Both the position numbers and the translations under genes were made by a program. Below, one piece after another: positions 1 through 64,000 of a DNA stretch of 64,000 nt; the stretch's first letter is position 1, and each line of letters starts with the position of its first letter. This DNA comes from Sinohyriopsis cumingii (Eukaryota > Mollusca > Bivalvia > Unionida > Unionidae), in contig CM068831.1 in the NCBI GenBank assembly GCA_028554795.2, positions 67,989,982-68,053,981 on the forward strand, given 5' to 3'. The notes beneath the pieces were generated by a model that was not told the origin of the DNA, did no database searches, and saw only the letters and a program-made list of their open reading frames with translations.

Positions 1-137
1 TCTCTTTCCGCTGCTTTTTCGGCCTTCCATTCCTTGATCCTTTCTTCTATAAAGGTTGCCAGGCGATCTCCCTCGTATCCAAGATCTTCCGACCCCATGG
101 CGCGGTATTCCTTTATCATTTGTCGTTCGGTAGCCAT
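1..137 (-). CDS. Start of a retroelement gag-like protein (partial)
   Basis: A minus-strand reading frame begins with an ATG at 137-135 and runs open to the window edge, giving about 45 residues that start MATERQMIKEYRAMGSEDLG. The composition (a short acidic N-terminus followed by a charged E/K/R-rich helix) resembles the beginning of Ty3/gypsy-type gag proteins found widely in invertebrates, but no domain can be confirmed from so few residues. The region to its right (upstream on the minus strand) contains a TGG-starting primer-binding-site-like sequence, which supports an LTR retroelement. The protein continues outside the window. It could instead be the first exon of a host gene. Confidence 0.45.
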   Translation of the reverse strand, partial: MATERQMIKEYRAMGSEDLGYEGDRLATFIEERIKEWKAEKAAER

Positions 138-2240
138 TATATTAATGTAAAGTGATACCTTGTCTCAAAATTCAAACAATATACAGATATTTGTAATACC
201 AGTTTAAATACTTACCTGTCGACAACAACTAGTTTCGTTCAGGTAAGATATTTGTTCGATATCTGCTTCACACGTACTGCTATGAATGGAAGATCTACAA
301 AGCCTGCACATATGACAATAAAAATACAAGATGAGAAAATCACAAAATTTCAAATACAAAGAATGGAAAATATCTCACACTGTTCACTAATACTTCTACC
401 AATAACTTTAAGTCCCAAAATAATATATATGTCTAATTCATATCCCGGACGAAGCGCCCACTGTGGGGGTGTAGTGGTTGTCTAGGGGTGGGGTTCTTCT
501 TATAGACTTTAACGAATTATGAGAAGTTCCCCTGGTCCTTATTCAGAAGGTTAATTCTGGACACTATATTATTTATTGACTAAATATATTTATGGCTACG
601 AGCCCCCAGTCAGCAATGCCGACAGTTAAATTAAAAGAAATACAAAGATGAAATTTAAACAATAACAATTTAATAAATGAAATTTAAAAGAATTTAAAGT
701 AATCAATGTCTCTCTTTCACCCAATGATCCCTTTGATCATCATTTGAGTTCACAGTGTGAGGAGATTTTTCCCTTCTTGAGTGCTACTCATCTAAATCTC
801 TTCGTTCCCTTGTCTTTCTCTCCTTTCGTGATCTCCACTTCCGCTTCCTCTTCTATAATCCTTGTTCCTTGCCGTTATCTTGACTTCCGGTTCCTCTTCT
901 AGTATCCGGAACCCTTGACGATATCCCTTGAGGTCACCCGAAATTCACTCGGTATCTCTCACCGTCACCCGAAATTCTCTGAACTTCTCTCGTCCCCGAA
1001 ATTCTCTGAAATTCTTTCGTCCCCCCGAAAGCTTCCTGTTGAAAGGTATAATGCATTAGCATAGGGTTATAAAAATCTTCCCTCACACTACGTCACTGAA
1101 CTGAACCATCAGTTTAAGGCGGGACATTTGGGTCGCGCATGCGCACACATCGAAATTCCCATACACTTCCGCCGCTTACAAAAATGGCGCCATAACACAA
1201 TCACACAAAGGATTCAAATATCTACATACTGAGCCCTATCAGTATATACATACAAAATATTTCAAATACGATTGTACTAAAATATTACTACGATTAGTAA
1301 TATGACTATCTATATATTTATATATATTTATATATATTTCCTACACAAGCGTACCAAATCCACAGTATTCACATTCAAATGGTGATAAACGGCAATCCGT
1401 TACTCAATGGCAAAATCTATCATTACGTAAACAAATTTCTTGTCTACCAAAATATAACTACGCAAAGAATTACAATATTAATTCTTATAGCGGCTAGCGA
1501 GCAATACAATTCTTCACAAATACAAATCGTCCTTTCAAAAGGGCGTAAACGTAATAATCCACGAAATAATATGCACACATATTACTAGCGAAAGAAGAGA
1601 ACATTTTCGCCTCACAAATAAGGTGTACATAGTAACATTATGAATAATGATGCAACGAATCAACATCGTAATCAATCGTAAACAAAAGTACTAGCTAAAG
1701 TCATGAAAAAAATGCAAAATATTAAGGTCATAATTAACTAATCATACTTCAATACAAGTAAAATGTATACATACGACAAATTCTCTTCAATTAACAGCAG
1801 TCGTATCAAGCAGAATCAACGTAACATCAAACTTACCTGATCGAAGCTATTTCATGAATTTCCTAAATTCCGCCAATTTTTACGAATGGCTAACGGAGGG
1901 TGTGTCACTGCGACTCTTAAACACCAACTGACGAATTTCAGGCTTGTACCAGTCTTATGTCAGTTTCTCGAATCAAGTCCCACCTACAACGCATCCCGAT
2001 TGGATGGCGACGGACTCTGGTCATTTGATCGAACTGTCAATCATAAAAATGTCAGTCTGTGTGTCCCCATGTACTGTCCAGCCTACCATTGTCGGCTTCC
2101 GGCTCTTTGAAGTTGTCTACGTCACGTGTTCCCATGTACAAAGATTCCCGCCAGATTTCCACTCAAGAGCTCAAACCAAGACTGGGTTACGTAAGAGGAT
2201 TAGCCAACTTAGGCACTTGGAAAAACAAAGCTTACCTGGC
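138..2240 (-). mobile_element. Possible LTR and leader of the retroelement
   Basis: On the minus strand, TGGGCGCTTCGTCCGGGAT (about 442-460) has the form of a tRNA primer binding site and directly follows ...CCCCCACA, a plausible LTR 3' end, at about 462. An AATAAA on the minus strand lies at about 570 and an AT-rich TATA-like tract at 1315-1345. The outer LTR edge is not resolved because the second LTR is outside the window. Nothing else coding is seen in this stretch; the short open frames here have no recognisable content. Confidence 0.3.
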
Positions 2241-2289
2241 TCCACTTACAGACTTATAAATACATGTATAATACAAGGGGTTGGGGTAA

Positions 2290-3447
2290 AACATCACACA
2301 CAGCAACTGAACACTTTAACTGTATTGCAGCTGTGCACTATAACTCTACTGGGACTGAACACACTGTAACTGTAAAGCACCCGAACACAATAACTCTGCT
2401 GTGACTGAGCACTATAACTCTACTGTGACTAAATGCTATAACTTCACAGCAACTGAAAACTATAACTATATTGCAACTGTGCACTACAACTCTACTGACT
2501 GAACACACTTTAACTGTACAGTGCCTGAACACTAAACTCTACAGCAACTGAACACTATAAGTCTACTGTCACTGAGTACTGTAACTCTGCTGTGACTGAG
2601 CACTATAACTTTACTATGACTGAACACTATAACTCCTCAGCAACTGAACACTAACTGTATTGCAAATGTGTGCTGTAACTACTGTGACTGAACATGCTAT
2701 AACTGTACAGCAACTGAACACTAAACTCTACAGCAGCTGTGAACACTGTACCTCTACTGTGACAGTGCACTATAACTCTACTGTAACTGAAAAATATAAT
2801 TCGACAACAACTGAACACTATAATTATACTGTAACTGAACACTATAAATCTGCTGTAACTGAACCAATATAACTTGTAACTGAATACTATAAATCTACTG
2901 TAACTGAATGTTATAAATCTACTGTTACTGAACACTATAAATCTGCTGTAACTGAACACTATAACTCTACTGTAACTGAACACTATAACTCTACTGTAAA
3001 TGACACTATAAATCTACTGTAACTGAACATTATAAATCTACTGTAACTGAACATTATAAATCTACTGTAACTGAACATTATAAATCTACTGTAACTGAAC
3101 ATTATAAATCTACTGTAACTGAACACTACAAATCTACTGTAACTGAACACTATAACTCTACTGTAACTGAACACTATAACTCTACTGTAAATGACACTAT
3201 AAATCTACTGTAACTGAACATTATAACTCTACTGTAACTGAACACCATAAATCTACTGTAACTGAACATGATAAATCTGCAGTAATTGAACACTATTAAT
3301 CTACTGTAACTGAACACTATAACTCTACTGTAACTGAACACTATAAATATATTGTAACTGAATACTATAAATATACTGTAACTGAACATGATAAATCTAG
3401 TGTAACTGAACATGATAAATATACTGTAACTGAACACTATAAATATA
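2290..3447. repeat. 24-bp satellite array, left part
   Basis: About 48 imperfect copies of a 24-bp unit of the form ACTGTAACTGAACACTATAAATCT. Copies become more regular between about 2830 and 3440 and more degenerate toward 2300. Because 24 is a multiple of three, long open frames appear on both strands (for example translated as repeated VFSYSRFI); these are artefacts of the repeat and not genes. Confidence 0.92.
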
Positions 3448-5253
3448 CAGTGGAACCCCGCTATAACACAATAATTGGGGTCCAAAAATTGGATCGCATT
3501 AATATCAGGGTCACGTTAATGTGGGGTTTTACAGTATTTTACTTTTTTCAGAGAACAACTCATTGGCACATATATGTGTATTCATATCTAATGTGTATGA
3601 TGAATTGGGTATCAACACTGTTTACTATCGTGCCGTCGTGGCATGCAGTTCAAACATGCGAAACTACTATACTAATCACTGCGCAAAGTGCAGAGAACAA
3701 CTTGCATTTGTGAACTTGCTTTTCCATAACGGTAAAATATTTTTATAAAAAATAGGAAATTAATAATGAGTTCATAAACAAACACCATACCCATGTAAAA
3801 CCCGAGAACTAAGTGCAGTAGGCCTGCGATTGTCATGAGTCACGTTTATAAAAAAAAAAAATTTAAACTGAACGCATGTACAATTTCATACCCTTTAAAT
3901 TTCCAGCTAATAAAAGACGACATTATTTACTGGTCAACTGATTGCGTCTAATAACACCGCCAAGCCCAGCAAACATCTTGGCAGCTTTTGTTTTTTTTAT
4001 AAATATAATGTTTATTAAATTGTGAGAATCTTTTGTCAACCACTGCATTGTTTGCTGCATGGTTGTGTATGCAGTTAAAGAAGAAACACATGTCGGCTAT
4101 TGTTTGAGCAATGATTGTATATAGAATTAATTGAAGACAATCACAAAGAAGACTTACTGGCTTTACTCATGGATCAGTAATAAGTAACGTTTCACATAAT
4201 GTTTATTTTGGCATAAAACTTCAAGAATCTGGCGAAATTGTTAAATTTCAGAAGCCAAGCCACGATCGTATTAGATTTGAATTTGTACGCGACCTCTTCC
4301 CCAAAATGATAATAAATATTTTACACACTATTTCTCATACTTTAAGAAAAGTATTTTTCCGGGTACGAGAAATATACACGTACATTTATTTAAAATTTCA
4401 GGAACCACACCACGATTGTATTATATTCGAATTCATACACGATATCTTCCCAAAAATGATAACAATTTTTTTTGCACAAAATGCAGAGAACAAATTGCGT
4501 TTGTGAACTGGCTTTTCCATAACGGTGTTTTTTTAAAATAAAAAATAGGAAATTAATAACAAGTTCATAAGAAAACCCCATGCACATGTTAAACCCGAGA
4601 ACTAAGTGCAGTAGGCCTGCATTGGTCATGAGTCACTTTTATAAAAAAAAAATTACAGTTGAACGCATGTACAATTTCATACCTTTTCAATTTCCAGCTA
4701 ATAAAGTGGACATTATTTATGTATGCAGTTGAAGAAAGAACACATGTTGGCTATTGTTTGAGCAACGATTATATACAGAACTAATTGAAGACAATCACAA
4801 AGACTACTTACTGACTTTACTCATGGACCAGTAATAAGTAACATTTCCAATAATGTTTATTCTGGCGTAACACTTCAAGATTCTGGTGATATTGTTAAAT
4901 TTCAGAAGCTATGCCATGATAGTATTATATTAAAATTCATATGCGAACTCTTCCCCAAAATGATATTAAACGTTTTGCACACTATTTCTCGTACTTAAAA
5001 AAAGTTCTTTCCCGGCACGAGAAAAATGCACGTACATGTATTTAAAATTTCAGGAACCACGCCATGATCATATTAAATTCGAATTCATATGCGATCTCTT
5101 CCCCGTAATAATAATACATTTTTATACACTATTTCATGTACTTTGAAGAAGAAAAAATATATTTTCATGTGCGAATGAATATACGACATTTCAGGAGCCA
5201 CGACCACGTTATATTCGCATTATAGTGGGGTACGTTATAGCAAGGTTGCACTG
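3448..5253. mobile_element. Non-autonomous pogo/Tigger-like DNA transposon
   Basis: The left end CAGTGGAACCCCGCTATAAC (3448) and the right end, read on the minus strand, CAGTGCAACCTTGCTATAAC (5253) form terminal inverted repeats typical of the pogo/Tigger branch of Tc1-mariner. TA dinucleotides flank both ends (3446-3447 and 5254-5255), matching the TA target duplication of that superfamily. The element sits inside the 24-bp satellite, which resumes directly after it. No transposase is visible. Internally, segments near 3650-3870 and 4475-4690 are duplicated, as are blocks beginning near 4235, 4390, 4900 and 5040. Confidence 0.88.
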
Positions 5254-5255
5254 TA

Positions 5256-5385
5256 CTGTAACTGAACACTATAAATCTAGTGTAACTGAACATGATAAAT
5301 ATACTGTAACTGAACATTATACATATACTGTAACTGAACATTATCGCTCTACTGCAACTGAACACTAACTCTGCTGCAGTTAAAC
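5256..5385. repeat. 24-bp satellite array, right part
   Basis: About five copies of the same unit as 2290-3447, displaced by the transposon insertion. Confidence 0.88.
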
Positions 5386-6686
5386 TAATGACTTAGCTGC
5401 CTTGCAAAAAATCACTGACAACACTCATCATCTAATTTTATATTCCAAGTTTCATATCACCTTATTACAATTCTGGCTAAAATTAATGTAATCAATTGGT
5501 CAAGTCAGCTTAAGAAGGAGAAGTTTTTGTGATTCTTAACTAAGAGTTCTATATATGTCCCATACCATCTATACACCCTACAGGTTGGCCTGACTACTTG
5601 AGGGTTAATATGATATGTATGTCCTGGTCACTTCTTCACTTGATATATCCAACTTCCAGCCTAGTACAGACCCAACAGCTACCACTGGCCTACAGGCTAT
5701 TTAACTAATATGGCACACATGTGACACCTTTTCATCTAACACTGCTTCTGCAGTATGGCAGATATTTTTACCTATTTACCTCACATGTGGAATACCGATC
5801 TAAGTGCTTTGTAATCTTTAACTAAAACTGTAACATTCCTGACATTTAATATATTCAAAATTATTATTTCATTTTATAAAAAATGAATAATGTAACTTGT
5901 ATTTTAAAATTAATAACTTCAGTCTGCCCAAAAATCCACTTTGTCATACATCATTTTTTTTATGACTATTTTGAAGTAGTCTCCATTTCCTATTTGCAGT
6001 AAATGCAAAAAGTATGACTTTAATGAGTGTCACCAAATTTGTAAAGTATAAAAACTGTCGTTGACAAGAATCAATAAAACAGTGACTGACTCATAGCTGT
6101 CATTGTAGAAATACTGTCACAGTCACAATTGTTCTGTAAAAATGTGTCATTTTGTATACAACAGTGACATAGACTGAAAGATGAGCAATTTTCATTTCAG
6201 AAATTATATCAGAGTTTTTATATGAAAAATGTTTTTCTTTGGAAATAATTGCACAGGGTTGTTTTGATGTTGAATACTGGTATAAAATTGCAGAAATACA
6301 GTGCACATCATTTTATAATTGTTGCAGTGTACAGAATTCCCTATCTTTTCAAAACTTTTAGTTTCCAAAGTGGAAAATGGATTTTCACTTTAAATTTAGC
6401 AGATTTTTTTATATGAATTTTGGCAGATATTTTAAATATGGTAACTGATTGCATGAACATTTTAGAAGTTGTTTCAGTACATCATAGAGGTATATATACT
6501 GTTATATATTGATACCATAACAAGTGATGACAGCTTTCAGTGTTTTTTTTTTTTTAGTTGAAGTTTTCTAGTGACTATATATCCATTTGGTTCACTCAGG
6601 GCTTTATTGATTGATAATACAAATTAACATTTAATTGGTCAGTTATCTAGTTTGTCACAAAGGACCAAAAATTTGGCACAAGTTTT
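5386..6686. other. Non-coding stretch, nothing recognised
   Basis: AT-rich sequence with stop codons in all frames and no splice-bounded conserved peptide that I can recognise. It may be intron or intergenic DNA upstream of the Cbl exons. Confidence 0.5.
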
Positions 6687-6698
6687 ATTTACTCTTGG

Positions 6699-6950
6699 GA
6701 GGCCCCGAGTGGCCGAGTGGTGTAAAGTGCTCTCCATTACGAATCACTGCCATCTCACCTCTGTCTGCGCCAGTTCGAGTCTCAGATTCAGCCAGTGTCG
6801 GTATGTGAGAAAGCTTGCCGGTAGCTTCTCGTGGGTCAGTGGTTATTTCAGGGTTCTTCCTCCACCATTAATACTGGCCGCCATGTATAGCCTATCGTGT
6901 GCTGAAAAATGGCGTTAAACCCCACAACAACAACAACAACAACAACAACA
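6699..6950 (+). mobile_element. tRNA-derived SINE, full length, with (CAA)n tail
   Basis: Head resembles a tRNA with an A box around GTGGCCGAGTGGT and a B box around AGTTCGAGTCT; the body ends GCTGAAAAATGGCGTTAAAC followed by a (CAA)n tail at 6921-6950. A 12-bp direct repeat ATTTACTCTTGG flanks it (6687-6698 and 6951-6962), the target-site duplication expected from LINE-mediated retrotransposition. Related copies are at 25295-25540, 38819-39060 and, partial, 44925-44995. Confidence 0.88.
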
Positions 6951-6962
6951 ATTTACTCTTGG

Positions 6963-7756
6963 AGTTTTCATTTCATTAATGTAAACCAAACTGATGCTTG
7001 TTTACCAATTGAATCTGTTAAGAAAATTCTAATTAATCCATGGGTTGAACTTAAGGTAACTGTTAAAAGTTAAAATTGATGGGATGATTGGGGATCAGTG
7101 TATTTTGTCATCTCTATTTGAAAAAATTGCAACATACACTTAATTAGACCAGAGGAATACTTAGAAATTGCAGAAATTTCTCAAATATACATTTATTTAT
7201 GTACTTTAGTTGATATACAATCTATATTGGACTTTTGCTCAGGTAACGATTATAAAGTCTAAGAAAAGTATATATTTTTAGCTGGCTGCAATATATTATT
7301 TCGGTTTGTTTAAATTCTGTCCTTTCTAATTGTCTTTTGCTTTCTGCATATTGCTTTCCTAAAATAATGCCTTTGTTGCGACCATAAAATTAACTCCTGC
7401 TTTGCATTGTAAGCTTTATCATTCATAATTAAGCTGTTCATAACACTTACAGTCATTAAGTATTAATACAAAGTCTTCATGATTATGTCTCTTTGATAAA
7501 GTCTGAGACTTGTACAAATTTTACATGAAATTAATACCACTTGATGCATGCAGCTAATGGCATACAACATTGTTCAGTTTTTAGGCTTGGTTTTTATATT
7601 TTATATTTTGATCCAAACTCATCCAAGAAGCTCTTTTTCAAGCCTCTACTGCACAAGTTGAAAGGAACAGATTTTTAGTCTGCTAAAGGAATATGTTATT
7701 CCAGCTCAACTGCTGCTTGCTTGGAAGTGTCATAAGAGGCAAATACTTGAGGCAGC
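6963..7756. other. Non-coding stretch, nothing recognised
   Basis: AT-rich, no supported coding exon, no clear repeat. Confidence 0.5.
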
Positions 7757-7945
7757 ATCCTTGGTGACCCAGTTGTTAACATGCCAGACTTGTGACTGAA
7801 AAGGTTCGGGTTCAGATCCTACCATCAGATCAGTCCAGGTCAGCTACAGTAATGTGTCCTGGGGCAAGGCACATTACTCCATTTACCAAAGTACTAAATA
7901 ACTTACTTGTGTTAGGTGATATAAAACACCAAAGCAAACCAGCTC
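7757..7945 (+). mobile_element. tRNA-related SINE, second family
   Basis: The sequence contains a tRNA-like head (TTGGTGACCCAGTTGTTAAC, then GGTTCGGGTTCAGATCC as a B-box-like stretch) and ends GGTGATATAAAACACCAAAGC. A second copy with the same order of blocks is at 8205-8400. Both are diverged. Confidence 0.6.
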
Positions 7946-8204
7946 AACTATGGCGATACCAGTGGGTCGTTCTCATTCATGAGGTCACGGTACAGTGATA
8001 GTTAATCAGAAGTTGGATACATGTGGTATGACTGTTATGTACAGGCAGAGCAGGGGAAAACTAATCCAGGGATGCCATTGTCAAGATCTGTGGAGTCTTT
8101 GCACAGATCTTATTCCCCTTGGATTCGCTCATCTTAACATGCCCACATGTAGATTAAGCTCAATATACTCTCCAGCATGTCAAAAGAGACAATTAATTGG
8201 GGTC

Positions 8205-8400
8205 ACAGCCTTGGTGGTTCGTTGGTTAGCATGCTGAAGACATGATCCAGAGAGTGCGGATTTCGAATCGTATGATTAGATCATCTGGGGCTAACTACTC
8301 TAGCATGTCCTCAGGCATGGCAGTCTGCCCCAATTGCCTCAGCACTAAATAATGTACTATTGTGCTTCTGTGTCATAAAATACCAAATCAAACCAATTCA
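8205..8400 (+). mobile_element. tRNA-related SINE, second family, diverged copy
   Basis: It begins CTTGGTGGTTCGTTGGTTAG, has a TTTCGAATCGT B-box-like segment, and ends in TCATAAAATACCAAATCAAACC, parallel to the copy at 7757-7945. Confidence 0.6.
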
Positions 8401-8689
8401 GTTATGACTATAATATGTCTCATTTTTATTCATGTTATAATAAAACAGTGATGGTTTATCCAAAAGATGGTTTCTTCATTAGACATTACTGTTTATACTA
8501 CCTGTATAGTGATAAACATAATTTTTCTTGAATGTGTAGTCAGGGTACTGGGAACCAACCCAGTGTATGCTAGGGTCATGGTTTGCAGAGTCCTTTGCTC
8601 AAATCTTATTTCACTTGGGTTAGAATTCCCATTTCTGGCAACACATGTTGACTAGTCTTTGTCTTGCTGGCCACATGTATTATTTTTCA

Positions 8690-8815
8690 TTGCAACCATT
8701 GCACAAATGACAGTACTAACATTGCACAAAATGATAGCACTAACATAGCACAAAATATCAATGCTAATATTGCACAAAATGATTATGCAAACATTGCACA
8801 AAATGACAGTTTGTG
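8690..8815. repeat. Short tandem repeat of about 27 bp
   Basis: About four to five imperfect copies of a unit containing ATTGCACAAAATGA. The minus-strand open frame here is a product of the repeat. Confidence 0.7.
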
Positions 8816-9621
8816 TACAATTTGCATATTGTAGTATGTGCATCAATGACATTAAATTAGTGACCTTGTAGGTAGCATGAACAACTCTAGATGACAATAC
8901 CAGTTGCGTGAGAAGGCCTAATTTGACGTCTGCACATCCCGTTCAGATTTGACGAGGTCTTATCTTGTAATGTAGATTCTGTTCTTTCTTTTTCTCAGTT
9001 TACTTCAGCTACACACAAAAAGCATACTTCTAAAAAATTGTCAACTTCATATACTGATGGCTTGTTTAATTGCAACAAATTGGTATTCATTTTGATGGAG
9101 TTATAATCCTTCCTAAGTTTCTTCCTCGTTTTATTCAAGCTGTAAATTAATTTGAAGTTTCTGTGTTTTGTCTGTGTTCCACATGTCTATAAAGCCATAT
9201 AAGAAATATATACTACTTCAAACTTGCCTGGGATTTAATATATTTTTATGGCATTATGAAACTAAATAGTTTAAAATCTAAAAAGCACAGACTTTTTAAA
9301 ATTCCTTATTAAGAATATAACAATATCTTTCTTCAGAATAGACATCAGTTCTGTTAGTCTTTCAGGTGCCAGATTGTTAGATTTTAGACTTGTAATGAAG
9401 AGAAAAGTTAGTAAGTTTTAGTTGAAATCTCTTTTCTGAATGTTCATTTCTGCGCTCTCTTTGCTTAACGCTCTTTAGCATTAATTTCTCAGCAACAAAA
9501 AAAAATTCTGCAAAAAAAGAAATAAATAAACTTTGCCTTGTTTGCTTGCAGCTTAGCTTTAGTGCTTGCTTATCGATCCACTGCTTTCCTATATTTACAG
9601 GGACTATTTTCTCCATCACAG

Positions 9622-9718
9622 GTAACACTCGCACCCCACTGCATAGAGTTCCGAGTGACTACGATGTGCCACCTTTACCTGGACCAAGGACTTGGAGCAG
9701 TCCTGTAGATGCTCAATT
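9622..9718 (+). CDS. Cbl: Cbl-family E3 ubiquitin ligase, penultimate visible exon
   Basis: An internal exon of 97 nt bounded by TTTTCTCCATCACAG (acceptor) and TT|GTAAGTTTTC (donor). It encodes about 31 residues including SDYDVPPLPGPRTWS, a tyrosine/proline segment like those in the C-terminal tails of Cbl adaptors/E3 ligases, where phosphotyrosines and proline motifs recruit SH2/SH3 partners. The last two bases (TT) join in phase with the exon at 17240, giving an uninterrupted frame into the UBA domain. Cbl proteins ubiquitinate activated receptor tyrosine kinases. The RING and TKB exons are not in this window, so they should lie to the left; the assignment rests mainly on the UBA exon and this join. 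Confidence 0.7.
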
Positions 9719-9832
9719 GTAAGTTTTCAGCTATTTCTTGGTAAGGATAAATAATGAATATTCTTTAATGCCTTTGTTGCCATAATAGCAGCGAAACCTA
9801 TCTATACAGAACCAAGTCAGATCCAACTGCGA

Positions 9833-10053
9833 ACTGCACAGACCCAGATCTACCATCTCATAATGCACCTGCAGATCTGAGTCTGTGCAGTTTGTTAGGA
9901 GTAATCAGTAGAACAACCAGCACAGACCCAAATCTACCCTTACATAGTGTGCCAGCAGATCTGGGTCTATGCAGTTTGTTATGTGTAATCAGTAGAACAA
10001 CCAACACAGACCCTGATCTGCTGGCATATTATACAATGGCATATCAGGGTCTG
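9833..10053. repeat. Three hairpin-forming repeats of about 55 bp
   Basis: Three consecutive imperfect palindromes, at 9833-9891, 9919-9976 and 10004-10053. Each has arms of the form GCACAGACCCAGATCT and AGATCTGGGTCTGTGC around a loop of about 20 nt. They are separated by a repeated linker GTAATCAGTAGAACAACC. They lie in the Cbl intron. Confidence 0.8.
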
Positions 10054-10139
10054 TTTTTTATAATTGGATCCAGCTTATGTGCAGTATTAATGATATGTGT
10101 ACACTTTATATTCTCTAGGTTCCTCTGTGTCTACAAAAT

Positions 10140-10405
10140 GTTAGCATCTGAGTCCCGCCTTGGATGCGGGAGGTTGTGGGTTCATTCCACGTCCGAGTCA
10201 TACCAAAAACTTACAAAAATGGTACTAACAGCTGCCTCGCTTGGCGTTCAGCATTAAGAGGTTAGCGTTAGGACTGGTCGGCCTAGTGTCAGGATAATGT
10301 GACTGGGTGGTACATCATGTTACATGTCTGCAGCATGATGCCCCAGTGCTTGACATCACTATAAACTGCCACACTGCAGACATCGTAGCGATATGACTGA
10401 AAAAT
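10140..10405 (+). mobile_element. Long SINE, third family
   Basis: It contains GTTGTGGGTTCATTCCACGTCC (B-box-like), the block AACAGCTGCCTCGCTTGGCG, and ends in GCGATATGACTGAAAAATTG. A full-length copy in the opposite orientation lies at 24690-24985, with the same blocks in reverse order. Confidence 0.75.
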
Positions 10406-10582
10406 TGTTAAAGCTACATTAAAAATCCAAATAACACACACACAGCATCTGAGTCATTGTTCTTGGAACCAACTGTGCAATAGATGTAAAGTAAATAAAG
10501 TTGGAGTGTAGAAAAAGTCTAATGGTCTGGCAGTTTTGTTCATACCCTATATACTTGCATATGAGTAAGGTCCAACTGCAAA

Positions 10583-10730
10583 CAACATAGACCCTGATCT
10601 GCCATGGCATAATAATGCATTGACAGATCAGGGTCCATGTTGTTTGTTCTACTGGTTACTCCTAAAAAAAACTGCATATACCCAGATCTGCCAGTGCATT
10701 ATGCAATGGTAGATCAATGTTGATGCAGTT
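10583..10730. repeat. Two more hairpin repeats of the same family
   Basis: Palindromes at 10583-10643 (ACATAGACCCTGATCTGCC with CAGATCAGGGTCCATGT) and 10671-10730. The linker between them, GTTCTACTGGTTACTCC, is the reverse complement of the linker in the 9833-10053 cluster, so the two clusters are inverted relative to each other. Confidence 0.75.
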
Positions 10731-11279
10731 TGTGATTGGATACATTTATACAAGTGTATACAATATACAGTAATTATCTGATTGCAGTTGTCTTGAGGGT
10801 TGTGGTTTTGTACTTTTGGCATTTATTATACTGGAATCAGATGTGCCACTTGAAAACAGTTGTTATAAACATGCTTATTAAAGGTCATGTCATGAAAGCA
10901 ACAGTGAACTAGAGGTGAAGATAGATCAGATATTCCTCTTATATGTTCCTCGCTATAGCCTTGGCCAAATTCACTCTCCAGCATGTTGTTAAAGATAACT
11001 GTTTGCTGAGACATGCATCCCGGAATGATGTTTCAGAAACCCCCACCCAACCCCCATCTTTTCGAGCCAACCTTGACAATTGATACACATAAGACTTGTA
11101 CGAAATCATTCATGCTATCTCAGATAAACATTATGCATACAGTAGACAAGTAGACAAGCTGTTCCTTTAGCTGTTAGCAGTTTTTCAGTTTTCAATAACT
11201 TTTATGTTTTTGTCCATTGATCTACCAATAAAAGGGCTATTAAAGTCGAGTTGGAAAAAGATTTTTATCCCTCTGATGT

Positions 11280-12130
11280 GCAATATGGTGAGATATGGCT
11301 GACATTATGTCTGTCAGTCCATGGATATGGGGATGTCATTGCATAGGTATGAGGATGCCTGTCAGTCCATAGATATGGGGATGTCATTGCACAGATATGG
11401 GGATGTCTGTCAGTCTATAGATATGGGGATGTCTGTTCATCAATTACCATAAGTTAGTCATCATTACTCCTTCTAAACTACTTCAATGATAGTCATACAA
11501 CTATACATGCATGTTCATTCCATGGTCTGGTTGGTCCTACATGAAAATGTTGCCACTTGGACACCTAATTGAATTTTTTTTTTATCCTTACTCCTAATGA
11601 ACAGAAAATTGTGCTGACATGGAGCATTATGCTGTAAGACTTAAAATGATGTGTAATTGTTCCTGAATGAAAATGGTGCTTCTTGAATATTCCAATAACA
11701 TCATTACTACTGCCACCCTGAAGATCTTGTTAATGTATCTCCAAGTGAATAGAAAGTCATATTGACATGACATTTGTAAACTCTTATAATTTCTGGTTTG
11801 GCTAAATGACAGTGGAGTTGCTCTGGCATCTTATATGACCACAAACAGTGTCCATCTTGAAAATTGTATTATTGCTAACTCCTAAACAGAAAGTCATGTT
11901 CATATGGGATTTTCATGCCAAGACTTGTGATGGTATCCAGTAAGACCTAAATGAAAATGGTCCCAATCTAACATATCCACCATGGCAGCCATTTGAAAAT
12001 CTTGTTATTCCAACTTCACCATGTATTGATACCTTTTTAAACGTAGGTTTTCCACCAAAAGACTTAATGATATCTAGTTGGTCATAAATGTAAATGGTGC
12101 CGTCTTACATCTAATATGGTAGGAACTGTT
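11280..12130. repeat. Minisatellite and degenerate periodic repeat
   Basis: 11290-11440 holds a minisatellite built on CAGTCCATAGATATGGGGATGTC. From about 11450 to 12130, blocks such as CTAACTCCT-AACAGAAAGTCATG and 'GAAAATGGTGC' recur roughly every 130-150 bp in a very diverged form. Non-coding, within the Cbl intron. Confidence 0.55.
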
Positions 12131-12134
12131 GATA

Positions 12135-12735
12135 GATTGAAAATATTGTTATTTCTACACTGGAATAGATGGCCACAAGAGATTGAAAATATTGTTATTT
12201 CTACACTGGAATAGATGGCCACAAGAGATTGAAAATATTGTTATTTCTACACTGGAATATATGACCACAAGAGATTGAAAATATTGTTATTTCTACACTG
12301 GAATATATGGCCACAAGAGATTGAAAATGTTGTTATTTCTACACTGAAATATATGGCCACAAGAGATTGAAAATATTGTCATTTCTACACTGGAATATAT
12401 GGCCACAAGAGATTGAAAATATTGTTATTTCTACACTGGAATATATGACCACAAGAGATTGAAAATATTGTTATTTCTACACTGGAATATATGGCCACAA
12501 GAGATTGAAAATGTTGTTATTTCTACACTGAAATATATGGCCACAAGAGATTGAAAATATTGTCATTTCTACACTGGAATATATGGCCACAAGAGATTGA
12601 AAATATTGTCATTTCTACACTGGAATATATGACCACAAGAGATTGAAAATATTGTCATTTCTACACTGGAATATATGGCCACATGAGATTGAAAATATTG
12701 TCATTTCTACACTGGAATAGATGGCCACAAGAGCA
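12135..12735. repeat. 46-bp satellite array
   Basis: About 13 copies of a 46-bp unit containing GATTGAAAATATTGTTATTT and CACTGGAATATATGGCCACA, with high identity between copies. A higher-order pattern is visible (variants with TGTTGTT or TTGTCAT recur in order). Confidence 0.93.
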
Positions 12736-14165
12736 TTTAAATTTGAAAATATTGTTATTGCTTAAATATTATCAGAGATGGTTTCAACACTCAGCATTTA
12801 AACAAAATGGGTTTATCTTTAATTAGTGGAAATTTGTTTTGGAGAATAAAGTTTCAGTCCCCTAAAGGAAATCATTGGCTTTATTCCTGGGGGGGGTGGG
12901 GGGGAATCCAAAATCTTTTTATTTTCTCTTGAACTTCAGTTACTTTTGCTTGCTTCAGTAAAATCATTCTCCAAGAAATATTTAATTTTCTTTTTCAAAC
13001 ATTCGTGCTTTTGAGGATTCATTCTGTAAGGATGCTGTTTTACAAGTGTAGAATCTACAGTTTCAACATTACAGTGGATTTTGTTTGTTGAAATTGGAAT
13101 ATGGATGTTTACATTTCCTGGAATGGAATGGTTTTCATTCAGGAAACTTTTTCCAGAATGTTTGATTTTGCTATCATTGCTTCCTTTCATTTTGCTTGTC
13201 ATTGTATAGATAGGATTCTGTAGATGTGCCATTTAACCCTTTAGAACACATCTGTATTACCATGTATAGCCCAAAGCACAAATTGAAAATAATCCTATGT
13301 TAATCTTTATTCTGTTTGATAAAGAGGAAATTACTACTTAATTTTGATAGGGGTTGCCATTTGTACTTAATACATGTACTAGGGGTGAAATGATTTGTGC
13401 ATCGATAATTTTTAATGCATCAGTTAGTGTGTATCAGTTAGTATTGTACTGTAGGTTGTGCATTTCAGTAGGTACCTGGCACAGGCATACCATTTCACCC
13501 CTAACATATACATGTATGTTAAGATCGCCAGGTCATCCAAGACCACTTTTTTATTGCTCCATGAGTGGACGTTTTACACAGGTTTGGCTGTATTTGTTTT
13601 TGTAAAATTTATTTTATGATCCAGCCATCAGCATTGTAAGAAAATGCCATTAATTTATTTTTTTAGTGATTAATTGGTAGAGAGATTTGATGTATCAGAA
13701 AAAATGATCCTATTCTTATTTGCAAAAGTCCCCATTATAAGATGGAACACGTGGAAACTATCAGACTTTACTTTCCTTATAAAATTCCTCTTTTCATCTT
13801 CTTACAAATTTTCTGAGCTTTGCTTATTTTTTATTCACATAGTATATGATAACAATGAAAATGCACTTGTATTTCATAGACCCAAAGAGAAAAAGACTTT
13901 TCCACACAAATGCCACAAATCTACCTCAGGTTTTGATCTTTTGACACACAAAAATAGATTGCATGTGTAGGTTTCCCATTGCAAGTATAGCATTGCTAAG
14001 TTCTCACAGTTTTGATGAAATATTGTGTGGTTATATTTGTCTTACTGCATTGCTTACTGCTATCTACATATTTCATACACACAATGCACCTCATTGGTCC
14101 AGGATTGATCATTAGTTCCATCTGTTGCAAGAATTACTGTCTAAAGTCAGTGGTCTTTGAGTCTT
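12736..14165. other. Non-coding intron sequence
   Basis: No repeat or coding exon recognised. Short open frames at 12936-13232 (minus) and 13674-13970 (plus) lack any recognisable motif and are not flanked by convincing splice sites. Confidence 0.5.
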
Positions 14166-14169
14166 TCAC

Positions 14170-14751
14170 CTCGAATAAGATGTCATTATGCTGATGGACA
14201 TGCTAAAACTTATGATTTCACCTCTAATAAAACCTCAGTATGCTGATAAACCTCTTATAAGACCTGAATATGCTGATAAACCCATTTATTCCTTGTATTT
14301 AACCTCTTATAAGACCTCAGTATGCCCACAGACCCGCTATCCTTTGTGATTTCATCTCTAATAAGACATCACTCAGTATGCTGACAGACCTGCTAACCCT
14401 TGTTATGTCACCTCAAATAAGACCTCAGTATGCTGACAAACCTGCTAACTTTTGCAATTTCACCTCAATAAAGACCTTTTTGCTGACAGACCTGCTAACT
14501 AATGAGATTTCACCTCTAATAAGATCTGAATATGCTGGCATACCTGCTAACCCATGTGATTTCACTTCTAATAAGACTTCACTATGCTGATAGATCTGCT
14601 AATACATGTAATTTCACCTCTAATGAGACCTCAGCTTGTTGACAGGACTTCAAACCCATCTCATTTCACCTGCAATAAGACCTCAGTATGCTGACAGACC
14701 TGTTAATCTTTGTGACTAAATCTGTAATAGACATCAGTATGCTGACAGACC
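14170..14751. repeat. 52-bp satellite, first block (diverged)
   Basis: Imperfect copies of a unit containing GTGATTTCACCTCTAATAAG and GTATGCTGACAGACCTGCTA. Copies are more diverged than in the block at 15690-16790. Confidence 0.85.
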
Positions 14752-14759
14752 TGCTAACC

Positions 14760-15058
14760 CAGAGGTTGGCAAACTTTCCAGTGCAAGTGACACATGCACA
14801 AATTTACACCGTGTCGCGGGCTGCATAGTTCATTAAGTAAAATAATTAATATTTGAAATAGCAAAAACAAAAGGTTTTTCTAAATAACATCATAATTAAT
14901 TTTCAGTTGTTAATATGTTGTTAATATTTGAAAACTTAAACTTCAAAAGAAATACATTTATTTGATAAACAGAGTAACATAAACAGAGTCAGTGCGAATG
15001 ATGACTTGTTCCTAGGCCGCATGAAAACCATTGGTGGGCTGTAGTTTGCCCACCCCTG
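14760..15058. mobile_element. hAT-type MITE, 299 bp
   Basis: Left end CAGAGGTTGGCAAACTTTCC and right end (minus strand) CAGGGGTGGGCAAACTACAG form the terminal inverted repeats. An exact 8-bp target duplication TGCTAACC flanks it (14752-14759 and 15059-15066), diagnostic of the hAT superfamily. It interrupts the 52-bp satellite, and removing it restores the repeat unit. No coding capacity. Confidence 0.93.
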
Positions 15059-15066
15059 TGCTAACC

Positions 15067-15430
15067 CATGTGATTTCACCTGTAATAATACCTCAGTATG
15101 CAGACTGACATGCTAACCCATGTGATTTCACATCTGATAAGGCTGTATGCTGACAGAATAGATAACACTTATGATTTCACCTCTGATAAGACTTCAGTAT
15201 GCTGACAAACCTGCTAACCGATGTGATTCCACTTCTGATAATACCTCACTATGCTGATGGACCTGCTAACATGATTTGACCTCTAATAAGACCTCTTTAT
15301 GCTGACAGACCTGATAACCCAGTGATTTCACCTCTAATAAGACCTCATTATGCTAATAGACCTGCCAGCCCAGCGATTTCACCTCTAAGACCTCAGTATG
15401 CTGACAGACCTGCAAACCCTTCACCTCTAG
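15067..15430. repeat. 52-bp satellite, second block
   Basis: Continuation of the 14170 array after the MITE, still diverged. Confidence 0.85.
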
Positions 15431-15690
15431 GACCCAAAATAATGTGTTTCTTAATGCACTGGTTTTAAAATTTTAGGGTAGGCAGGTATTTTTTTAAACA
15501 TTATATATATATATATATATATATGTAATAATGATAAGTTTATAAAATGTACTAAGTACTTAACAAAAACTGGGCAAAATTGGCTCAGATGCACAAATCA
15601 ATTTTGGATTTATTTTTTTAACCGGTGGATAGTGCTAGGGTCAGCACCAAAGATCTGGGACAGTTGGCTGATCAGAAACACTTTATATTT
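15431..15690. other. Non-repeat interruption with (TA)n tract
   Basis: Contains a (TA)n microsatellite at about 15503-15524. The rest is unassigned; the flanking satellite resumes on both sides, so this could be an older insertion whose ends I cannot define. Confidence 0.4.
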
Positions 15691-16790
15691 TGCCTCATAA
15701 GACATCAGTATGCAGACAGACTTGCTAACTCATGTGATTTCACCTGTAATAAGACCTAAATATGCTGACAGACTTGCTAACCCATGTGATTTCACCTGTA
15801 ATAAGACCTAAATGTACTGAAAGACTTGCTAACTCATGTGATTTCACCTGTAATAAGACCTAAATATGCAGACAGACCTGCTAACTCGTGTGATTTCACC
15901 TGTAATAAGACCCAGATATGCTGACAGACTTGCTAACTCATGTGATTTCACCTGTAATAAGACCTAAATATGCAGACAGACCTACTAACTCATGTGATTT
16001 CACCTGTAATAAGACCCAGATATGCTGACAGACTTGCTAACTCATGTGATTTCACCTGTAATAAGACCTAAATATGCAGACAGACCTGCTAACTCGTGTT
16101 ATTTCACCTGTAATAAGACCTAAATATGCAGACAGACCTGCTAACTCGTGTGATTTCACCTGTAATAAGACCCAGATATGCTGACAGACTTGCTAACTCA
16201 TGTGATTTCACCTGTAATAAGACCCAGATATGCTGACAGACTTGCTAACTTGTGTGATTTCACCTGTAATAAGACCTAAATGTACTGACAGACTTGCTAA
16301 CTCATGTGATTTCACCTGTAATAAGACCTAAATATGCTGAAAGACTTGCTAACTCTTGTGATTTCACCTATAATAAGACCTAAATATGCTGAAAGACTTG
16401 CTAGCACACGTGATTTCACCTGCAATAAGACCTGAATATGCTGACAGACTTGCTAGCCCATGTGATTTCACCTATAATAAGACCTAAATATGCTGACAGA
16501 CTTGCTAACTCATGTGATTTCACCTGTAATAAGACCTAAATATTCTGAAAGACTTGCTAACTCATGTGATTTCACCTGTAATAAGACCTGAATATGCTGA
16601 CAGACTTGCTAGCCCTTGTGATTTCACCTGTAATAAGACCTAAATATGCTGACAGACTTGCTAACTCGTGTGATTTTACCTGTAATAAGACCTAAATGTA
16701 CTGACAGACTTGCTAGCCCATGTGATTTCACCTGTAATAAGACCTGAATATGCTGACAGACTTGCTAACCCATGTGATTTCACCTGGCTC
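15691..16790. repeat. 52-bp satellite, third block (homogeneous)
   Basis: About 21 copies of a 52-bp unit, GCTAACTCATGTGATTTCAC then CTGTAATAAGACCTAAATAT then GCTGACAGACTT. Higher identity than the left blocks suggests recent local amplification. It lies in the last Cbl intron. Confidence 0.94.
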
Positions 16791-17239
16791 CTCTAGTCAA
16801 GAAATTAAAAGTAATTTTAAAGGCCCAAACATCTGTACTTGTATATAAAAAGACTATTCAGTACTGCTTGGGGGAAAAAGCAGGAAAGGGGATTGTTGCT
16901 TTTATTGGACATCATGTGTTGGTTTGTGTAGTACTCATATTGGGAGTGATGATCACTGTCACTAACATAAGCTGATCATGATATTTTGTTTCCACCTCTC
17001 TGAAAATTGTTCTGACTTACAGAAAAATAACAGCTGCCTTACTGAGAAGATCTTCATGAGGATAACTGATATCAAAATAATATTCTGACATCTGAGCTTT
17101 TGAGAGTACATTTAATAAGCATCTTGAACTTGTTATGTAATGGAGGTAACATAAAAATATAGTTTTATACTGTTCATTAGATATTTAAATGAGCAATAAC
17201 AATATCAATACTGATTGTCTTTTTATCTTTTATTTCAAG

Positions 17240-17477
17240 AAAATTAACAGAACAGAAGGAGTCTGGTGATATCCCACTGCCAGTTCGAAGAGAAAAGTTA
17301 CGAGAGAGCCAAGATTCCAACAAGGAAAACAGTGCTTATGATAGTCTTAATGAAGACTACATTGAGGAATTAGTAGGGAAAGGCTACAATAGAATGAAAG
17401 TTTACGAGGCTCTTCGAGTGTCCCATAATAATATACGAATGGCTGAAGAAATACTTGAGACCTTTGTTAAACAATAG
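17240..17477 (+). CDS. Cbl: Cbl-family E3 ubiquitin ligase, terminal coding exon with UBA domain
   Basis: Acceptor TTTTATTTCAAG precedes the exon at 17240; the frame continues from the TT of the 9718 donor and ends at TAG 17475-17477, giving about 79 residues. The C-terminal 40 residues (EELVGKGYNRMKVYEALRV, then NNIRMAEEILETFV) fit a UBA domain: a hydrophobic first helix, the MGY/KGY-like loop, and the NNI..A..IL third helix, as in the C-terminus of Cbl and Cbl-b. In that family the UBA binds ubiquitin or mediates dimerisation. The stop comes a few residues after the UBA, as expected for the end of a Cbl protein. Other UBA proteins are possible, but the DYDVPP-containing upstream exon favours Cbl. 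Confidence 0.8.
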
Positions 17478-19100
17478 AAGTAATGCAGATGCTGGATCAG
17501 TAGTAAATTCTTTCACAGTGAAAGAAACATTTTTTTGTCCCTTGCTTTTCATAGAAAAGGGGGACATTAAATTGTACCTGTCCATCAGTCAGTCCATTTG
17601 TCACAAATTGTTTCAGCACAATAATTCTGTTAATTATTAGATCTAAGCCAGATTTGGTAATGTAGATAAGTAGTAATGAAACTTTGGTTGAGTTTGATTG
17701 GCAGCATTCTGTGTCATTGTTTGGCTGAGCTGTAGTCCATGATTGTTAGACCCATTAACTTTAATATCCAGACAGTAACTCTTGTAATTGGTATTTGATT
17801 CATCCAAATTTGGTGTGCCACTTGGTATTAATAAGACTGAGCTCAAAACTGTCAGCATCTAGCATCTTTCTTTAGCAATCTGCTTGATAGTCAATATCCA
17901 CCCACTTTATTTCTGCACAGTACATTCCTTAATTATTATTGGATTTTAACTAAATGCAGTATGCAGCTTGATTTTTTGTGAGATTTTGAATGAGTTTGAT
18001 GGTCAGCATTTGGCATTGTTTAGCTGAGTTGTGGCCATTTATTGCAAGACTAGCCACTTTTGTTTCTGCCTAAAAACTTCCTTAATTATTGCTAGATTTT
18101 ATGCAGATTTCTTGTGCCGCTTGATATTGATGAGACCTCGGCAGAGGGTTTGTCAGCAATCTGTATCTTCATTTAACAGAGTTATATCCCCTGGTTGACA
18201 CTTTCCCACTTTTATTTCTACACAACACCTTTGATCATAATTGGATTTTAGCCAAGTTTGGTCGACATATTGATGATGATTGGATATTGATTTGGGGGGG
18301 GTGATTTTCAGCAGTCTGATCATTATTGAACAGATTGTAGACTCCTAGTTGTCAACACTTTTTCTTTCATTTCTGTGCAACAGCTCCATTAATTTTAATT
18401 GGAATTCACACAATATCTGATTATGATGAGACCTCAGCTCAGTTCATTTGTCAGCATTCTGCATCATTTAGCAGAGTTACAGACTGATTATCAGACAAAG
18501 CCACTTTTGTTTCTGCACATCACTAATTCCCTTATTGGATTTTAAACAAATTTAGTAGGCAGCTTAATATTGTTGGGACCTCAGCAGATTTGATTGTCAT
18601 TGTTGCTTAGGTACATGTTTAGCACACAGCTGCATTCTTTGAATGAGTTAGGGCTCCCATACTTACTGTTTGAATGACCAGCTTTCCTCTCTTTATAAAA
18701 GCTGATTGCTGTACAACTTTATGTTCTTGACACCATAGCTTAATTTGATCCTTCAGCATTCAGTCAGCATCATTTACCACATTTGTGCCCTAGATTGGTG
18801 AACTCCACATTTAAGTTTTCACACAATAAATCCCTCAGTGATTATTGTTTCGATTTAAAGAAAATGTTACATGAAGATCCATATTCATATGAATTCAGTT
18901 GAAGTGGATTATCAGCTTCCTGTGTCATCATTTAGTGGAGTTATGGCCTCTGAATATTGATCCCACATTTTGTATTCAGCTTAATGTTGAATGAGACTTG
19001 AGTGAGCTGTCAGTCTTCTCTGTCATCAGTAGTGTCTTCCTTTAGAAATGTACCTTAATTTATTTTTACTCTAACACCATTGTCACAACTTTAGTGAAAT
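17478..19100. repeat. Cbl 3' flank with degenerate periodic repeats
   Basis: Downstream of the stop codon, blocks such as ACTTTTGTTTCTGCAC, ATTGGATTTTAACCAAAT-like and CAGCATTCTGCATCATTTAG recur about every 150 bp from 17640 to 19060 in a strongly diverged form. Probably 3' untranslated or intergenic DNA; I cannot place the poly(A) site. Confidence 0.5.
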
Positions 19101-22100
19101 GTGATTGGGAGAACATTTAATTCCTAGAATTTACTTATAACAGATAAGTTATAATGTTAATTCTTTTGGAGATTGCTGTTGTGTCCTAATGTGCTTGAGG
19201 ATTGTTGACTTAGAAGGGTCATTGTTTGAAATGTGATTCTGGAACTAAAGAAAAGGTGCTTTTATTTAATGTTTCAGAATTGTTATACTCTTATCTTGTG
19301 CAGCTGTTTCTCTCTCTCTCTCTCTCTCTCTCTCAAATGTTGTGTAGTCCAGGGTGTATTGATTTCAGATTTTGTCTGGAATGTTTTTTTACACAGCTTT
19401 GTTTCATAAGGATTCTCATCTTAATGGAAAGGGTTATGAACTTGTCAGAATTTACAGTTATCCTTTGCTTTTCCCTCAGTAATGTAATTTTTTCAAACCA
19501 GTTTTAGATCGAACGAATCATGGAAGAATTACAAAAAAGTTTTATTTTATTACATTACCAAACTGCTTCTCAATATTCTTTAGATTCCTGTCATTTGTAT
19601 GAAAGAGGGAATGGATAAAACATCAGGATTACATGTCTTGTGTGGAGCATAAATTGATCATTCAAAACTTTAATTGGATCATTGAACTTAAGGTAATGAA
19701 ATAACTTGTACGTATTTTTTTGAGCCCTCATTAATAGAAAGTGAGACAGAGCTGTCACTATTTTGTTGTCTGCGGGATGGTCCTCAAGTCAGTGATTTGT
19801 TAAGGTTCTGCTTTAAGTCTTCAGCATTGCTTTGATTGTGTACTTGGAAATGGCCTGCTTGTTAACATAAAATTATTCTGTCTTACTCTCCTGTATGCAA
19901 ATGGCCCACCTGTGTAGATTTCAAGGGGAAATGACAGAACCTGCCATTCTGGGCACATAGTGATTGAAATTATAATAATAATAAATAAAAAAATGATTAG
20001 CATTTAGGTTCAACTCAAGTTGTCAAATCGGCCTTCTGTAGGTTTACAAATAGCATTTATCATGTGTCAGTCACCTTGATATATGCTTTGAGATACTGTG
20101 AACATGGTTTTCCACACTATGATGTAACACTTAGCAATGTCATGAACTAATTCAAAGTCCCAGACTTTACATGATCAGTAGAATCATAGACTTTTGTTCC
20201 ATTCACATTAATTTTATGACAAATAATACACTTAAAACAGCCAGTGGCATAAAATGTGCATATTAAAAAAGTTTTCAAACCATTTGCACACAAACATCAG
20301 ATCCTGTGTGTAAAATTGTATGCACTTGTCATCTTCCTGTCAAATGTTTGTCAGTATTCAATTATCACTGCAACATTTATTGCATTTCAGAACTTTTACT
20401 TTCTGTTTTTGCTTTGAATATGATGATTTTAAATTTCTAACTTGGCAGAAAGCTACCTTGTATCATGTGCTGAAAAATAGCATCAGACCCATAACAACAA
20501 CTTGGCAGTGAAAGAAAAATGTTCAGATAATACTAACAATTGTTTCCCATGTTATATGCATTATGAATCTTGTATGCTATTCTTGTACAGAAACATATGC
20601 TTTCCTATTACATGTGATAGGTATTGTAAAGATATGTTTCAGCCAGTCCAGTTCTTAAATCAGTTTCCATATAAGAAAGGTAGAAAAACAGTACAATAGG
20701 TAAAGAAATTGATAGATTTGTCAGTTTTCCTACTTGCATATGTATTTTCTCATGCAAGAAATTTTTGACTACCTTGGTTATTTTCAACAAAATTATTATC
20801 AAAACAACTCTTTTCATAAAGAATAAATAATGGTTTAGGATCATTTGATGTTGTATCCCCTTACATAATCTTTTTATTGAAAACATGGCAGGTGGTTGTG
20901 TAAAACCTCTGTTAAGCTTGGGAAGGAAATTCTATGCACAAGGGAATCATCAGTATTTAGTGTCATTGTTAAATATTTATAAAAGTAATCTTTCTCTGCC
21001 TCAGCATTTAGCATCATATTCTGATAAAGTTGTCAAAATTTGTTGTTACTGTCAAGAGATAGTTTGGTTTTAAATTGGTATTTTATGGTACAACAACATA
21101 TGTAGGTTATTTTGTGTCAAGGCATTTGCCGAATGGTTGCTTACCCAAGTACACACTATGGTAGCCAATCCAGGCTGATCAAATGGTAGGATTCGAACCT
21201 GCACTCTGTCAGTCAGGAGTCCAACATGCCAACCACTGAGCAACTATGGTTCCTGTCTCATTTAGTTCCATTTTATGAATGCAGGATAGTGCATCAGGCC
21301 TGTTTTACATCCACAAGGCATTTCAGAAGATAGTTTAAGACAACACAAATAGTTTGGCAGCCAAATTAGACCTTTCTTTACCTCATACAAACTTAGTAGA
21401 AAGAAAATGTAATCATAAGGTCCCAATTTAATTTCACAAATTGAATGGTGATATGTAAACAAACATTTACTACAGTGAATTGGCTCTTCTTTTGAAAAAA
21501 AAAAATATTTTTGTACATAAAATGTATGTCTCAAAAAAAATGTGCACATGAATTTATGCTTTTGATACTAAACTCTTAAAACATGATAGGTTTAAGATAA
21601 AGTGTGTATGGATATGTATCTTATATTTTATCTGATTGTTTGTGGTTGATGTTTAATACGACTTATTACAGAAGAGTCTACACTTATATGTTTACTGAGA
21701 TATCATATGACCATGTACCCCTGAGCTTTTAAAAATGTAAACTTTAAGTGATGTTTTTTTTTTTTTTAAAAACATTTTCTTGCATCAAAAACTGGACTGG
21801 TTCCAGTTTTGTGTTTAAATGGTTTTCATGTAACATAATATTATTCACAGTTTTGCCATATAGTATATCTATTTTTCATTGGTGATTTTCAGTGAAAATC
21901 TGATTTTTTGTAAACGATAACCTAATTTCATGTATATTACATATTTTTGCTGATACATCATTTATAAATTAAGCCTGCCCAACTAACACTACTTACAATA
22001 CAAATCAAAATGACATTGTAAATTGGACCAATTATGAAAGTGTCACATTTTTTGCCCCTATACGTATGATGGGCATATTGCATAGACGGAGATGACCAAA

Positions 22101-24689
22101 ATTGAAGTCAGGGTGGCTTTTCTTAAAGTTACTTAGGCAGGTTTATATTTTGGAAATTCATATATTTGCACACATTTTCAAATGTTTGTAAGGATTTTTT
22201 GCTTTTCTGTATGCTTTGTTCTGGTGTAGCGAATGGAGTTGTCTGAGACTGAATGGTCCGTCAAGGACTTGAAAAATCAACTTGTCCACTGGATAAGCTC
22301 ACTTATGTGACCAATATAAATAGCACTATAAGGTTTTGGAAAAGTAAAATTAAATAGAAAATTGTTGTCATCAGTATCTTTGGAACAACATTTCCACCCC
22401 TGTCCACATTTTAAACGGGGACAAATACCTTTAAAATTTATTTGTACAACTTTGTCCAAGTTTCAAACCAGGACAAATATTTTTGAAATAGATGTGTCCA
22501 TCCCTGTCCCAGTTTCAAAAAGATTTCCACATTCTTGCCTTTCCAACGTAAAGAAAAGAAAGAGCATTAATATTTCATTTTTTTAAAATCTGTCTCTTTT
22601 GCTTTGTAAATCACACTTGATTAGGGGAGCATGATGTATAGAATGTAATACATGGCACCCTCATTATCTTGCTATTCATGGAAGCCATAAGAGTGACCCG
22701 TGTTATAAGTGAGTTAGCATTATTTAGAGGTATGTGCCAAAACTCATTTTATTACAGTGTGTTAAGTCATGAAATAATGAAAAAGTACATTATAACAGGT
22801 TGACAATTTGGAGCTTTAATGTCATATAGAAACTAGCAACCCCAGTCATTTTTCTAATATTGAAAAAAACTGCAAACAGTTGATTTCATCATGAAGACCT
22901 GGTTATGTGCTTTCCAAAGAGTTTAGTTTTTCAAAACTGATGTACTACACAAAAGGTTATGTGCTTTCAGGTTGTAAAATATTCACAAATTTCTGGAATT
23001 ATTTTCTTATATAAATGTATTCAGATTCTGTGGCAATAACATAGCCAAAGTAAAATGTTCTTTCAATAAAAATATTGTACCTATTTTTTGTAGCGGAGAT
23101 ATTGTAATGAAATTTGGCATACAGATGGCATATTTCCTGCTGAATTCATTTGTCTCATTAAATCTGTTGTCGGACTTTAATATTCTAATTTATAAATAAA
23201 ATGCATAGAAAATATTTTCATAACTTGTATGTCATTTAATTGAATACACATATATGACCTTAACAGTAGCTCACATGTATGTAAAATAACTTCAAAAACA
23301 ACAATCATGTAATGTTTCTAAATAAATGTCATTGGAATAATGTTGTAAGAAATTATTTCAAACAAATTGTGATGTTAAACAATTTTACTAATTCCTTTTT
23401 TTTCTTCTTCAAAATAAAAGCCAACAAATGAAGAATGACTGACAAAAACATGTAAGCACATATAAAAGCATGATCTACCCACATCCATTTCTTTCATATT
23501 CCAGCACAGGTCTTGCATATTTAAATTTATCATGCTGCTTTCAATTTCAGAAAATTCTTGGATGACCCATTGTTGATCAGTCAGTCGGTAATAAACTTGT
23601 TTGTCAGAATAAACTGCTTTTCAACAGTTTGTTTGTCTACCCTACATGACCACCGAAAGTATGCTTCCATTATACATAGTGCCTTGAACGTAACACGTGT
23701 TGCTTTGTCATCCTTTATTTATTTAGTTTTAAAAATTAATCTTTCATAGTTTGCTTCAAATTAATTCGCAACACTCTTCAAAATACAGGCCTAATGATTT
23801 GCTTATGTCTGAAAATTGCCAATGAAAGAATATTAGCAATTTTATCAGTATTTCGTGAGAAAATGCCCATTTTACAATATTACAACAAAAAACAATGAAA
23901 ATGATTTTATTTTAAGACATGCATTTTTCTGTTCAGATATTTACAATGTCAATAACTTGGGCCAATTTAGTATATGAAAATATGTGCTCTGCATGTTCAC
24001 TTTTGTATTTATACTGTCAGAACTGCAAGACACTACAATCATTGATTCATGTTCTTTAGGTACACCTATTTGTATGAAATGATTGACAAGTTTAGTTTTG
24101 GAACATAAATTCTTCAAGATTTTTCATTGTTGTCAGCCTGCTAGAAAATTAAAATATGACATACAATGTTGACACAGGATTTAAACTTGTGAAGTTTTTG
24201 GTCAGATTTTGCATCAAAGGAATTATTTCATTGTGTAGGAATATCATACGAACATATTCCAACCACTGACTTAATTGGTTATATCTACTCTGATTGGGCT
24301 GAAAAATTTCATGAATATTCACAAAGTTTTAACAACCCGGATTTTATAACAACAAAGAGATATAATGCTAATGCAGCATCATTATAGTTTATCTCCAGCA
24401 ATGCATAAAATCCATTTCTTTTGACGATTAAAAAGTAATAATTACATTAATAAAGCATTCAGTAAATAAAAGAAAACATTTCCTTTACAGAGAATTTTAA
24501 TAGCTTTTAGAATTTGTAAACTAGGTTCAATCTGATGACAAATATTGATGTTGGAAAGAAAATTCTAAACGAGGTATCAATTTTTGTCAGCTTTCCAGGT
24601 AAATAATATCATCAGCAATAGACTGGGGTTGCTGTAGAAACTATGAATTCCATAAAAATTGGGGGTGTGTGATTAGGATTTTTAACGTA
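19101..24689. other. Intergenic stretch
   Basis: AT-rich with no supported gene. Holds a (CT)n microsatellite at about 19309-19335, a diverged SINE-like minus-strand fragment with a B-box-like GGATTCGAACCTG at about 21120-21255, and two to three copies of a short repeat around GTCCACATTTTAAACGGGGAC at 22390-22530. Nothing else recognised. Confidence 0.5.
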
Positions 24690-24985
24690 GTTTTTAAGAA
24701 TTTTTCAGTCATATTGCTACGATGTTTGCAGTGTGGCAGTTTATAGTGATGTCTAGCACTGGGGCATCGTTCCACAGACACGTAGCATGATGTTCCACCC
24801 AGTCACATTATCCTGACACCAGGCCAACCAGTCCTAACACTAGCCTCTTAATGCTGAGCGCCAAGCAAGGCAGCTGTTTGTACCATTTTTGTAAGTCTTT
24901 GATATGACTCGGCCAGGGTTCAAACCCACGGCCTCCCGCTTCCGAGGCAGACACTCTAACCACTAAGCCACTGGAGCGGTCCCAT
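24690..24985 (-). mobile_element. Long SINE, third family, reverse orientation
   Basis: Read on the minus strand it starts with a tRNA-like head (GACCGCTCCAGTGGCTTAGT, then GTGGGTTTGAACCCTGG as B box) and ends CGTAGCAATATGACTGAAAA, colinear with the 10140-10405 copy but with the head better preserved. Confidence 0.8.
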
Positions 24986-25294
24986 AAAAATTGGTTCCCT
25001 ACAAAAAATTGTATGAGCTTTATGAAATTCGTTGAATAATGAACTCACAAAACATGGAAATTATTCACACTTGTTCATAAATTTGTGAGTGAAATGAGTG
25101 CTGGCATAAAATGTTCTGTGTACACTAATATTGTATGTATGCTTGTGCAAGGTGTGATGTGTAACATGTAGTAAGTATAGAACAAAGATACAAATAAAAG
25201 AAAAATCATTAAGAAAGCATCTTGGACATGTTTTTTAATGAAATTGGGAACCTGATTTGTTTTGCAAATCACGGTAGTGGGTACCAAATAGTAG

Positions 25295-25540
25295 GGGGCC
25301 TCTTGTGACCAAGTGGTGTAATGTGCTTGCTTTTACAGATCACTAATATCTCACCTCTGTCTATGTGGGTTTGAGTCTAGGGTTTGGCCAGTGTGGGTAT
25401 GTGAGAAACCTTGCCAATAGCTTCCTGTGAGTCATTGTTTCTTTCTGTGGTTTTCCCATATTCTTCCATCACCAAATATACTGGCTGCCATGTATAGCCA
25501 ATCATATGCTGAAAAATGGCATTAAACCCGTAACTACTAA
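25295..25540 (+). mobile_element. tRNA-derived SINE, first family, diverged copy
   Basis: Begins GGGGGCCTCTTGTGACCAAG, has a GGGTTTGAGTCTAGG B-box-like stretch and ends GCTGAAAAATGGCATTAAACC, colinear with the SINE at 6699-6950. Confidence 0.8.
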
Positions 25541-26220
25541 CCAGCCAGATAGGTAGACAAGATTTGCATATTTGAGGTGTGCGTGTTAGCTTGTTATCAC
25601 ATGTTACAGATTGTCAAGGGATCAGGCTTTTTATAAAATGCTACCCTCTATGCTTTCTTTTGCTAACTAAATTGTTTCTTGTCATTGTTGAAGCTCCAAG
25701 GATTTGAAAAATGAATTTTGGTGCATAAGTTAGCTTTGTTCATTATTTTTATGCTATTTTCTCTCAGTATTTTAGTCATTAGTGTGATTGTATAAACCAT
25801 GATCATCAGTGCAATCTTCCAAATGAGAGAATCACCTTTTTTTTTTCATGCACTCTAACAGCAGTGGCAGACCTGCTGTTGTAGAATTGACTGTCGGATG
25901 GAAAAGATCTATGCTGTTTATTTGAAATCCAAAACGTCGACCAAATAATATAGACCCTGGTCATAGTGTTGAATCATGTGCTGGCAGATCTTGAGTTATG
26001 CTTTCCATAGATTGGTGTTTGTTATATACAAGCAAATATGTATCAGGTATTAAATTTGGTCTTTAAAAATGTTCATCAGGATTACTTGTTTTGTTTAAGA
26101 AGACATTTGTTAAATATCCAGTTTTTTTTTGTCTTCATACAAGTGAATTTGCAACACCTCAGCCATCTTAAATTTTCAGCGAATGAATGCCAGTCATACT
26201 TGCTTCTTTATGAGGTTTCG
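25541..26220. other. Intergenic stretch with one hairpin-repeat relative
   Basis: Contains a diverged relative of the 55-bp hairpin repeat near 25946-26000. No gene recognised. Confidence 0.4.
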
Positions 26221-26224
26221 TAAT

Positions 26225-26400
26225 GATAATATAGCTGTCATACTGTATTGCCAGTACAGTTTTCATGGTGATATAGCTGTCATACTGTATTGCCAGTACA
26301 GTTTTCATGGTGATATAGCTGTCATACTGTATTGCCAGTACAGTTTTCATGATGATATAGCTGTCATACTGTATTGCCAGTACAGTTTTCATGGTGGTGA
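26225..26400. repeat. 42-bp tandem repeat, four copies
   Basis: Nearly identical 42-bp units GATATAGCTGTCATACTGTA + TTGCCAGTACAGTTTTCATG + GT. Each unit holds a short palindrome (ACTGTA...GTACAGT). Open frames on both strands through the array are artefacts of a unit divisible by three. Confidence 0.92.
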
Positions 26401-27194
26401 AAATAGTACTTATATTTTATGACGTGTACATTTCTTTTCAGTAGTCTTGCATTACCATTATTTGAGTATATAGTTATTCTTTCAGGTAGTATCTATGGTT
26501 TTGGGTAAAAAATGAACTCCTTAAGATCTTGCAAAATGTGCATCTCTGGCATATTTAATTATGTCCAGTCAATTGGTGAACTTCTTTTTTTTTTCTTCAC
26601 AATAGCTTTCAGCTTGCACTTTCATTTTGTCAAAGATGGTGGATAGTTTCACTTGACATAAGGAAGAAGTCTACTGACTTTAAGGGTCAAAAAGTTCACA
26701 GGTTGTAGTCACAAACTGAATTTGTGTAAGGAAGAAAAGTGATTTAAACACATATCCTTTTGTTCTACTTTATAGACCAGTACTAAACTTTGGGGATGCA
26801 CTTGTGGTAACAAAGTAGTGTATTGATTTGAGGTCAAATTGTCACTGTTGATGGAAAATGAACTTTGTTCTGCACAGAAATTTAAGTTTTTTGACCATTT
26901 ACATTCATCAAAGTTTGTAGATGGCTAACATTTTGGATTGGACCAAAAAACTATTGATTTTGTTGTGACTGAAAGAAGAAATGTGGTTTTTGCATAATAA
27001 CATTGGTTCTAGAGCTTAAGGTCAGGAAGAGGTCAAAGGTCAAGGCTATTGTTACTTGGAGAAATATGTTTTGTACATAAACTTTTGTTCTAGAGAAATT
27101 TCCTTGTTCATACTTATTGGATGGCTACATATGGGTAAGAAATAAACTTTTAGATTATTGGGTCTAAGATCAAAATAAAATGTTATGGCAAGTC
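26401..27194. other. Intergenic stretch, weak periodic repeats
   Basis: Loosely repeated segments (for example AAAGTTTGTAGATGGCTAAC, GGTCAAAGGTCAAGG) are visible, but no unit can be defined by eye. No gene recognised. Confidence 0.35.
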
Positions 27195-28270
27195 TGACAA
27201 GAAGACCATTGGTTTGCATTCACACAGCATGTTTAGTTCAAGACTTTTATGCTGTGACCATAGAGACCCATTGTTTTACATTCACACAGCATGTTTATTT
27301 CAAGACTTTTGTGCCGTGACCATAGAGATGCATTGGTTTGCATTCACACAGCATGTTTAGTTCAAGACTTTTATGCTGTGACCATAGAGACCCATTGGTT
27401 TGCATTCACACAGTATGTTTAGTTCAAGACTTTTATGCTGTGACCATAGAGACCCATTGTTTTACATTCACACAGCATGTTTATTTCAAGACTTTTGTGC
27501 CGTGACCATAGAGACCCATTGGTTTGCATTCACACAGCATGTTTAGTTCAAGACTTTTATGCTGTGACCATAGAGACCCATTGGTTTGCATTCACACAGT
27601 ATGTTTAGTTCAAGACTTTTATGCTGTGACCATAGAGACCCATTGGTTTGCATTCACACAGTATGTTTAGTTCAAGACTTTTATGCTGTGACCATAGAGA
27701 CCCATTGTTTTACATTCACACAGCATGTTTATTTCAAGACTTTTGTGCCGTGACCATAGAGATGCATTGGTTTGCATTCACACAGCATGTTTAGTTCAAG
27801 ACTTTTGTGCTGTGACCATAGAGACCCATTGGTTTACATTCACACAGCATGTTTAGTTCAAGACTTTTGTGCCGTGACCATAGATATCCATTGGTTTGCA
27901 TTCAGACAGTATGTTTAGTTCAAGACTTTTGTGCTGTGACCATAGAGACCCATTGGTTTGCATTCACACAGCATGTTTAGTTCAAGACTTTTGTGCCATG
28001 ACCATAGAGACCAATTGGTTTACATTCAGACAGTATGTTTTGTTCAAGACTTTGTTAACATGACCATAGAGATCCATTGGTTTGCATTCGCACAGCATGT
28101 TTAGTTCAAGACTTTTGTGCCGTGACCATAGAGACCCATTGGTTTGCATTCGCACAGTATGTTTTGTTCAAGACTTTCATGCAGTGACCATAGAGACCCA
28201 TTGTTTTGTATTCACACAGTATGTTTTGTTCAAGACTTTTGTGCCGCGACCATAGAGACCCATTGGTCAG
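27195..28270. repeat. 62-bp satellite array
   Basis: About 17 copies of a 62-bp unit containing CCCATTGGTTTGCATTCACA, CAGCATGTTTAGTTCAAGAC and TGTGACCATAGAGA. Variants alternate between GCTGTGACC and GCCGTGACC in a repeated order, suggesting amplification of multi-unit blocks. Confidence 0.94.
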
Positions 28271-29665
28271 TATTCTCCAGAGTGAACCATGCCCTAGTAG
28301 TGCCTACATGGAGACTGTCAACCAATGTACAATTCTTGAGGCTTTTTCATTTTCTTGTCAGCAAAATTGAAACAGATTTTAAATAGGTCAATAACCACCA
28401 CCTCGCTACTAACCACATTGGCCATCTTGATGCTGACGTTGCTTTCCGTGACAAATTTCTCCGATGTCAGCCTCTCCTTATGTTGTGTTTTCTTCTCAAA
28501 GATTATACCAGTGCTACATGATTGATAATGGCACATGCAGAAAATAACAACGTTACCTTACCTACATGCAGTATTAGAAAATGTTTAATAGTTTAATGCA
28601 AATAAATAGAACTTTGTTTAAGGTATATAATAGTTAAGATAATGTCTTTCAAAAAAAGCAAGCCGTGGTTTTAAGATTCCTACTGATATTCCAACTGATC
28701 GGCTATTTTTTTATATATAGATTGTTGTAGTACACCATTTAAGTGTATAAAATGGCACAACAAGTAGTGAACATCGGTAATATAATTGTACATTAACCAT
28801 ATATAATTACATAGAACTCTGGTCCAAGTGCTTAATGCACAGACCCAGATCTGCCATCACATGACATATTGCTCCTTAATTTTTCAGATTTTATATTTGT
28901 AATACAGTGAGAGAGAACATTTTGCTATCATGCATATATTTGCTTATTATTCCAACTTTTTGCTAATTATTTACACACTTATTGTTCAATACATTAATTT
29001 GTAAAAGTAAGCCAAAGTGGCTAATTAAGTTTTGACCAGAGAATTATGGTCATTATGAGATTGTTTTCACAGATACATGTGTTCATTACTTTGTACAGCT
29101 ATGTCAAAGATGTATGTCAAATGTTAATTCATGAAGAGATGTAGGAATAGTTCTTCAAGTTTCTTTTTTACTTAAAAAGGTGCAGGACAAATGTGTCACC
29201 TATGCCTACCGCAGACAATTAGGGCCTCATAAATATTCTGTAAACTAAAAGGTCATTAAAGGCAAAATGGTCATGAATATTAAAAAAACAAATATGACAT
29301 CAAACTGATTTTAATGTTCATTTGTTTTGGATTTTTTTTCTTTCTTTATATTCCAGGCATGGATTATTCTCACCTTTTTCTGAAATAAAATGAACTTGAA
29401 GAAAAACTTTGTTTAGGAAAAAATTATAAAGACTATTAGCCACTCTATCATGTTAGACTATTAGCCACTCTATCATGTTAAAGTCTTATATCAAGTGAAT
29501 TAAATATACCTCATTGACTAACTTTTCTTCTGTATTTTTGGTACTGATATCTTGCCATATTCAACATATGATATGAACTCACTTGATGTCAGATCAAGTG
29601 AGTTGATGGTATAGCTTTGTGTGTGTCATATGGTGTCCTATATTTTCAAATTCTTAAATCAAAGA
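28271..29665. other. Intergenic stretch, nothing recognised
   Basis: No supported coding sequence. A half copy of the hairpin repeat (GCACAGACCCAGATCTGCC) is at about 28837-28856. A short direct duplication (ACTATTAGCCACTCTATCAT) is at 29432-29480. Confidence 0.4.
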
Positions 29666-29669
29666 AAAA

Positions 29670-30015
29670 ATGTCAGCCAAGTTTGGTGTAAAATTTCAGC
29701 CAAGTTTTGGTGGAAAGTTTCAGCCAAGTTTGGTGAGAAGTTTCGGCCAAGTTTGGTGTAAAATTTCAGCCACGTTTGATGGAAAGTTTCAGCCAAGTTT
29801 TGGTGGAAAGTTTCAGCCAAGTTTGGTGAGAAGTTTCAGCCAAGTTTGGTGGAAAGTTTCAGCCATGTTTGGTGAGAAGTTTCAGCCAAGTTTGGTGAGA
29901 AGTTTCAGCCAAGTTTGGTGGAAAGTTTCAGCCAAGTTTGGTGAGAAGTTTCAGCCAAGTTTGGTGGAAAGTTTCAGCCAAGTTTGGTGTAAAATTTCAG
30001 CCAAGTTTGGTGGAA
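29670..30015. repeat. 23-bp tandem repeat
   Basis: About 15 copies of CAGCCAAGTTTGGTGAGAAG + TTT. Three units make 69 bp, so the array is open in frame and yields a 152-residue pseudo-protein; no evidence supports it being coding. Confidence 0.92.
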
Positions 30016-31960
30016 AGCATTCAGATGGAGACCTTTCAGGTCTATACAAATGCTGTCCATCCATCATCATTGCTAAAAGCCTTTCAACAGATTGCCAAAA
30101 ATGGCTAAACATAGTTGACAAAATGTGACATAATGCATCCCAGCATGGAGGCCTTTAACTTCTTTACAAATGTTACTGATTTGCCTTCACATGTAGCCAC
30201 CATTACTAGAAAAAGAAAAACTTATAAATTTCTCGAAACCCATTCAACAAAAATTTGATCAAATCTGACAGTGTTCTGGTGTTAAGGCTTTTAACATTTT
30301 TACAGATGATGCATATTGATCATCAAGTATGGCCACAAGACAGAAAATCCTCCAAATGAACTCTTCTCAGAAACCCTGAATAAAAGTTAACTAAATTTTA
30401 GAGAAGCCATCCTTAGATAAAGTCATTTTAACTTCTCTTTTTTTTATACAATTGGCCATCAGATGTTGCCACCAGTGGAATCACTTTTAAATGACTTATG
30501 CAAAATCCACTGAACCCACTCGACCCATTTTGATAGCATTCTGGCATGAAGGGTTTCAAGTTGGTACAGAATGCTGCCAATTTGTCATCAGATAAGGCCA
30601 GTTACTAAAAACAGGAAAACCTTCAAATAACTTGTACTCCAAAAAGTTCTCAGCAAAATTTGAAATAATTTGGCAGAAAGCATCCTGGCATGAAGACATT
30701 TCAACTTTGCACTTCTGATCCTTACCCACAATTCAATATCGCTGTTGTTACTAAGTAGCGAAACCTTTCAATGAAATCTGCTCAAAAACCAGTCTGTAGC
30801 AGTCTACCAGATTTCACAGAAAGCATTCTGGCTTAAAACCTGATATGCCATCCACTATGGCCACAATTGCTAAAAATAATACAACTTTTTAAATACCATA
30901 AAGTGTCTTACTGACCCAAATTTTGGTATTGGCTGATATATGTTGTATCTGCTTGTCATGTGAGCATTCTCAGGCCCACTCATTGTAGCTTGTTTAATGG
31001 AGTGGAGGAGAGCTGTTGTACTGTTGTTGGTGTCTAGGTCAAATTCCACATGGATAAAATCATATGCCAATGTACAGCCTAACTGTATAGGGTGGGGTTT
31101 GTAATACTTATCACTTGGTTAAGGAGCTAACCTTAAACATGTCCGTTAGTTGTAAATTCTTGGGTAAGTTTCTGTATTCAGCTCAGGTGTTTTTCACACT
31201 ATACATATTGCTATACTTGGAATCATTAAGGATATACATCTTGACATGTAATACACCCTCAACTCAAACATAGGTCACATTGACTTATCATTTACACTTT
31301 GATCAGATTTTCATGTTTTAACTCTTCTTGCTTGAATCATTGAGCTAGGCGATTGTGTACATCTCTCACCACCATGCCTATACAAATAAGGTCCCTTTGA
31401 CCATCATTTACATTTTAATTCATAGTTTAGGTACTTGAATTTAGCTTGTGAAAACTTTTTTTTTTTAAAGTTATGTCTAAATTTATGAAACTTGGTAAAG
31501 GAATGCCTCTTGATGGGTACAACTCTTTTGCAAAAGTAGGTCATTATAACCCATATTGTGTGCTTCACTGGCTTTGGTTAAATTTTGTATTTGTTCATTT
31601 ATCAGGTACTGTTTATGCTAGAATCAGGAAATTGATAGAATAATGATTCTTATCTCAGTACTATACTCTTACAAGAAAATTGGCACATTGTGACCTACAA
31701 TTCACATGTTAGTAGCTTAGGTTAAGTCTTTGAGTTTATTAATGACCAAATGAGTTTTTGGAATATTGCATGCATACTATCCTTCCTAAAAATAATGAAT
31801 TGGTGAAGGGATGCTTCTTGATAATTATTACACATATTACAAAAATAGGTCTATGTGACCTGTATTTTAATGCTTCAGTCACTTTGAAATGTTGTGCATG
31901 AAGTTCTTTATTGAGTGCTGTTTGTGTTAAAATTGTAACACTTCACAATTGAGATTACAC
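30016..31960. repeat. Degenerate repeats with period about 130-155 bp
   Basis: Two families of diverged blocks. From about 30040 to 30900: CATCA-GGCCACCA-TGCTAAAAA-like segments recur near 30050, 30180, 30310, 30455, 30590 and 30850. From about 31170 to 31960: GGATGCCTCTTGATGGGTAC / AGGTCATTATGACC-like segments recur near 31200, 31350, 31500, 31650 and 31800. No gene recognised. Confidence 0.45.
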
Positions 31961-33070
31961 CTTTGTACTGTGACATCCATTTGATGCTTTACTAACATAA
32001 GGATTTGTGTTAGCTCAAGATTACATAAACCTTTCCATGTTACATACTTTGTAACGTACATAGACGGACCTTTTCTGAATGGTGCAGACGAAACTAGGAA
32101 TAAATATGTTTAATCAGTATAAACTTTCCATTTTAATGATTGTATTTTGTGATGTGATACCAGAAACGAGTTAATTGTGTATTGTACATGTGAATGAATG
32201 TAGGAATTAGATGAGTAAACTGTGTGCTTTTAAACAAGACCTTGTCTTGAATAAAGGTAATTACTAATGCATGACCTATGCTTCAAATACTGGCTGCCAA
32301 TCAGTACCTGTCTTTCACAAAGTAAAATATGGCTTGTATGGGGTGGACAGAGATTACTAGTTCTGAAGCATGTTTGAAAACAATGTTAAGAAACAGCAAA
32401 GCAAAATAATCTCTGGTTTTTATCACTTTGTTAATAGATAGTACCTGTACCTAGTCTTCATAGAATGTAATGTTCTTTTTTAAATTCGTTTTTGTCATCT
32501 GTGCCTTGTTGCAGTATGTATATGGTTTATTGGCATTTCAGCACAATACTGGCTATAAAGTGCAAATTAAAAGTTAGGTTTGAAAAAGGTAAAGATAAAA
32601 AATTGCATAAGCAATATGATAATGTAATCTAAATTATTTATTGCATGATAATAATGTATCCAACAGCAGCTGGATAGTACTGGAAGCTTCAAAGAGGTTA
32701 CATAATGGTTGATTACATTATGATGGTACATATGCCAGCCATTTGTTACTTGAGAGATTGACCATAATCGGACTTTTCCAACAACTTCTAGAGGTCAGTG
32801 TTTTAAACCGATAGAATTTTTTTTTATAGAGATCATTGTTTAAGCTGATACATACTTCATATGCAGTCTGTATTTTAAGCTGATCCACACCTTTTGGTTA
32901 GTTGTTGAAAGAATGAGACAATAACATTGTGAAACATTGTGAAGCAAACCTTCCAGATATTTGCTTGCCCAGGAATCATAAAATGTCTCCAGTTAAGATC
33001 ATATTCAAACTAAATTTTGTCACAATTTTAGCAAAGAATGCAGTTAACTTAAAGGTTAAAAGGTAAAATA
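31961..33070. other. Intergenic stretch, nothing recognised
   Basis: AT-rich, no supported gene or defined repeat. Confidence 0.45.
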
Positions 33071-33084
33071 TCTGAACCAAAACA

Positions 33085-33295
33085 AAATTAACTTGGCAAG
33101 ACTATGTTTTTTTGATAATTTAAATTAACTTGGCAAGACTATGTTTTAGTAATAATTTAAATTAATTTGGCAAGACTTATGTTTTTTTGATAATTTAAAT
33201 TAACATGGCAAGACTATGTTTTAGTGATAATTTAAATTAATTTGGCAAGACTATGTTTTTTTGATAATTTAAATTAACATAGCAAGACTTTTTTT
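33085..33295. repeat. Tandem repeat of about 40 bp, five copies
   Basis: Units of the form AATTAACTTGGCAAGACTAT + GTTTTTTTGATAATTTAAATT, imperfect. Confidence 0.85.
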
Positions 33296-36200
33296 TATTG
33301 AAAGTTTTGTTATTCAGCAACTTTGTTATTCAGCATTCTGTCAAGTTCAAAAGATTTTTGAATATTAGACCTTCAGCTTTTAATAGCATTTTATGGCCCA
33401 CCGTGACAGTAGTGGGGATATATAACTTTACCTCCTTCTGTCCATCCATCACACATTGGCTATGTTTTGCATTTCATCAGGTTTCAGGCACTGTTGCTGG
33501 AGGTCCCTGTAATCCATGAATGCATTTATTTTATTTATTATTGTCTTTCTTTTTGGTGTAAACATGAATCCCGAATCTGTAAGACATGTAACTGTTTTAA
33601 GTCTTTGTACATGCACACATTTCACAATTTGTGAAGAAGTGCATGCTTGATTTAATATTTTTTGACATATAAAAGTTGGTAACATACAAGATGTACATAT
33701 TTCATCAATGGTTCAAGTTTCAGAATTCATATTTACTTTAAAAATATTTGTTTAATGCTATTTCCCTCTATAGCCAATAAAAGTTACTGTGTTTATCATT
33801 AGAAAATGTCATTATATTTGAAGTTTGACATATTTCTCTATAGCTGATAAAAAGTTATTGTGTTTATCATTAGAAAATGATGTCATTATATTTGATGTAT
33901 GACATATTTCTCTTATCTAATAAAGTACGAAATGTGAAAAAATGTATTGATTTTACTTTTGGGTCTGCCCACGATTATCATCCCCATTAAAGAAACAGTG
34001 GAAGATATTAATTATGTATTGCTTCCCGAGACTATACTGTGTATTTGTTTATAATGTTAATGCAGATTGCCTAGGCACAGTCTGTATCGTACGTGTGCCA
34101 ACACTTTGCTGTTCACTTGAAGTCATTGAATTATCATCTTTGATTTGCTAGTGCATTCCAAGTTCATGTTGGTAGTTAGGCACAAATTATACACATAAAA
34201 TATAGATAGTGCATGCACATCAATATGCAATAGTTTTGGCATAGAGACAGCACTTGGATCTCTTTGTATCAATAGGGTAAGTATCCATTCTCTTTTTATC
34301 AGATAAATAGTTTGAATTACTAATAATACAGTGTAGCATGATGTTTCTAAAATTAGTAACAATGTATGGTTCAACTGGCTTTTTTTTAAAGGTCATTTGG
34401 AATATCCTTGTCTGTTTTCCGATGCAAGTCAAATCACCTCAACTCACTGAAAGAGACTTGGAGGTAATAATAGGGATACTTCCCAAATTGTTAAGTTTTT
34501 GGGCAGACTAGCAAATCCAGATTTATATAAAAATTATGGTAATCAATGGAATACCTGCTATTTTAATTTTTTTAAAATGTCTTACACGAAAGTTTGCATC
34601 TGTCAGAATAAAACCCCAAAGAGGTTTGTTACAAGTAAAATTAAAGGTATCAGACAGTAGACAGGGAGGAGTTTGTGGCATGGACCCTGGCCAAGGACAA
34701 GCGTGGTTTAAATGATAAATAAACTCGCCTCTGTTTAGAGAAGAGCGTGGACATATGCTTGTGTCCCAACTGACAGAACGTTTTGAAACCACAGCATTTT
34801 TGCATGGTAAAATAGCTCCAGTGCTGTTTCTTTTTATGTGATGCAATTCCAACTAGAAATAAAATGTGTATATATCTCCAGTATTGTTCGAAATCAAACA
34901 GTGCAAATATCCGGTCACAAATACATTAAATCTGTCATTTCTGCATCCAGTAGTCATCCCTTCACATGAATATCCAACAACTGGAATGCTTCATATTTGA
35001 AAGACACTTTCGGTGGAAACACTGCAAACATTTTCATCTAAATCGATGTATACTGTGTGGCTCATCTAAGCTAACAGAAGTCAACTATGTGTCAAGGTGA
35101 TTCTATCAGAGATTCAGTTTGAAAAGTGATGTTGCCTGTGCCAGATGTTCTCTTGATTGGGAAGGACAGATACACCTAAATTATAATTTTACTTTTAAAT
35201 GTTACTGTTACAGAACTGTGCATTATGAATTCAACTAACATCTGGGACTGTTTTTAAAACACATCAGGTCAAAGGTGCCACATCTGGGTCAGAATGAGAT
35301 TATTTCTTCTTTCTAACTAAACTATCGATTTTAAAAAATGTGATAAACGTAATTTCAAAGAGGTCACAATTTAATATTTAATTTTTGAAACTAACTGACT
35401 AATATATTTTGCAAGCCTTGGTGAACAAACTGGACATCATTCAACGAGTTTGTGAATCCGTCTCATCTAGTCACTGTGACGTCAGTGAAGTTAGTATAAT
35501 ATCATAAACATGAGCTTGGTAGGTTCTCAATATGGCCATTATTTACATCCGGTGTTTTTTCTAGAATGCAAAGGAAAGCCCGATGTTCCGATTGTTTTGG
35601 GGTTTTTTTAATAGACCGTTGTACGTCAAGGGAGGCAACTCGCATTTATCTAAATGATTAGACCTTGTATTAGTTATCCCTTGGATTTTGTTCCTTTTGT
35701 GTTGATACTTCGAACAGTAGTTGAAAATTTCTTTGAAAGGGTCTCAATAATTCATCACTTGTTTAAAATGTTAACATAAATTCACTAGCAACGTGTAAGG
35801 AAAAGAAAAATTATAATAATATTAAAAATTCATGAGAAAAGACTATTTACAATTGTGAAAAAGAACCATAAAAAGTGACATTAAAAGCAGGGAGGCAAAC
35901 ATGTAGTGGTCAGCTATTAAGTATAATGGATATAGGTCAAATCGTGTTTAGAGGTGAAGGGTGGGGGGCAAGTGCCCCGCCACGTTACCCCTATGTGCGG
36001 GCGCCCATGATCAACAGCAGTGTACATGGAGTTTTGGAGTTTTTTGTATCTGACAGTTCTGTTCTTTTATCTAATATTATGTAAATGTTTTTTTTCGGTT
36101 GGGGGGGGGGGAGTGTTTTTTATCTGATAATTTGTAACTGTTATTCAGATCTCGATGGCATCACTGTTTTCGGTGCTTTGATTCAAGCATTCTGTCAGAT

Positions 36201-37320
36201 ACAATAGAGTTTTGTGGAATGAAAGAAACAAGAAACCAGGATGTAGGTCTGTTTAATAGTAAGCTAAATACATTAAACGTATCAACTTGTATAGCCTCCT
36301 TAAATAATGTCTTTACATTCCCACCAAAAGGCAGTGTTTATAATGTTATCATATCTGTCTATACATCTACTGTTTTTTCCTTTTCCGTACAACTTTAGTT
36401 TTACGCTATCTACTTTCACCCAAGTATGTACATGTCTTGCACTTGTAAATAATGAGTCAATTAAATTTGGAGTCCGGTTGGAAAAGGTCATTGAGACTGA
36501 ATTAATATAACGACAAAAATGATCTGCATAATAATTTTAGTTCTACGTTACATACCTGCACTAATTTTTGTGGTGTGCTTCCACTTGAAGCAAGAAAGAA
36601 GCATACTCATCGCTCACCCCTATGACCTCAGTCAAGATCACATTCATACAAAAATTCCTAATGAGGTTTTCGTTAAAGTGTTTTAATTTACTATTACTTC
36701 CTAAACTCCTTGATGAACTTGCTTCATGCATGGGATTAGTACTTACGTGGCAAAAACAATCCATTGGGTGACATGAATGCTTGTCCTTTGGACCTTGTGG
36801 TCAAGATCATAGTTTAAAGCGTTTGGTTAAAGTTTTATCATTTGGTTATATTTCCGAAACAATTGGATTGGGTCTTATCACACTTGGCATGACTCGTTAT
36901 GAAGCCAAGACAAGTCATTGTACGGCATGTTCACTTACCATTTGACACTGAGTAAAAAATTAGCTTGTATGCTTTAGTTTCTTTAAACAAAAGTTATCTA
37001 AAGTCACTCTTCGACATGCTTACTCGGTCTTTTGACCTTGGGATGTAGGTCACGAGTTTTACATAAATGCGTCCAAAGTTGGCTCGAAATGCAGTCTTTT
37101 TTGTAGGGTTACAATTCTGTGTTCCGATGGCTGAAAATGAAAAATTATTTCTGCAACAAACAAAAAAAAAAAATCAGTTCACAACTATATACCTTCACCT
37201 ATGTTTGTGGATGGCTTACTCTTAGGTAAAATAGAAGCCTATTGATTTGGAACTCGTATGATAGATAGTTCAAGGTCACTAGTGTGACTAAATGAAGACA
37301 AATGACTTTTCTGACTTTTT
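33296..37320. other. Intergenic stretch
   Basis: No supported gene. Includes a two-copy direct repeat at about 33770-33910 (GTGTTTATCATTAGAAAATG). Between 36580 and 37300 diverged segments around GACCTTGTGGTCAAGATCAT recur about every 150 bp. Small open frames (for example 34523-34852 minus, 36307-36510 plus) have no recognisable motif. Confidence 0.45.
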
Positions 37321-37327
37321 TTTTTAT

Positions 37328-37735
37328 TCGTACCCTACGGAGATTGGAACCCAGGTCCGCGGGTAAGCGGCACCTTTAATTCTGCCTACTATTATCAAGC
37401 AAGTATATTCTATAGGAATCCAGGGATAGCACTTAACGTTCTGTCTGGTGTATATTTATAATTCTCTATAATTAATTCTTTATACCTTGATTTCTTTCAT
37501 ATGAATCCGGAATGACTGTAGATACATGAGAATTAATTAATAGGTCGTCATGCAAGTGTGTTCTGCTACACATGCGTGCATATAACACCGATTGAGTAAT
37601 ATCATATTTTCATATTTTGGTGATGAGTACTTAGTCCCGAGGGAATATGGGTTCGTGTGTGCAGGCAAGGCGATGGATATCGTTTACCCGCGGACCTGGG
37701 TTCGAATCGAATCTCCACAGAGTACGAATTAAAAA
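37328..37735. repeat. Inverted repeat around a 310-bp core
   Basis: The left arm (37328-37375, with GGAACCCAGGTCCGCGGGTAAG) is the reverse complement of the right arm (37683-37735, with TTACCCGCGGACCTGGGTTC). The arm contains a tRNA B-box-like GGTTCGAATC, so it may be two SINE heads in opposite orientation or a small foldback element. Confidence 0.6.
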
Positions 37736-37754
37736 TTATCTAACCTGTATCATA

Positions 37755-38809
<1,055 letters not shown>

Positions 38810-38818
38810 TTCTTTTCT

Positions 38819-39060
38819 TGGGGCCCCTAGTGTCCGAGTGGTCTAAAGCACTCATCGTTCCGGATCACTGCCATCTCACCTCTGTCTGCGCGGGTTCGAG
38901 TCTTAGGCTCGGCTAATGTGGGTACATGAGGAAGTTTGCCAGTAGCTTTTCGTTGGTTGGTGGTTCTTCTCGGGGTTTTACAGGGTTCTTCCTCCACCAA
39001 ATATACTGGCCGCCATATATAGCCTATCTTGTGCTGAAAAATGGTGTTAAACCCTACAAC
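38819..39060 (+). mobile_element. tRNA-derived SINE, first family
   Basis: Head GGGGCCCCTAGTGTCCGAGT, B box GGGTTCGAGTCTTAGG, end GCTGAAAAATGGTGTTAAAC. Flanked by the direct repeat TTCTTTTCT (38810-38818 and 39061-39069). Confidence 0.87.
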
Positions 39061-39114
39061 TTCTTTTCTGAAATGCGTGCAATATATTTGAAAAATTATG
39101 CGTTATTAAATATA

Positions 39115-41500
39115 AAAAATAATAATAATAATAATGAGATAATAATAATGAGGACTTTGTATAGCGCCTAATCTTTAGAAACTCTAAGCGCTTTACAACA
39201 TTAAACAACACTTATAAGATATATATAAAAAAAACATATAACATGATATTATTACAAACACAAACACCATGAAATTAGAAAACATTAAAAAAACATGCTG
39301 AGAATATTTAAGGTAGGAAACATTATTAGGTCTTTAAGTTTGTTCTTGCAGTCGAAATAAGTGAGTTTTGAGAGCACTCTTCAATGTAATCACTGTGTCT
39401 TTGTGTCTAACTTCAGTGGGCAATTCATTCAACGTTGCTGGGCCCTGGTATGCAAAAGAACGCTGTCCATATGACTTTGTTTTCATAGTGGGAATAATGA
39501 GTATACGATTGTCAGAAGAGGAGCGTAAGTATCTTGCTGGTGTGTACACATGGGTGAGGTCGGATAGGTATGTTGGACTAGAGTCTGACAGTGAAACGTA
39601 GTACAGAGAACAAATTTTGTGTTTGATTCTGGATCGAATGGATAGCCAGTGTAGGGCACAAAGCAGCGGGGAGGTGTGCTCTGATCGTGGTAATCTAAGT
39701 ATGATCGAAGCAGCTGTGTTTTGAACCTTTTGAAGTTTTTGGAGTAGATATTGAGTTGAACCAGACAGAACTGAACTACAATAGTCCAGTCTTGAAAGTA
39801 CTAATGAACACACAAGTGTTTTAGTGGCATCAACTGAAAGATATTTGCGAATGGAGCTGATGCGTCTCAGCTCAAGATATGCAGCCTTGCATATGTTCAT
39901 GACATGTTGGTGCAATGTGAGAGTACTGTCCAGAGTAACACCTAGGTTTCGTACTGATTGTGTGAATTTAATGTTGGTGTTGCTGATATTTATTGTTTGA
40001 GGTAAAGGATGTGAATGAGAAAGTCTTTGTGTTATGATCAGAATGGCCTCGGTTTTGTCATCATTCATCTGCAGCTTGTTACATGTCATCAATGATTTCA
40101 CATCAGAAATGCACCTCTCTACACCTTGGATGGTAGCATCAACTTCAGTTGAGTGGCTAGATTTGTATATTTGGGTGTCATCAGCTTACAACTGGTGAGA
40201 CACTGGATGATGATCTATGACACTTGGGAGCGGCTGAGTGTATAGAATGAAGAGAACAGGCCCAAGAACATAGATCAACTCGGCTGGAGTGTATTCCATT
40301 TGCAGACACAATTTGTGTCCTGTTGACCAAGTAGGACTTGAACCACAGTAAAGCTGTATCATGAATGCCAAATACATGCTGGAGACGGTGAAGTAATATA
40401 TAATGGTCTTTTGTGTCAAATGCTGCAGACAAATCAAGGAGGGTGAGGACTGTAATCTTTCCGCTATCCAAAGCAGAGAGAATGTCATTAACTACTTTTA
40501 GAAAAGTAGTTTCAGTACTGTGGCAAGGGCGATATGCAGATTGTACATTGCTAAAAAGACTGTTTGAATTCAGATGAGATACAAGCTGGGATAGAACAAC
40601 CGTTTCTAAGATTTTTTATATGAATGGGACTCTGGGAGATTAGAAACTGGGCGGTAGTTTTTTAAATCGTTATGGTCTAGTGTTGGTTTCTTCAGCAGAG
40701 GCTTTACAATGGCAGTTTTGAAAAATGATGGAAATCCCCCTGATGAGAGAGAGGTATTAATAACATCGGTTAGTGAAGGCAATACTGGATCTAAGCACTC
40801 AAGCAGCAGTGATGTTACAATTGGATCAAGTTCACATGACTTTGGTGCACTTTTCATCAGGATTGTACGTACGAAATCTATAGAGACAGGTTCAAATGAT
40901 GCTAATGGTTGCCGCTCAAATTCTATATCCCAACTGTATGGTGACGACGAGTCAATTGAAATTGTGGTATCAAGCTTGTCTCTAATGGTTTGTACTTTGT
41001 CACGGAAGAAATGTGCCAACATGTCCGGAAGGTCGACTGGAGAGAAGGTAGTTGGAAGTGGTGTAGATTTGTTCCTTGGCATTAGATTGTTAGTAATCTC
41101 GAAGAGCTCTTTGCAGCTGGAACTTTCCATGATCTGAGTAGTGTAGTGGGCTGATTTCACTGCATGGACTATATTTGTGACATTCTTCTTAGCGGCTTCA
41201 TAGATTTGCTTATGAATAGTGAGTCTGGTGGAAAGCCAAAGCCTTTCAGCTTTACGGCGGTCTCTTTTAGCAGTGCGAAGCTGGTCCCTAACACTGCTAT
41301 ACCATGGAGAACACTTTTGAATTGATACTCCGCACTTGGTAGCTGGGGCAAGTATGTCGAGCAATGAACGCAGGCAGTTATCGAGTTGTTCTGCTGTAGG
41401 AGGTAAGCAAGTTGTTAGGTTTGCTTGGATGTCATGCATTAGTTTGGTTCTATTTATCATACAGAGAATAACTTTTTTTAAATATCGCACTATTTTTCTT
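39115..41500 (-). mobile_element. Decayed, 5'-truncated LINE (CR1/L2/jockey-like)
   Basis: On the minus strand, fragments of one non-LTR retrotransposon ORF2 lie in order: 41490-40606 (endonuclease/RT linker, ending with the RT entry motif KNYRPVSNL), 40471-40181 (LLDLSAAFDTKDH, the RT palm), a disrupted stretch at about 40185-40150 that still encodes ADDTQIYKSS (the RT active-site box, YADD with its first residue lost), and 40101-39334 (MNDDKTEAIL, VRNLGVTLDSTLT and the C-terminal region). Frameshifts separate the pieces. The 3' end is an (ATT/AAT)n tract at 39117-39150 preceded by GCGCTATACAAAGTC, as in CR1/L2-group tails. No apurinic endonuclease is visible, so it is 5'-truncated and inactive. 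Confidence 0.9.
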
Positions 41501-43945
41501 CGATATCACCATCATATTAATTATGTATACTATGACTAACTTAAAGTCGTAAATGTCAATTTTCGTTGATTTATTCAAAATTGAAAAAGTCCATTTTCGT
41601 GCACATAAAAAACAAATTTCATTTAGGCCTAACCTTTTGGCATACGAATTCATCATCATCTAGAAATAGATTATATCGATGTTGCAACTACGCAAAATTG
41701 TATTTTCACGAACAACAACCTAAGTTATCAAACATCCTCCCACCCCAACAAAAATAAAATAAATGGTCATTGCCATTTGAGACAGTCCTATCTATTGAGG
41801 CCATACGTCCTTGTATTCAGGCGGTTCGAAAGATGAAGGCAACGTTGGAGCAACTGTGGTAACATTCCATGGCACCATCTCGAGACTGTTACCAGCCTCC
41901 ATTTTTACTACGGAAATGGTAGACATAATCAGATCTTTTTAAGTCCATGAAATCCTCTGAAATAGAGACCAATCTTGTTATCTTTTCTCATTCCCTTTCC
42001 ACGCTGAAAGTAAAACCCTAAATTTGACCCGTTAATATCGCGGATCTTAAAGGAATATATTTGGCTCAATTTGGAATAAAATATCATGTACTGCACAATG
42101 ACTTTGGTACTTGGAATAATAAAAGGGCCGACCACACAGTCGAAAGATTGTTCTTTTATCTTTAGCAAAGTACGTGGAATGAAAACTGTTAAATCGCAAA
42201 GCTGTTGTAGTAATGAACTAATCGCGTCTAGGATACAAGTACCCGTTATAGGACACATATACTCGACTCATCCATACCACCTGAAAGGTGAACACGGACA
42301 AGGGTACATATCCTGTTAGAGTGTAAACTGAAACACATCCTTGTCAAGCCTATCGAACGTGACCTTGTTAGAAATATGTTTTTCTCTTATGAACTAAGAC
42401 TTTAAGATGATATATCTCCCAATCAAATCTTTGACATGTGGAAGGAATGCGTTTAAAATAACAATAATGCTGAACATTTAGTTTTAAGGATTTCCCACTG
42501 TTATCCTTTATTTTGCATATATTTTTATATAATGTTAACATTTTCACCTTTTATCTTGTACTACTGCAAAACGTTTGTTTTGGAATGCTTTATCTTACTC
42601 ATTTGTTAAAAAAATGCAATTCCTTGACATTTTATGATTTAATCGGCACACTAATACCCGTATAATGTTGATATCCCATAAAGCGCTAATACATACCGTC
42701 ACACATATTCACGTGCACCTAGGTGCAGGTGTGTTGACTTAAATATACCTTCAGATAGAGAGAAAAAAGAGGGGAATACGACATTGATGCACACAAATAC
42801 TTTAGACTAATTTTGAAAGGGGGAGGGGTATTTCGGCTCTACCATTCCTTGTCTTTATATGGATTTCGGGGCTTTTGGTGACTTTTTTTTAAAATAAGTA
42901 AATAAAATAAATAACTTGACCTGCCTTTGTCATGGTGATTCATTAAAAAATATCGAGATTAATTTCTTTAGAAGGTTACAAGCGGCATTTGAACCACGCA
43001 ATATGAATTGTTGGAAACTTATTTTAAGCTATGACTCATATTCTGTTGTAATTCGCTTCCTCCTTACACCTACGCTTCACTGTTAAATGGTGTGACGTTT
43101 CGTGCCGAGTTAGGTTTTATCACATTGGTATATTCTTGTTGGGAGTATTAAAAAAATATAAAAGTTCATTTGTTCAATTAAATATGTAGCAGGAAGTATA
43201 TTGTAGAATGTGCGAAATATTGATCAAAACCTTAATAAATCCCTCGTCGTTTGACTAGTGCTTCCACCGTCTGTCTTACAGCATGATTTCATGTTTAGAA
43301 ATGTTTTGCGGGAGTACGCTTTTATTTTTATTTTTAACAAATAGTACATGTCTGTACAAGTAAATATTGGCTGATTTTAAATTGTTTACTTGTATATGCA
43401 CACCAACGCACACAACATTACATATTTCCACCGTGAGATAGAGAACGAAATGCAGTGAAATCCTACTCGTTAAATTTTGTTCACATTTCCAAACAAAAGA
43501 CTACTCTGGACGACATTGAAAAATCCCTTCCCTTAACTTCGCTTTCAGAAGTAACCTCCTAGCATATAACACATGCGCACGACAAGAAATCTCTCATCTC
43601 CCTCTACTGTTGTCCTTTCTAAACAGGTTTCACTATAACATTCTTCATGCATTGACCCACCTTTCTACTGCAGCCGTAGCTTGATCTTGTATTTGGTTCG
43701 TCTCAACTTCATCGTAAATATTAATTAACACGACTTTTGATTATTTAAGATAAAAACGAGATGTTGGATTAAATGTTGGGACACTTTAGGTACATCATTT
43801 TATTGTATGCTCTCGCCCTGAATATGACAAGAACGTGTAGTGTGAAGCTTATCCATCTGGTACATGCTTATTTACGTACCAAGATTCTTGTACGTGCAAA
43901 CTACTCGCGCTTTTTTCCATGGACTGTGTTAAAACTTCCCAGATA
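41501..43945. other. Intergenic stretch
   Basis: No supported gene. A minus-strand open frame at 41802-41933 gives 44 residues ending PPEYKDVWPQ that looks somewhat protein-like, and an acceptor-like polypyrimidine-AG lies upstream, but frames do not join cleanly. Confidence 0.35.
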
Positions 43946-44616
43946 CAGGGCCGGCGCTACCATATAGGAAAACTAGGCAGCCGCCTAGGGCACTGATTTC
44001 AGGGGGCGCATTTCTCCAAATCAACAACAGTTTTGAAAAATAAATAAATAAATTTCAGTTTTATTGAGGGTAGTTTTTTATCCTGGTTTATTTCATACAG
44101 GGACAAATATTCGGGTAAATTCAGTCTGACCGAATCACCAGGCTGACCGGAACAAGCAAAATGAGTGAGTGAAAATCGCGCGTATACGAAACTTTCTGGA
44201 CGTAATTACTTTCGCGTGTTTTTATAGGTCACGAGTTTTTCCGTGGAATCACGCGTACATGAAACCTTCAGTTTGCCGCGGAAACCAAACTAAGGGGGTT
44301 AACTCCTTGTTTTAATGGTATAAACAAGGAATGAAGTGACCTGTGTGGGGTATTTAAATGTCCATCTTTATGTTTGTTTATTCTTGTCTTAATTTTGCAA
44401 ATGAAATAGTATAAAGTAGTGCTTTTTGGGGGGTATCCGGACATTTGAGCACAGAGGGGTCATTTTTTTTTTAAATTACCATTGGTCTGTGCTCAAATGT
44501 TGAATTTTTTTTTAAGAAATGTATTGTTTATAAATTTTGAAATTGATATTTTCCGGGGGTGGGGGCGCCAGAATCTATCCTTGCCTAGGGCGCCAGATAG
44601 TCTGGCGCCGGCCCTG
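43946..44616. mobile_element. Non-autonomous hAT element, 671 bp
   Basis: Left end CAGGGCCGGCGCTACC and right end (minus strand) CAGGGCCGGCGCCAGAC form terminal inverted repeats; subterminal blocks CTAGGCAGCCGCCTAGGGC and GCCTAGGGCGCC are also related. An exact 8-bp target duplication CCCAGATA flanks it (43938-43945 and 44617-44624). No transposase. Confidence 0.93.
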
Positions 44617-44624
44617 CCCAGATA

Positions 44625-45290
44625 TTAATGATATGGAGTCAGCATGTGCATATTTTTCTGTCCTCTCTCTCCCTGGTGTGTTACTAATTCTGGTTTCTGC
44701 AACACGTCCCACGGGTTTTGACGAAATGCCATGGAACTTGGCAGCCACTATGGACATTAGATCAGCATTCGTATATCGTTACATCGTCACACTCTAATGC
44801 GTTTTCCAGAAACTTCGCAGTCACGTATTCATTGAGCAACGTTATATGTTTATTAGTCAGTGCGATTTTTGTCTTATCATCAATTTGTTTTAAGAATGAT
44901 AAAAGGTTTTGTTGTTATTGTAGGGTTTAACGCCATTTTCAGCACAAGATAGGCTATAAACCACTCGGCCAATCAGGGCCCCTAAACGATAAGGTAGCCT
45001 GTGTACAAAAGAAACAAATCGCATTGAATATGATTAATCCAAAACACATACCAACAGTGACATTTAGCATCGTTATAATCTTTTACTGCACGTCAGCAAC
45101 CTTTTCAATTATTGTACCAGTGTTTGCAATTAAAATTTATTTCCTATGGCCAGCAGGTAATCCAAATATAGTTAGTATTTTGCGACTTGGTCTAGACACA
45201 CCAGGATGGTCCCAACGGTCGATTTCTATCTGGTCTTTGATACAATTATATTTCAGTCTATACAAAGGTTGGTAGTAGTTAAGGGGGATA
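44625..45290. other. Intergenic stretch with SINE fragment
   Basis: Contains a minus-strand fragment of the first SINE family at 44925-44995 (GTAGGGTTTAACGCCATTTT...CTCGGCC...GGGCCCC) with the middle deleted. No gene recognised. Confidence 0.5.
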
Positions 45291-45304
45291 CTATACGTAC
45301 AATG

Positions 45305-45497
45305 GGAATTAGCATTACAGACCCCCCTTGGGTCAATATACGTACAAGGGAAATTTAACATGGCGAAAAATCGTGGGTCAATATACGTACAAGGGAATTT
45401 AACATGGCTAAAAATCGTGGGTCAATATACGTACAAGGGGAATTTAACATGGCTAAAAATCGTGGGTCAATATACGTACAAGGGGAATTTAACATGG
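45305..45497. repeat. 44-45-bp direct repeats, about four copies
   Basis: Units of GGTCAATATACGTACAAGGG + GAATTTAACATGGCTAAAAA + TCGTG. They lie just outside the first gene of the Polinton-like element and may be part of its terminal or subterminal repeat; the other end is outside the window, so this cannot be checked here. The open frame running through them is an artefact. Confidence 0.85.
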
Positions 45498-45551
45498 GAT
45501 TTTTTTTTTAAAAAAAATTTAAAAAAAGGGGTAGGCAATTGAAAAGTCATT

Positions 45552-45588
45552 CTCTTTTCGAGAAATATGGCTGGCCCTGAAAAGGGCC
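45552..45588 (-). terminator. Histone-type 3' stem-loop and downstream element (minus)
   Basis: Minus strand 45588-45573 reads GGCCCT-TTTC-AGGGCC, a perfect 6-bp stem with a 4-nt TTTC loop, then AGCCA, then the purine-rich CTCGAAAAGAGAAT 8-20 nt on. This matches the metazoan replication-dependent histone mRNA 3' end (stem-loop, ACCCA, HDE). It starts 8 nt after the stop codon of the gene at 45596-45856. Confidence 0.85.
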
Positions 45589-45595
45589 TTTGGGT

Positions 45596-45856
45596 TTATG
45601 TTAATGTATTCATTAACATAAATGGCACCGCATTGGTCTTCTTCTTGTCCTTAGGCTGCGTCTCACTGTTGGCCCGTAAATTAGCACTCTTTTCAGGCAT
45701 CCTTTGTCTTTCAACGTAGATCCTACGTATCCACAGGCTGGTGTTTGTCCTGTGGACAATGGTCCACTTGGTCCACTTGGATCGGACATACATGAGCATG
45801 TCCGTCCTGAACATCATCGTTGACACAAGCGTTGAAGAGTGCACATCGGTCCACAT
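45596..45856 (-). CDS. Small Met/Arg-rich protein of unknown function (element gene, histone-type 3' end)
   Basis: The minus-strand ORF encodes 86 residues starting MWTDVHSSTLVSTMMF. The N-terminal half is rich in Met, Thr and Trp; the C-terminal half is basic and hydrophilic (RRIYVERQRMPEKSANLRAN, then KDKKKT). A TATA box (TATAAATA, 45908-45901) lies 45 nt upstream of the ATG, and the stop codon is 8 nt before the histone-type stem-loop. No signal peptide, zinc site or known fold is recognised, and it does not align by eye with H2A, H2B, H3, H4 or H1. It is divergent from the gene at 46076 and shares its promoter region. Gene reality is supported by the promoter and 3' end; function unknown. 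Confidence 0.6.
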   Translation of the reverse strand: MWTDVHSSTLVSTMMFRTDMLMYVRSKWTKWTIVHRTNTSLWIRRIYVERQRMPEKSANLRANSETQPKDKKKTNAVPFMLMNTLT

Positions 45857-46075
45857 GTTGAGGCGCCGAGAACAGGTGAATCAATGCAGTGAACTGCGCT
45901 TATTTATAGGTAGAGGAAGGATTGAAACGGATTGAGTTCATTCACCAATCGGAACACGCGTTACAAAATTCAGTCAGCTCGCATCCAATCCGAAGAGAGC
46001 AGTCTATGACGTCAGTTGGTCTATATAGATTCGCTAGCGCTTGTGTGCAGTCAATCTATACGACAGTGATTCAAC
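45857..46075. promoter_or_regulatory. Divergent promoter with TATA, CCAAT and CRE sites
   Basis: Between the two divergent genes: TATAAATA on the minus strand at 45901-45908; CCAAT at 45945-45949 and 45985-45989; a palindromic TGACGTCA (CRE/ATF) at 46007-46014; and TATATAG at 46022-46028, 48 nt before the plus-strand ATG. The combination of paired CCAAT boxes, TATA boxes and histone-type 3' ends on both products resembles divergent histone gene pairs. Confidence 0.75.
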
Positions 46076-46656
46076 ATGACGGAAATTCAGAAAACGATCC
46101 ATTGGGGTGCACCAACAGGGGAGACTGCCCAAGGGAACCCGGACTTACTTTCAGAAGAGGTGAATTGGGATTTTGTCGATTTTCTCTCCTCGCAAGAATT
46201 TGTTCCGGAACCTTCGTTACCTTCTTCATTACCGCAAGTGGAGAATTTTAGACAGAGACAGAAAGAAGAATTGAAGAAATTTATACAACGACAAAAGGAG
46301 CGGAACAAGCTTTTCTCCTACAGCAACAGCAGCAAGAAGAAGAGGTAAGAAAAAAACAACAGCAACAACAGCAAAGAGAAGTATCAGCAAAGAAACAAGA
46401 GGGTGAAAATCAAACGGTCACGGTACTGTTGGACATTTTAGCGGAGTTAAGAAGTCTGAAACAAATGTATCAGACTTCTTTATTACGACCGAAGAGAATA
46501 CGACCTTCCCGAGCTAAACACGTCAACCCTGTGACTAAGCCTACCGTACCACCCTTAGTGATTTCAACCCAATCATCATCATCATCAACATTACGCAGTC
46601 CAGAAGTAGGCCTTGGCCGTGGCAAAGGCTTAAGGCAGTTAAAGTTGATTACTTAA
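46076..46656 (+). CDS. Gln-rich coiled-coil protein, frameshifted (histone-type 3' end)
   Basis: ATG at 46076 lies 48 nt after a TATA box. The first frame encodes an acidic N-terminus (MTEIQKTIHWGAPTGETAQG) then a charged helix (FRQRQKEELKKFIQRQKER) and stops at 46348. A different frame continues from about 46310 with a CAG/CAA-rich glutamine tract, EEE/KK-rich segments, a leucine heptad-like stretch (LLDILAELRSLKQMY) and a Ser/Pro/basic tail ending at 46656. I infer one gene of roughly 190 residues split by a one-base shift around 46310-46316. The product is likely a coiled-coil protein; no known family. The histone-type stem-loop follows 27 nt after the stop. A related layout (acidic helix, Gln tract, Ser-rich tail, stem-loop) is seen in the gene at 63103. 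Confidence 0.6.
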
Positions 46657-46673
46657 ACTCACCCCTACACCGA

Positions 46674-46722
46674 AATAAAAAAGACCCTTTTCAGGGCCAC
46701 TCACATTTCTCGAAAAGAAATA
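46674..46722 (+). terminator. Histone-type 3' stem-loop with nearby AATAAA
   Basis: GACCCT-TTTC-AGGGCC at 46683-46698 (6-bp stem with one A-C mismatch at the second pair), then ACTCA, then CTCGAAAAGAAAT at 46710-46722 as a histone downstream element. An AATAAA at 46674-46679 precedes it, so polyadenylation is an alternative. Confidence 0.8.
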
Positions 46723-46953
46723 CAATTTCAATTTGCCAATAACTCAAAAAAAAATAATAAACCAACCCATTTTACCCTTATAGTACGTGTCTGTGTATGA
46801 GTGCGTGAGTGTAGCTTCTTATTTTAAAATCAAAACTCAAAGACACTTACCTTATATCATTAATTTATTCTTTTATCCATTGTTACAATCCAATTGACAA
46901 TTCACAACAGAACACTTTAATATAAAGTTCATACACTTCTTCTTTCTCCTTGT
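46723..46953. other. Convergent 3' regions
   Basis: Contains CAATTTGCCAAT at about 46737-46748 (shared with the 63.5 kb 3' region), a GT-rich stretch, and a minus-strand AATAAA (plus 46864-46869) that should serve the zinc-knuckle gene. No coding sequence. Confidence 0.6.
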
Positions 46954-47447
46954 TTAGTCTCTCTGTTTTTTGAATTTCTTCACCGTGTTTTCCTCATTTT
47001 CTTCCCTTCTTCTTTTCTTCTCCTGTTTCTTTGCCTCTTGTAAATAGAATTGTCTTCTTTCTTCCTCTTCTTCCTCTGAAGAATCCCTCTCTTCTTCCGA
47101 AGAATCCCTCTCTTCTTCTGAAGAATTCCTCTCTTCTTCTGAAGAATTCCTCTTTTTTTCTGACTCCTCTTGTTTCTTTTTTGGGCAATCTGGAGACCAA
47201 TGTCCTTTTTCTTTACAATAATAACAGGTATCTTGACTTTTGTCTTTTTTAGCCCCTGTTTTTTTTTTTTTTTTTGACGGTCTGGACACTCTGAAGACCA
47301 ATGCCCTTTCTTCTGACAGATATAGCAAGTATCTTGACTTTTATCTCGAAAGGAAGGAGAGTAGTCCGTGGGCTGGTCTGAAGAGAATTTTCTAATGACC
47401 CCTCGCAAAGCTCTGACGAAACGTTCGATTTGGTTAGTCTCTTCCAT
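46954..47447 (-). CDS. CCHC zinc-knuckle protein with acidic repeats, frameshifted at poly(A)
   Basis: ATG at 47447-47445 on the minus strand, 54 nt downstream of TATATAAAAG. The N-terminus (MEETNQIERFVRALRGVIRK) is a short helix; then a first CX2CX4HX4C knuckle (CYICQKKGHWSSEC), a lysine run encoded by 17 consecutive A (plus 47259-47275), and in a shifted frame a second knuckle (CYYCKEKGHWSPDC), four repeats of SSEEER-type acidic/serine units and a basic Lys/Arg-rich end, stopping at 46954. The two knuckles and their KSQDTCY lead-ins are near duplicates. CCHC knuckles bind single-stranded nucleic acid in gag and cellular RNA-binding proteins; here a replication or packaging role is only an inference. 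The frame break falls exactly in the poly(A), so slippage, sequencing error or mutation are all possible. Confidence 0.75.
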
Positions 47448-47581
47448 CGTTGTGCTCGGCTTGAGAGTGAAATGAATAGTGAAACGACAAGACACACACC
47501 CTTTTATATACGCTGGTCTGCTATGACTATAAATTAGTCTATGGTGGTTAAACTTGAGTCATTTGACGTTTTGCACTCAAG
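47448..47581. promoter_or_regulatory. Divergent promoter between zinc-knuckle and polymerase genes
   Basis: TATATAAAAG on the minus strand (47510-47501) points left; TATAAAT at 47528-47534 points right, 48 nt before the polymerase ATG at 47582. Confidence 0.75.
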
Positions 47582-50500
47582 ATGAAACGATCCCATTCAT
47601 TCGAGAAGAAAGAAGAAGAAGAAGAAATAAGTAAGAGGCAGAAACGTGATCTATCGCCTCGTACCAGGGCTGAAATCTTGGCACAAATTCATGCCAGTGA
47701 TTTTGAAGAGGACATGAGTGAACCAGAATCCAAACCCTCTAAACCAAGTTCACCACCCTTAGTCAACCCTGAAAAATACTATTCCATTCGAGAGACGGAA
47801 AAGCGCTCCTCTAGAAAATTTAGAACCACGGCTTACAAATACACAGTGAAGTTTAAAGATTTCAAGGCTGAAATGCCGTTAGAGAAAGCAGAAGTGTTTA
47901 TCACTTGGGTGTGGGATTCTTTGCTCACCGCACTCAAGCGACAATGTCAACCCAAAGAAGACGATCGCTTGAGACTCCATACAACACGACGGTTTGAAAT
48001 CCCCTGTTTGGATCGAGTTTAGCACCCCTGCAGAATTGACCGCTTCCAAAGTCATGGACAAGATTCAACACGTGCAACAATCTAATGACCAGTTTGACAT
48101 CACCGATGGAAAAGCCACATTGGACATGACCCACGTCTCTCCTCCTCAAGGGACCGGACGCAAAAAGATGTTATTGGTGAACGAGCTTCGCAGCATTAAG
48201 CGTAGCCTTGTCCAAATTCACAATCCTCATGACCAGATGTGTTTAGCCCGTGCCATCGTGGTGGGACGAACCTATGCCAACAAGAACGACACGGTAGAAT
48301 GGAAAAGAACCTGGAACACTATTCAACGTTCCTATCGAGCCAAACAACGAAACGAAGCAGAACTCCTGTTGCAACAAGCTGGCCTGTCCAAAGACACACC
48401 CTGTGGCATTCCTGAGATGCAAAAATTGCAAGATGCCCTAGCTCCACGATACACCTTGAAAGTGCACCCTCAAGAAATGCGTGGGCCTCTGTTGTTTCGA
48501 GGGCAAGATTTTAAGGACGGAAAATACATTCATGTTTATTATCACGATGACCATTTCGATACCATTACCAGTATCACCGGATTCCTGGGATACGGTTATT
48601 GCTGTGAGAAATGTGACCATGGTTATAATAATCGAGAGCAACACAAGCATTGTGGATTGAAATGCTCAGGATGTTTGGCCTCTTCACCCTGTCTGAGCGA
48701 AGAACCAGTGCCTTGTTCAACTTGTCTGCGCACGTTTGTCAGCCCTACCTGTTACCAACAACATCTGAAAATGCAAGGTTCACAGAAGAAATGCGCTTGT
48801 CAACTCCTGAGATTGTGCCCTACGTGTGAACAAGTCATACGTACCAATAATACCAAGGCACACGTATGTTCAGGAAAGAAAAAATGTCACATTTGTCACC
48901 ACATCGTGGACTTGGAACACCAATGCTACGTGCAAAAATACCAACCCCCACCAGAAAAAGAGGACGGTCACAAGAAGAAAGGCAATTTCATCTTTATCGA
49001 TTTCGAATGCATGCAAGAGACCGGAATTCACATTCCTAATTTCTGCGTGGCTCATCGAGCGTGCGAGAAGTGCATTCAAGATCCTACTTTCAGTCATTGC
49101 CCTCACTGCAGCAAGATTCCTGGAGGACGTGAAAAAATCTTTCGGGGACCGAACACGTTAGCCGATTTTGCCCAATGGGTCTTAGACCCCATCAACAAGA
49201 CGTGGAGCCAAGAGGACATCGAACTTTACGGAGATTGTCATCGTCATGCCACGGTGATGGCTCACAATTTCTCCGGATACGATGGACAGTTTCTTTTGAG
49301 GTACTATACGGAACAAGGCACCGAGCGTCCTAAAGTGACTTTGAACGGAGCCAAAATCATTTTCATGCAAGTGGGACAAGTGCAGTTTAAAGATTCGATG
49401 AGTTACTTGGCCATGCCTTTGAGTCGAATGCCTAAAACGTTTGGAATGACAGAAATGGCTAAAGGGTACTTTCCACACTTTGTCAATACGGAAGCCAATC
49501 AACACGCCGTTCTACCCCATTTGCCTGAGGCTCACTATTACGACCCCGACAACATGCGTACCGAACAACGAGAAGCTTTCTACGCTTGGTACCAGGCTCA
49601 CGCCTCCGACCCTTTCGACTTTCAGGAAGAAATGTTAAAGTATTGTCGTTCCGACGTGGACATTTTACGACGTTGCTGTGGAAAATTTCGAGAACTGTTC
49701 ATGGAACACGGAGGGGTCGATCTTTGAAAGAAGCTTGCACCATTGCCAAAGCGTGTTCCTTAGTGTACCGGCAACGATTCATGCCTGAAAACACCGTAGC
49801 TGTCATCAGTCCTCAAACGACCCACTATGTCAAGCGTCAATACTCGGTCAAAGCCCTACGCTGGTTACATTACTTGTGCGACAAGGAAGACAAGTGGATT
49901 CAGCATGCCCGCAACGGAGGGGGCGAAAAGACTATCGGAACGTATTCGGTCGATGGCTGGGACTTAGAAAACCCCAAGATCGTGTACGAGTTTAACGGCT
50001 GCTTATTTCACGGATGTCCCGTCTGTTACCCTGATCGTAGCACTAAAAATCAGTTTTTACAACGAACCATGGAAGACTTGTACCAGGCCACTTGTCAGCG
50101 GCGCCTAAAGTTAGAACAGCAAGGATACCAAGTGGTGGAAATGTGGGAACACGAGTACGATCACCGTTTGAAAACCGATCCCGAATTTAAACGCCTCGTG
50201 GAAAGTTACCAGTTCATGGACCCGCTGAACCCGAGGGATAGTTTGTACGGAGGAAGGACCAATGCCACCTGTTTGCTGTACCAAGCCGACGAAGAGAAAG
50301 GAGAAGAAATCAAATACTTGGACGTGTGTTCGTTGTATCCCTACGTGTGCAAATATTGTCGCTTTCCTGTAGGGCACCCGCAATTGCTGACGGAACACAT
50401 CGACCTGAAAAACATTCGACAATACGAAGGCTTGATCAAGTGTAAAGTTTTGCCTCCCACGAACCTATACCATCCCGTCTTACCTCACCATTGTCAAGGC

Positions 50501-51648
50501 AAACTGATGTCTCCCTTGTGCCGTACTTGTGCCGAAACGTGCAAGCAAGACCAACCTTGTCAGCACAGCCAGGAAGAACGTGCCTTGACGGGAACCTGGG
50601 TCAGCGTAGAATTGTTCAAGCTCTGGACATGGGATACCAACTGTTAGAAGTGTACGAAATTTGCCACTTTCCCAAGACACAACAATACCACAAGGGTGAC
50701 CCTACTCAGAAAGGCATTTTCGCAGACTACGTGGATGCCTTTTTGAAACTGAAGCAAGAAGCCAGCGGCTATCCTTCCTGGTGTCACACTCCCGAAGACC
50801 AAATAAAATTCAAAGAGAAATACTATGAACAAGAAGGCATCACTTTAGACCACATCGAGAAAAACGAAGGCAGGCGATCGTTTGCCAAAGTGATGTTAAA
50901 TTGCTTGTGGGGTAAAATGGCACAACGACCGTGTTTACCCAAGACGGAATATTTGACAGAACCTTCCCGCTACTTTCAGATGATTCACGACAAAACCAAA
51001 TACATGAAACACGTGGACGTCGTTCGAGAGGATTTGATCTTGGTCAATTACAAAGAAGATCTGGACTTTGTACAAGACGACCCTTTTGGAAATGTCATCA
51101 TTGCGGCTTACGTGACAGCCCATGCTCGCTTAAAATTGTACGAAGCTTTAGAACTGTTAGGGGAACGCGTCCTGTACTTTGACACGGACAGTTGCATTTA
51201 CATCCATCACCCGATTCAACATCACCCTGACATCGAAGGAGACCGTTTAGGAGCCTGGACAGACGAGCGTCCCGACGACAAGATTCTAAGTTTCGTCAGT
51301 GGCGGTCCCAAAAATTACGGCTACGAATACCGTGACAAACAAGGAGAAGTGCACACGACGTGCAAAGTGAAAGGACTGACTCTGAATCATCGTACCAGTC
51401 GAGTGGTCAACTTTGGGGTATTGAAAGAAGCCTTGCAATCGGGAGAGGATGGAAACTTTAAAGTGACCACCTATCAACCTAACAAGAGTGTATGTTTACC
51501 CACTCACCACATCGTCAGTCGGCCCTTGGAAAAAGTCTATCAAATCGTGTACCAGAAGCGAGTGCGACTTCCCAATCATTTCACCTTACCGTATGGACAC
51601 GTCGGTATTGGTCTGTATATAAAAAGGAACCCTAGGCAAGATCGATAG
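47582..51648 (+). CDS. PolB: Protein-primed family B DNA polymerase (pPolB), three frameshifts
   Basis: ATG at 47582 follows a TATA box. The N-terminus is charged; a Cys/His-rich CxxC region lies at about 48600-48935. The 3'-5' exonuclease motifs are present: Exo I (FIFIDFEC, near 48990), Exo II (NFSGYDGQF, near 49266) and Exo III (YCRSDVDIL, near 49640). The polymerase motifs follow: A (YLDVCSLYPYV, near 50320), B (KVMLNCLWGKMAQ, near 50887) and C (YFDTDS, near 51176). All catalytic residues I can check are intact. The reading frame shifts by one base at about 48001 (in CCCC), 49722 and 50613; each segment is otherwise open, about 1350 residues in total, the normal size for Polinton polymerases. 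It would replicate the element from a terminal protein primer. As read it cannot give a full protein, so this is either an assembly-error or a recently broken gene. Confidence 0.93.
51616..51627 (+). promoter_or_regulatory. TATA box of the accessory island
   Basis: TATATAAAAAGG lies inside the 3' end of the polymerase gene, 54 nt before the ATG at 51681 and well before the BIR gene. Confidence 0.65.
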
Positions 51649-51680
51649 TTCATTGTGACTACCAAGACCGAGCGAACAAG

Positions 51681-52319
51681 ATGAATACTTTCAGTTAAAC
51701 ACGAAACAAATTGTTTAGAAAGGCACAATTCAAGTGTGAGACTTCGGAAGTGGAATGCGATTGTGAGCCTTGCGATGGGTACGATGCTGTACCTTGTGAC
51801 CTGAGCGATGGCGTAAAGCATCATGGGAACTTTAGTGTCACTACCCCTATCATGGAAAGTGATGCTGTGCGTGTCAAACCAGTGGGATGCGAAAGTGATG
51901 CCGCTCATCCTCTTGGACATTTTACTGAGTTTCGTTTTAAAGGGGAATGTTCACCTTCACGTCTACCCCCTTACGGATGTCATCCAGCCCTGAGCAAACT
52001 CCTGTTCATGTCACCCAGCCCTCATCGAAACGAACCTGTGAAAGACGAATATTCGTTTCCTGTGCGTTTGTCGGAATACTGCGACTTTGAAAATCGTCTT
52101 CAATCGTTCAAAGGAAAATGGCCTAAGTATCTGGGAGGACCGACCCCCGAAGAATTAGCCAGAGCCAGATTTTTCTACTTGGGCGAAGGAGATAAAGTCA
52201 AGTGCTTCAGTTGCGGTGTGTCACTTCACCACTGGGAACCGCAAGATTCGGCCTACGTAGAACATGCTCGATGGTCACCGAATTGTCATTACTTACCCTT
52301 AGTGGGACCGAGACATTAA
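51681..52319 (+). CDS. BIR-domain (IAP-like) protein, with early in-frame stop
   Basis: The frame is open from just after 51696 to 52319. The ATG at 51681 gives only five codons before TAA at 51696; the next in-frame ATG is 51852, giving 155 residues. The C-terminal 75 residues form one BIR domain: RLQSFKGKWP at its start, LARARFFYLGEGDKVKCFSC, then W, and EHARWSPNC, with the Cys-Cys-His-Cys zinc ligands all present. There is no RING or CARD. The upstream part has paired Cys motifs (CDCEPC). Known BIR proteins bind caspases or IAP antagonists; a host apoptosis-modulating role is inferred, not shown. It starts an accessory cluster between polymerase and ATPase. The early stop may be a real uORF followed by initiation at 51852. 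Confidence 0.82.
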
Positions 52320-52330
52320 AGGAACTTACC

Positions 52331-52732
52331 ATGTCGTTGACGAAGAAGAAACCAGATTGGCTAGGAGTCAAATGTTGGACATTACCGAGACCAGTATTTA
52401 AACTTCATTTCAAAAACGATATTGAATCATTACCTAAAGAACTGCAAGAGAAGATTTACAAGGAAGTTTGGCAGGGGTTTGCCAGAGTGAAATCTCAATG
52501 GGTCACTGTAGAACTTTTGTGTCGAGAAATTCATAAGAGGAAAGTGAAAAAAGTCAACCAGTGTGTTAGATTTCTTTGGGTCAAGGGTGCATTCATCCTA
52601 TTATATCGCTTTAGACCGTTTACATCAAAAGAGTTCAGTGACATTCTTGGACGTTACCCTGAATGGCAGTGGTCAGAAATTACTCACTATGTGGATTACT
52701 TTTGTGAATTGTTCGGACTGACCTATTCATGA
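52331..52732 (+). CDS. F-box-like protein 1 (accessory)
   Basis: ATG at 52331, 12 nt after the BIR stop; 133 residues. After a basic start, residues 34-50 (SLPKELQEKIYKEVWQ) match the LP-x-EL-x-x-KI-Y pattern also seen in the next two genes and in F-box first helices. The rest is Trp/Phe/Tyr-rich. The stop overlaps the next start as ATGA (52729-52732), implying coupled translation or a shared transcript. F-box assignment is tentative: the remaining helices cannot be verified by eye. Confidence 0.6.
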   Translation: MSLTKKKPDWLGVKCWTLPRPVFKLHFKNDIESLPKELQEKIYKEVWQGFARVKSQWVTVELLCREIHKRKVKKVNQCVRFLWVKGAFILLYRFRPFTSKEFSDILGRYPEWQWSEITHYVDYFCELFGLTYS

Positions 52733-53184
52733 ATACTTTACAAGAGAACATTCGTGCTTTGCCTGTGGAGTTGAGAGAAAGGATTTACCGAGAGCTGGTC
52801 AAAATACAAGTGAAACGTAAAGAACAATTGCATCCGTTACGTCACCGGTGTTTGAACCACTGGTACCTGAATGCTATACAAGGACTGATTGAGTGGAAAC
52901 TGTTCCATTGGACAGACATTGATCAACGACCTCCTGGTTATAAAAAGGAATGGTTTGGTATTGACGATTCTATCTACTACATTGTAAACGTACTGCATCG
53001 AATTCCAGAGGAAGAGTTAACGAATTACCAACATCTTTCACGCAATGTCATCTTGGTGAAAGAGGAAACTTCTGAACGAATTGTAATGTGTAGATTAGTG
53101 GTGAAACGACTTAGATTCGACAATGAATTAAAACCATGTTTGTGCAAACAGTACATTTCTTGTGTCAGACCAAAGAGGATTTAG
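52729..53184 (+). CDS. F-box-like protein 2 (accessory, duplicated)
   Basis: ATG at 52729 overlaps the previous stop by 4 nt. It encodes 151 residues beginning MNTLQENIRALPVELRERIY. The first 45 residues are almost identical to those of the gene at 53197, and the C-terminal halves are related but diverged (both have EEELTNYQHL / EDELKDYQHL and ET-S-R blocks), so the two arose by tandem duplication. The N-terminal LPVELRERIYREL is F-box-like. A role in recruiting a host ubiquitin ligase is an inference. Confidence 0.65.
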   Translation: MNTLQENIRALPVELRERIYRELVKIQVKRKEQLHPLRHRCLNHWYLNAIQGLIEWKLFHWTDIDQRPPGYKKEWFGIDDSIYYIVNVLHRIPEEELTNYQHLSRNVILVKEETSERIVMCRLVVKRLRFDNELKPCLCKQYISCVRPKRI

Positions 53185-53196
53185 TATGACCTATTC

Positions 53197-53694
53197 ATGG
53201 ATACTTTGCTAGAGAACATTCGTGCTTTGCCTGTGGAGTTGAGAGAACGCATTTACCGAGAGCTGGTCAAAATACAAGTGAAACGTAAAGAACAATTCCA
53301 TCCGTTACGTCACCAGATCTTTAACCACAGGTACCTGAATGGTATAAGAGGACTGATTCGTCAGAAATTTTTTCAGTGGTCAGACCTTGTTGAACACTTT
53401 CAGTTTGTGAATGATGATGGACCAGACGTTCGTAATTTTGGTTACTTCGAGATTCACTTACTGCAACGTATTGAGGAAGATGAGTTAAAGGATTACCAAC
53501 ATTTGTTACATGGAATCTGCTTAGAAAAAGACGAAACATCTAGACAAATTCTGACGTTTCAGTTACAGTATGTAACATTTAAATTCCCTACTGGAGAACG
53601 AACGTGTTTGGTTAGAAATTACCTTTATTGCTTCCGAAACAAAGACACTATAAAATCAAGTTGCCATGCCACTGATTATGTCACATATCATTGA
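53197..53694 (+). CDS. F-box-like protein 3 (accessory, duplicated)
   Basis: ATG at 53197, 12 nt after the previous stop. The start lies in ACCTATTCATGG, repeating ACCTATTCATGA at the preceding gene start, so the duplication unit includes the start region. 165 residues; N-terminus MDTLLENIRALPVELRERIY, middle QWSDLVEHFQFVNDDGP, C-terminus Cys- and aromatic-rich. Same family as the two genes upstream. Confidence 0.65.
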   Translation: MDTLLENIRALPVELRERIYRELVKIQVKRKEQFHPLRHQIFNHRYLNGIRGLIRQKFFQWSDLVEHFQFVNDDGPDVRNFGYFEIHLLQRIEEDELKDYQHLLHGICLEKDETSRQILTFQLQYVTFKFPTGERTCLVRNYLYCFRNKDTIKSSCHATDYVTYH

Positions 53695-53890
53695 ACAGAT
53701 TCCGTGGAAGGTACTCAATGATCATATTCAAACCGTGGATCATTACCATCAATTATTACAAGAATTTTATCCATTCAATTTGGGACGACAAGGGGTGTGT
53801 GTCTTAGTGACTTGTTTTCTGGGATTTCGTTTACCAGCCGATTCTTTGTGGACTCTTTACGATCAGTACTTACCACCTCAATGGCCTTAA
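53666..53890 (+). CDS. Small hydrophobic protein of unknown function
   Basis: The ORF gives 74 residues from ATG 53666, overlapping the end of F-box-like protein 3 by 29 nt in another frame; an in-frame ATG at 53678 is also possible. A TATAAAA at 53649-53655 lies just upstream, too close for the first ATG. The middle (GVCVLVTCFLGFRLP) is hydrophobic. The stop overlaps the next gene's ATG. No family recognised. Confidence 0.45.
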   Translation: MPLIMSHIIEQIPWKVLNDHIQTVDHYHQLLQEFYPFNLGRQGVCVLVTCFLGFRLPADSLWTLYDQYLPPQWP

Positions 53891-54430
53891 ATTGTCACGA
53901 AAAACTCCTTTTGCTCAAAGCCTTGCGTTTTCATCTGGATACTTCTCGACCTCAACAGGAAAAAAAGATTCGTCAACTTTTAGCTACCCAAGACGTGTAT
54001 GACGATGTGTGTGTAGCTTGTGACTTACACCCCCATTGGACAGATGTTCGTGACTGGAAAAAGGGGGGTTTTGAGGCTTGGACCCAAGAAGTGGCCCAGT
54101 ATGCACAAGAGTTGTTCAAGGAAAAAAGTTACTTTTCAACCCGTGTTAGTGACGGTGCCAGAAGAAACCGTCACCGAGAACAACCACTCGCTTCAGGACA
54201 TGACTGTCATGGACATGCCTGAAAGGTCATTCCGGGAGGACACTTGTGTGACAATACCTCATGTAGAGACTGTAAGAACATTACACACTGTCCCTAGGAC
54301 ATCTTGGTTACCCAAAACATGTTGTACAGACACTTGTTTATATTCCACGTTGATTGTTTTGATGTGTTTTTTATTCCTGTACATCACTATTTGGGTTTTA
54401 TGTATTTTTGTCTTTCGTGTTCATATTTGA
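53881..54430 (+). CDS. Tail-anchored membrane protein, frameshifted
   Basis: ATG at 53881 overlaps the previous stop. The first frame encodes a helical soluble part (MALNCHEKLLLLKALRFHLD, then CVACDLHPHWTDV) and then stops at 54222 with unlikely sequence. A second frame becomes protein-like from about 54121 (KVTFQPVLVTVPEETVTEN) and ends with a strongly hydrophobic segment (STLIVLMCFLFLYITIWVLC) just before the stop at 54430. A one-base change in the A6 run at about 54122-54128 would join them. The result would be about 180 residues with a C-terminal membrane anchor. An AATAAA at 54438-54443 follows. No family recognised; it may act in the virion membrane or on host membranes. Confidence 0.55.
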
Positions 54431-54437
54431 AACATTC

Positions 54438-54443
54438 AATAAA
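54438..54443 (+). terminator. Poly(A) signal of the accessory island
   Basis: CAATAAAC, 8 nt after the stop at 54430, ahead of the TATA box of the ATPase gene. Confidence 0.7.
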
Positions 54444-54459
54444 CGTGTTCTGAAAAAAG

Positions 54460-54467
54460 TATATAAA
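54460..54467 (+). promoter_or_regulatory. TATA box of ATPase gene
   Basis: TATATAAA, 47 nt before the ATG at 54514. Confidence 0.7.
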
Positions 54468-54513
54468 CTCTTGTCTTGTTTGTTTTCGTGTCACAAGTGA
54501 CATTCCTCACACT

Positions 54514-55257
54514 ATGGCTACCTCTACTGTCTCTGCTCCCTCTTCCTCCACTGTCAAAGTCATCGACGAACACTTAGATCGTGCCAGTTGGGAGGCTTTG
54601 TATCTTCGCCATCCCTTTAACATCCTCATTGCTGGACCTAGCGGTTCAGGCAAAACCGAATTCGTCAAACGTTTGATCGAACATAAACATCATTTGATCG
54701 ATCGGCCACCTCAACGGATCGTGTGGTGTTACAAAGAGTGGCAATCGGCGTACAACCTCTTGCGAGAAAGTCAAGGCGATTCCTTCGTGTTTGTGGAAGG
54801 CATTCCTAAAGAAGACGACGGCATCGTCTCTGACTCCCGTCAAACCCATTTGGTCATTTTCGACGACATGTTGGGAGAAGACGAAGAAGAAATTAAACTG
54901 TGGTTCACGCGCAAAGGGCATCACCGTAATGCCAGTGTCGTTTACATCACCCAAAATTTGTTTCAACAAAGTAAAGCCCATCGCACCATCAGTCTCAATG
55001 CGCATTACGTGGTCTTGTTTAAAAGCCCTCGAGATAAATCGCAAGTGCAAGTCTTAGCCAAACAGTTAGGAACGCCTTGGCTGACTCAGGCGTACGACGA
55101 TGCCACTCAAACGCCACACGCCTATTTACTCGTCGATTTGAAACCTACGACCCCCGAGGCTTTGCGATTTCGTACCCACTTGTTTCACCACTGGTGCCAA
55201 GACGGAGGGCCTGTCCTGTACACGTCTCCGTCCTCGACTTCATTTCACTCCCCATAA
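54514..55257 (+). CDS. ATP: Genome-packaging ATPase (FtsK/HerA, A32-like)
   Basis: 247 residues, open throughout. Walker A is IAGPSGSGKTEFVKRL (about residues 39-54) and Walker B is HLVIFDDML (about 110-118); a conserved WCYKEW segment lies between them and a sensor-like SVVYITQNLF after. Size and motif order match the A32-type packaging ATPases of Polintons and related double-jelly-roll viruses, which drive DNA into the capsid. It has its own TATA box and is the first gene of the intact morphogenesis block. The Walker A lysine/threonine and Walker B aspartates are present, so it could be active. Confidence 0.94.
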   Translation: MATSTVSAPSSSTVKVIDEHLDRASWEALYLRHPFNILIAGPSGSGKTEFVKRLIEHKHHLIDRPPQRIVWCYKEWQSAYNLLRESQGDSFVFVEGIPKEDDGIVSDSRQTHLVIFDDMLGEDEEEIKLWFTRKGHHRNASVVYITQNLFQQSKAHRTISLNAHYVVLFKSPRDKSQVQVLAKQLGTPWLTQAYDDATQTPHAYLLVDLKPTTPEALRFRTHLFHHWCQDGGPVLYTSPSSTSFHSP

Positions 55258-55263
55258 AAAATC

Positions 55264-55270
55264 TATAAAA
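55264..55270 (+). promoter_or_regulatory. TATA box of lysine-rich core-like gene
   Basis: TATAAAA, 40 nt before the ATG at 55310. Confidence 0.65.
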
Positions 55271-55309
55271 ACCTCAGACCCTTTTTCGTCTGTCTCACAC
55301 AGTGTGAAC

Positions 55310-56260
55310 ATGTCGTCCCTTCAGTCGCATCTTCCCGTCAAATTGATTCGTGCCTTGTATGGCATCAGTCGAGAAAAAAATCCACAAATACGAGCCCGTG
55401 TCTTAGAAGCTAGTCTCAAAGAAGTCTTACGATGGTTCACGGTGACGGCACGTCAAATACTCCAAGGAATCATTCAGATTCCTCATCAAACCCAACGCTT
55501 TTTCGATCGAAACAAAGTCGCTTTGGTCCAACTGGCCGATCCCCGCATCGACACTCAAACCAAAAAACAAATCATTTTGAAACCTGGAGGGAGCGGTACT
55601 CTAGAAGGGGTCATCATTCGCTCACTCTTAAGATGGGATCCTAATGCCCCCAAAGTTATCCCCAAGACAAAAGTCCAACGAAGCCCCAAGAAGAAAAAGA
55701 AAAAGACCAGGTCCCCAAGGAGAACTTCTCCAGTGGCAGGACCCTCCTCTGACCAGACACCACCCCGGAAAAAGAAAAGAAGCCCCCAGAAAAAGAAACA
55801 GAAAAAAAGTCCCCAGAAAAAGAAAAGTCCACAGAAGAAAACTAGTCGCAAGAGAGGCACTTGGGCTAGGACGCAACCTTACACTCGTAAACCACGACAT
55901 ACTACAGCGGTGACTGCGTCTCCGGCAGCCTCACGTTTATCCACTTCTCCGTTGATGACCCCAAGAACTGAAGAGTACTTGGAGACGTTGATCACACCAA
56001 GAACATCTCCGTTGATGACCCCCAAAAGAACTTCCCCAGTGGCAGGACCCTCCAATTTAGTAGCAGTGGCTGCTGCTCACAAAGTACCTTCTCCCAAAAT
56101 CAAACTCCATGAAAGATCGGGCATGTTACAAAGTTTACTGGATTTGTCCAAGCAAGAACTGGCTCGATTTAGTCCGTTGCGTACCCCTGCACGACGTGTC
56201 ATGCATGTCCTCAAACTGATACGACGTAAAGACAATCAGTGGCGACGCGTTCCAGTATAA
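55310..56260 (+). CDS. Lys/Ser/Pro-rich basic protein, probable virion core component
   Basis: ATG at 55310; 316 residues. Residues 1-110 are an ordered-looking helical region (SSLQSHLPVKLIRALYGISR, FTVTARQILQGIIQIPHQ). Residues about 120-200 are extremely basic with repeated SPKKK/SPQKKK motifs like histone H1-type or protamine-like tails. Later come repeats SPLMTP and TSPVAGPS (two copies each), and a final helical basic block (SGMLQSLLDLSKQELARFSP). This composition suggests DNA condensation, comparable in role to adenovirus core proteins, but homology is not established. The stop overlaps the next TATA box. Confidence 0.65.
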   Translation: MSSLQSHLPVKLIRALYGISREKNPQIRARVLEASLKEVLRWFTVTARQILQGIIQIPHQTQRFFDRNKVALVQLADPRIDTQTKKQIILKPGGSGTLEGVIIRSLLRWDPNAPKVIPKTKVQRSPKKKKKKTRSPRRTSPVAGPSSDQTPPRKKKRSPQKKKQKKSPQKKKSPQKKTSRKRGTWARTQPYTRKPRHTTAVTASPAASRLSTSPLMTPRTEEYLETLITPRTSPLMTPKRTSPVAGPSNLVAVAAAHKVPSPKIKLHERSGMLQSLLDLSKQELARFSPLRTPARRVMHVLKLIRRKDNQWRRVPV

Positions 56261-56266
56261 AAAAGG
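56256..56266 (+). promoter_or_regulatory. TATA box overlapping a stop codon
   Basis: TATAAAAAAGG includes the TAA stop of the preceding gene; it is 53 nt ahead of the ATG at 56319. Confidence 0.65.
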
Positions 56267-56318
56267 CGTGTGACCAAGTAGAGTATCAGTGTTTTTTGGT
56301 GCTCCTGAAGACTCAAAG

Positions 56319-56705
56319 ATGTCACCCTCCAGAAAACCCCAAGGAAAGAAAAGGAAAGGACTGCCACCACGTTTAGCCAAACATGGGGACATGTTATCTG
56401 TCCTGTCCAAAGCTTCTCCACCCCTACGAAAAAAACTCATTCAAACGGCCTCCAAAGAGGTCATCGATACCGTGTGCGAATGTTGTTTGAACGTTTTGAA
56501 AGGCACGATCCCTTTGTCCAAACACCAGAAACAATGCTTAGGCAAACATCGTCACGTTCTTCGGAAAATGGTTCAAAAGAAAATTCCCATTCGTCAAAAA
56601 AAGAAGATGTTAGTGCAACGTGGAGGCATTTTACCTCTCTTGTTAGGCCCCATACTGAAAGGAGTCTTGGGAACCATGTTGGGAGGACTGGTGGGAGCAA
56701 GATAA
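56319..56705 (+). CDS. Small basic protein with hydrophobic tail (conserved Polinton/adintovirus type)
   Basis: ATG at 56319; 128 residues. A basic start, then a helical domain (IDTVCECCLNVLKGTIPLSK, HQKQCLGKHRHVLRKM), a Lys-rich stretch and a hydrophobic Gly/Leu tail (GGILPLLLGPILKGVLGTML). The arrangement 'C..NVLKG..PL...QK..L..+...L+', then 'QRGG-LP-LLGP-L' recurs in Polinton-like elements and is generally considered a minor virion or core component similar in style to adenovirus pX; the exact function is unknown. The hydrophobic tail could be membrane-active. Confidence 0.75.
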   Translation: MSPSRKPQGKKRKGLPPRLAKHGDMLSVLSKASPPLRKKLIQTASKEVIDTVCECCLNVLKGTIPLSKHQKQCLGKHRHVLRKMVQKKIPIRQKKKMLVQRGGILPLLLGPILKGVLGTMLGGLVGAR

Positions 56706-56754
56706 AAAGGCCCTCGGAAGTCCCAAGATCTCAGAATCGACCGCTGACAACCCC

Positions 56755-57456
56755 ATGGAAGGACGAAAACTAGCTTTAGTGCCTTACAAACGATGGATGG
56801 AATACCATCGTTGGCAAGAACAACGCACCCCGCATTTACCTCCCAATCCCAATTTGAGCGAGATGTCCCAGTTACAACACGAATTGCAGTCCTTGATGGA
56901 TCGCCAAGATTTGTCCGAAACAGAAAAATCGCAAAAGTACGGTCAACTCTTGCAACGACTGCAACTCTTTCACCAGAAAGCTTTAGACGAAACAGCTTTA
57001 CCCACTCTGAAAGATTTTAAGACCTTGATGAAAAGTCCAGCACCATCATCATTACCACCACCACAACTACTACCATCCCCAGGGGTCACCAGAGATGCTA
57101 CCCCACGAAGGCCTGAGGAAGAAGAGATGCGAGAAGTGTTTCAAACACCGTCAGCAGCTCCCATTTCGAGCAAGATTGCAGCATCCTTGTTGACCCCGTC
57201 CCCCACACCCCAACGAGAAGAAATGAAAGCTTGGATTAAAAAGATGATGTCCACTCCTCCTTCGACAGAAGTGAAAAAGAAAGAAGGGAAACCAGAAGTG
57301 AAAAAAGAAAAGAAAACCAAAGCCATTCTATTGCCACCTCCTCCACCACTACCTTCGACTTCTACTCCCGTAGCCCATCGGACACGTAAATCCGTTTCTA
57401 AACCACCCTTTCGTCCCACCCAAAGTATCATCACCGAAGTGTGGGTGACTTATTAA
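56755..57456 (+). CDS. Conserved Polinton 'LVP' protein of unknown function
   Basis: ATG at 56755, after a weak TATA-like GATAAAAAGG (56701-56710); 233 residues. The N-terminal segment KLALVPYKRWMEYHRWQEQR and the following helical part (QLQHELQSLMDRQDLSETEK) match the pattern of a small protein that recurs next to integrase in Polintons ('K-LVP..', then 'L...L....D'). The C-terminal two thirds is low-complexity Pro/Ser/Lys/Glu-rich with repeated TPS/TP motifs. No enzyme motif. Probably structural or regulatory. Confidence 0.65.
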   Translation: MEGRKLALVPYKRWMEYHRWQEQRTPHLPPNPNLSEMSQLQHELQSLMDRQDLSETEKSQKYGQLLQRLQLFHQKALDETALPTLKDFKTLMKSPAPSSLPPPQLLPSPGVTRDATPRRPEEEEMREVFQTPSAAPISSKIAASLLTPSPTPQREEMKAWIKKMMSTPPSTEVKKKEGKPEVKKEKKTKAILLPPPPPLPSTSTPVAHRTRKSVSKPPFRPTQSIITEVWVTY

Positions 57457-57466
57457 CACACAAAAA

Positions 57467-58573
57467 ATGGAAAAAAGTCTTAGCCAGCATTTACTACGAT
57501 CCCTCGCATCCTGCAGGTTACGCAGGAGTTCAAAAATTGTATCGTGCTGCCAAAACACGACTGAAAAGTCTCCGTTTACCTCAAGTGCAACGATGGTTAC
57601 AAGAACAAGCTACCTACACTTTACACAAACCCATTCGACGCAAGTTTGCCAGAAGTCGCACCCGAGTGGAAGGTATCGATCATCAATGGCAAGCCGATTT
57701 AGCCGATGTCTCTCATTTGGCCAGCTACAATCGTGGCTACAAATATTTGTTTTGTGTCATCGACGTCTTTTCCAAATTTGCCTGGGTCGTGCTCTTGACT
57801 TCCAAATCGAGCAGCGAGTTAGTGCGAGCCCTGCAACGAGTGTTGAAACAAAGCGGTCGTCAACCTCTTCGATGGCAAACGGACAAAGGCACCGAATTTC
57901 TGAACCAAGCTTTCCAAAAAGAATTAAAGAAACGTGACATTCATTTTTTTACCACCGAGAATCCCGAAACCAAAGCCAGCATCGTGGAACGTTTTCAACG
58001 CACTTTGGAAGAACGCATGTGGAAATATTTTACGCATCACCACACTCTGAAGTACATCGACATCTTACCGCACCTGGTGCAAGCGTACAACCAATCTTAC
58101 CATCGAAGCATCGGACGTGCCCCGCAAGACGTGACTCCCGAGAACGAAGTGTTGGTGTTTGAGCGCCTGTTTGGTACGTCCCCGACGAGGGCTGTCCCCA
58201 AGAAAAGTGGAGAGTTGACCGTAGGAGATTGGGTGCGCATTGGCAAAACCAAACGCACTTTCGACAAAGGTTACTTACCTAACTGGACGACCGAATTGTT
58301 TCGCGTTACTGGACGAGTGCATGGCCGTCATCCTGCCGTCTATAAATTGGAAGACATGAACGGAGAAGTACTCAAAGGAACGTTTTGCCCGAGTTACAAC
58401 GTGTCACCAAAAAAGAAGACGACGTGTACGACATCGAAAGCATTCTCGAACGCAGAACCCGTAAAGTGGGCAAACGACATGTCAAAGAAGTCAAAGTACG
58501 TTGGAAAGCATATCCACCCAGTTTTGATTCTTGGATCGACGCTTCGCAAGTCATCGACTATAAAAAGAAGTGA
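57467..58573 (+). CDS. INT: Retroviral-type integrase with chromodomain, two frameshifts
   Basis: The ATG at 57467 is followed by A6; a one-base excess there (about 57469-57474) moves the frame to the one encoding the integrase N-terminus (VLASIYYDPSHPAGYAGVQK). The catalytic core has WQADLADV (first Asp), WQTDKGTEF (second Asp) and ETKASIVERFQRTLEE (Glu), the DDE triad of rve integrases, followed by an SH3-like segment (LTVGDWVRIGKTKRTFDKGY). A second shift near 58388 moves to the frame encoding a C-terminal chromodomain (VYDIESILERR, VRWKAYPPSFDSWI) ending in TGA 58571-58573. Polinton integrases commonly end in such a chromodomain. It would insert the element with a short target duplication; as read it is interrupted. 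Confidence 0.92.
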
Positions 58574-58579
58574 CCATCA

Positions 58580-58989
58580 TGCCCTTTCACACAGCAGACG
58601 CAGCTACGTCGACCACTCCTCCTTCACCTAGTTCTTCTGTGCAAGATTTACAAAAACAACCCTTGTGGGTGTGGTGTGGATAACGTGTGCCTAAAACGTA
58701 AATCGTCTTTTTCTGCCAAATCTTCGTGGTGTATTGTGTCATCGGGGCAGCCATTGCCAATTTGAGTTTGCAACAAGGAGACAAACAATTGTGGACCATT
58801 TTATTGAGCAGTTGCATCGGTTACCTGCTTCCCAATCCCTCCCTGAAATTCTCCTCGAACGGGAACCTTGTGTCCAGTGCCAGTGTCAGTCACCACTCCA
58901 ACAACCACAACCAGAACCCCATTTTGGGCGGAGACACGCCTCTGACGTCCATTAACCCCTCGGACAGCCACAGAACTCTGGAATTATGA
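58580..58989 (+). CDS. Small membrane protein, disrupted frames
   Basis: An ATG at 58580, 6 nt after the integrase stop, opens a 34-codon frame (MPFHTADAATSTTPPSPSSS). From about 58700 another frame, lacking an ATG, encodes a hydrophobic segment (CVIGAAIANLSLQQGDKQLW, then TILLSSCIGYLLPNPSLK) and ends at TGA 58987-58989, overlapping the penton ATG. The 'W..LLSS.IGYLLP.PSL' ending resembles a small membrane protein found in many Polintons between integrase and capsid genes. I infer one gene broken by at least one shift between 58660 and 58730. Confidence 0.5.
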
Positions 58990-59927
58990 GTCACGAAAAC
59001 CAATTTTACTTAACCTTACCCAGTGACAGTTCCATGGAGGTGTTTCCCAACAACACGTTGTGCTGTTACACGGCTAAATTACCTCAAGCCATCCCCTTAG
59101 ATCACGAAGCCCATTGGGAAGTGGCTTTAGTAGAAATGATTCACCCGACCCAAGTCCTCAATGTCCTTCCCAATCAAAATTTTTTTGATGTGGAAGTTCA
59201 TGACATTCCATTGCAACTGGAGTTGGATAAGAGAACAACCATATCTGACAAGAAAACCTATAATGAAAAAACTAAAACGTGGACCTACCACTTGTTCATT
59301 CCCCCAGGCTATTATTTTAGTGGTCATCATTTGGTCAGCACCATAAGCTCCAAGTTTAATGGCGTGTTTGGGAAAGCTTTGGGGCTTGCCTCAAAAAAAG
59401 TCACCATGGAGTACCACAAAGCAGCTCGTCGCTTATTGATAAAATTTCCTGAGGGGGGTAAAATCATGTCTTTCTTATTTTGTCCTGAATTGTTTGACAT
59501 GTTGGGCGGTGACATGGAGCTGAGGAAGAAATTAGAACAAAAGACAAAACCCGAATTATCAGTCATTTCTGACAACGATTCTTTTGCCAAGTTTTTTCGT
59601 TGCCCGGTAGAACTGAACCAAGGACTGAATTTGATGTTCGTGTACTCCGATGTGGTGGAGTACAACGTGGTGGGACACACCTCCGTGCCGTTACTGCGTG
59701 TCATTCCTTTCAAAGTGGATTCTGCCACGAACGCTGACGAGGAAGGTGGAAACACTTACCACGTTCACCGCGAATTTGTACATCCTCACTATTTGCCGGT
59801 TAGCAAGTCGTATTTGGATACGGCCAACATTCCTAGAAAAGGAGATTTGGGACAAAATATTCCATTCACCAAAGGAAAAGTCACGGTGAAACTCCAATTT
59901 CGAAAACGGTTTTCTCACGACTCGTAA
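58986..59927 (+). CDS. mCP: Minor capsid protein (penton-like, single jelly roll)
   Basis: ATG at 58986 overlaps the previous stop (ATGA); 313 residues, open. The sequence is beta-rich with segments typical of Polinton minor capsid proteins: an N-terminal FYLTLPSDSSMEVFPNNTL, a central IPPGYY, VVEYNVVGHTSVPLLRVIPF, and a C-terminal VHPHYLPVSKSYLDTANI followed by FTKGKVTVKLQFRKR. In the family this forms the capsid vertices. Position directly before the pVI-like and major capsid genes is the usual Polinton order. Confidence 0.88.
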   Translation: MSHENQFYLTLPSDSSMEVFPNNTLCCYTAKLPQAIPLDHEAHWEVALVEMIHPTQVLNVLPNQNFFDVEVHDIPLQLELDKRTTISDKKTYNEKTKTWTYHLFIPPGYYFSGHHLVSTISSKFNGVFGKALGLASKKVTMEYHKAARRLLIKFPEGGKIMSFLFCPELFDMLGGDMELRKKLEQKTKPELSVISDNDSFAKFFRCPVELNQGLNLMFVYSDVVEYNVVGHTSVPLLRVIPFKVDSATNADEEGGNTYHVHREFVHPHYLPVSKSYLDTANIPRKGDLGQNIPFTKGKVTVKLQFRKRFSHDS

Positions 59928-59934
59928 GTAAGTC

Positions 59935-60360
59935 ATGTATCCAGTGTACCGAGGGGTTGCTCGACAGCGAGGACACGGTTTAGGAGACATGTTAAAATCG
60001 GCCTTTCGTTCGGTGGCCCCAGTGTTGAAACCGATGGTGACACGCGGATTGCACGCCTTGAAAGATGCGGCACTGACGCAAGGCAAAGAATTTCTCCAAA
60101 ATGTCATCATCGACAAACAAAACCCTAAAGAAGCCTTCATGAGGGCAGGCAAAAATGTCTTGCTGCAAACGGGCAAAGACATTTTAGGCCGACGAGACAC
60201 ACCTATAAATGCCCTGCACGCTACCGAGTCAGGCATTCAGCAAGGACAAAGCAGAAAGAGACGACGAAGAAAACACCCTTTCACCAGACTTCACACTTCT
60301 AAAGCTAGAAAGGCCAAGAAAAGAAGAACCGTTCGAGACTTAGACGTTTTCGATTATTGA
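59935..60360 (+). CDS. pVI-like basic virion protein
   Basis: ATG at 59935, 8 nt after the penton stop; 141 residues. N-terminal Gly/Arg-rich start (GVARQRGHGLGDMLKSAFRS) then amphipathic helices (VAPVLKPMVTRGLHALKDA) and a strongly basic C-terminus (RKRRRRKHP, KARKAKKRR). Located between penton and hexon-like genes, as are pVI/pVII-like proteins in adintoviruses. A membrane-lytic or DNA-binding role is inferred from this resemblance only. Confidence 0.7.
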   Translation: MYPVYRGVARQRGHGLGDMLKSAFRSVAPVLKPMVTRGLHALKDAALTQGKEFLQNVIIDKQNPKEAFMRAGKNVLLQTGKDILGRRDTPINALHATESGIQQGQSRKRRRRKHPFTRLHTSKARKAKKRRTVRDLDVFDY

Positions 60361-60375
60361 AACGCAGAAAAAAAA

Positions 60376-61701
60376 ATGATGCACCGAGAGTCTTGCGCTT
60401 GTTCCAAGACAGAACTGGATCTGTTTGCCATGCCCCCCACGATGATGACGATGCAAGAATCTCAGTGGGTGGAATTTCACCCCGTCTCCTCACTGACCAA
60501 TTCTGCTCCCATCGAGTTTGAAATCAAAGGACAGCCCGAAGATTACATCGATCTAAATAGCAGTTACCTGTATTTGAAAGTCAAAGTGAGCAAAACGGAC
60601 AACAGCAATCCTGGAGCCAATGATAGGGTAGCTCCTGTTAACAATTTCATGCATTCCTTGTTCAGCGAAGTGGACTTGTACTTGAATAACAAACTGGTCA
60701 GCAGCAGCATGGATACTTACCCTTATCGTGCCTACCTGGAAAATCTCTTGACGTACGGAAAAGAAGCCAAAAATACTCATCTGGATGCTTGCGTGGGATG
60801 GAAACCAGACACGGCCGGTGTAAACACGTTTAACGACACAGCCCTGACAGAAGATGACAATCCTCACAATGTGGGGTTTAACACACGTAGAACTAAAATT
60901 CTGCAAGGGCGAAGTTTAGAACTGATGGATCGTTTGCATTTGGACATGTGGTTACAAGAAAAGTATTTGCTGAACGGGGTGGATATCCGTCTGAGACTGA
61001 ATCGTAGTAGTGCCGCTTTCCATTTGATGGCCAATGTCAATGAATACAAAACTATCATTCAAGAAGCCAGACTCTACGTACGACGTGTGGAAGTGTTACC
61101 TAAAGTGGGAAACGACGTCAGTCTGACGTTGAGTAGAACCACCGCCAAGTATCCGATACGAAGAGTGGAAGTGAAAACCTTCACCATTCCCACTGGACAG
61201 CGATCAATGATCGAAGATCGTCTGTTCCAAGGACAGTTACCCAAACGTTTGGTCGTTGGTATCGTCAGGAATTCATCTTTCAATGGAGTCCACAACGAAA
61301 ATCCTTTTGAGTTTCAACACTTTGGCGTGTCCAAGATCGAAGTCAGTCGCGACGGCAAGGTCTTGTGTACTCGACCCTTTGAGCCTAACTTTACCCAGAA
61401 CAATTACTTGAGATCGTACTTGTCCCTGTACGAAGCCACGGGACAGTTAGGAACCAACACCAGTCACGGCATTACGTACGAGGATTATGCAGGAGGCTAC
61501 GCTTTGTGGGGTTTTGATTTCACTCCAGACCAAGGCAGCGACGAGGGACATTTCCACCCTATAAAATCCGGACAGATTCGTGTGGAAATTCAGTTTGCAA
61601 TCCGAGACCCTGTTAATCCAACGTTGAACGTCCTCCTGTATGCAGAATTCGACAATACCATAGAAATCAACAGTTTGAGAGAAGTTATTCTAGATTACTA
61701 G
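60376..61701 (+). CDS. MCP: Major capsid protein (double jelly roll, hexon-like)
   Basis: ATG at 60376; 441 residues, fully open. Typical Polinton major capsid features: VEFHPVSSLTNSAPIEFEIK near the start, DYIDLNSSYLYLKVKV, NNFMHSLFSEVDLYLNNKLV, YPYRAYLENLLTYGKEAK, and near the end GYALWGFDFTPDQGS and GQIRVEIQFAIRD. It lies in the usual position after penton and before protease. Known family members assemble icosahedral capsids. No broken motif is seen, so this gene appears functional at sequence level. Confidence 0.95.
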   Translation: MMHRESCACSKTELDLFAMPPTMMTMQESQWVEFHPVSSLTNSAPIEFEIKGQPEDYIDLNSSYLYLKVKVSKTDNSNPGANDRVAPVNNFMHSLFSEVDLYLNNKLVSSSMDTYPYRAYLENLLTYGKEAKNTHLDACVGWKPDTAGVNTFNDTALTEDDNPHNVGFNTRRTKILQGRSLELMDRLHLDMWLQEKYLLNGVDIRLRLNRSSAAFHLMANVNEYKTIIQEARLYVRRVEVLPKVGNDVSLTLSRTTAKYPIRRVEVKTFTIPTGQRSMIEDRLFQGQLPKRLVVGIVRNSSFNGVHNENPFEFQHFGVSKIEVSRDGKVLCTRPFEPNFTQNNYLRSYLSLYEATGQLGTNTSHGITYEDYAGGYALWGFDFTPDQGSDEGHFHPIKSGQIRVEIQFAIRDPVNPTLNVLLYAEFDNTIEINSLREVILDY

Positions 61702-61706
61702 AAACC

Positions 61707-62285
61707 ATGGAAGACTGTTATCCCTCTTTACCTACTAGAGAAACTTTGGACATGGAATGTGAGGAGACCGTGGAAGGAGAAGAATCTCAAGATAAAGACG
61801 AAGAAGATATCATGATGAAGTCGAGATGGCCAGAACAAGAAGCCCATTTAGTCTCCTGTTCTGCCAAACACTTGGTCGATGAAATGACGGAATTGATCAA
61901 GAAAAATTGTTATGGATGTCAAAACGATCATCCCAGTCAAATTCAACACGATAAATGCCTAATGTTAAGTCAAGTAGAAAAATTGGACGAGTATCTGGAC
62001 GAAGCTTGGAGTCTCATCTCGAACAAAGACGTGTTGCACCAGTGGCATAAAGACTTGCGTGAACATTCTTGTCCACCATTAACCACTCAAGAGATCCATC
62101 GTATCGAAGCTCTCCTGAATCAGAGTGAGGAAACAGAACGAATAACCGTTTATTCGTCAGACATTTTCAAGCAAAAAGTCAGGATCGAATTGACGACTAG
62201 AAAAAAACATGGATACCTGGGAACTTTATTACCTTTTGAACCACAGTTCGTATACGGCTTCTTGGAATCATGTCGTCTGTGCTAA
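61707..62285 (+). CDS. Acidic Cys/His protein next to protease
   Basis: ATG at 61707, 5 nt after the capsid stop; 192 residues. An acidic N-terminus (EETVEGEESQDKDEEDIM) is followed by a Cys/His cluster CYGCQNDHPSQIQHDKCL, a candidate zinc-binding site that recurs in proteins beside the protease in invertebrate Polintons. The C-terminal 25 codons overlap the protease start by 77 nt in another frame. Function unknown; possibly a protease cofactor or regulator. Confidence 0.65.
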   Translation: MEDCYPSLPTRETLDMECEETVEGEESQDKDEEDIMMKSRWPEQEAHLVSCSAKHLVDEMTELIKKNCYGCQNDHPSQIQHDKCLMLSQVEKLDEYLDEAWSLISNKDVLHQWHKDLREHSCPPLTTQEIHRIEALLNQSEETERITVYSSDIFKQKVRIELTTRKKHGYLGTLLPFEPQFVYGFLESCRLC

Positions 62286-62769
62286 AGATGAACTCCCTCA
62301 TCGCAAACCTAAAGACCATCTAGCTTACGTAATCAACACGGACGACAGTCATCTCCCAGGAACCCACTGGGTAGCCGTCTACTTTCCTCAAGAAGGATGT
62401 GTGGAATATTTCGATTCGTACGGATTGCCCCCTTTGGAAGACGATATCATCGACTTTATGAGAAGAAATGCTCAAACCACCCGATTCAATAATGTGAAAT
62501 TACAAGGCACAGATTCCTTGGTGTGTGGACAGTACTGTGTGTATTTTCTGCATCATCGCAGCCTTGGCTATTCCTTAGAACATTTAGTGACTCATTTTGA
62601 TCCTCGTTCTTCTGCTAGAAACGATGTGAAAGTAGATCGATGGTTCTGTGACCATCATGCTTATCTTTTGTCTCAAGCTAAGAAACGTAGTGTCCATCAA
62701 TGGCCTAATGATTTCCAACAGTGGAAATCACAATTTCATTCACAACGTTGTCAGCCCTGTTTAAAGTAG
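62209..62769 (+). CDS. PRO: Adenain-type (Ulp1-like) cysteine protease
   Basis: ATG at 62209 overlaps the preceding gene; 186 residues. Catalytic elements in order: His in GTHWVAVYF, Asp in EYFDSYGLPP, Gln in KLQGTDS, Cys in VCGQYCVYFL. AKDELP and AYVINTDDS near the start are also typical of the family. In adenovirus and Polintons this enzyme matures capsid precursors. The first about 25 residues from this ATG look less family-like than those after the overlap, so the true N-terminus may differ. An AATAAA follows at 62875-62880. Confidence 0.93.
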   Translation: MDTWELYYLLNHSSYTASWNHVVCAKDELPHRKPKDHLAYVINTDDSHLPGTHWVAVYFPQEGCVEYFDSYGLPPLEDDIIDFMRRNAQTTRFNNVKLQGTDSLVCGQYCVYFLHHRSLGYSLEHLVTHFDPRSSARNDVKVDRWFCDHHAYLLSQAKKRSVHQWPNDFQQWKSQFHSQRCQPCLK

Positions 62770-63008
62770 AATGTGAATTGAAAAATGTTTATGATTTGAA
62801 AAAATTGTTTATGTTATATTGTTGGATTATTGTTAAAAATGTTAGAGTTGTTGTTTAGTGTTAAGTGATTTTTGAATAAAAAATGTCGTGTTTTGAAAAA
62901 AAATGCCTTTGTCTTTTGTTTAGCTATATGAATGTTGGATTGATGCTCTTTCACTTCTTACTATCCCTCTCATGACACTCACTGAACGTTACGACTCGAA
63001 AACCGTGT
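62770..63008. terminator. 3' region with poly(A) signal
   Basis: AT-rich; AATAAA at 62875-62880. It should end the capsid/protease transcript. No coding sequence. Confidence 0.65.
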
Positions 63009-63041
63009 GGGGGATGTTTTCCTTCACGTCCGCGTTTTGAC
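63009..63041 (+). promoter_or_regulatory. Shared upstream element, copy 1
   Basis: GGGGGATGTTTTCCTTCACG then TCCGCGTTTTGAC, 62 nt before the ATG at 63103. A near-identical copy is at 63866-63897. Confidence 0.75.
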
Positions 63042-63102
63042 TTTAAGAACGGGGGGTTGTTTCCAGTCTAACCATCCATTGTCGACTCATCCTCCTAAGA
63101 AG

Positions 63103-63470
63103 ATGTGTTCCAAACTAGCTAAGCTCAACGAATCCTACGTGAATTTGCATAGGGTCAGACACAGTCTGATACCGAAGCCAGAAGAAATAGAGAATGTGAG
63201 AATGTTAAAAATCACTGAAGACCTGATAGAAGAGCTCTTCAGAGAAGAAATGAACAGGGAAAAAGAATGGACAGAGAAGTACAGACTTCAGAGACAGCAG
63301 CAACAGCAGCAACAACAGCAGCAGCAACAACCTGAAGCTGACAGAGGCTTTGTCGATTGTCGTATCGACACCAAAGAGTTCTTCTTCTCTTTCCGAAGAA
63401 GCAGACCTATCGCCAGAAAGTCTATCCTCAGAGGACATCGCATTCTTAGAAACTAAAAAAAGATTGCCAT
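63103..63470 (+). CDS. Gln-rich helical protein, probably frameshifted (histone-type 3' end)
   Basis: ATG at 63103. The first part is helical and charged (MCSKLAKLNESYVNLHRVRH, RMLKITEDLIEELFREEMNR) followed by a CAG/CAA glutamine tract at about 63294-63332. The same frame then ends at 63456 with an Arg/Phe-rich tail; an alternative frame after the tract gives a serine-rich acidic tail (STPKSSSSLSEEADLSPESL) ending at TAG near 63470, which looks more protein-like and ends closer to the stem-loop. A length change in the Gln tract would switch frames. The layout resembles the gene at 46076. Function unknown. Confidence 0.6.
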
Positions 63471-63485
63471 AGCAAACAAAAAAGC

Positions 63486-63523
63486 AGCCCTTTTCAGGGC
63501 TACCCAATACTCTAGAAAAGAAA
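63486..63523 (+). terminator. Histone-type 3' stem-loop, canonical
   Basis: AGCCCT-TTTC-AGGGCT at 63486-63501 (perfect 6-bp stem, 4-nt loop), directly followed by ACCCA (63502-63506) and the purine-rich CTCTAGAAAAGAAAT (63509-63523). This is the full consensus order of a metazoan replication-dependent histone 3' end. Confidence 0.9.
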
Positions 63524-63865
63524 TAACCATCAATTTGCCAATGTGTGTAGGTAGAGTAGTGTGAATATAAACACTAACTCTTTTTTTCATTGTGTGAGGG
63601 TATGTGTTTGTGTGTTTGTGTTTGGAAGTGCTCACGTACGTTGGTATGGATAATAGATTAAAATGATGTCTTTTTTTTTGGTGTTTGAGGTGTAAATTTG
63701 GGGTTAGATTGGATTGCTTTGCGTATGTAAATAGTCTATTGAAGTGATTTATAAAAAAAATTTAAAATAGTGATGGGTAGCATAAAAAGTGAGTGAGTGT
63801 TTCTTTTAGGTCCGCGCGTTGGTGTTTTTGGTTATGATCTAGGTAAGATCAATTTTATGTTTTTA
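63524..63865. other. Non-coding spacer
   Basis: Includes CAATTTGCCAAT (about 63531-63542), a GT-rich tract at 63598-63625, and a partial copy of the upstream element (GGTCCGCGCG near 63809). No coding sequence. Confidence 0.55.
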
Positions 63866-63905
63866 GGGGGATGTTTTCCATCACGTCCGCGCTTTCACTA
63901 TAAAT
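63866..63905 (+). promoter_or_regulatory. Shared upstream element, copy 2, with TATA box
   Basis: GGGGGATGTTTTCCATCACG then TCCGCGCTTTCAC at 63866-63897, followed by TATAAAT at 63899-63905, 57 nt before the ATG at 63962. Confidence 0.8.
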
Positions 63906-63961
63906 TGAAACTCGCTCGGCAGTCTAGCTACCCTTGTTGATTGATCAACACCACCAGAAGA

Positions 63962-64000
63962 ATGAACACCAGAATAGTGAAACTGTTAGAACTCCAGATG
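63962..64000 (+). CDS. Start of a further element gene (partial)
   Basis: ATG at 63962 opens MNTRIVKLLELQM and runs off the window. The upstream element and TATA box at the expected distance support it as a real start. It shows that the element continues to the right. Confidence 0.5.
   Translation, partial: MNTRIVKLLELQM

Follow-up and report, generated by a model that had tools for sequence, protein, structure and literature searches.

The 3' end of replication-dependent histone mRNA (Rfam Histone3, RF00032) comprises a hairpin with its loop, a flank and a downstream element at a given spacing, within a short 3' UTR, and to our knowledge it is commonly regarded as confined to histone genes. 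The element described here, from the bivalve Sinohyriopsis cumingii, shares all of these parts with it and differs in that they end non-histone genes of a mobile element, where processing of the histone kind is predicted from the letters. Polinton/Maverick elements and adintoviruses are the second closely related system: type B DNA polymerase (PolB), integrase, A32-like ATPase, capsid relatives, terminal inverted repeats and a 6-bp target duplication are common to them and the present element, which is set apart by its histone-type 3' ends and histone promoter boxes. The third is found in the promoters of the host's own H2B, H1 and H4 genes, where 22-bp and 21-bp boxes shared with the element precede the start codon; the host box lies 83–85 nt before the start whereas that of the element lies mostly 53–73 nt before it, and the element's products are not histones.

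As of 2009, according to passages of one paper, SLBP had never been implicated in regulating non-histone genes (PMC2781718). Excerpts of a 2025 paper place it among the proteins that bind the SARS-CoV-2 frameshift RNA (PMC12166091), so that SLBP on a non-histone viral RNA is not unheard of, although the process concerned there is frameshifting and not 3' end formation. Adomaviruses are described, in excerpts, as having histone-like proteins, not histone 3' ends (PMC11071296), and Mavericks were found in all molluscs analysed in a study whose excerpts leave histones unmentioned (PMC10294476). An earlier reading of this DNA made from the sequence alone (the sequence-only reading) knew of no established description of a histone-type 3' end in Polintons, and none was found in the open-licence literature, which omits most subscription journals: it yielded no report of a histone stem-loop in Polintons or of SLBP with Mavericks, and among the matches listed no title on SLBP with viruses or transposable elements, on adintoviruses and histones or on S-phase promoters of Polintons. 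The reading that we consider likely, on sequence comparison, is that the terminal genes of this Polinton, a self-synthesising DNA transposon of virus-like kind, imitate replication-dependent histone genes in the way they are expressed.

A Polinton and its terminal genes

The stretch of DNA that was analysed (the window, 64,000 nucleotides) contains a Polinton of 20,159 bp that spans 45274 to 65432 in window coordinates, its last part lying outside the window in adjoining DNA (L009). The assignment follows from the terminal inverted repeats, the GTTGGT found on both outer sides of the element (a 6-bp target duplication), a length in the range of about 15–20 kb, and Pfam matches to a type B PolB and an rve integrase (Table 1). 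A packaging ATPase was also matched by Pfam, the protease candidate, which we take to carry an adenain-like motif, was not, and the capsid-protein candidate was so named through 1361 relatives, since bivalve proteins named F54H12.2-like occur among the matches listed (120 of 1361) and this label presumably denotes the Polinton capsid protein. No Pfam histone match was obtained among the frames scanned, which disposes of a histone gene inside the element; the statement of the sequence-only reading that the hairpin follows a Gln-rich gene in a Polinton-like element and not a histone gene is borne out. PolB, gene (ii) and gene (iv) are broken in the window copy. Two neighbouring element genes (52729–53184 and 53197–53694) are tandem duplicates with a 209-nt stretch 87% identical, and a 45-bp tandem repeat with GGGTCAATATACGTACAAGGG lies inside the terminal repeat (45284–45534; also in the right repeat in L009). 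Elsewhere in the window, host DNA at 10581–10644 forms a long near-perfect inverted repeat, each strand of which gives a match of miRNA type that stays below threshold.

Table 1. Features of the Polinton and of its histone-type signals, in window coordinates.
Feature	Position	Strand	Remarks
Left terminal inverted repeat	45274–45597	.	324 bp, 98.5% identical to right repeat
Histone-type hairpin (i)	45573–45588	-	In left terminal repeat; CTCGAAAAGA at 45562–45553
Gene (i), 86-aa frame	45596–45856	-	Stop 7 nt before hairpin (i)
Gene (ii), Gln-rich	46076–46657	+	Internal stops in window copy; open 191-aa frame in copy L044
Histone-type hairpin (ii)	46683–46698	+	One mismatched pair in window copy; CTCGAAAAGA at 46709–46718
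Zinc-knuckle (CCHC) gene	46980–47447	-	Near left end; ordinary AATAAA at 46869–46864 (-)
Type B DNA polymerase gene	47994–51648	+	Pfam; split over three frames in window copy
A32-like packaging ATPase	54514–55257	+	Pfam
Integrase (rve core)	57441–58631	+	Pfam
Capsid-protein candidate, 441 aa	60376–61701	+	F54H12.2-like relatives
Protease candidate	62209–62769	+	No Pfam match; AATAAA at 62875
Histone-type promoter box of gene (iii)	63013–63034	+	22 bp, 69 nt before start
Gene (iii), 117 aa, Gln-rich	63103–63456	+	No Pfam match
Histone-type hairpin (iii)	63486–63501	+	6-bp stem AGCCCT-TTTC-AGGGCT, TTTC loop
ACCCA flank of hairpin (iii)	63502–63506	+	Putative cleavage site
Downstream element CTAGAAAAGA of hairpin (iii)	63512–63521	+	10 nt after stem
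Box upstream of gene (iv)	63800–63820	+	21/21 nt identical to host H4 promoter
Box of gene (iv)	63870–63893	+	24/24 nt identical to host H2B promoter
Gene (iv), start	63962–64000	+	Continues past window; early in-frame stop in window copy; hairpin at L009 815–830
Right terminal inverted repeat	65110–65432		Past window edge; L009 1610–1932

Beyond the one hairpin first noted, the element carries four further ones, together with histone promoter boxes. Each of the five histone-type hairpins ends a gene or gene remnant: one sits in each terminal repeat, so that both end genes read outward into one, and the other three follow gene (ii) on the left and genes (iii) and (iv) on the right, the two hairpins in L009 starting at 64315 and 65119 (window coordinates). 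The same layout was found at other loci of the genome, for example on contig C1 at 34161–53616 and 429413–448908. As downstream element, hairpins (iii) and (iv) have CTAGAAAAGA and the remaining three CTCGAAAAGA, at 10 nt in every case. That two of the five hairpins lie in terminal repeats would suit palindromes that act as DNA, as replication or packaging signals, and not as RNA; however, each hairpin is oriented like the gene that precedes it, and the parts that are not palindromic, flank and downstream element, agree with the host RNA signal at equal spacing, which leaves this alternative barely credible.

The proteins of the hairpin genes are small, Gln-rich or Lys+Glu-rich, several with basic ends. 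Seven of them gave no Pfam match above cut-off; a TAF4 match (19.6 bits against a cut-off of 33) was read as a coiled coil and set aside. Gene (iii) has nine relatives, none informatively named, and the coding status of gene (i) is weak (3 copies only). Judging from pairwise dN/dS, genes (iii), (iv) and (v) are under purifying selection, with values of 0.14 (13 copies), 0.24 (12 copies) and 0.11 (10 copies) that were taken from open frames only and lean low because the count leaves out frames that are broken or do not have the expected start. Such selection is unneeded by a decoy, and every hairpin follows a gene; it is therefore very improbable that the hairpin RNAs serve to draw SLBP or U7 off host histone mRNA, even though the very high copy number of the element would fit that role.

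The 3' signal compared with the host histone genes

Hairpin (iii) has the 6-bp stem, 4-nt loop, conserved U residues and U-A closing pair of histone 3' ends, and Histone3 matches 63481–63526 at 28.0 bits, with E 2.3e-4 when 17 kb were searched and 8.6e-4 for the entire window. The perfect stem with its TTTC loop, followed by ACCCA and a purine-rich element, that the sequence-only reading had described is present as stated. Hairpin (i) (45548–45593, minus strand) scores 33.9 bits and hairpin (ii) (46678–46722, plus strand) 29.4 bits; no match anywhere in the window reaches the curated cut-off of 34 bits, hairpin (iii) at 28.0 included. Six further element pieces contain 15 hairpin sites, of which 13 were matched at E <=0.01 with 26.4–41.2 bits and 6 pass 34, compared with 35.0–39.4 bits for five host histone genes. 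With AGCCCTTTTCAGGGCTACCCA allowed up to 3 mismatches, 2 occurrences were found against 0.00 expected from 100 shuffles; a looser hairpin pattern gave 1 match against 0.14 expected, which 13 of 100 shuffles equalled and which alone is not significant. On the opposite strand, a match to the Listeria sRNA sbrA (27.4 bits, cut-off 45) was rejected as the reverse of the hairpin.

The host genome offers a direct comparison. A search with histone H4 found 114 matches that form tandem arrays, the usual spacing being 8.27–8.29 kb; 109 of the matches are full length and identical. One histone unit (L040) comprises H4, H2B, H2A, H1 and H3. Their hairpins are GGCCCTTTTTAGGGCC in H4 and H3, GGCCCTTTTCAGGGCC in H2B, GGCCCTTTTAAGGGCC in H2A and GGTCCTTTTCAGGACC in H1, the terminal-repeat hairpin (i) being identical to that of H2B. 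The ten letters of CTAGAAAAGA at hairpin (iii) and their spacing are identical to those of host H4, H2B and H3, where the element also stands at 10 nt; it stands at 11 nt in H1, and H2A has CCCGAAAAGG instead. The five host flanks (ACAAA, ATACA, ACACA, ACTTT and ACACA) compare with ACCCA at hairpin (iii), and the host stop codons lie 27–38 nt before the hairpin versus 29 nt for the Gln-rich gene (iii). Hairpin, flank, downstream element, spacing and stop distance thus agree with the host's own histone genes, which upholds the proposal of a 3' signal of histone type.

Ordinary polyadenylation signals are distributed differently. AATAAA lies 105–110 nt downstream of the stops of the zinc-knuckle gene and of the capsid-protease end, and the replication and capsid genes would use such poly(A) signals instead of the histone-type end. 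Gene (ii) is mixed, with AATAAA at 46674 and 46756 surrounding its hairpin, an arrangement that would be expected if the element had two outlets, the histone-type end being used in cells that divide and the poly(A) end in all others. We regard this as rather unlikely for the element as a whole, as coding-strand AATAAA is absent from gene (iii) to the element's right end (the only near match being ATTAAA at 63657) and absent downstream of gene (i).

Hairpins across the genome and in other elements

The hairpin core CCCTTTTCAGGG occurs 59,210 times in the 2.9-Gb host genome (29,286 + 29,924), against 79 (38 + 41) for the reversed control, and 55,150 of these (27,302 + 27,848) have GAAAAGA 8–24 nt downstream, against 0 for the reversed control. 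A chance hairpin is ruled out by these reversed-pattern controls and by the shuffles. Host H2B genes can explain about a hundred of the cores, and at five hairpins per element the roughly 59,000 cores give an estimate of the order of ten thousand element copies.

Two samples were used to follow the signal among copies. The first comprises 56 sites in the window, in L009 and in 19 regions picked for the core motif; the core was thereby selected for, whereas outer pairs, flank and downstream element were left free to vary. GAAAAGA starts 13 nt past the stem in 51 of the sites and 14 nt past it in 3, and 2 are without it; the flank is ACCCA in 33, AGCCA in 14 and another in 9; and the loop is TTTC in 54 and TTTA in 2. 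The outer pair is A-U in 31 sites, G-C in 23 and A-C in 2, the second pair is G-C in 54 and mismatched in 2, and the fifth is mismatched in 1. Covariation is weak, since the 56 sites vary too little for it to serve as proof and the variation of the outer pair may be a single lineage event. An open frame of at least 40 aa ends 7–88 nt upstream (median 28) in 50 of the 56 sites, some of these frames being remnants of broken genes. The mean majority share within classes is 0.99 for the hairpin, whose core was partly selected for in sampling, 0.86–0.96 for the flank and 0.92–0.97 for the downstream element, compared with 0.48–0.58 just upstream.

The second sample was chosen independently of the hairpin: a protease query gave 33,247 first-look candidates in the genome, 150 of which were scored, and from such matches 20 copies on 20 contigs (three taken for an internal stop) were read at the position of hairpin (iii). 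All six pairs are present in 16 copies and 2 more have one mismatch, so that 18 of 20 keep at least five of six pairs; L081 is without the 5' arm and L088 without the hairpin. As all 150 scored matches are at least 97% identical, this sample covers recent copies only. Absence of the stem-loop from all related elements, which had been named as the outcome that would speak against the signal, is accordingly not what is seen in this genome.

These comparisons bear on the possibility that the element carries an old capture of histone regulatory DNA unused, its genes being expressed from other signals. The host 3' end closest to that of the element is H2B (36 nt, 88.9% identical), which together with the 24-nt match to the H2B box fits a capture, and silence is probable for most copies, given that the window copy has several broken genes. 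On the other hand, the sequence just upstream is more variable than hairpin, flank and downstream element, and there are five sites per element in the correct orientation and at the correct distance from a stop. A capture that stayed without use is for these reasons quite improbable; one 3' end by itself might have been captured by chance, whereas five 3' ends of the host version and the promoter boxes of three genes point to use.

Outside the host genome, three partial Polinton contigs of other animals, filed in bacterial genome bins (3.6–11.8 kb, which may not reach the relevant ends) gave no Histone3 match at E <=1. Two of them come from the bin of an endosymbiont of the tubeworm Escarpia laminata and one from a Breoghania bin (L060, L061 and L062). 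The Breoghania-bin Polinton has at L061 6407–6590 tandem units with short hairpins, GTTCTA-TTTT-TAGAAC and the like, followed by ACA; they resemble the histone hairpin, yet they give no match to the histone model. Alignment by integrase, ATPase and capsid found no relatives of the element among viral contigs. Three DNA-pattern scans of these contigs returned 16, 4 and 3 loci whose context looks like phage DNA, and none of the loci combines the hairpin, an AC flank and GAAAAGA at 8–24 nt. The nearest, L103 and L104, have one wobble pair, an AC flank and GAAAAGA 27 nt on, within a larger inverted repeat, and were taken as chance.

Promoter boxes and proposed expression in S phase

The 22-bp box precedes all three right-end genes, (iii) to (v), one of which also has the H4-type 21-bp box: at gene (iv) the H4-type box lies 70 bases upstream of the H2B-type box. 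No histone promoter box was found upstream of genes (i) and (ii). The box of gene (iii), GATGTTTTCCTTCACGTCCGCG, has counterparts in the host histone unit, 85 nt ahead of the H2B start with 1 mismatch and 83 nt ahead of the H1 start with 2, where 200 shuffles gave 0.00 expected matches. All 30 histone repeats examined have it at H2B, although as tandem copies they do not count as independent observations, and upstream of host H2A there is a reversed copy, with 4 mismatches. At up to 4 mismatches the box was found in 15 of the 19 sampled regions, mostly 53–73 nt before the start when next to a gene and often with a second box further upstream. Across the window's 45 kb of host DNA, no match comes closer than 6 mismatches. 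Since the box is absent at that threshold from four of the 19 regions (L043, L044 and L047, which are left ends, and L049, a right end), and since a box with 3 mismatches occurs outside any element and without a hairpin at L059 2932, it may not be specific for histone-like genes. The claim for the box rests on the shuffle control: the longest word shared with the histone unit is a 24-mer in one element piece and 12 and 13 nt in the other two, and this comparison is not a clean control, 74 interior pieces sharing at most 16 nt but 2 of 200 random host pieces sharing 23.

From these signals the following course of expression may be proposed for the Polinton as an imitator of histone genes. The promoter boxes would recruit host histone transcription factors, and host SLBP and U7 snRNP would cleave the element transcripts past the flank, without polyadenylation; together these two steps would lead to production of the small terminal-gene proteins in S phase. 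The proteins of the hairpin genes are thus probably made while the host copies its DNA. A wider proposal, which we favour with less assurance, is that this family of selfish DNA has made its terminal genes full histone-gene mimics, in promoter and 3' end alike, whose replication-dependent mRNAs of non-histone kind are perhaps the first known; S phase would switch the element on in step with host DNA replication, and this may have helped it to reach a copy number of the order of ten thousand in a single genome.

If this is true, element activity could be hidden from standard poly(A)+ RNA-seq, which would miss such RNAs because they would have no poly(A). The element copies would also provide an independent set of sequences for the requirements of SLBP, U7 and the histone transcription factors. 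Moreover, a DNA transposon or virus would be able to time its genes to S phase without encoding a cell-cycle regulator.
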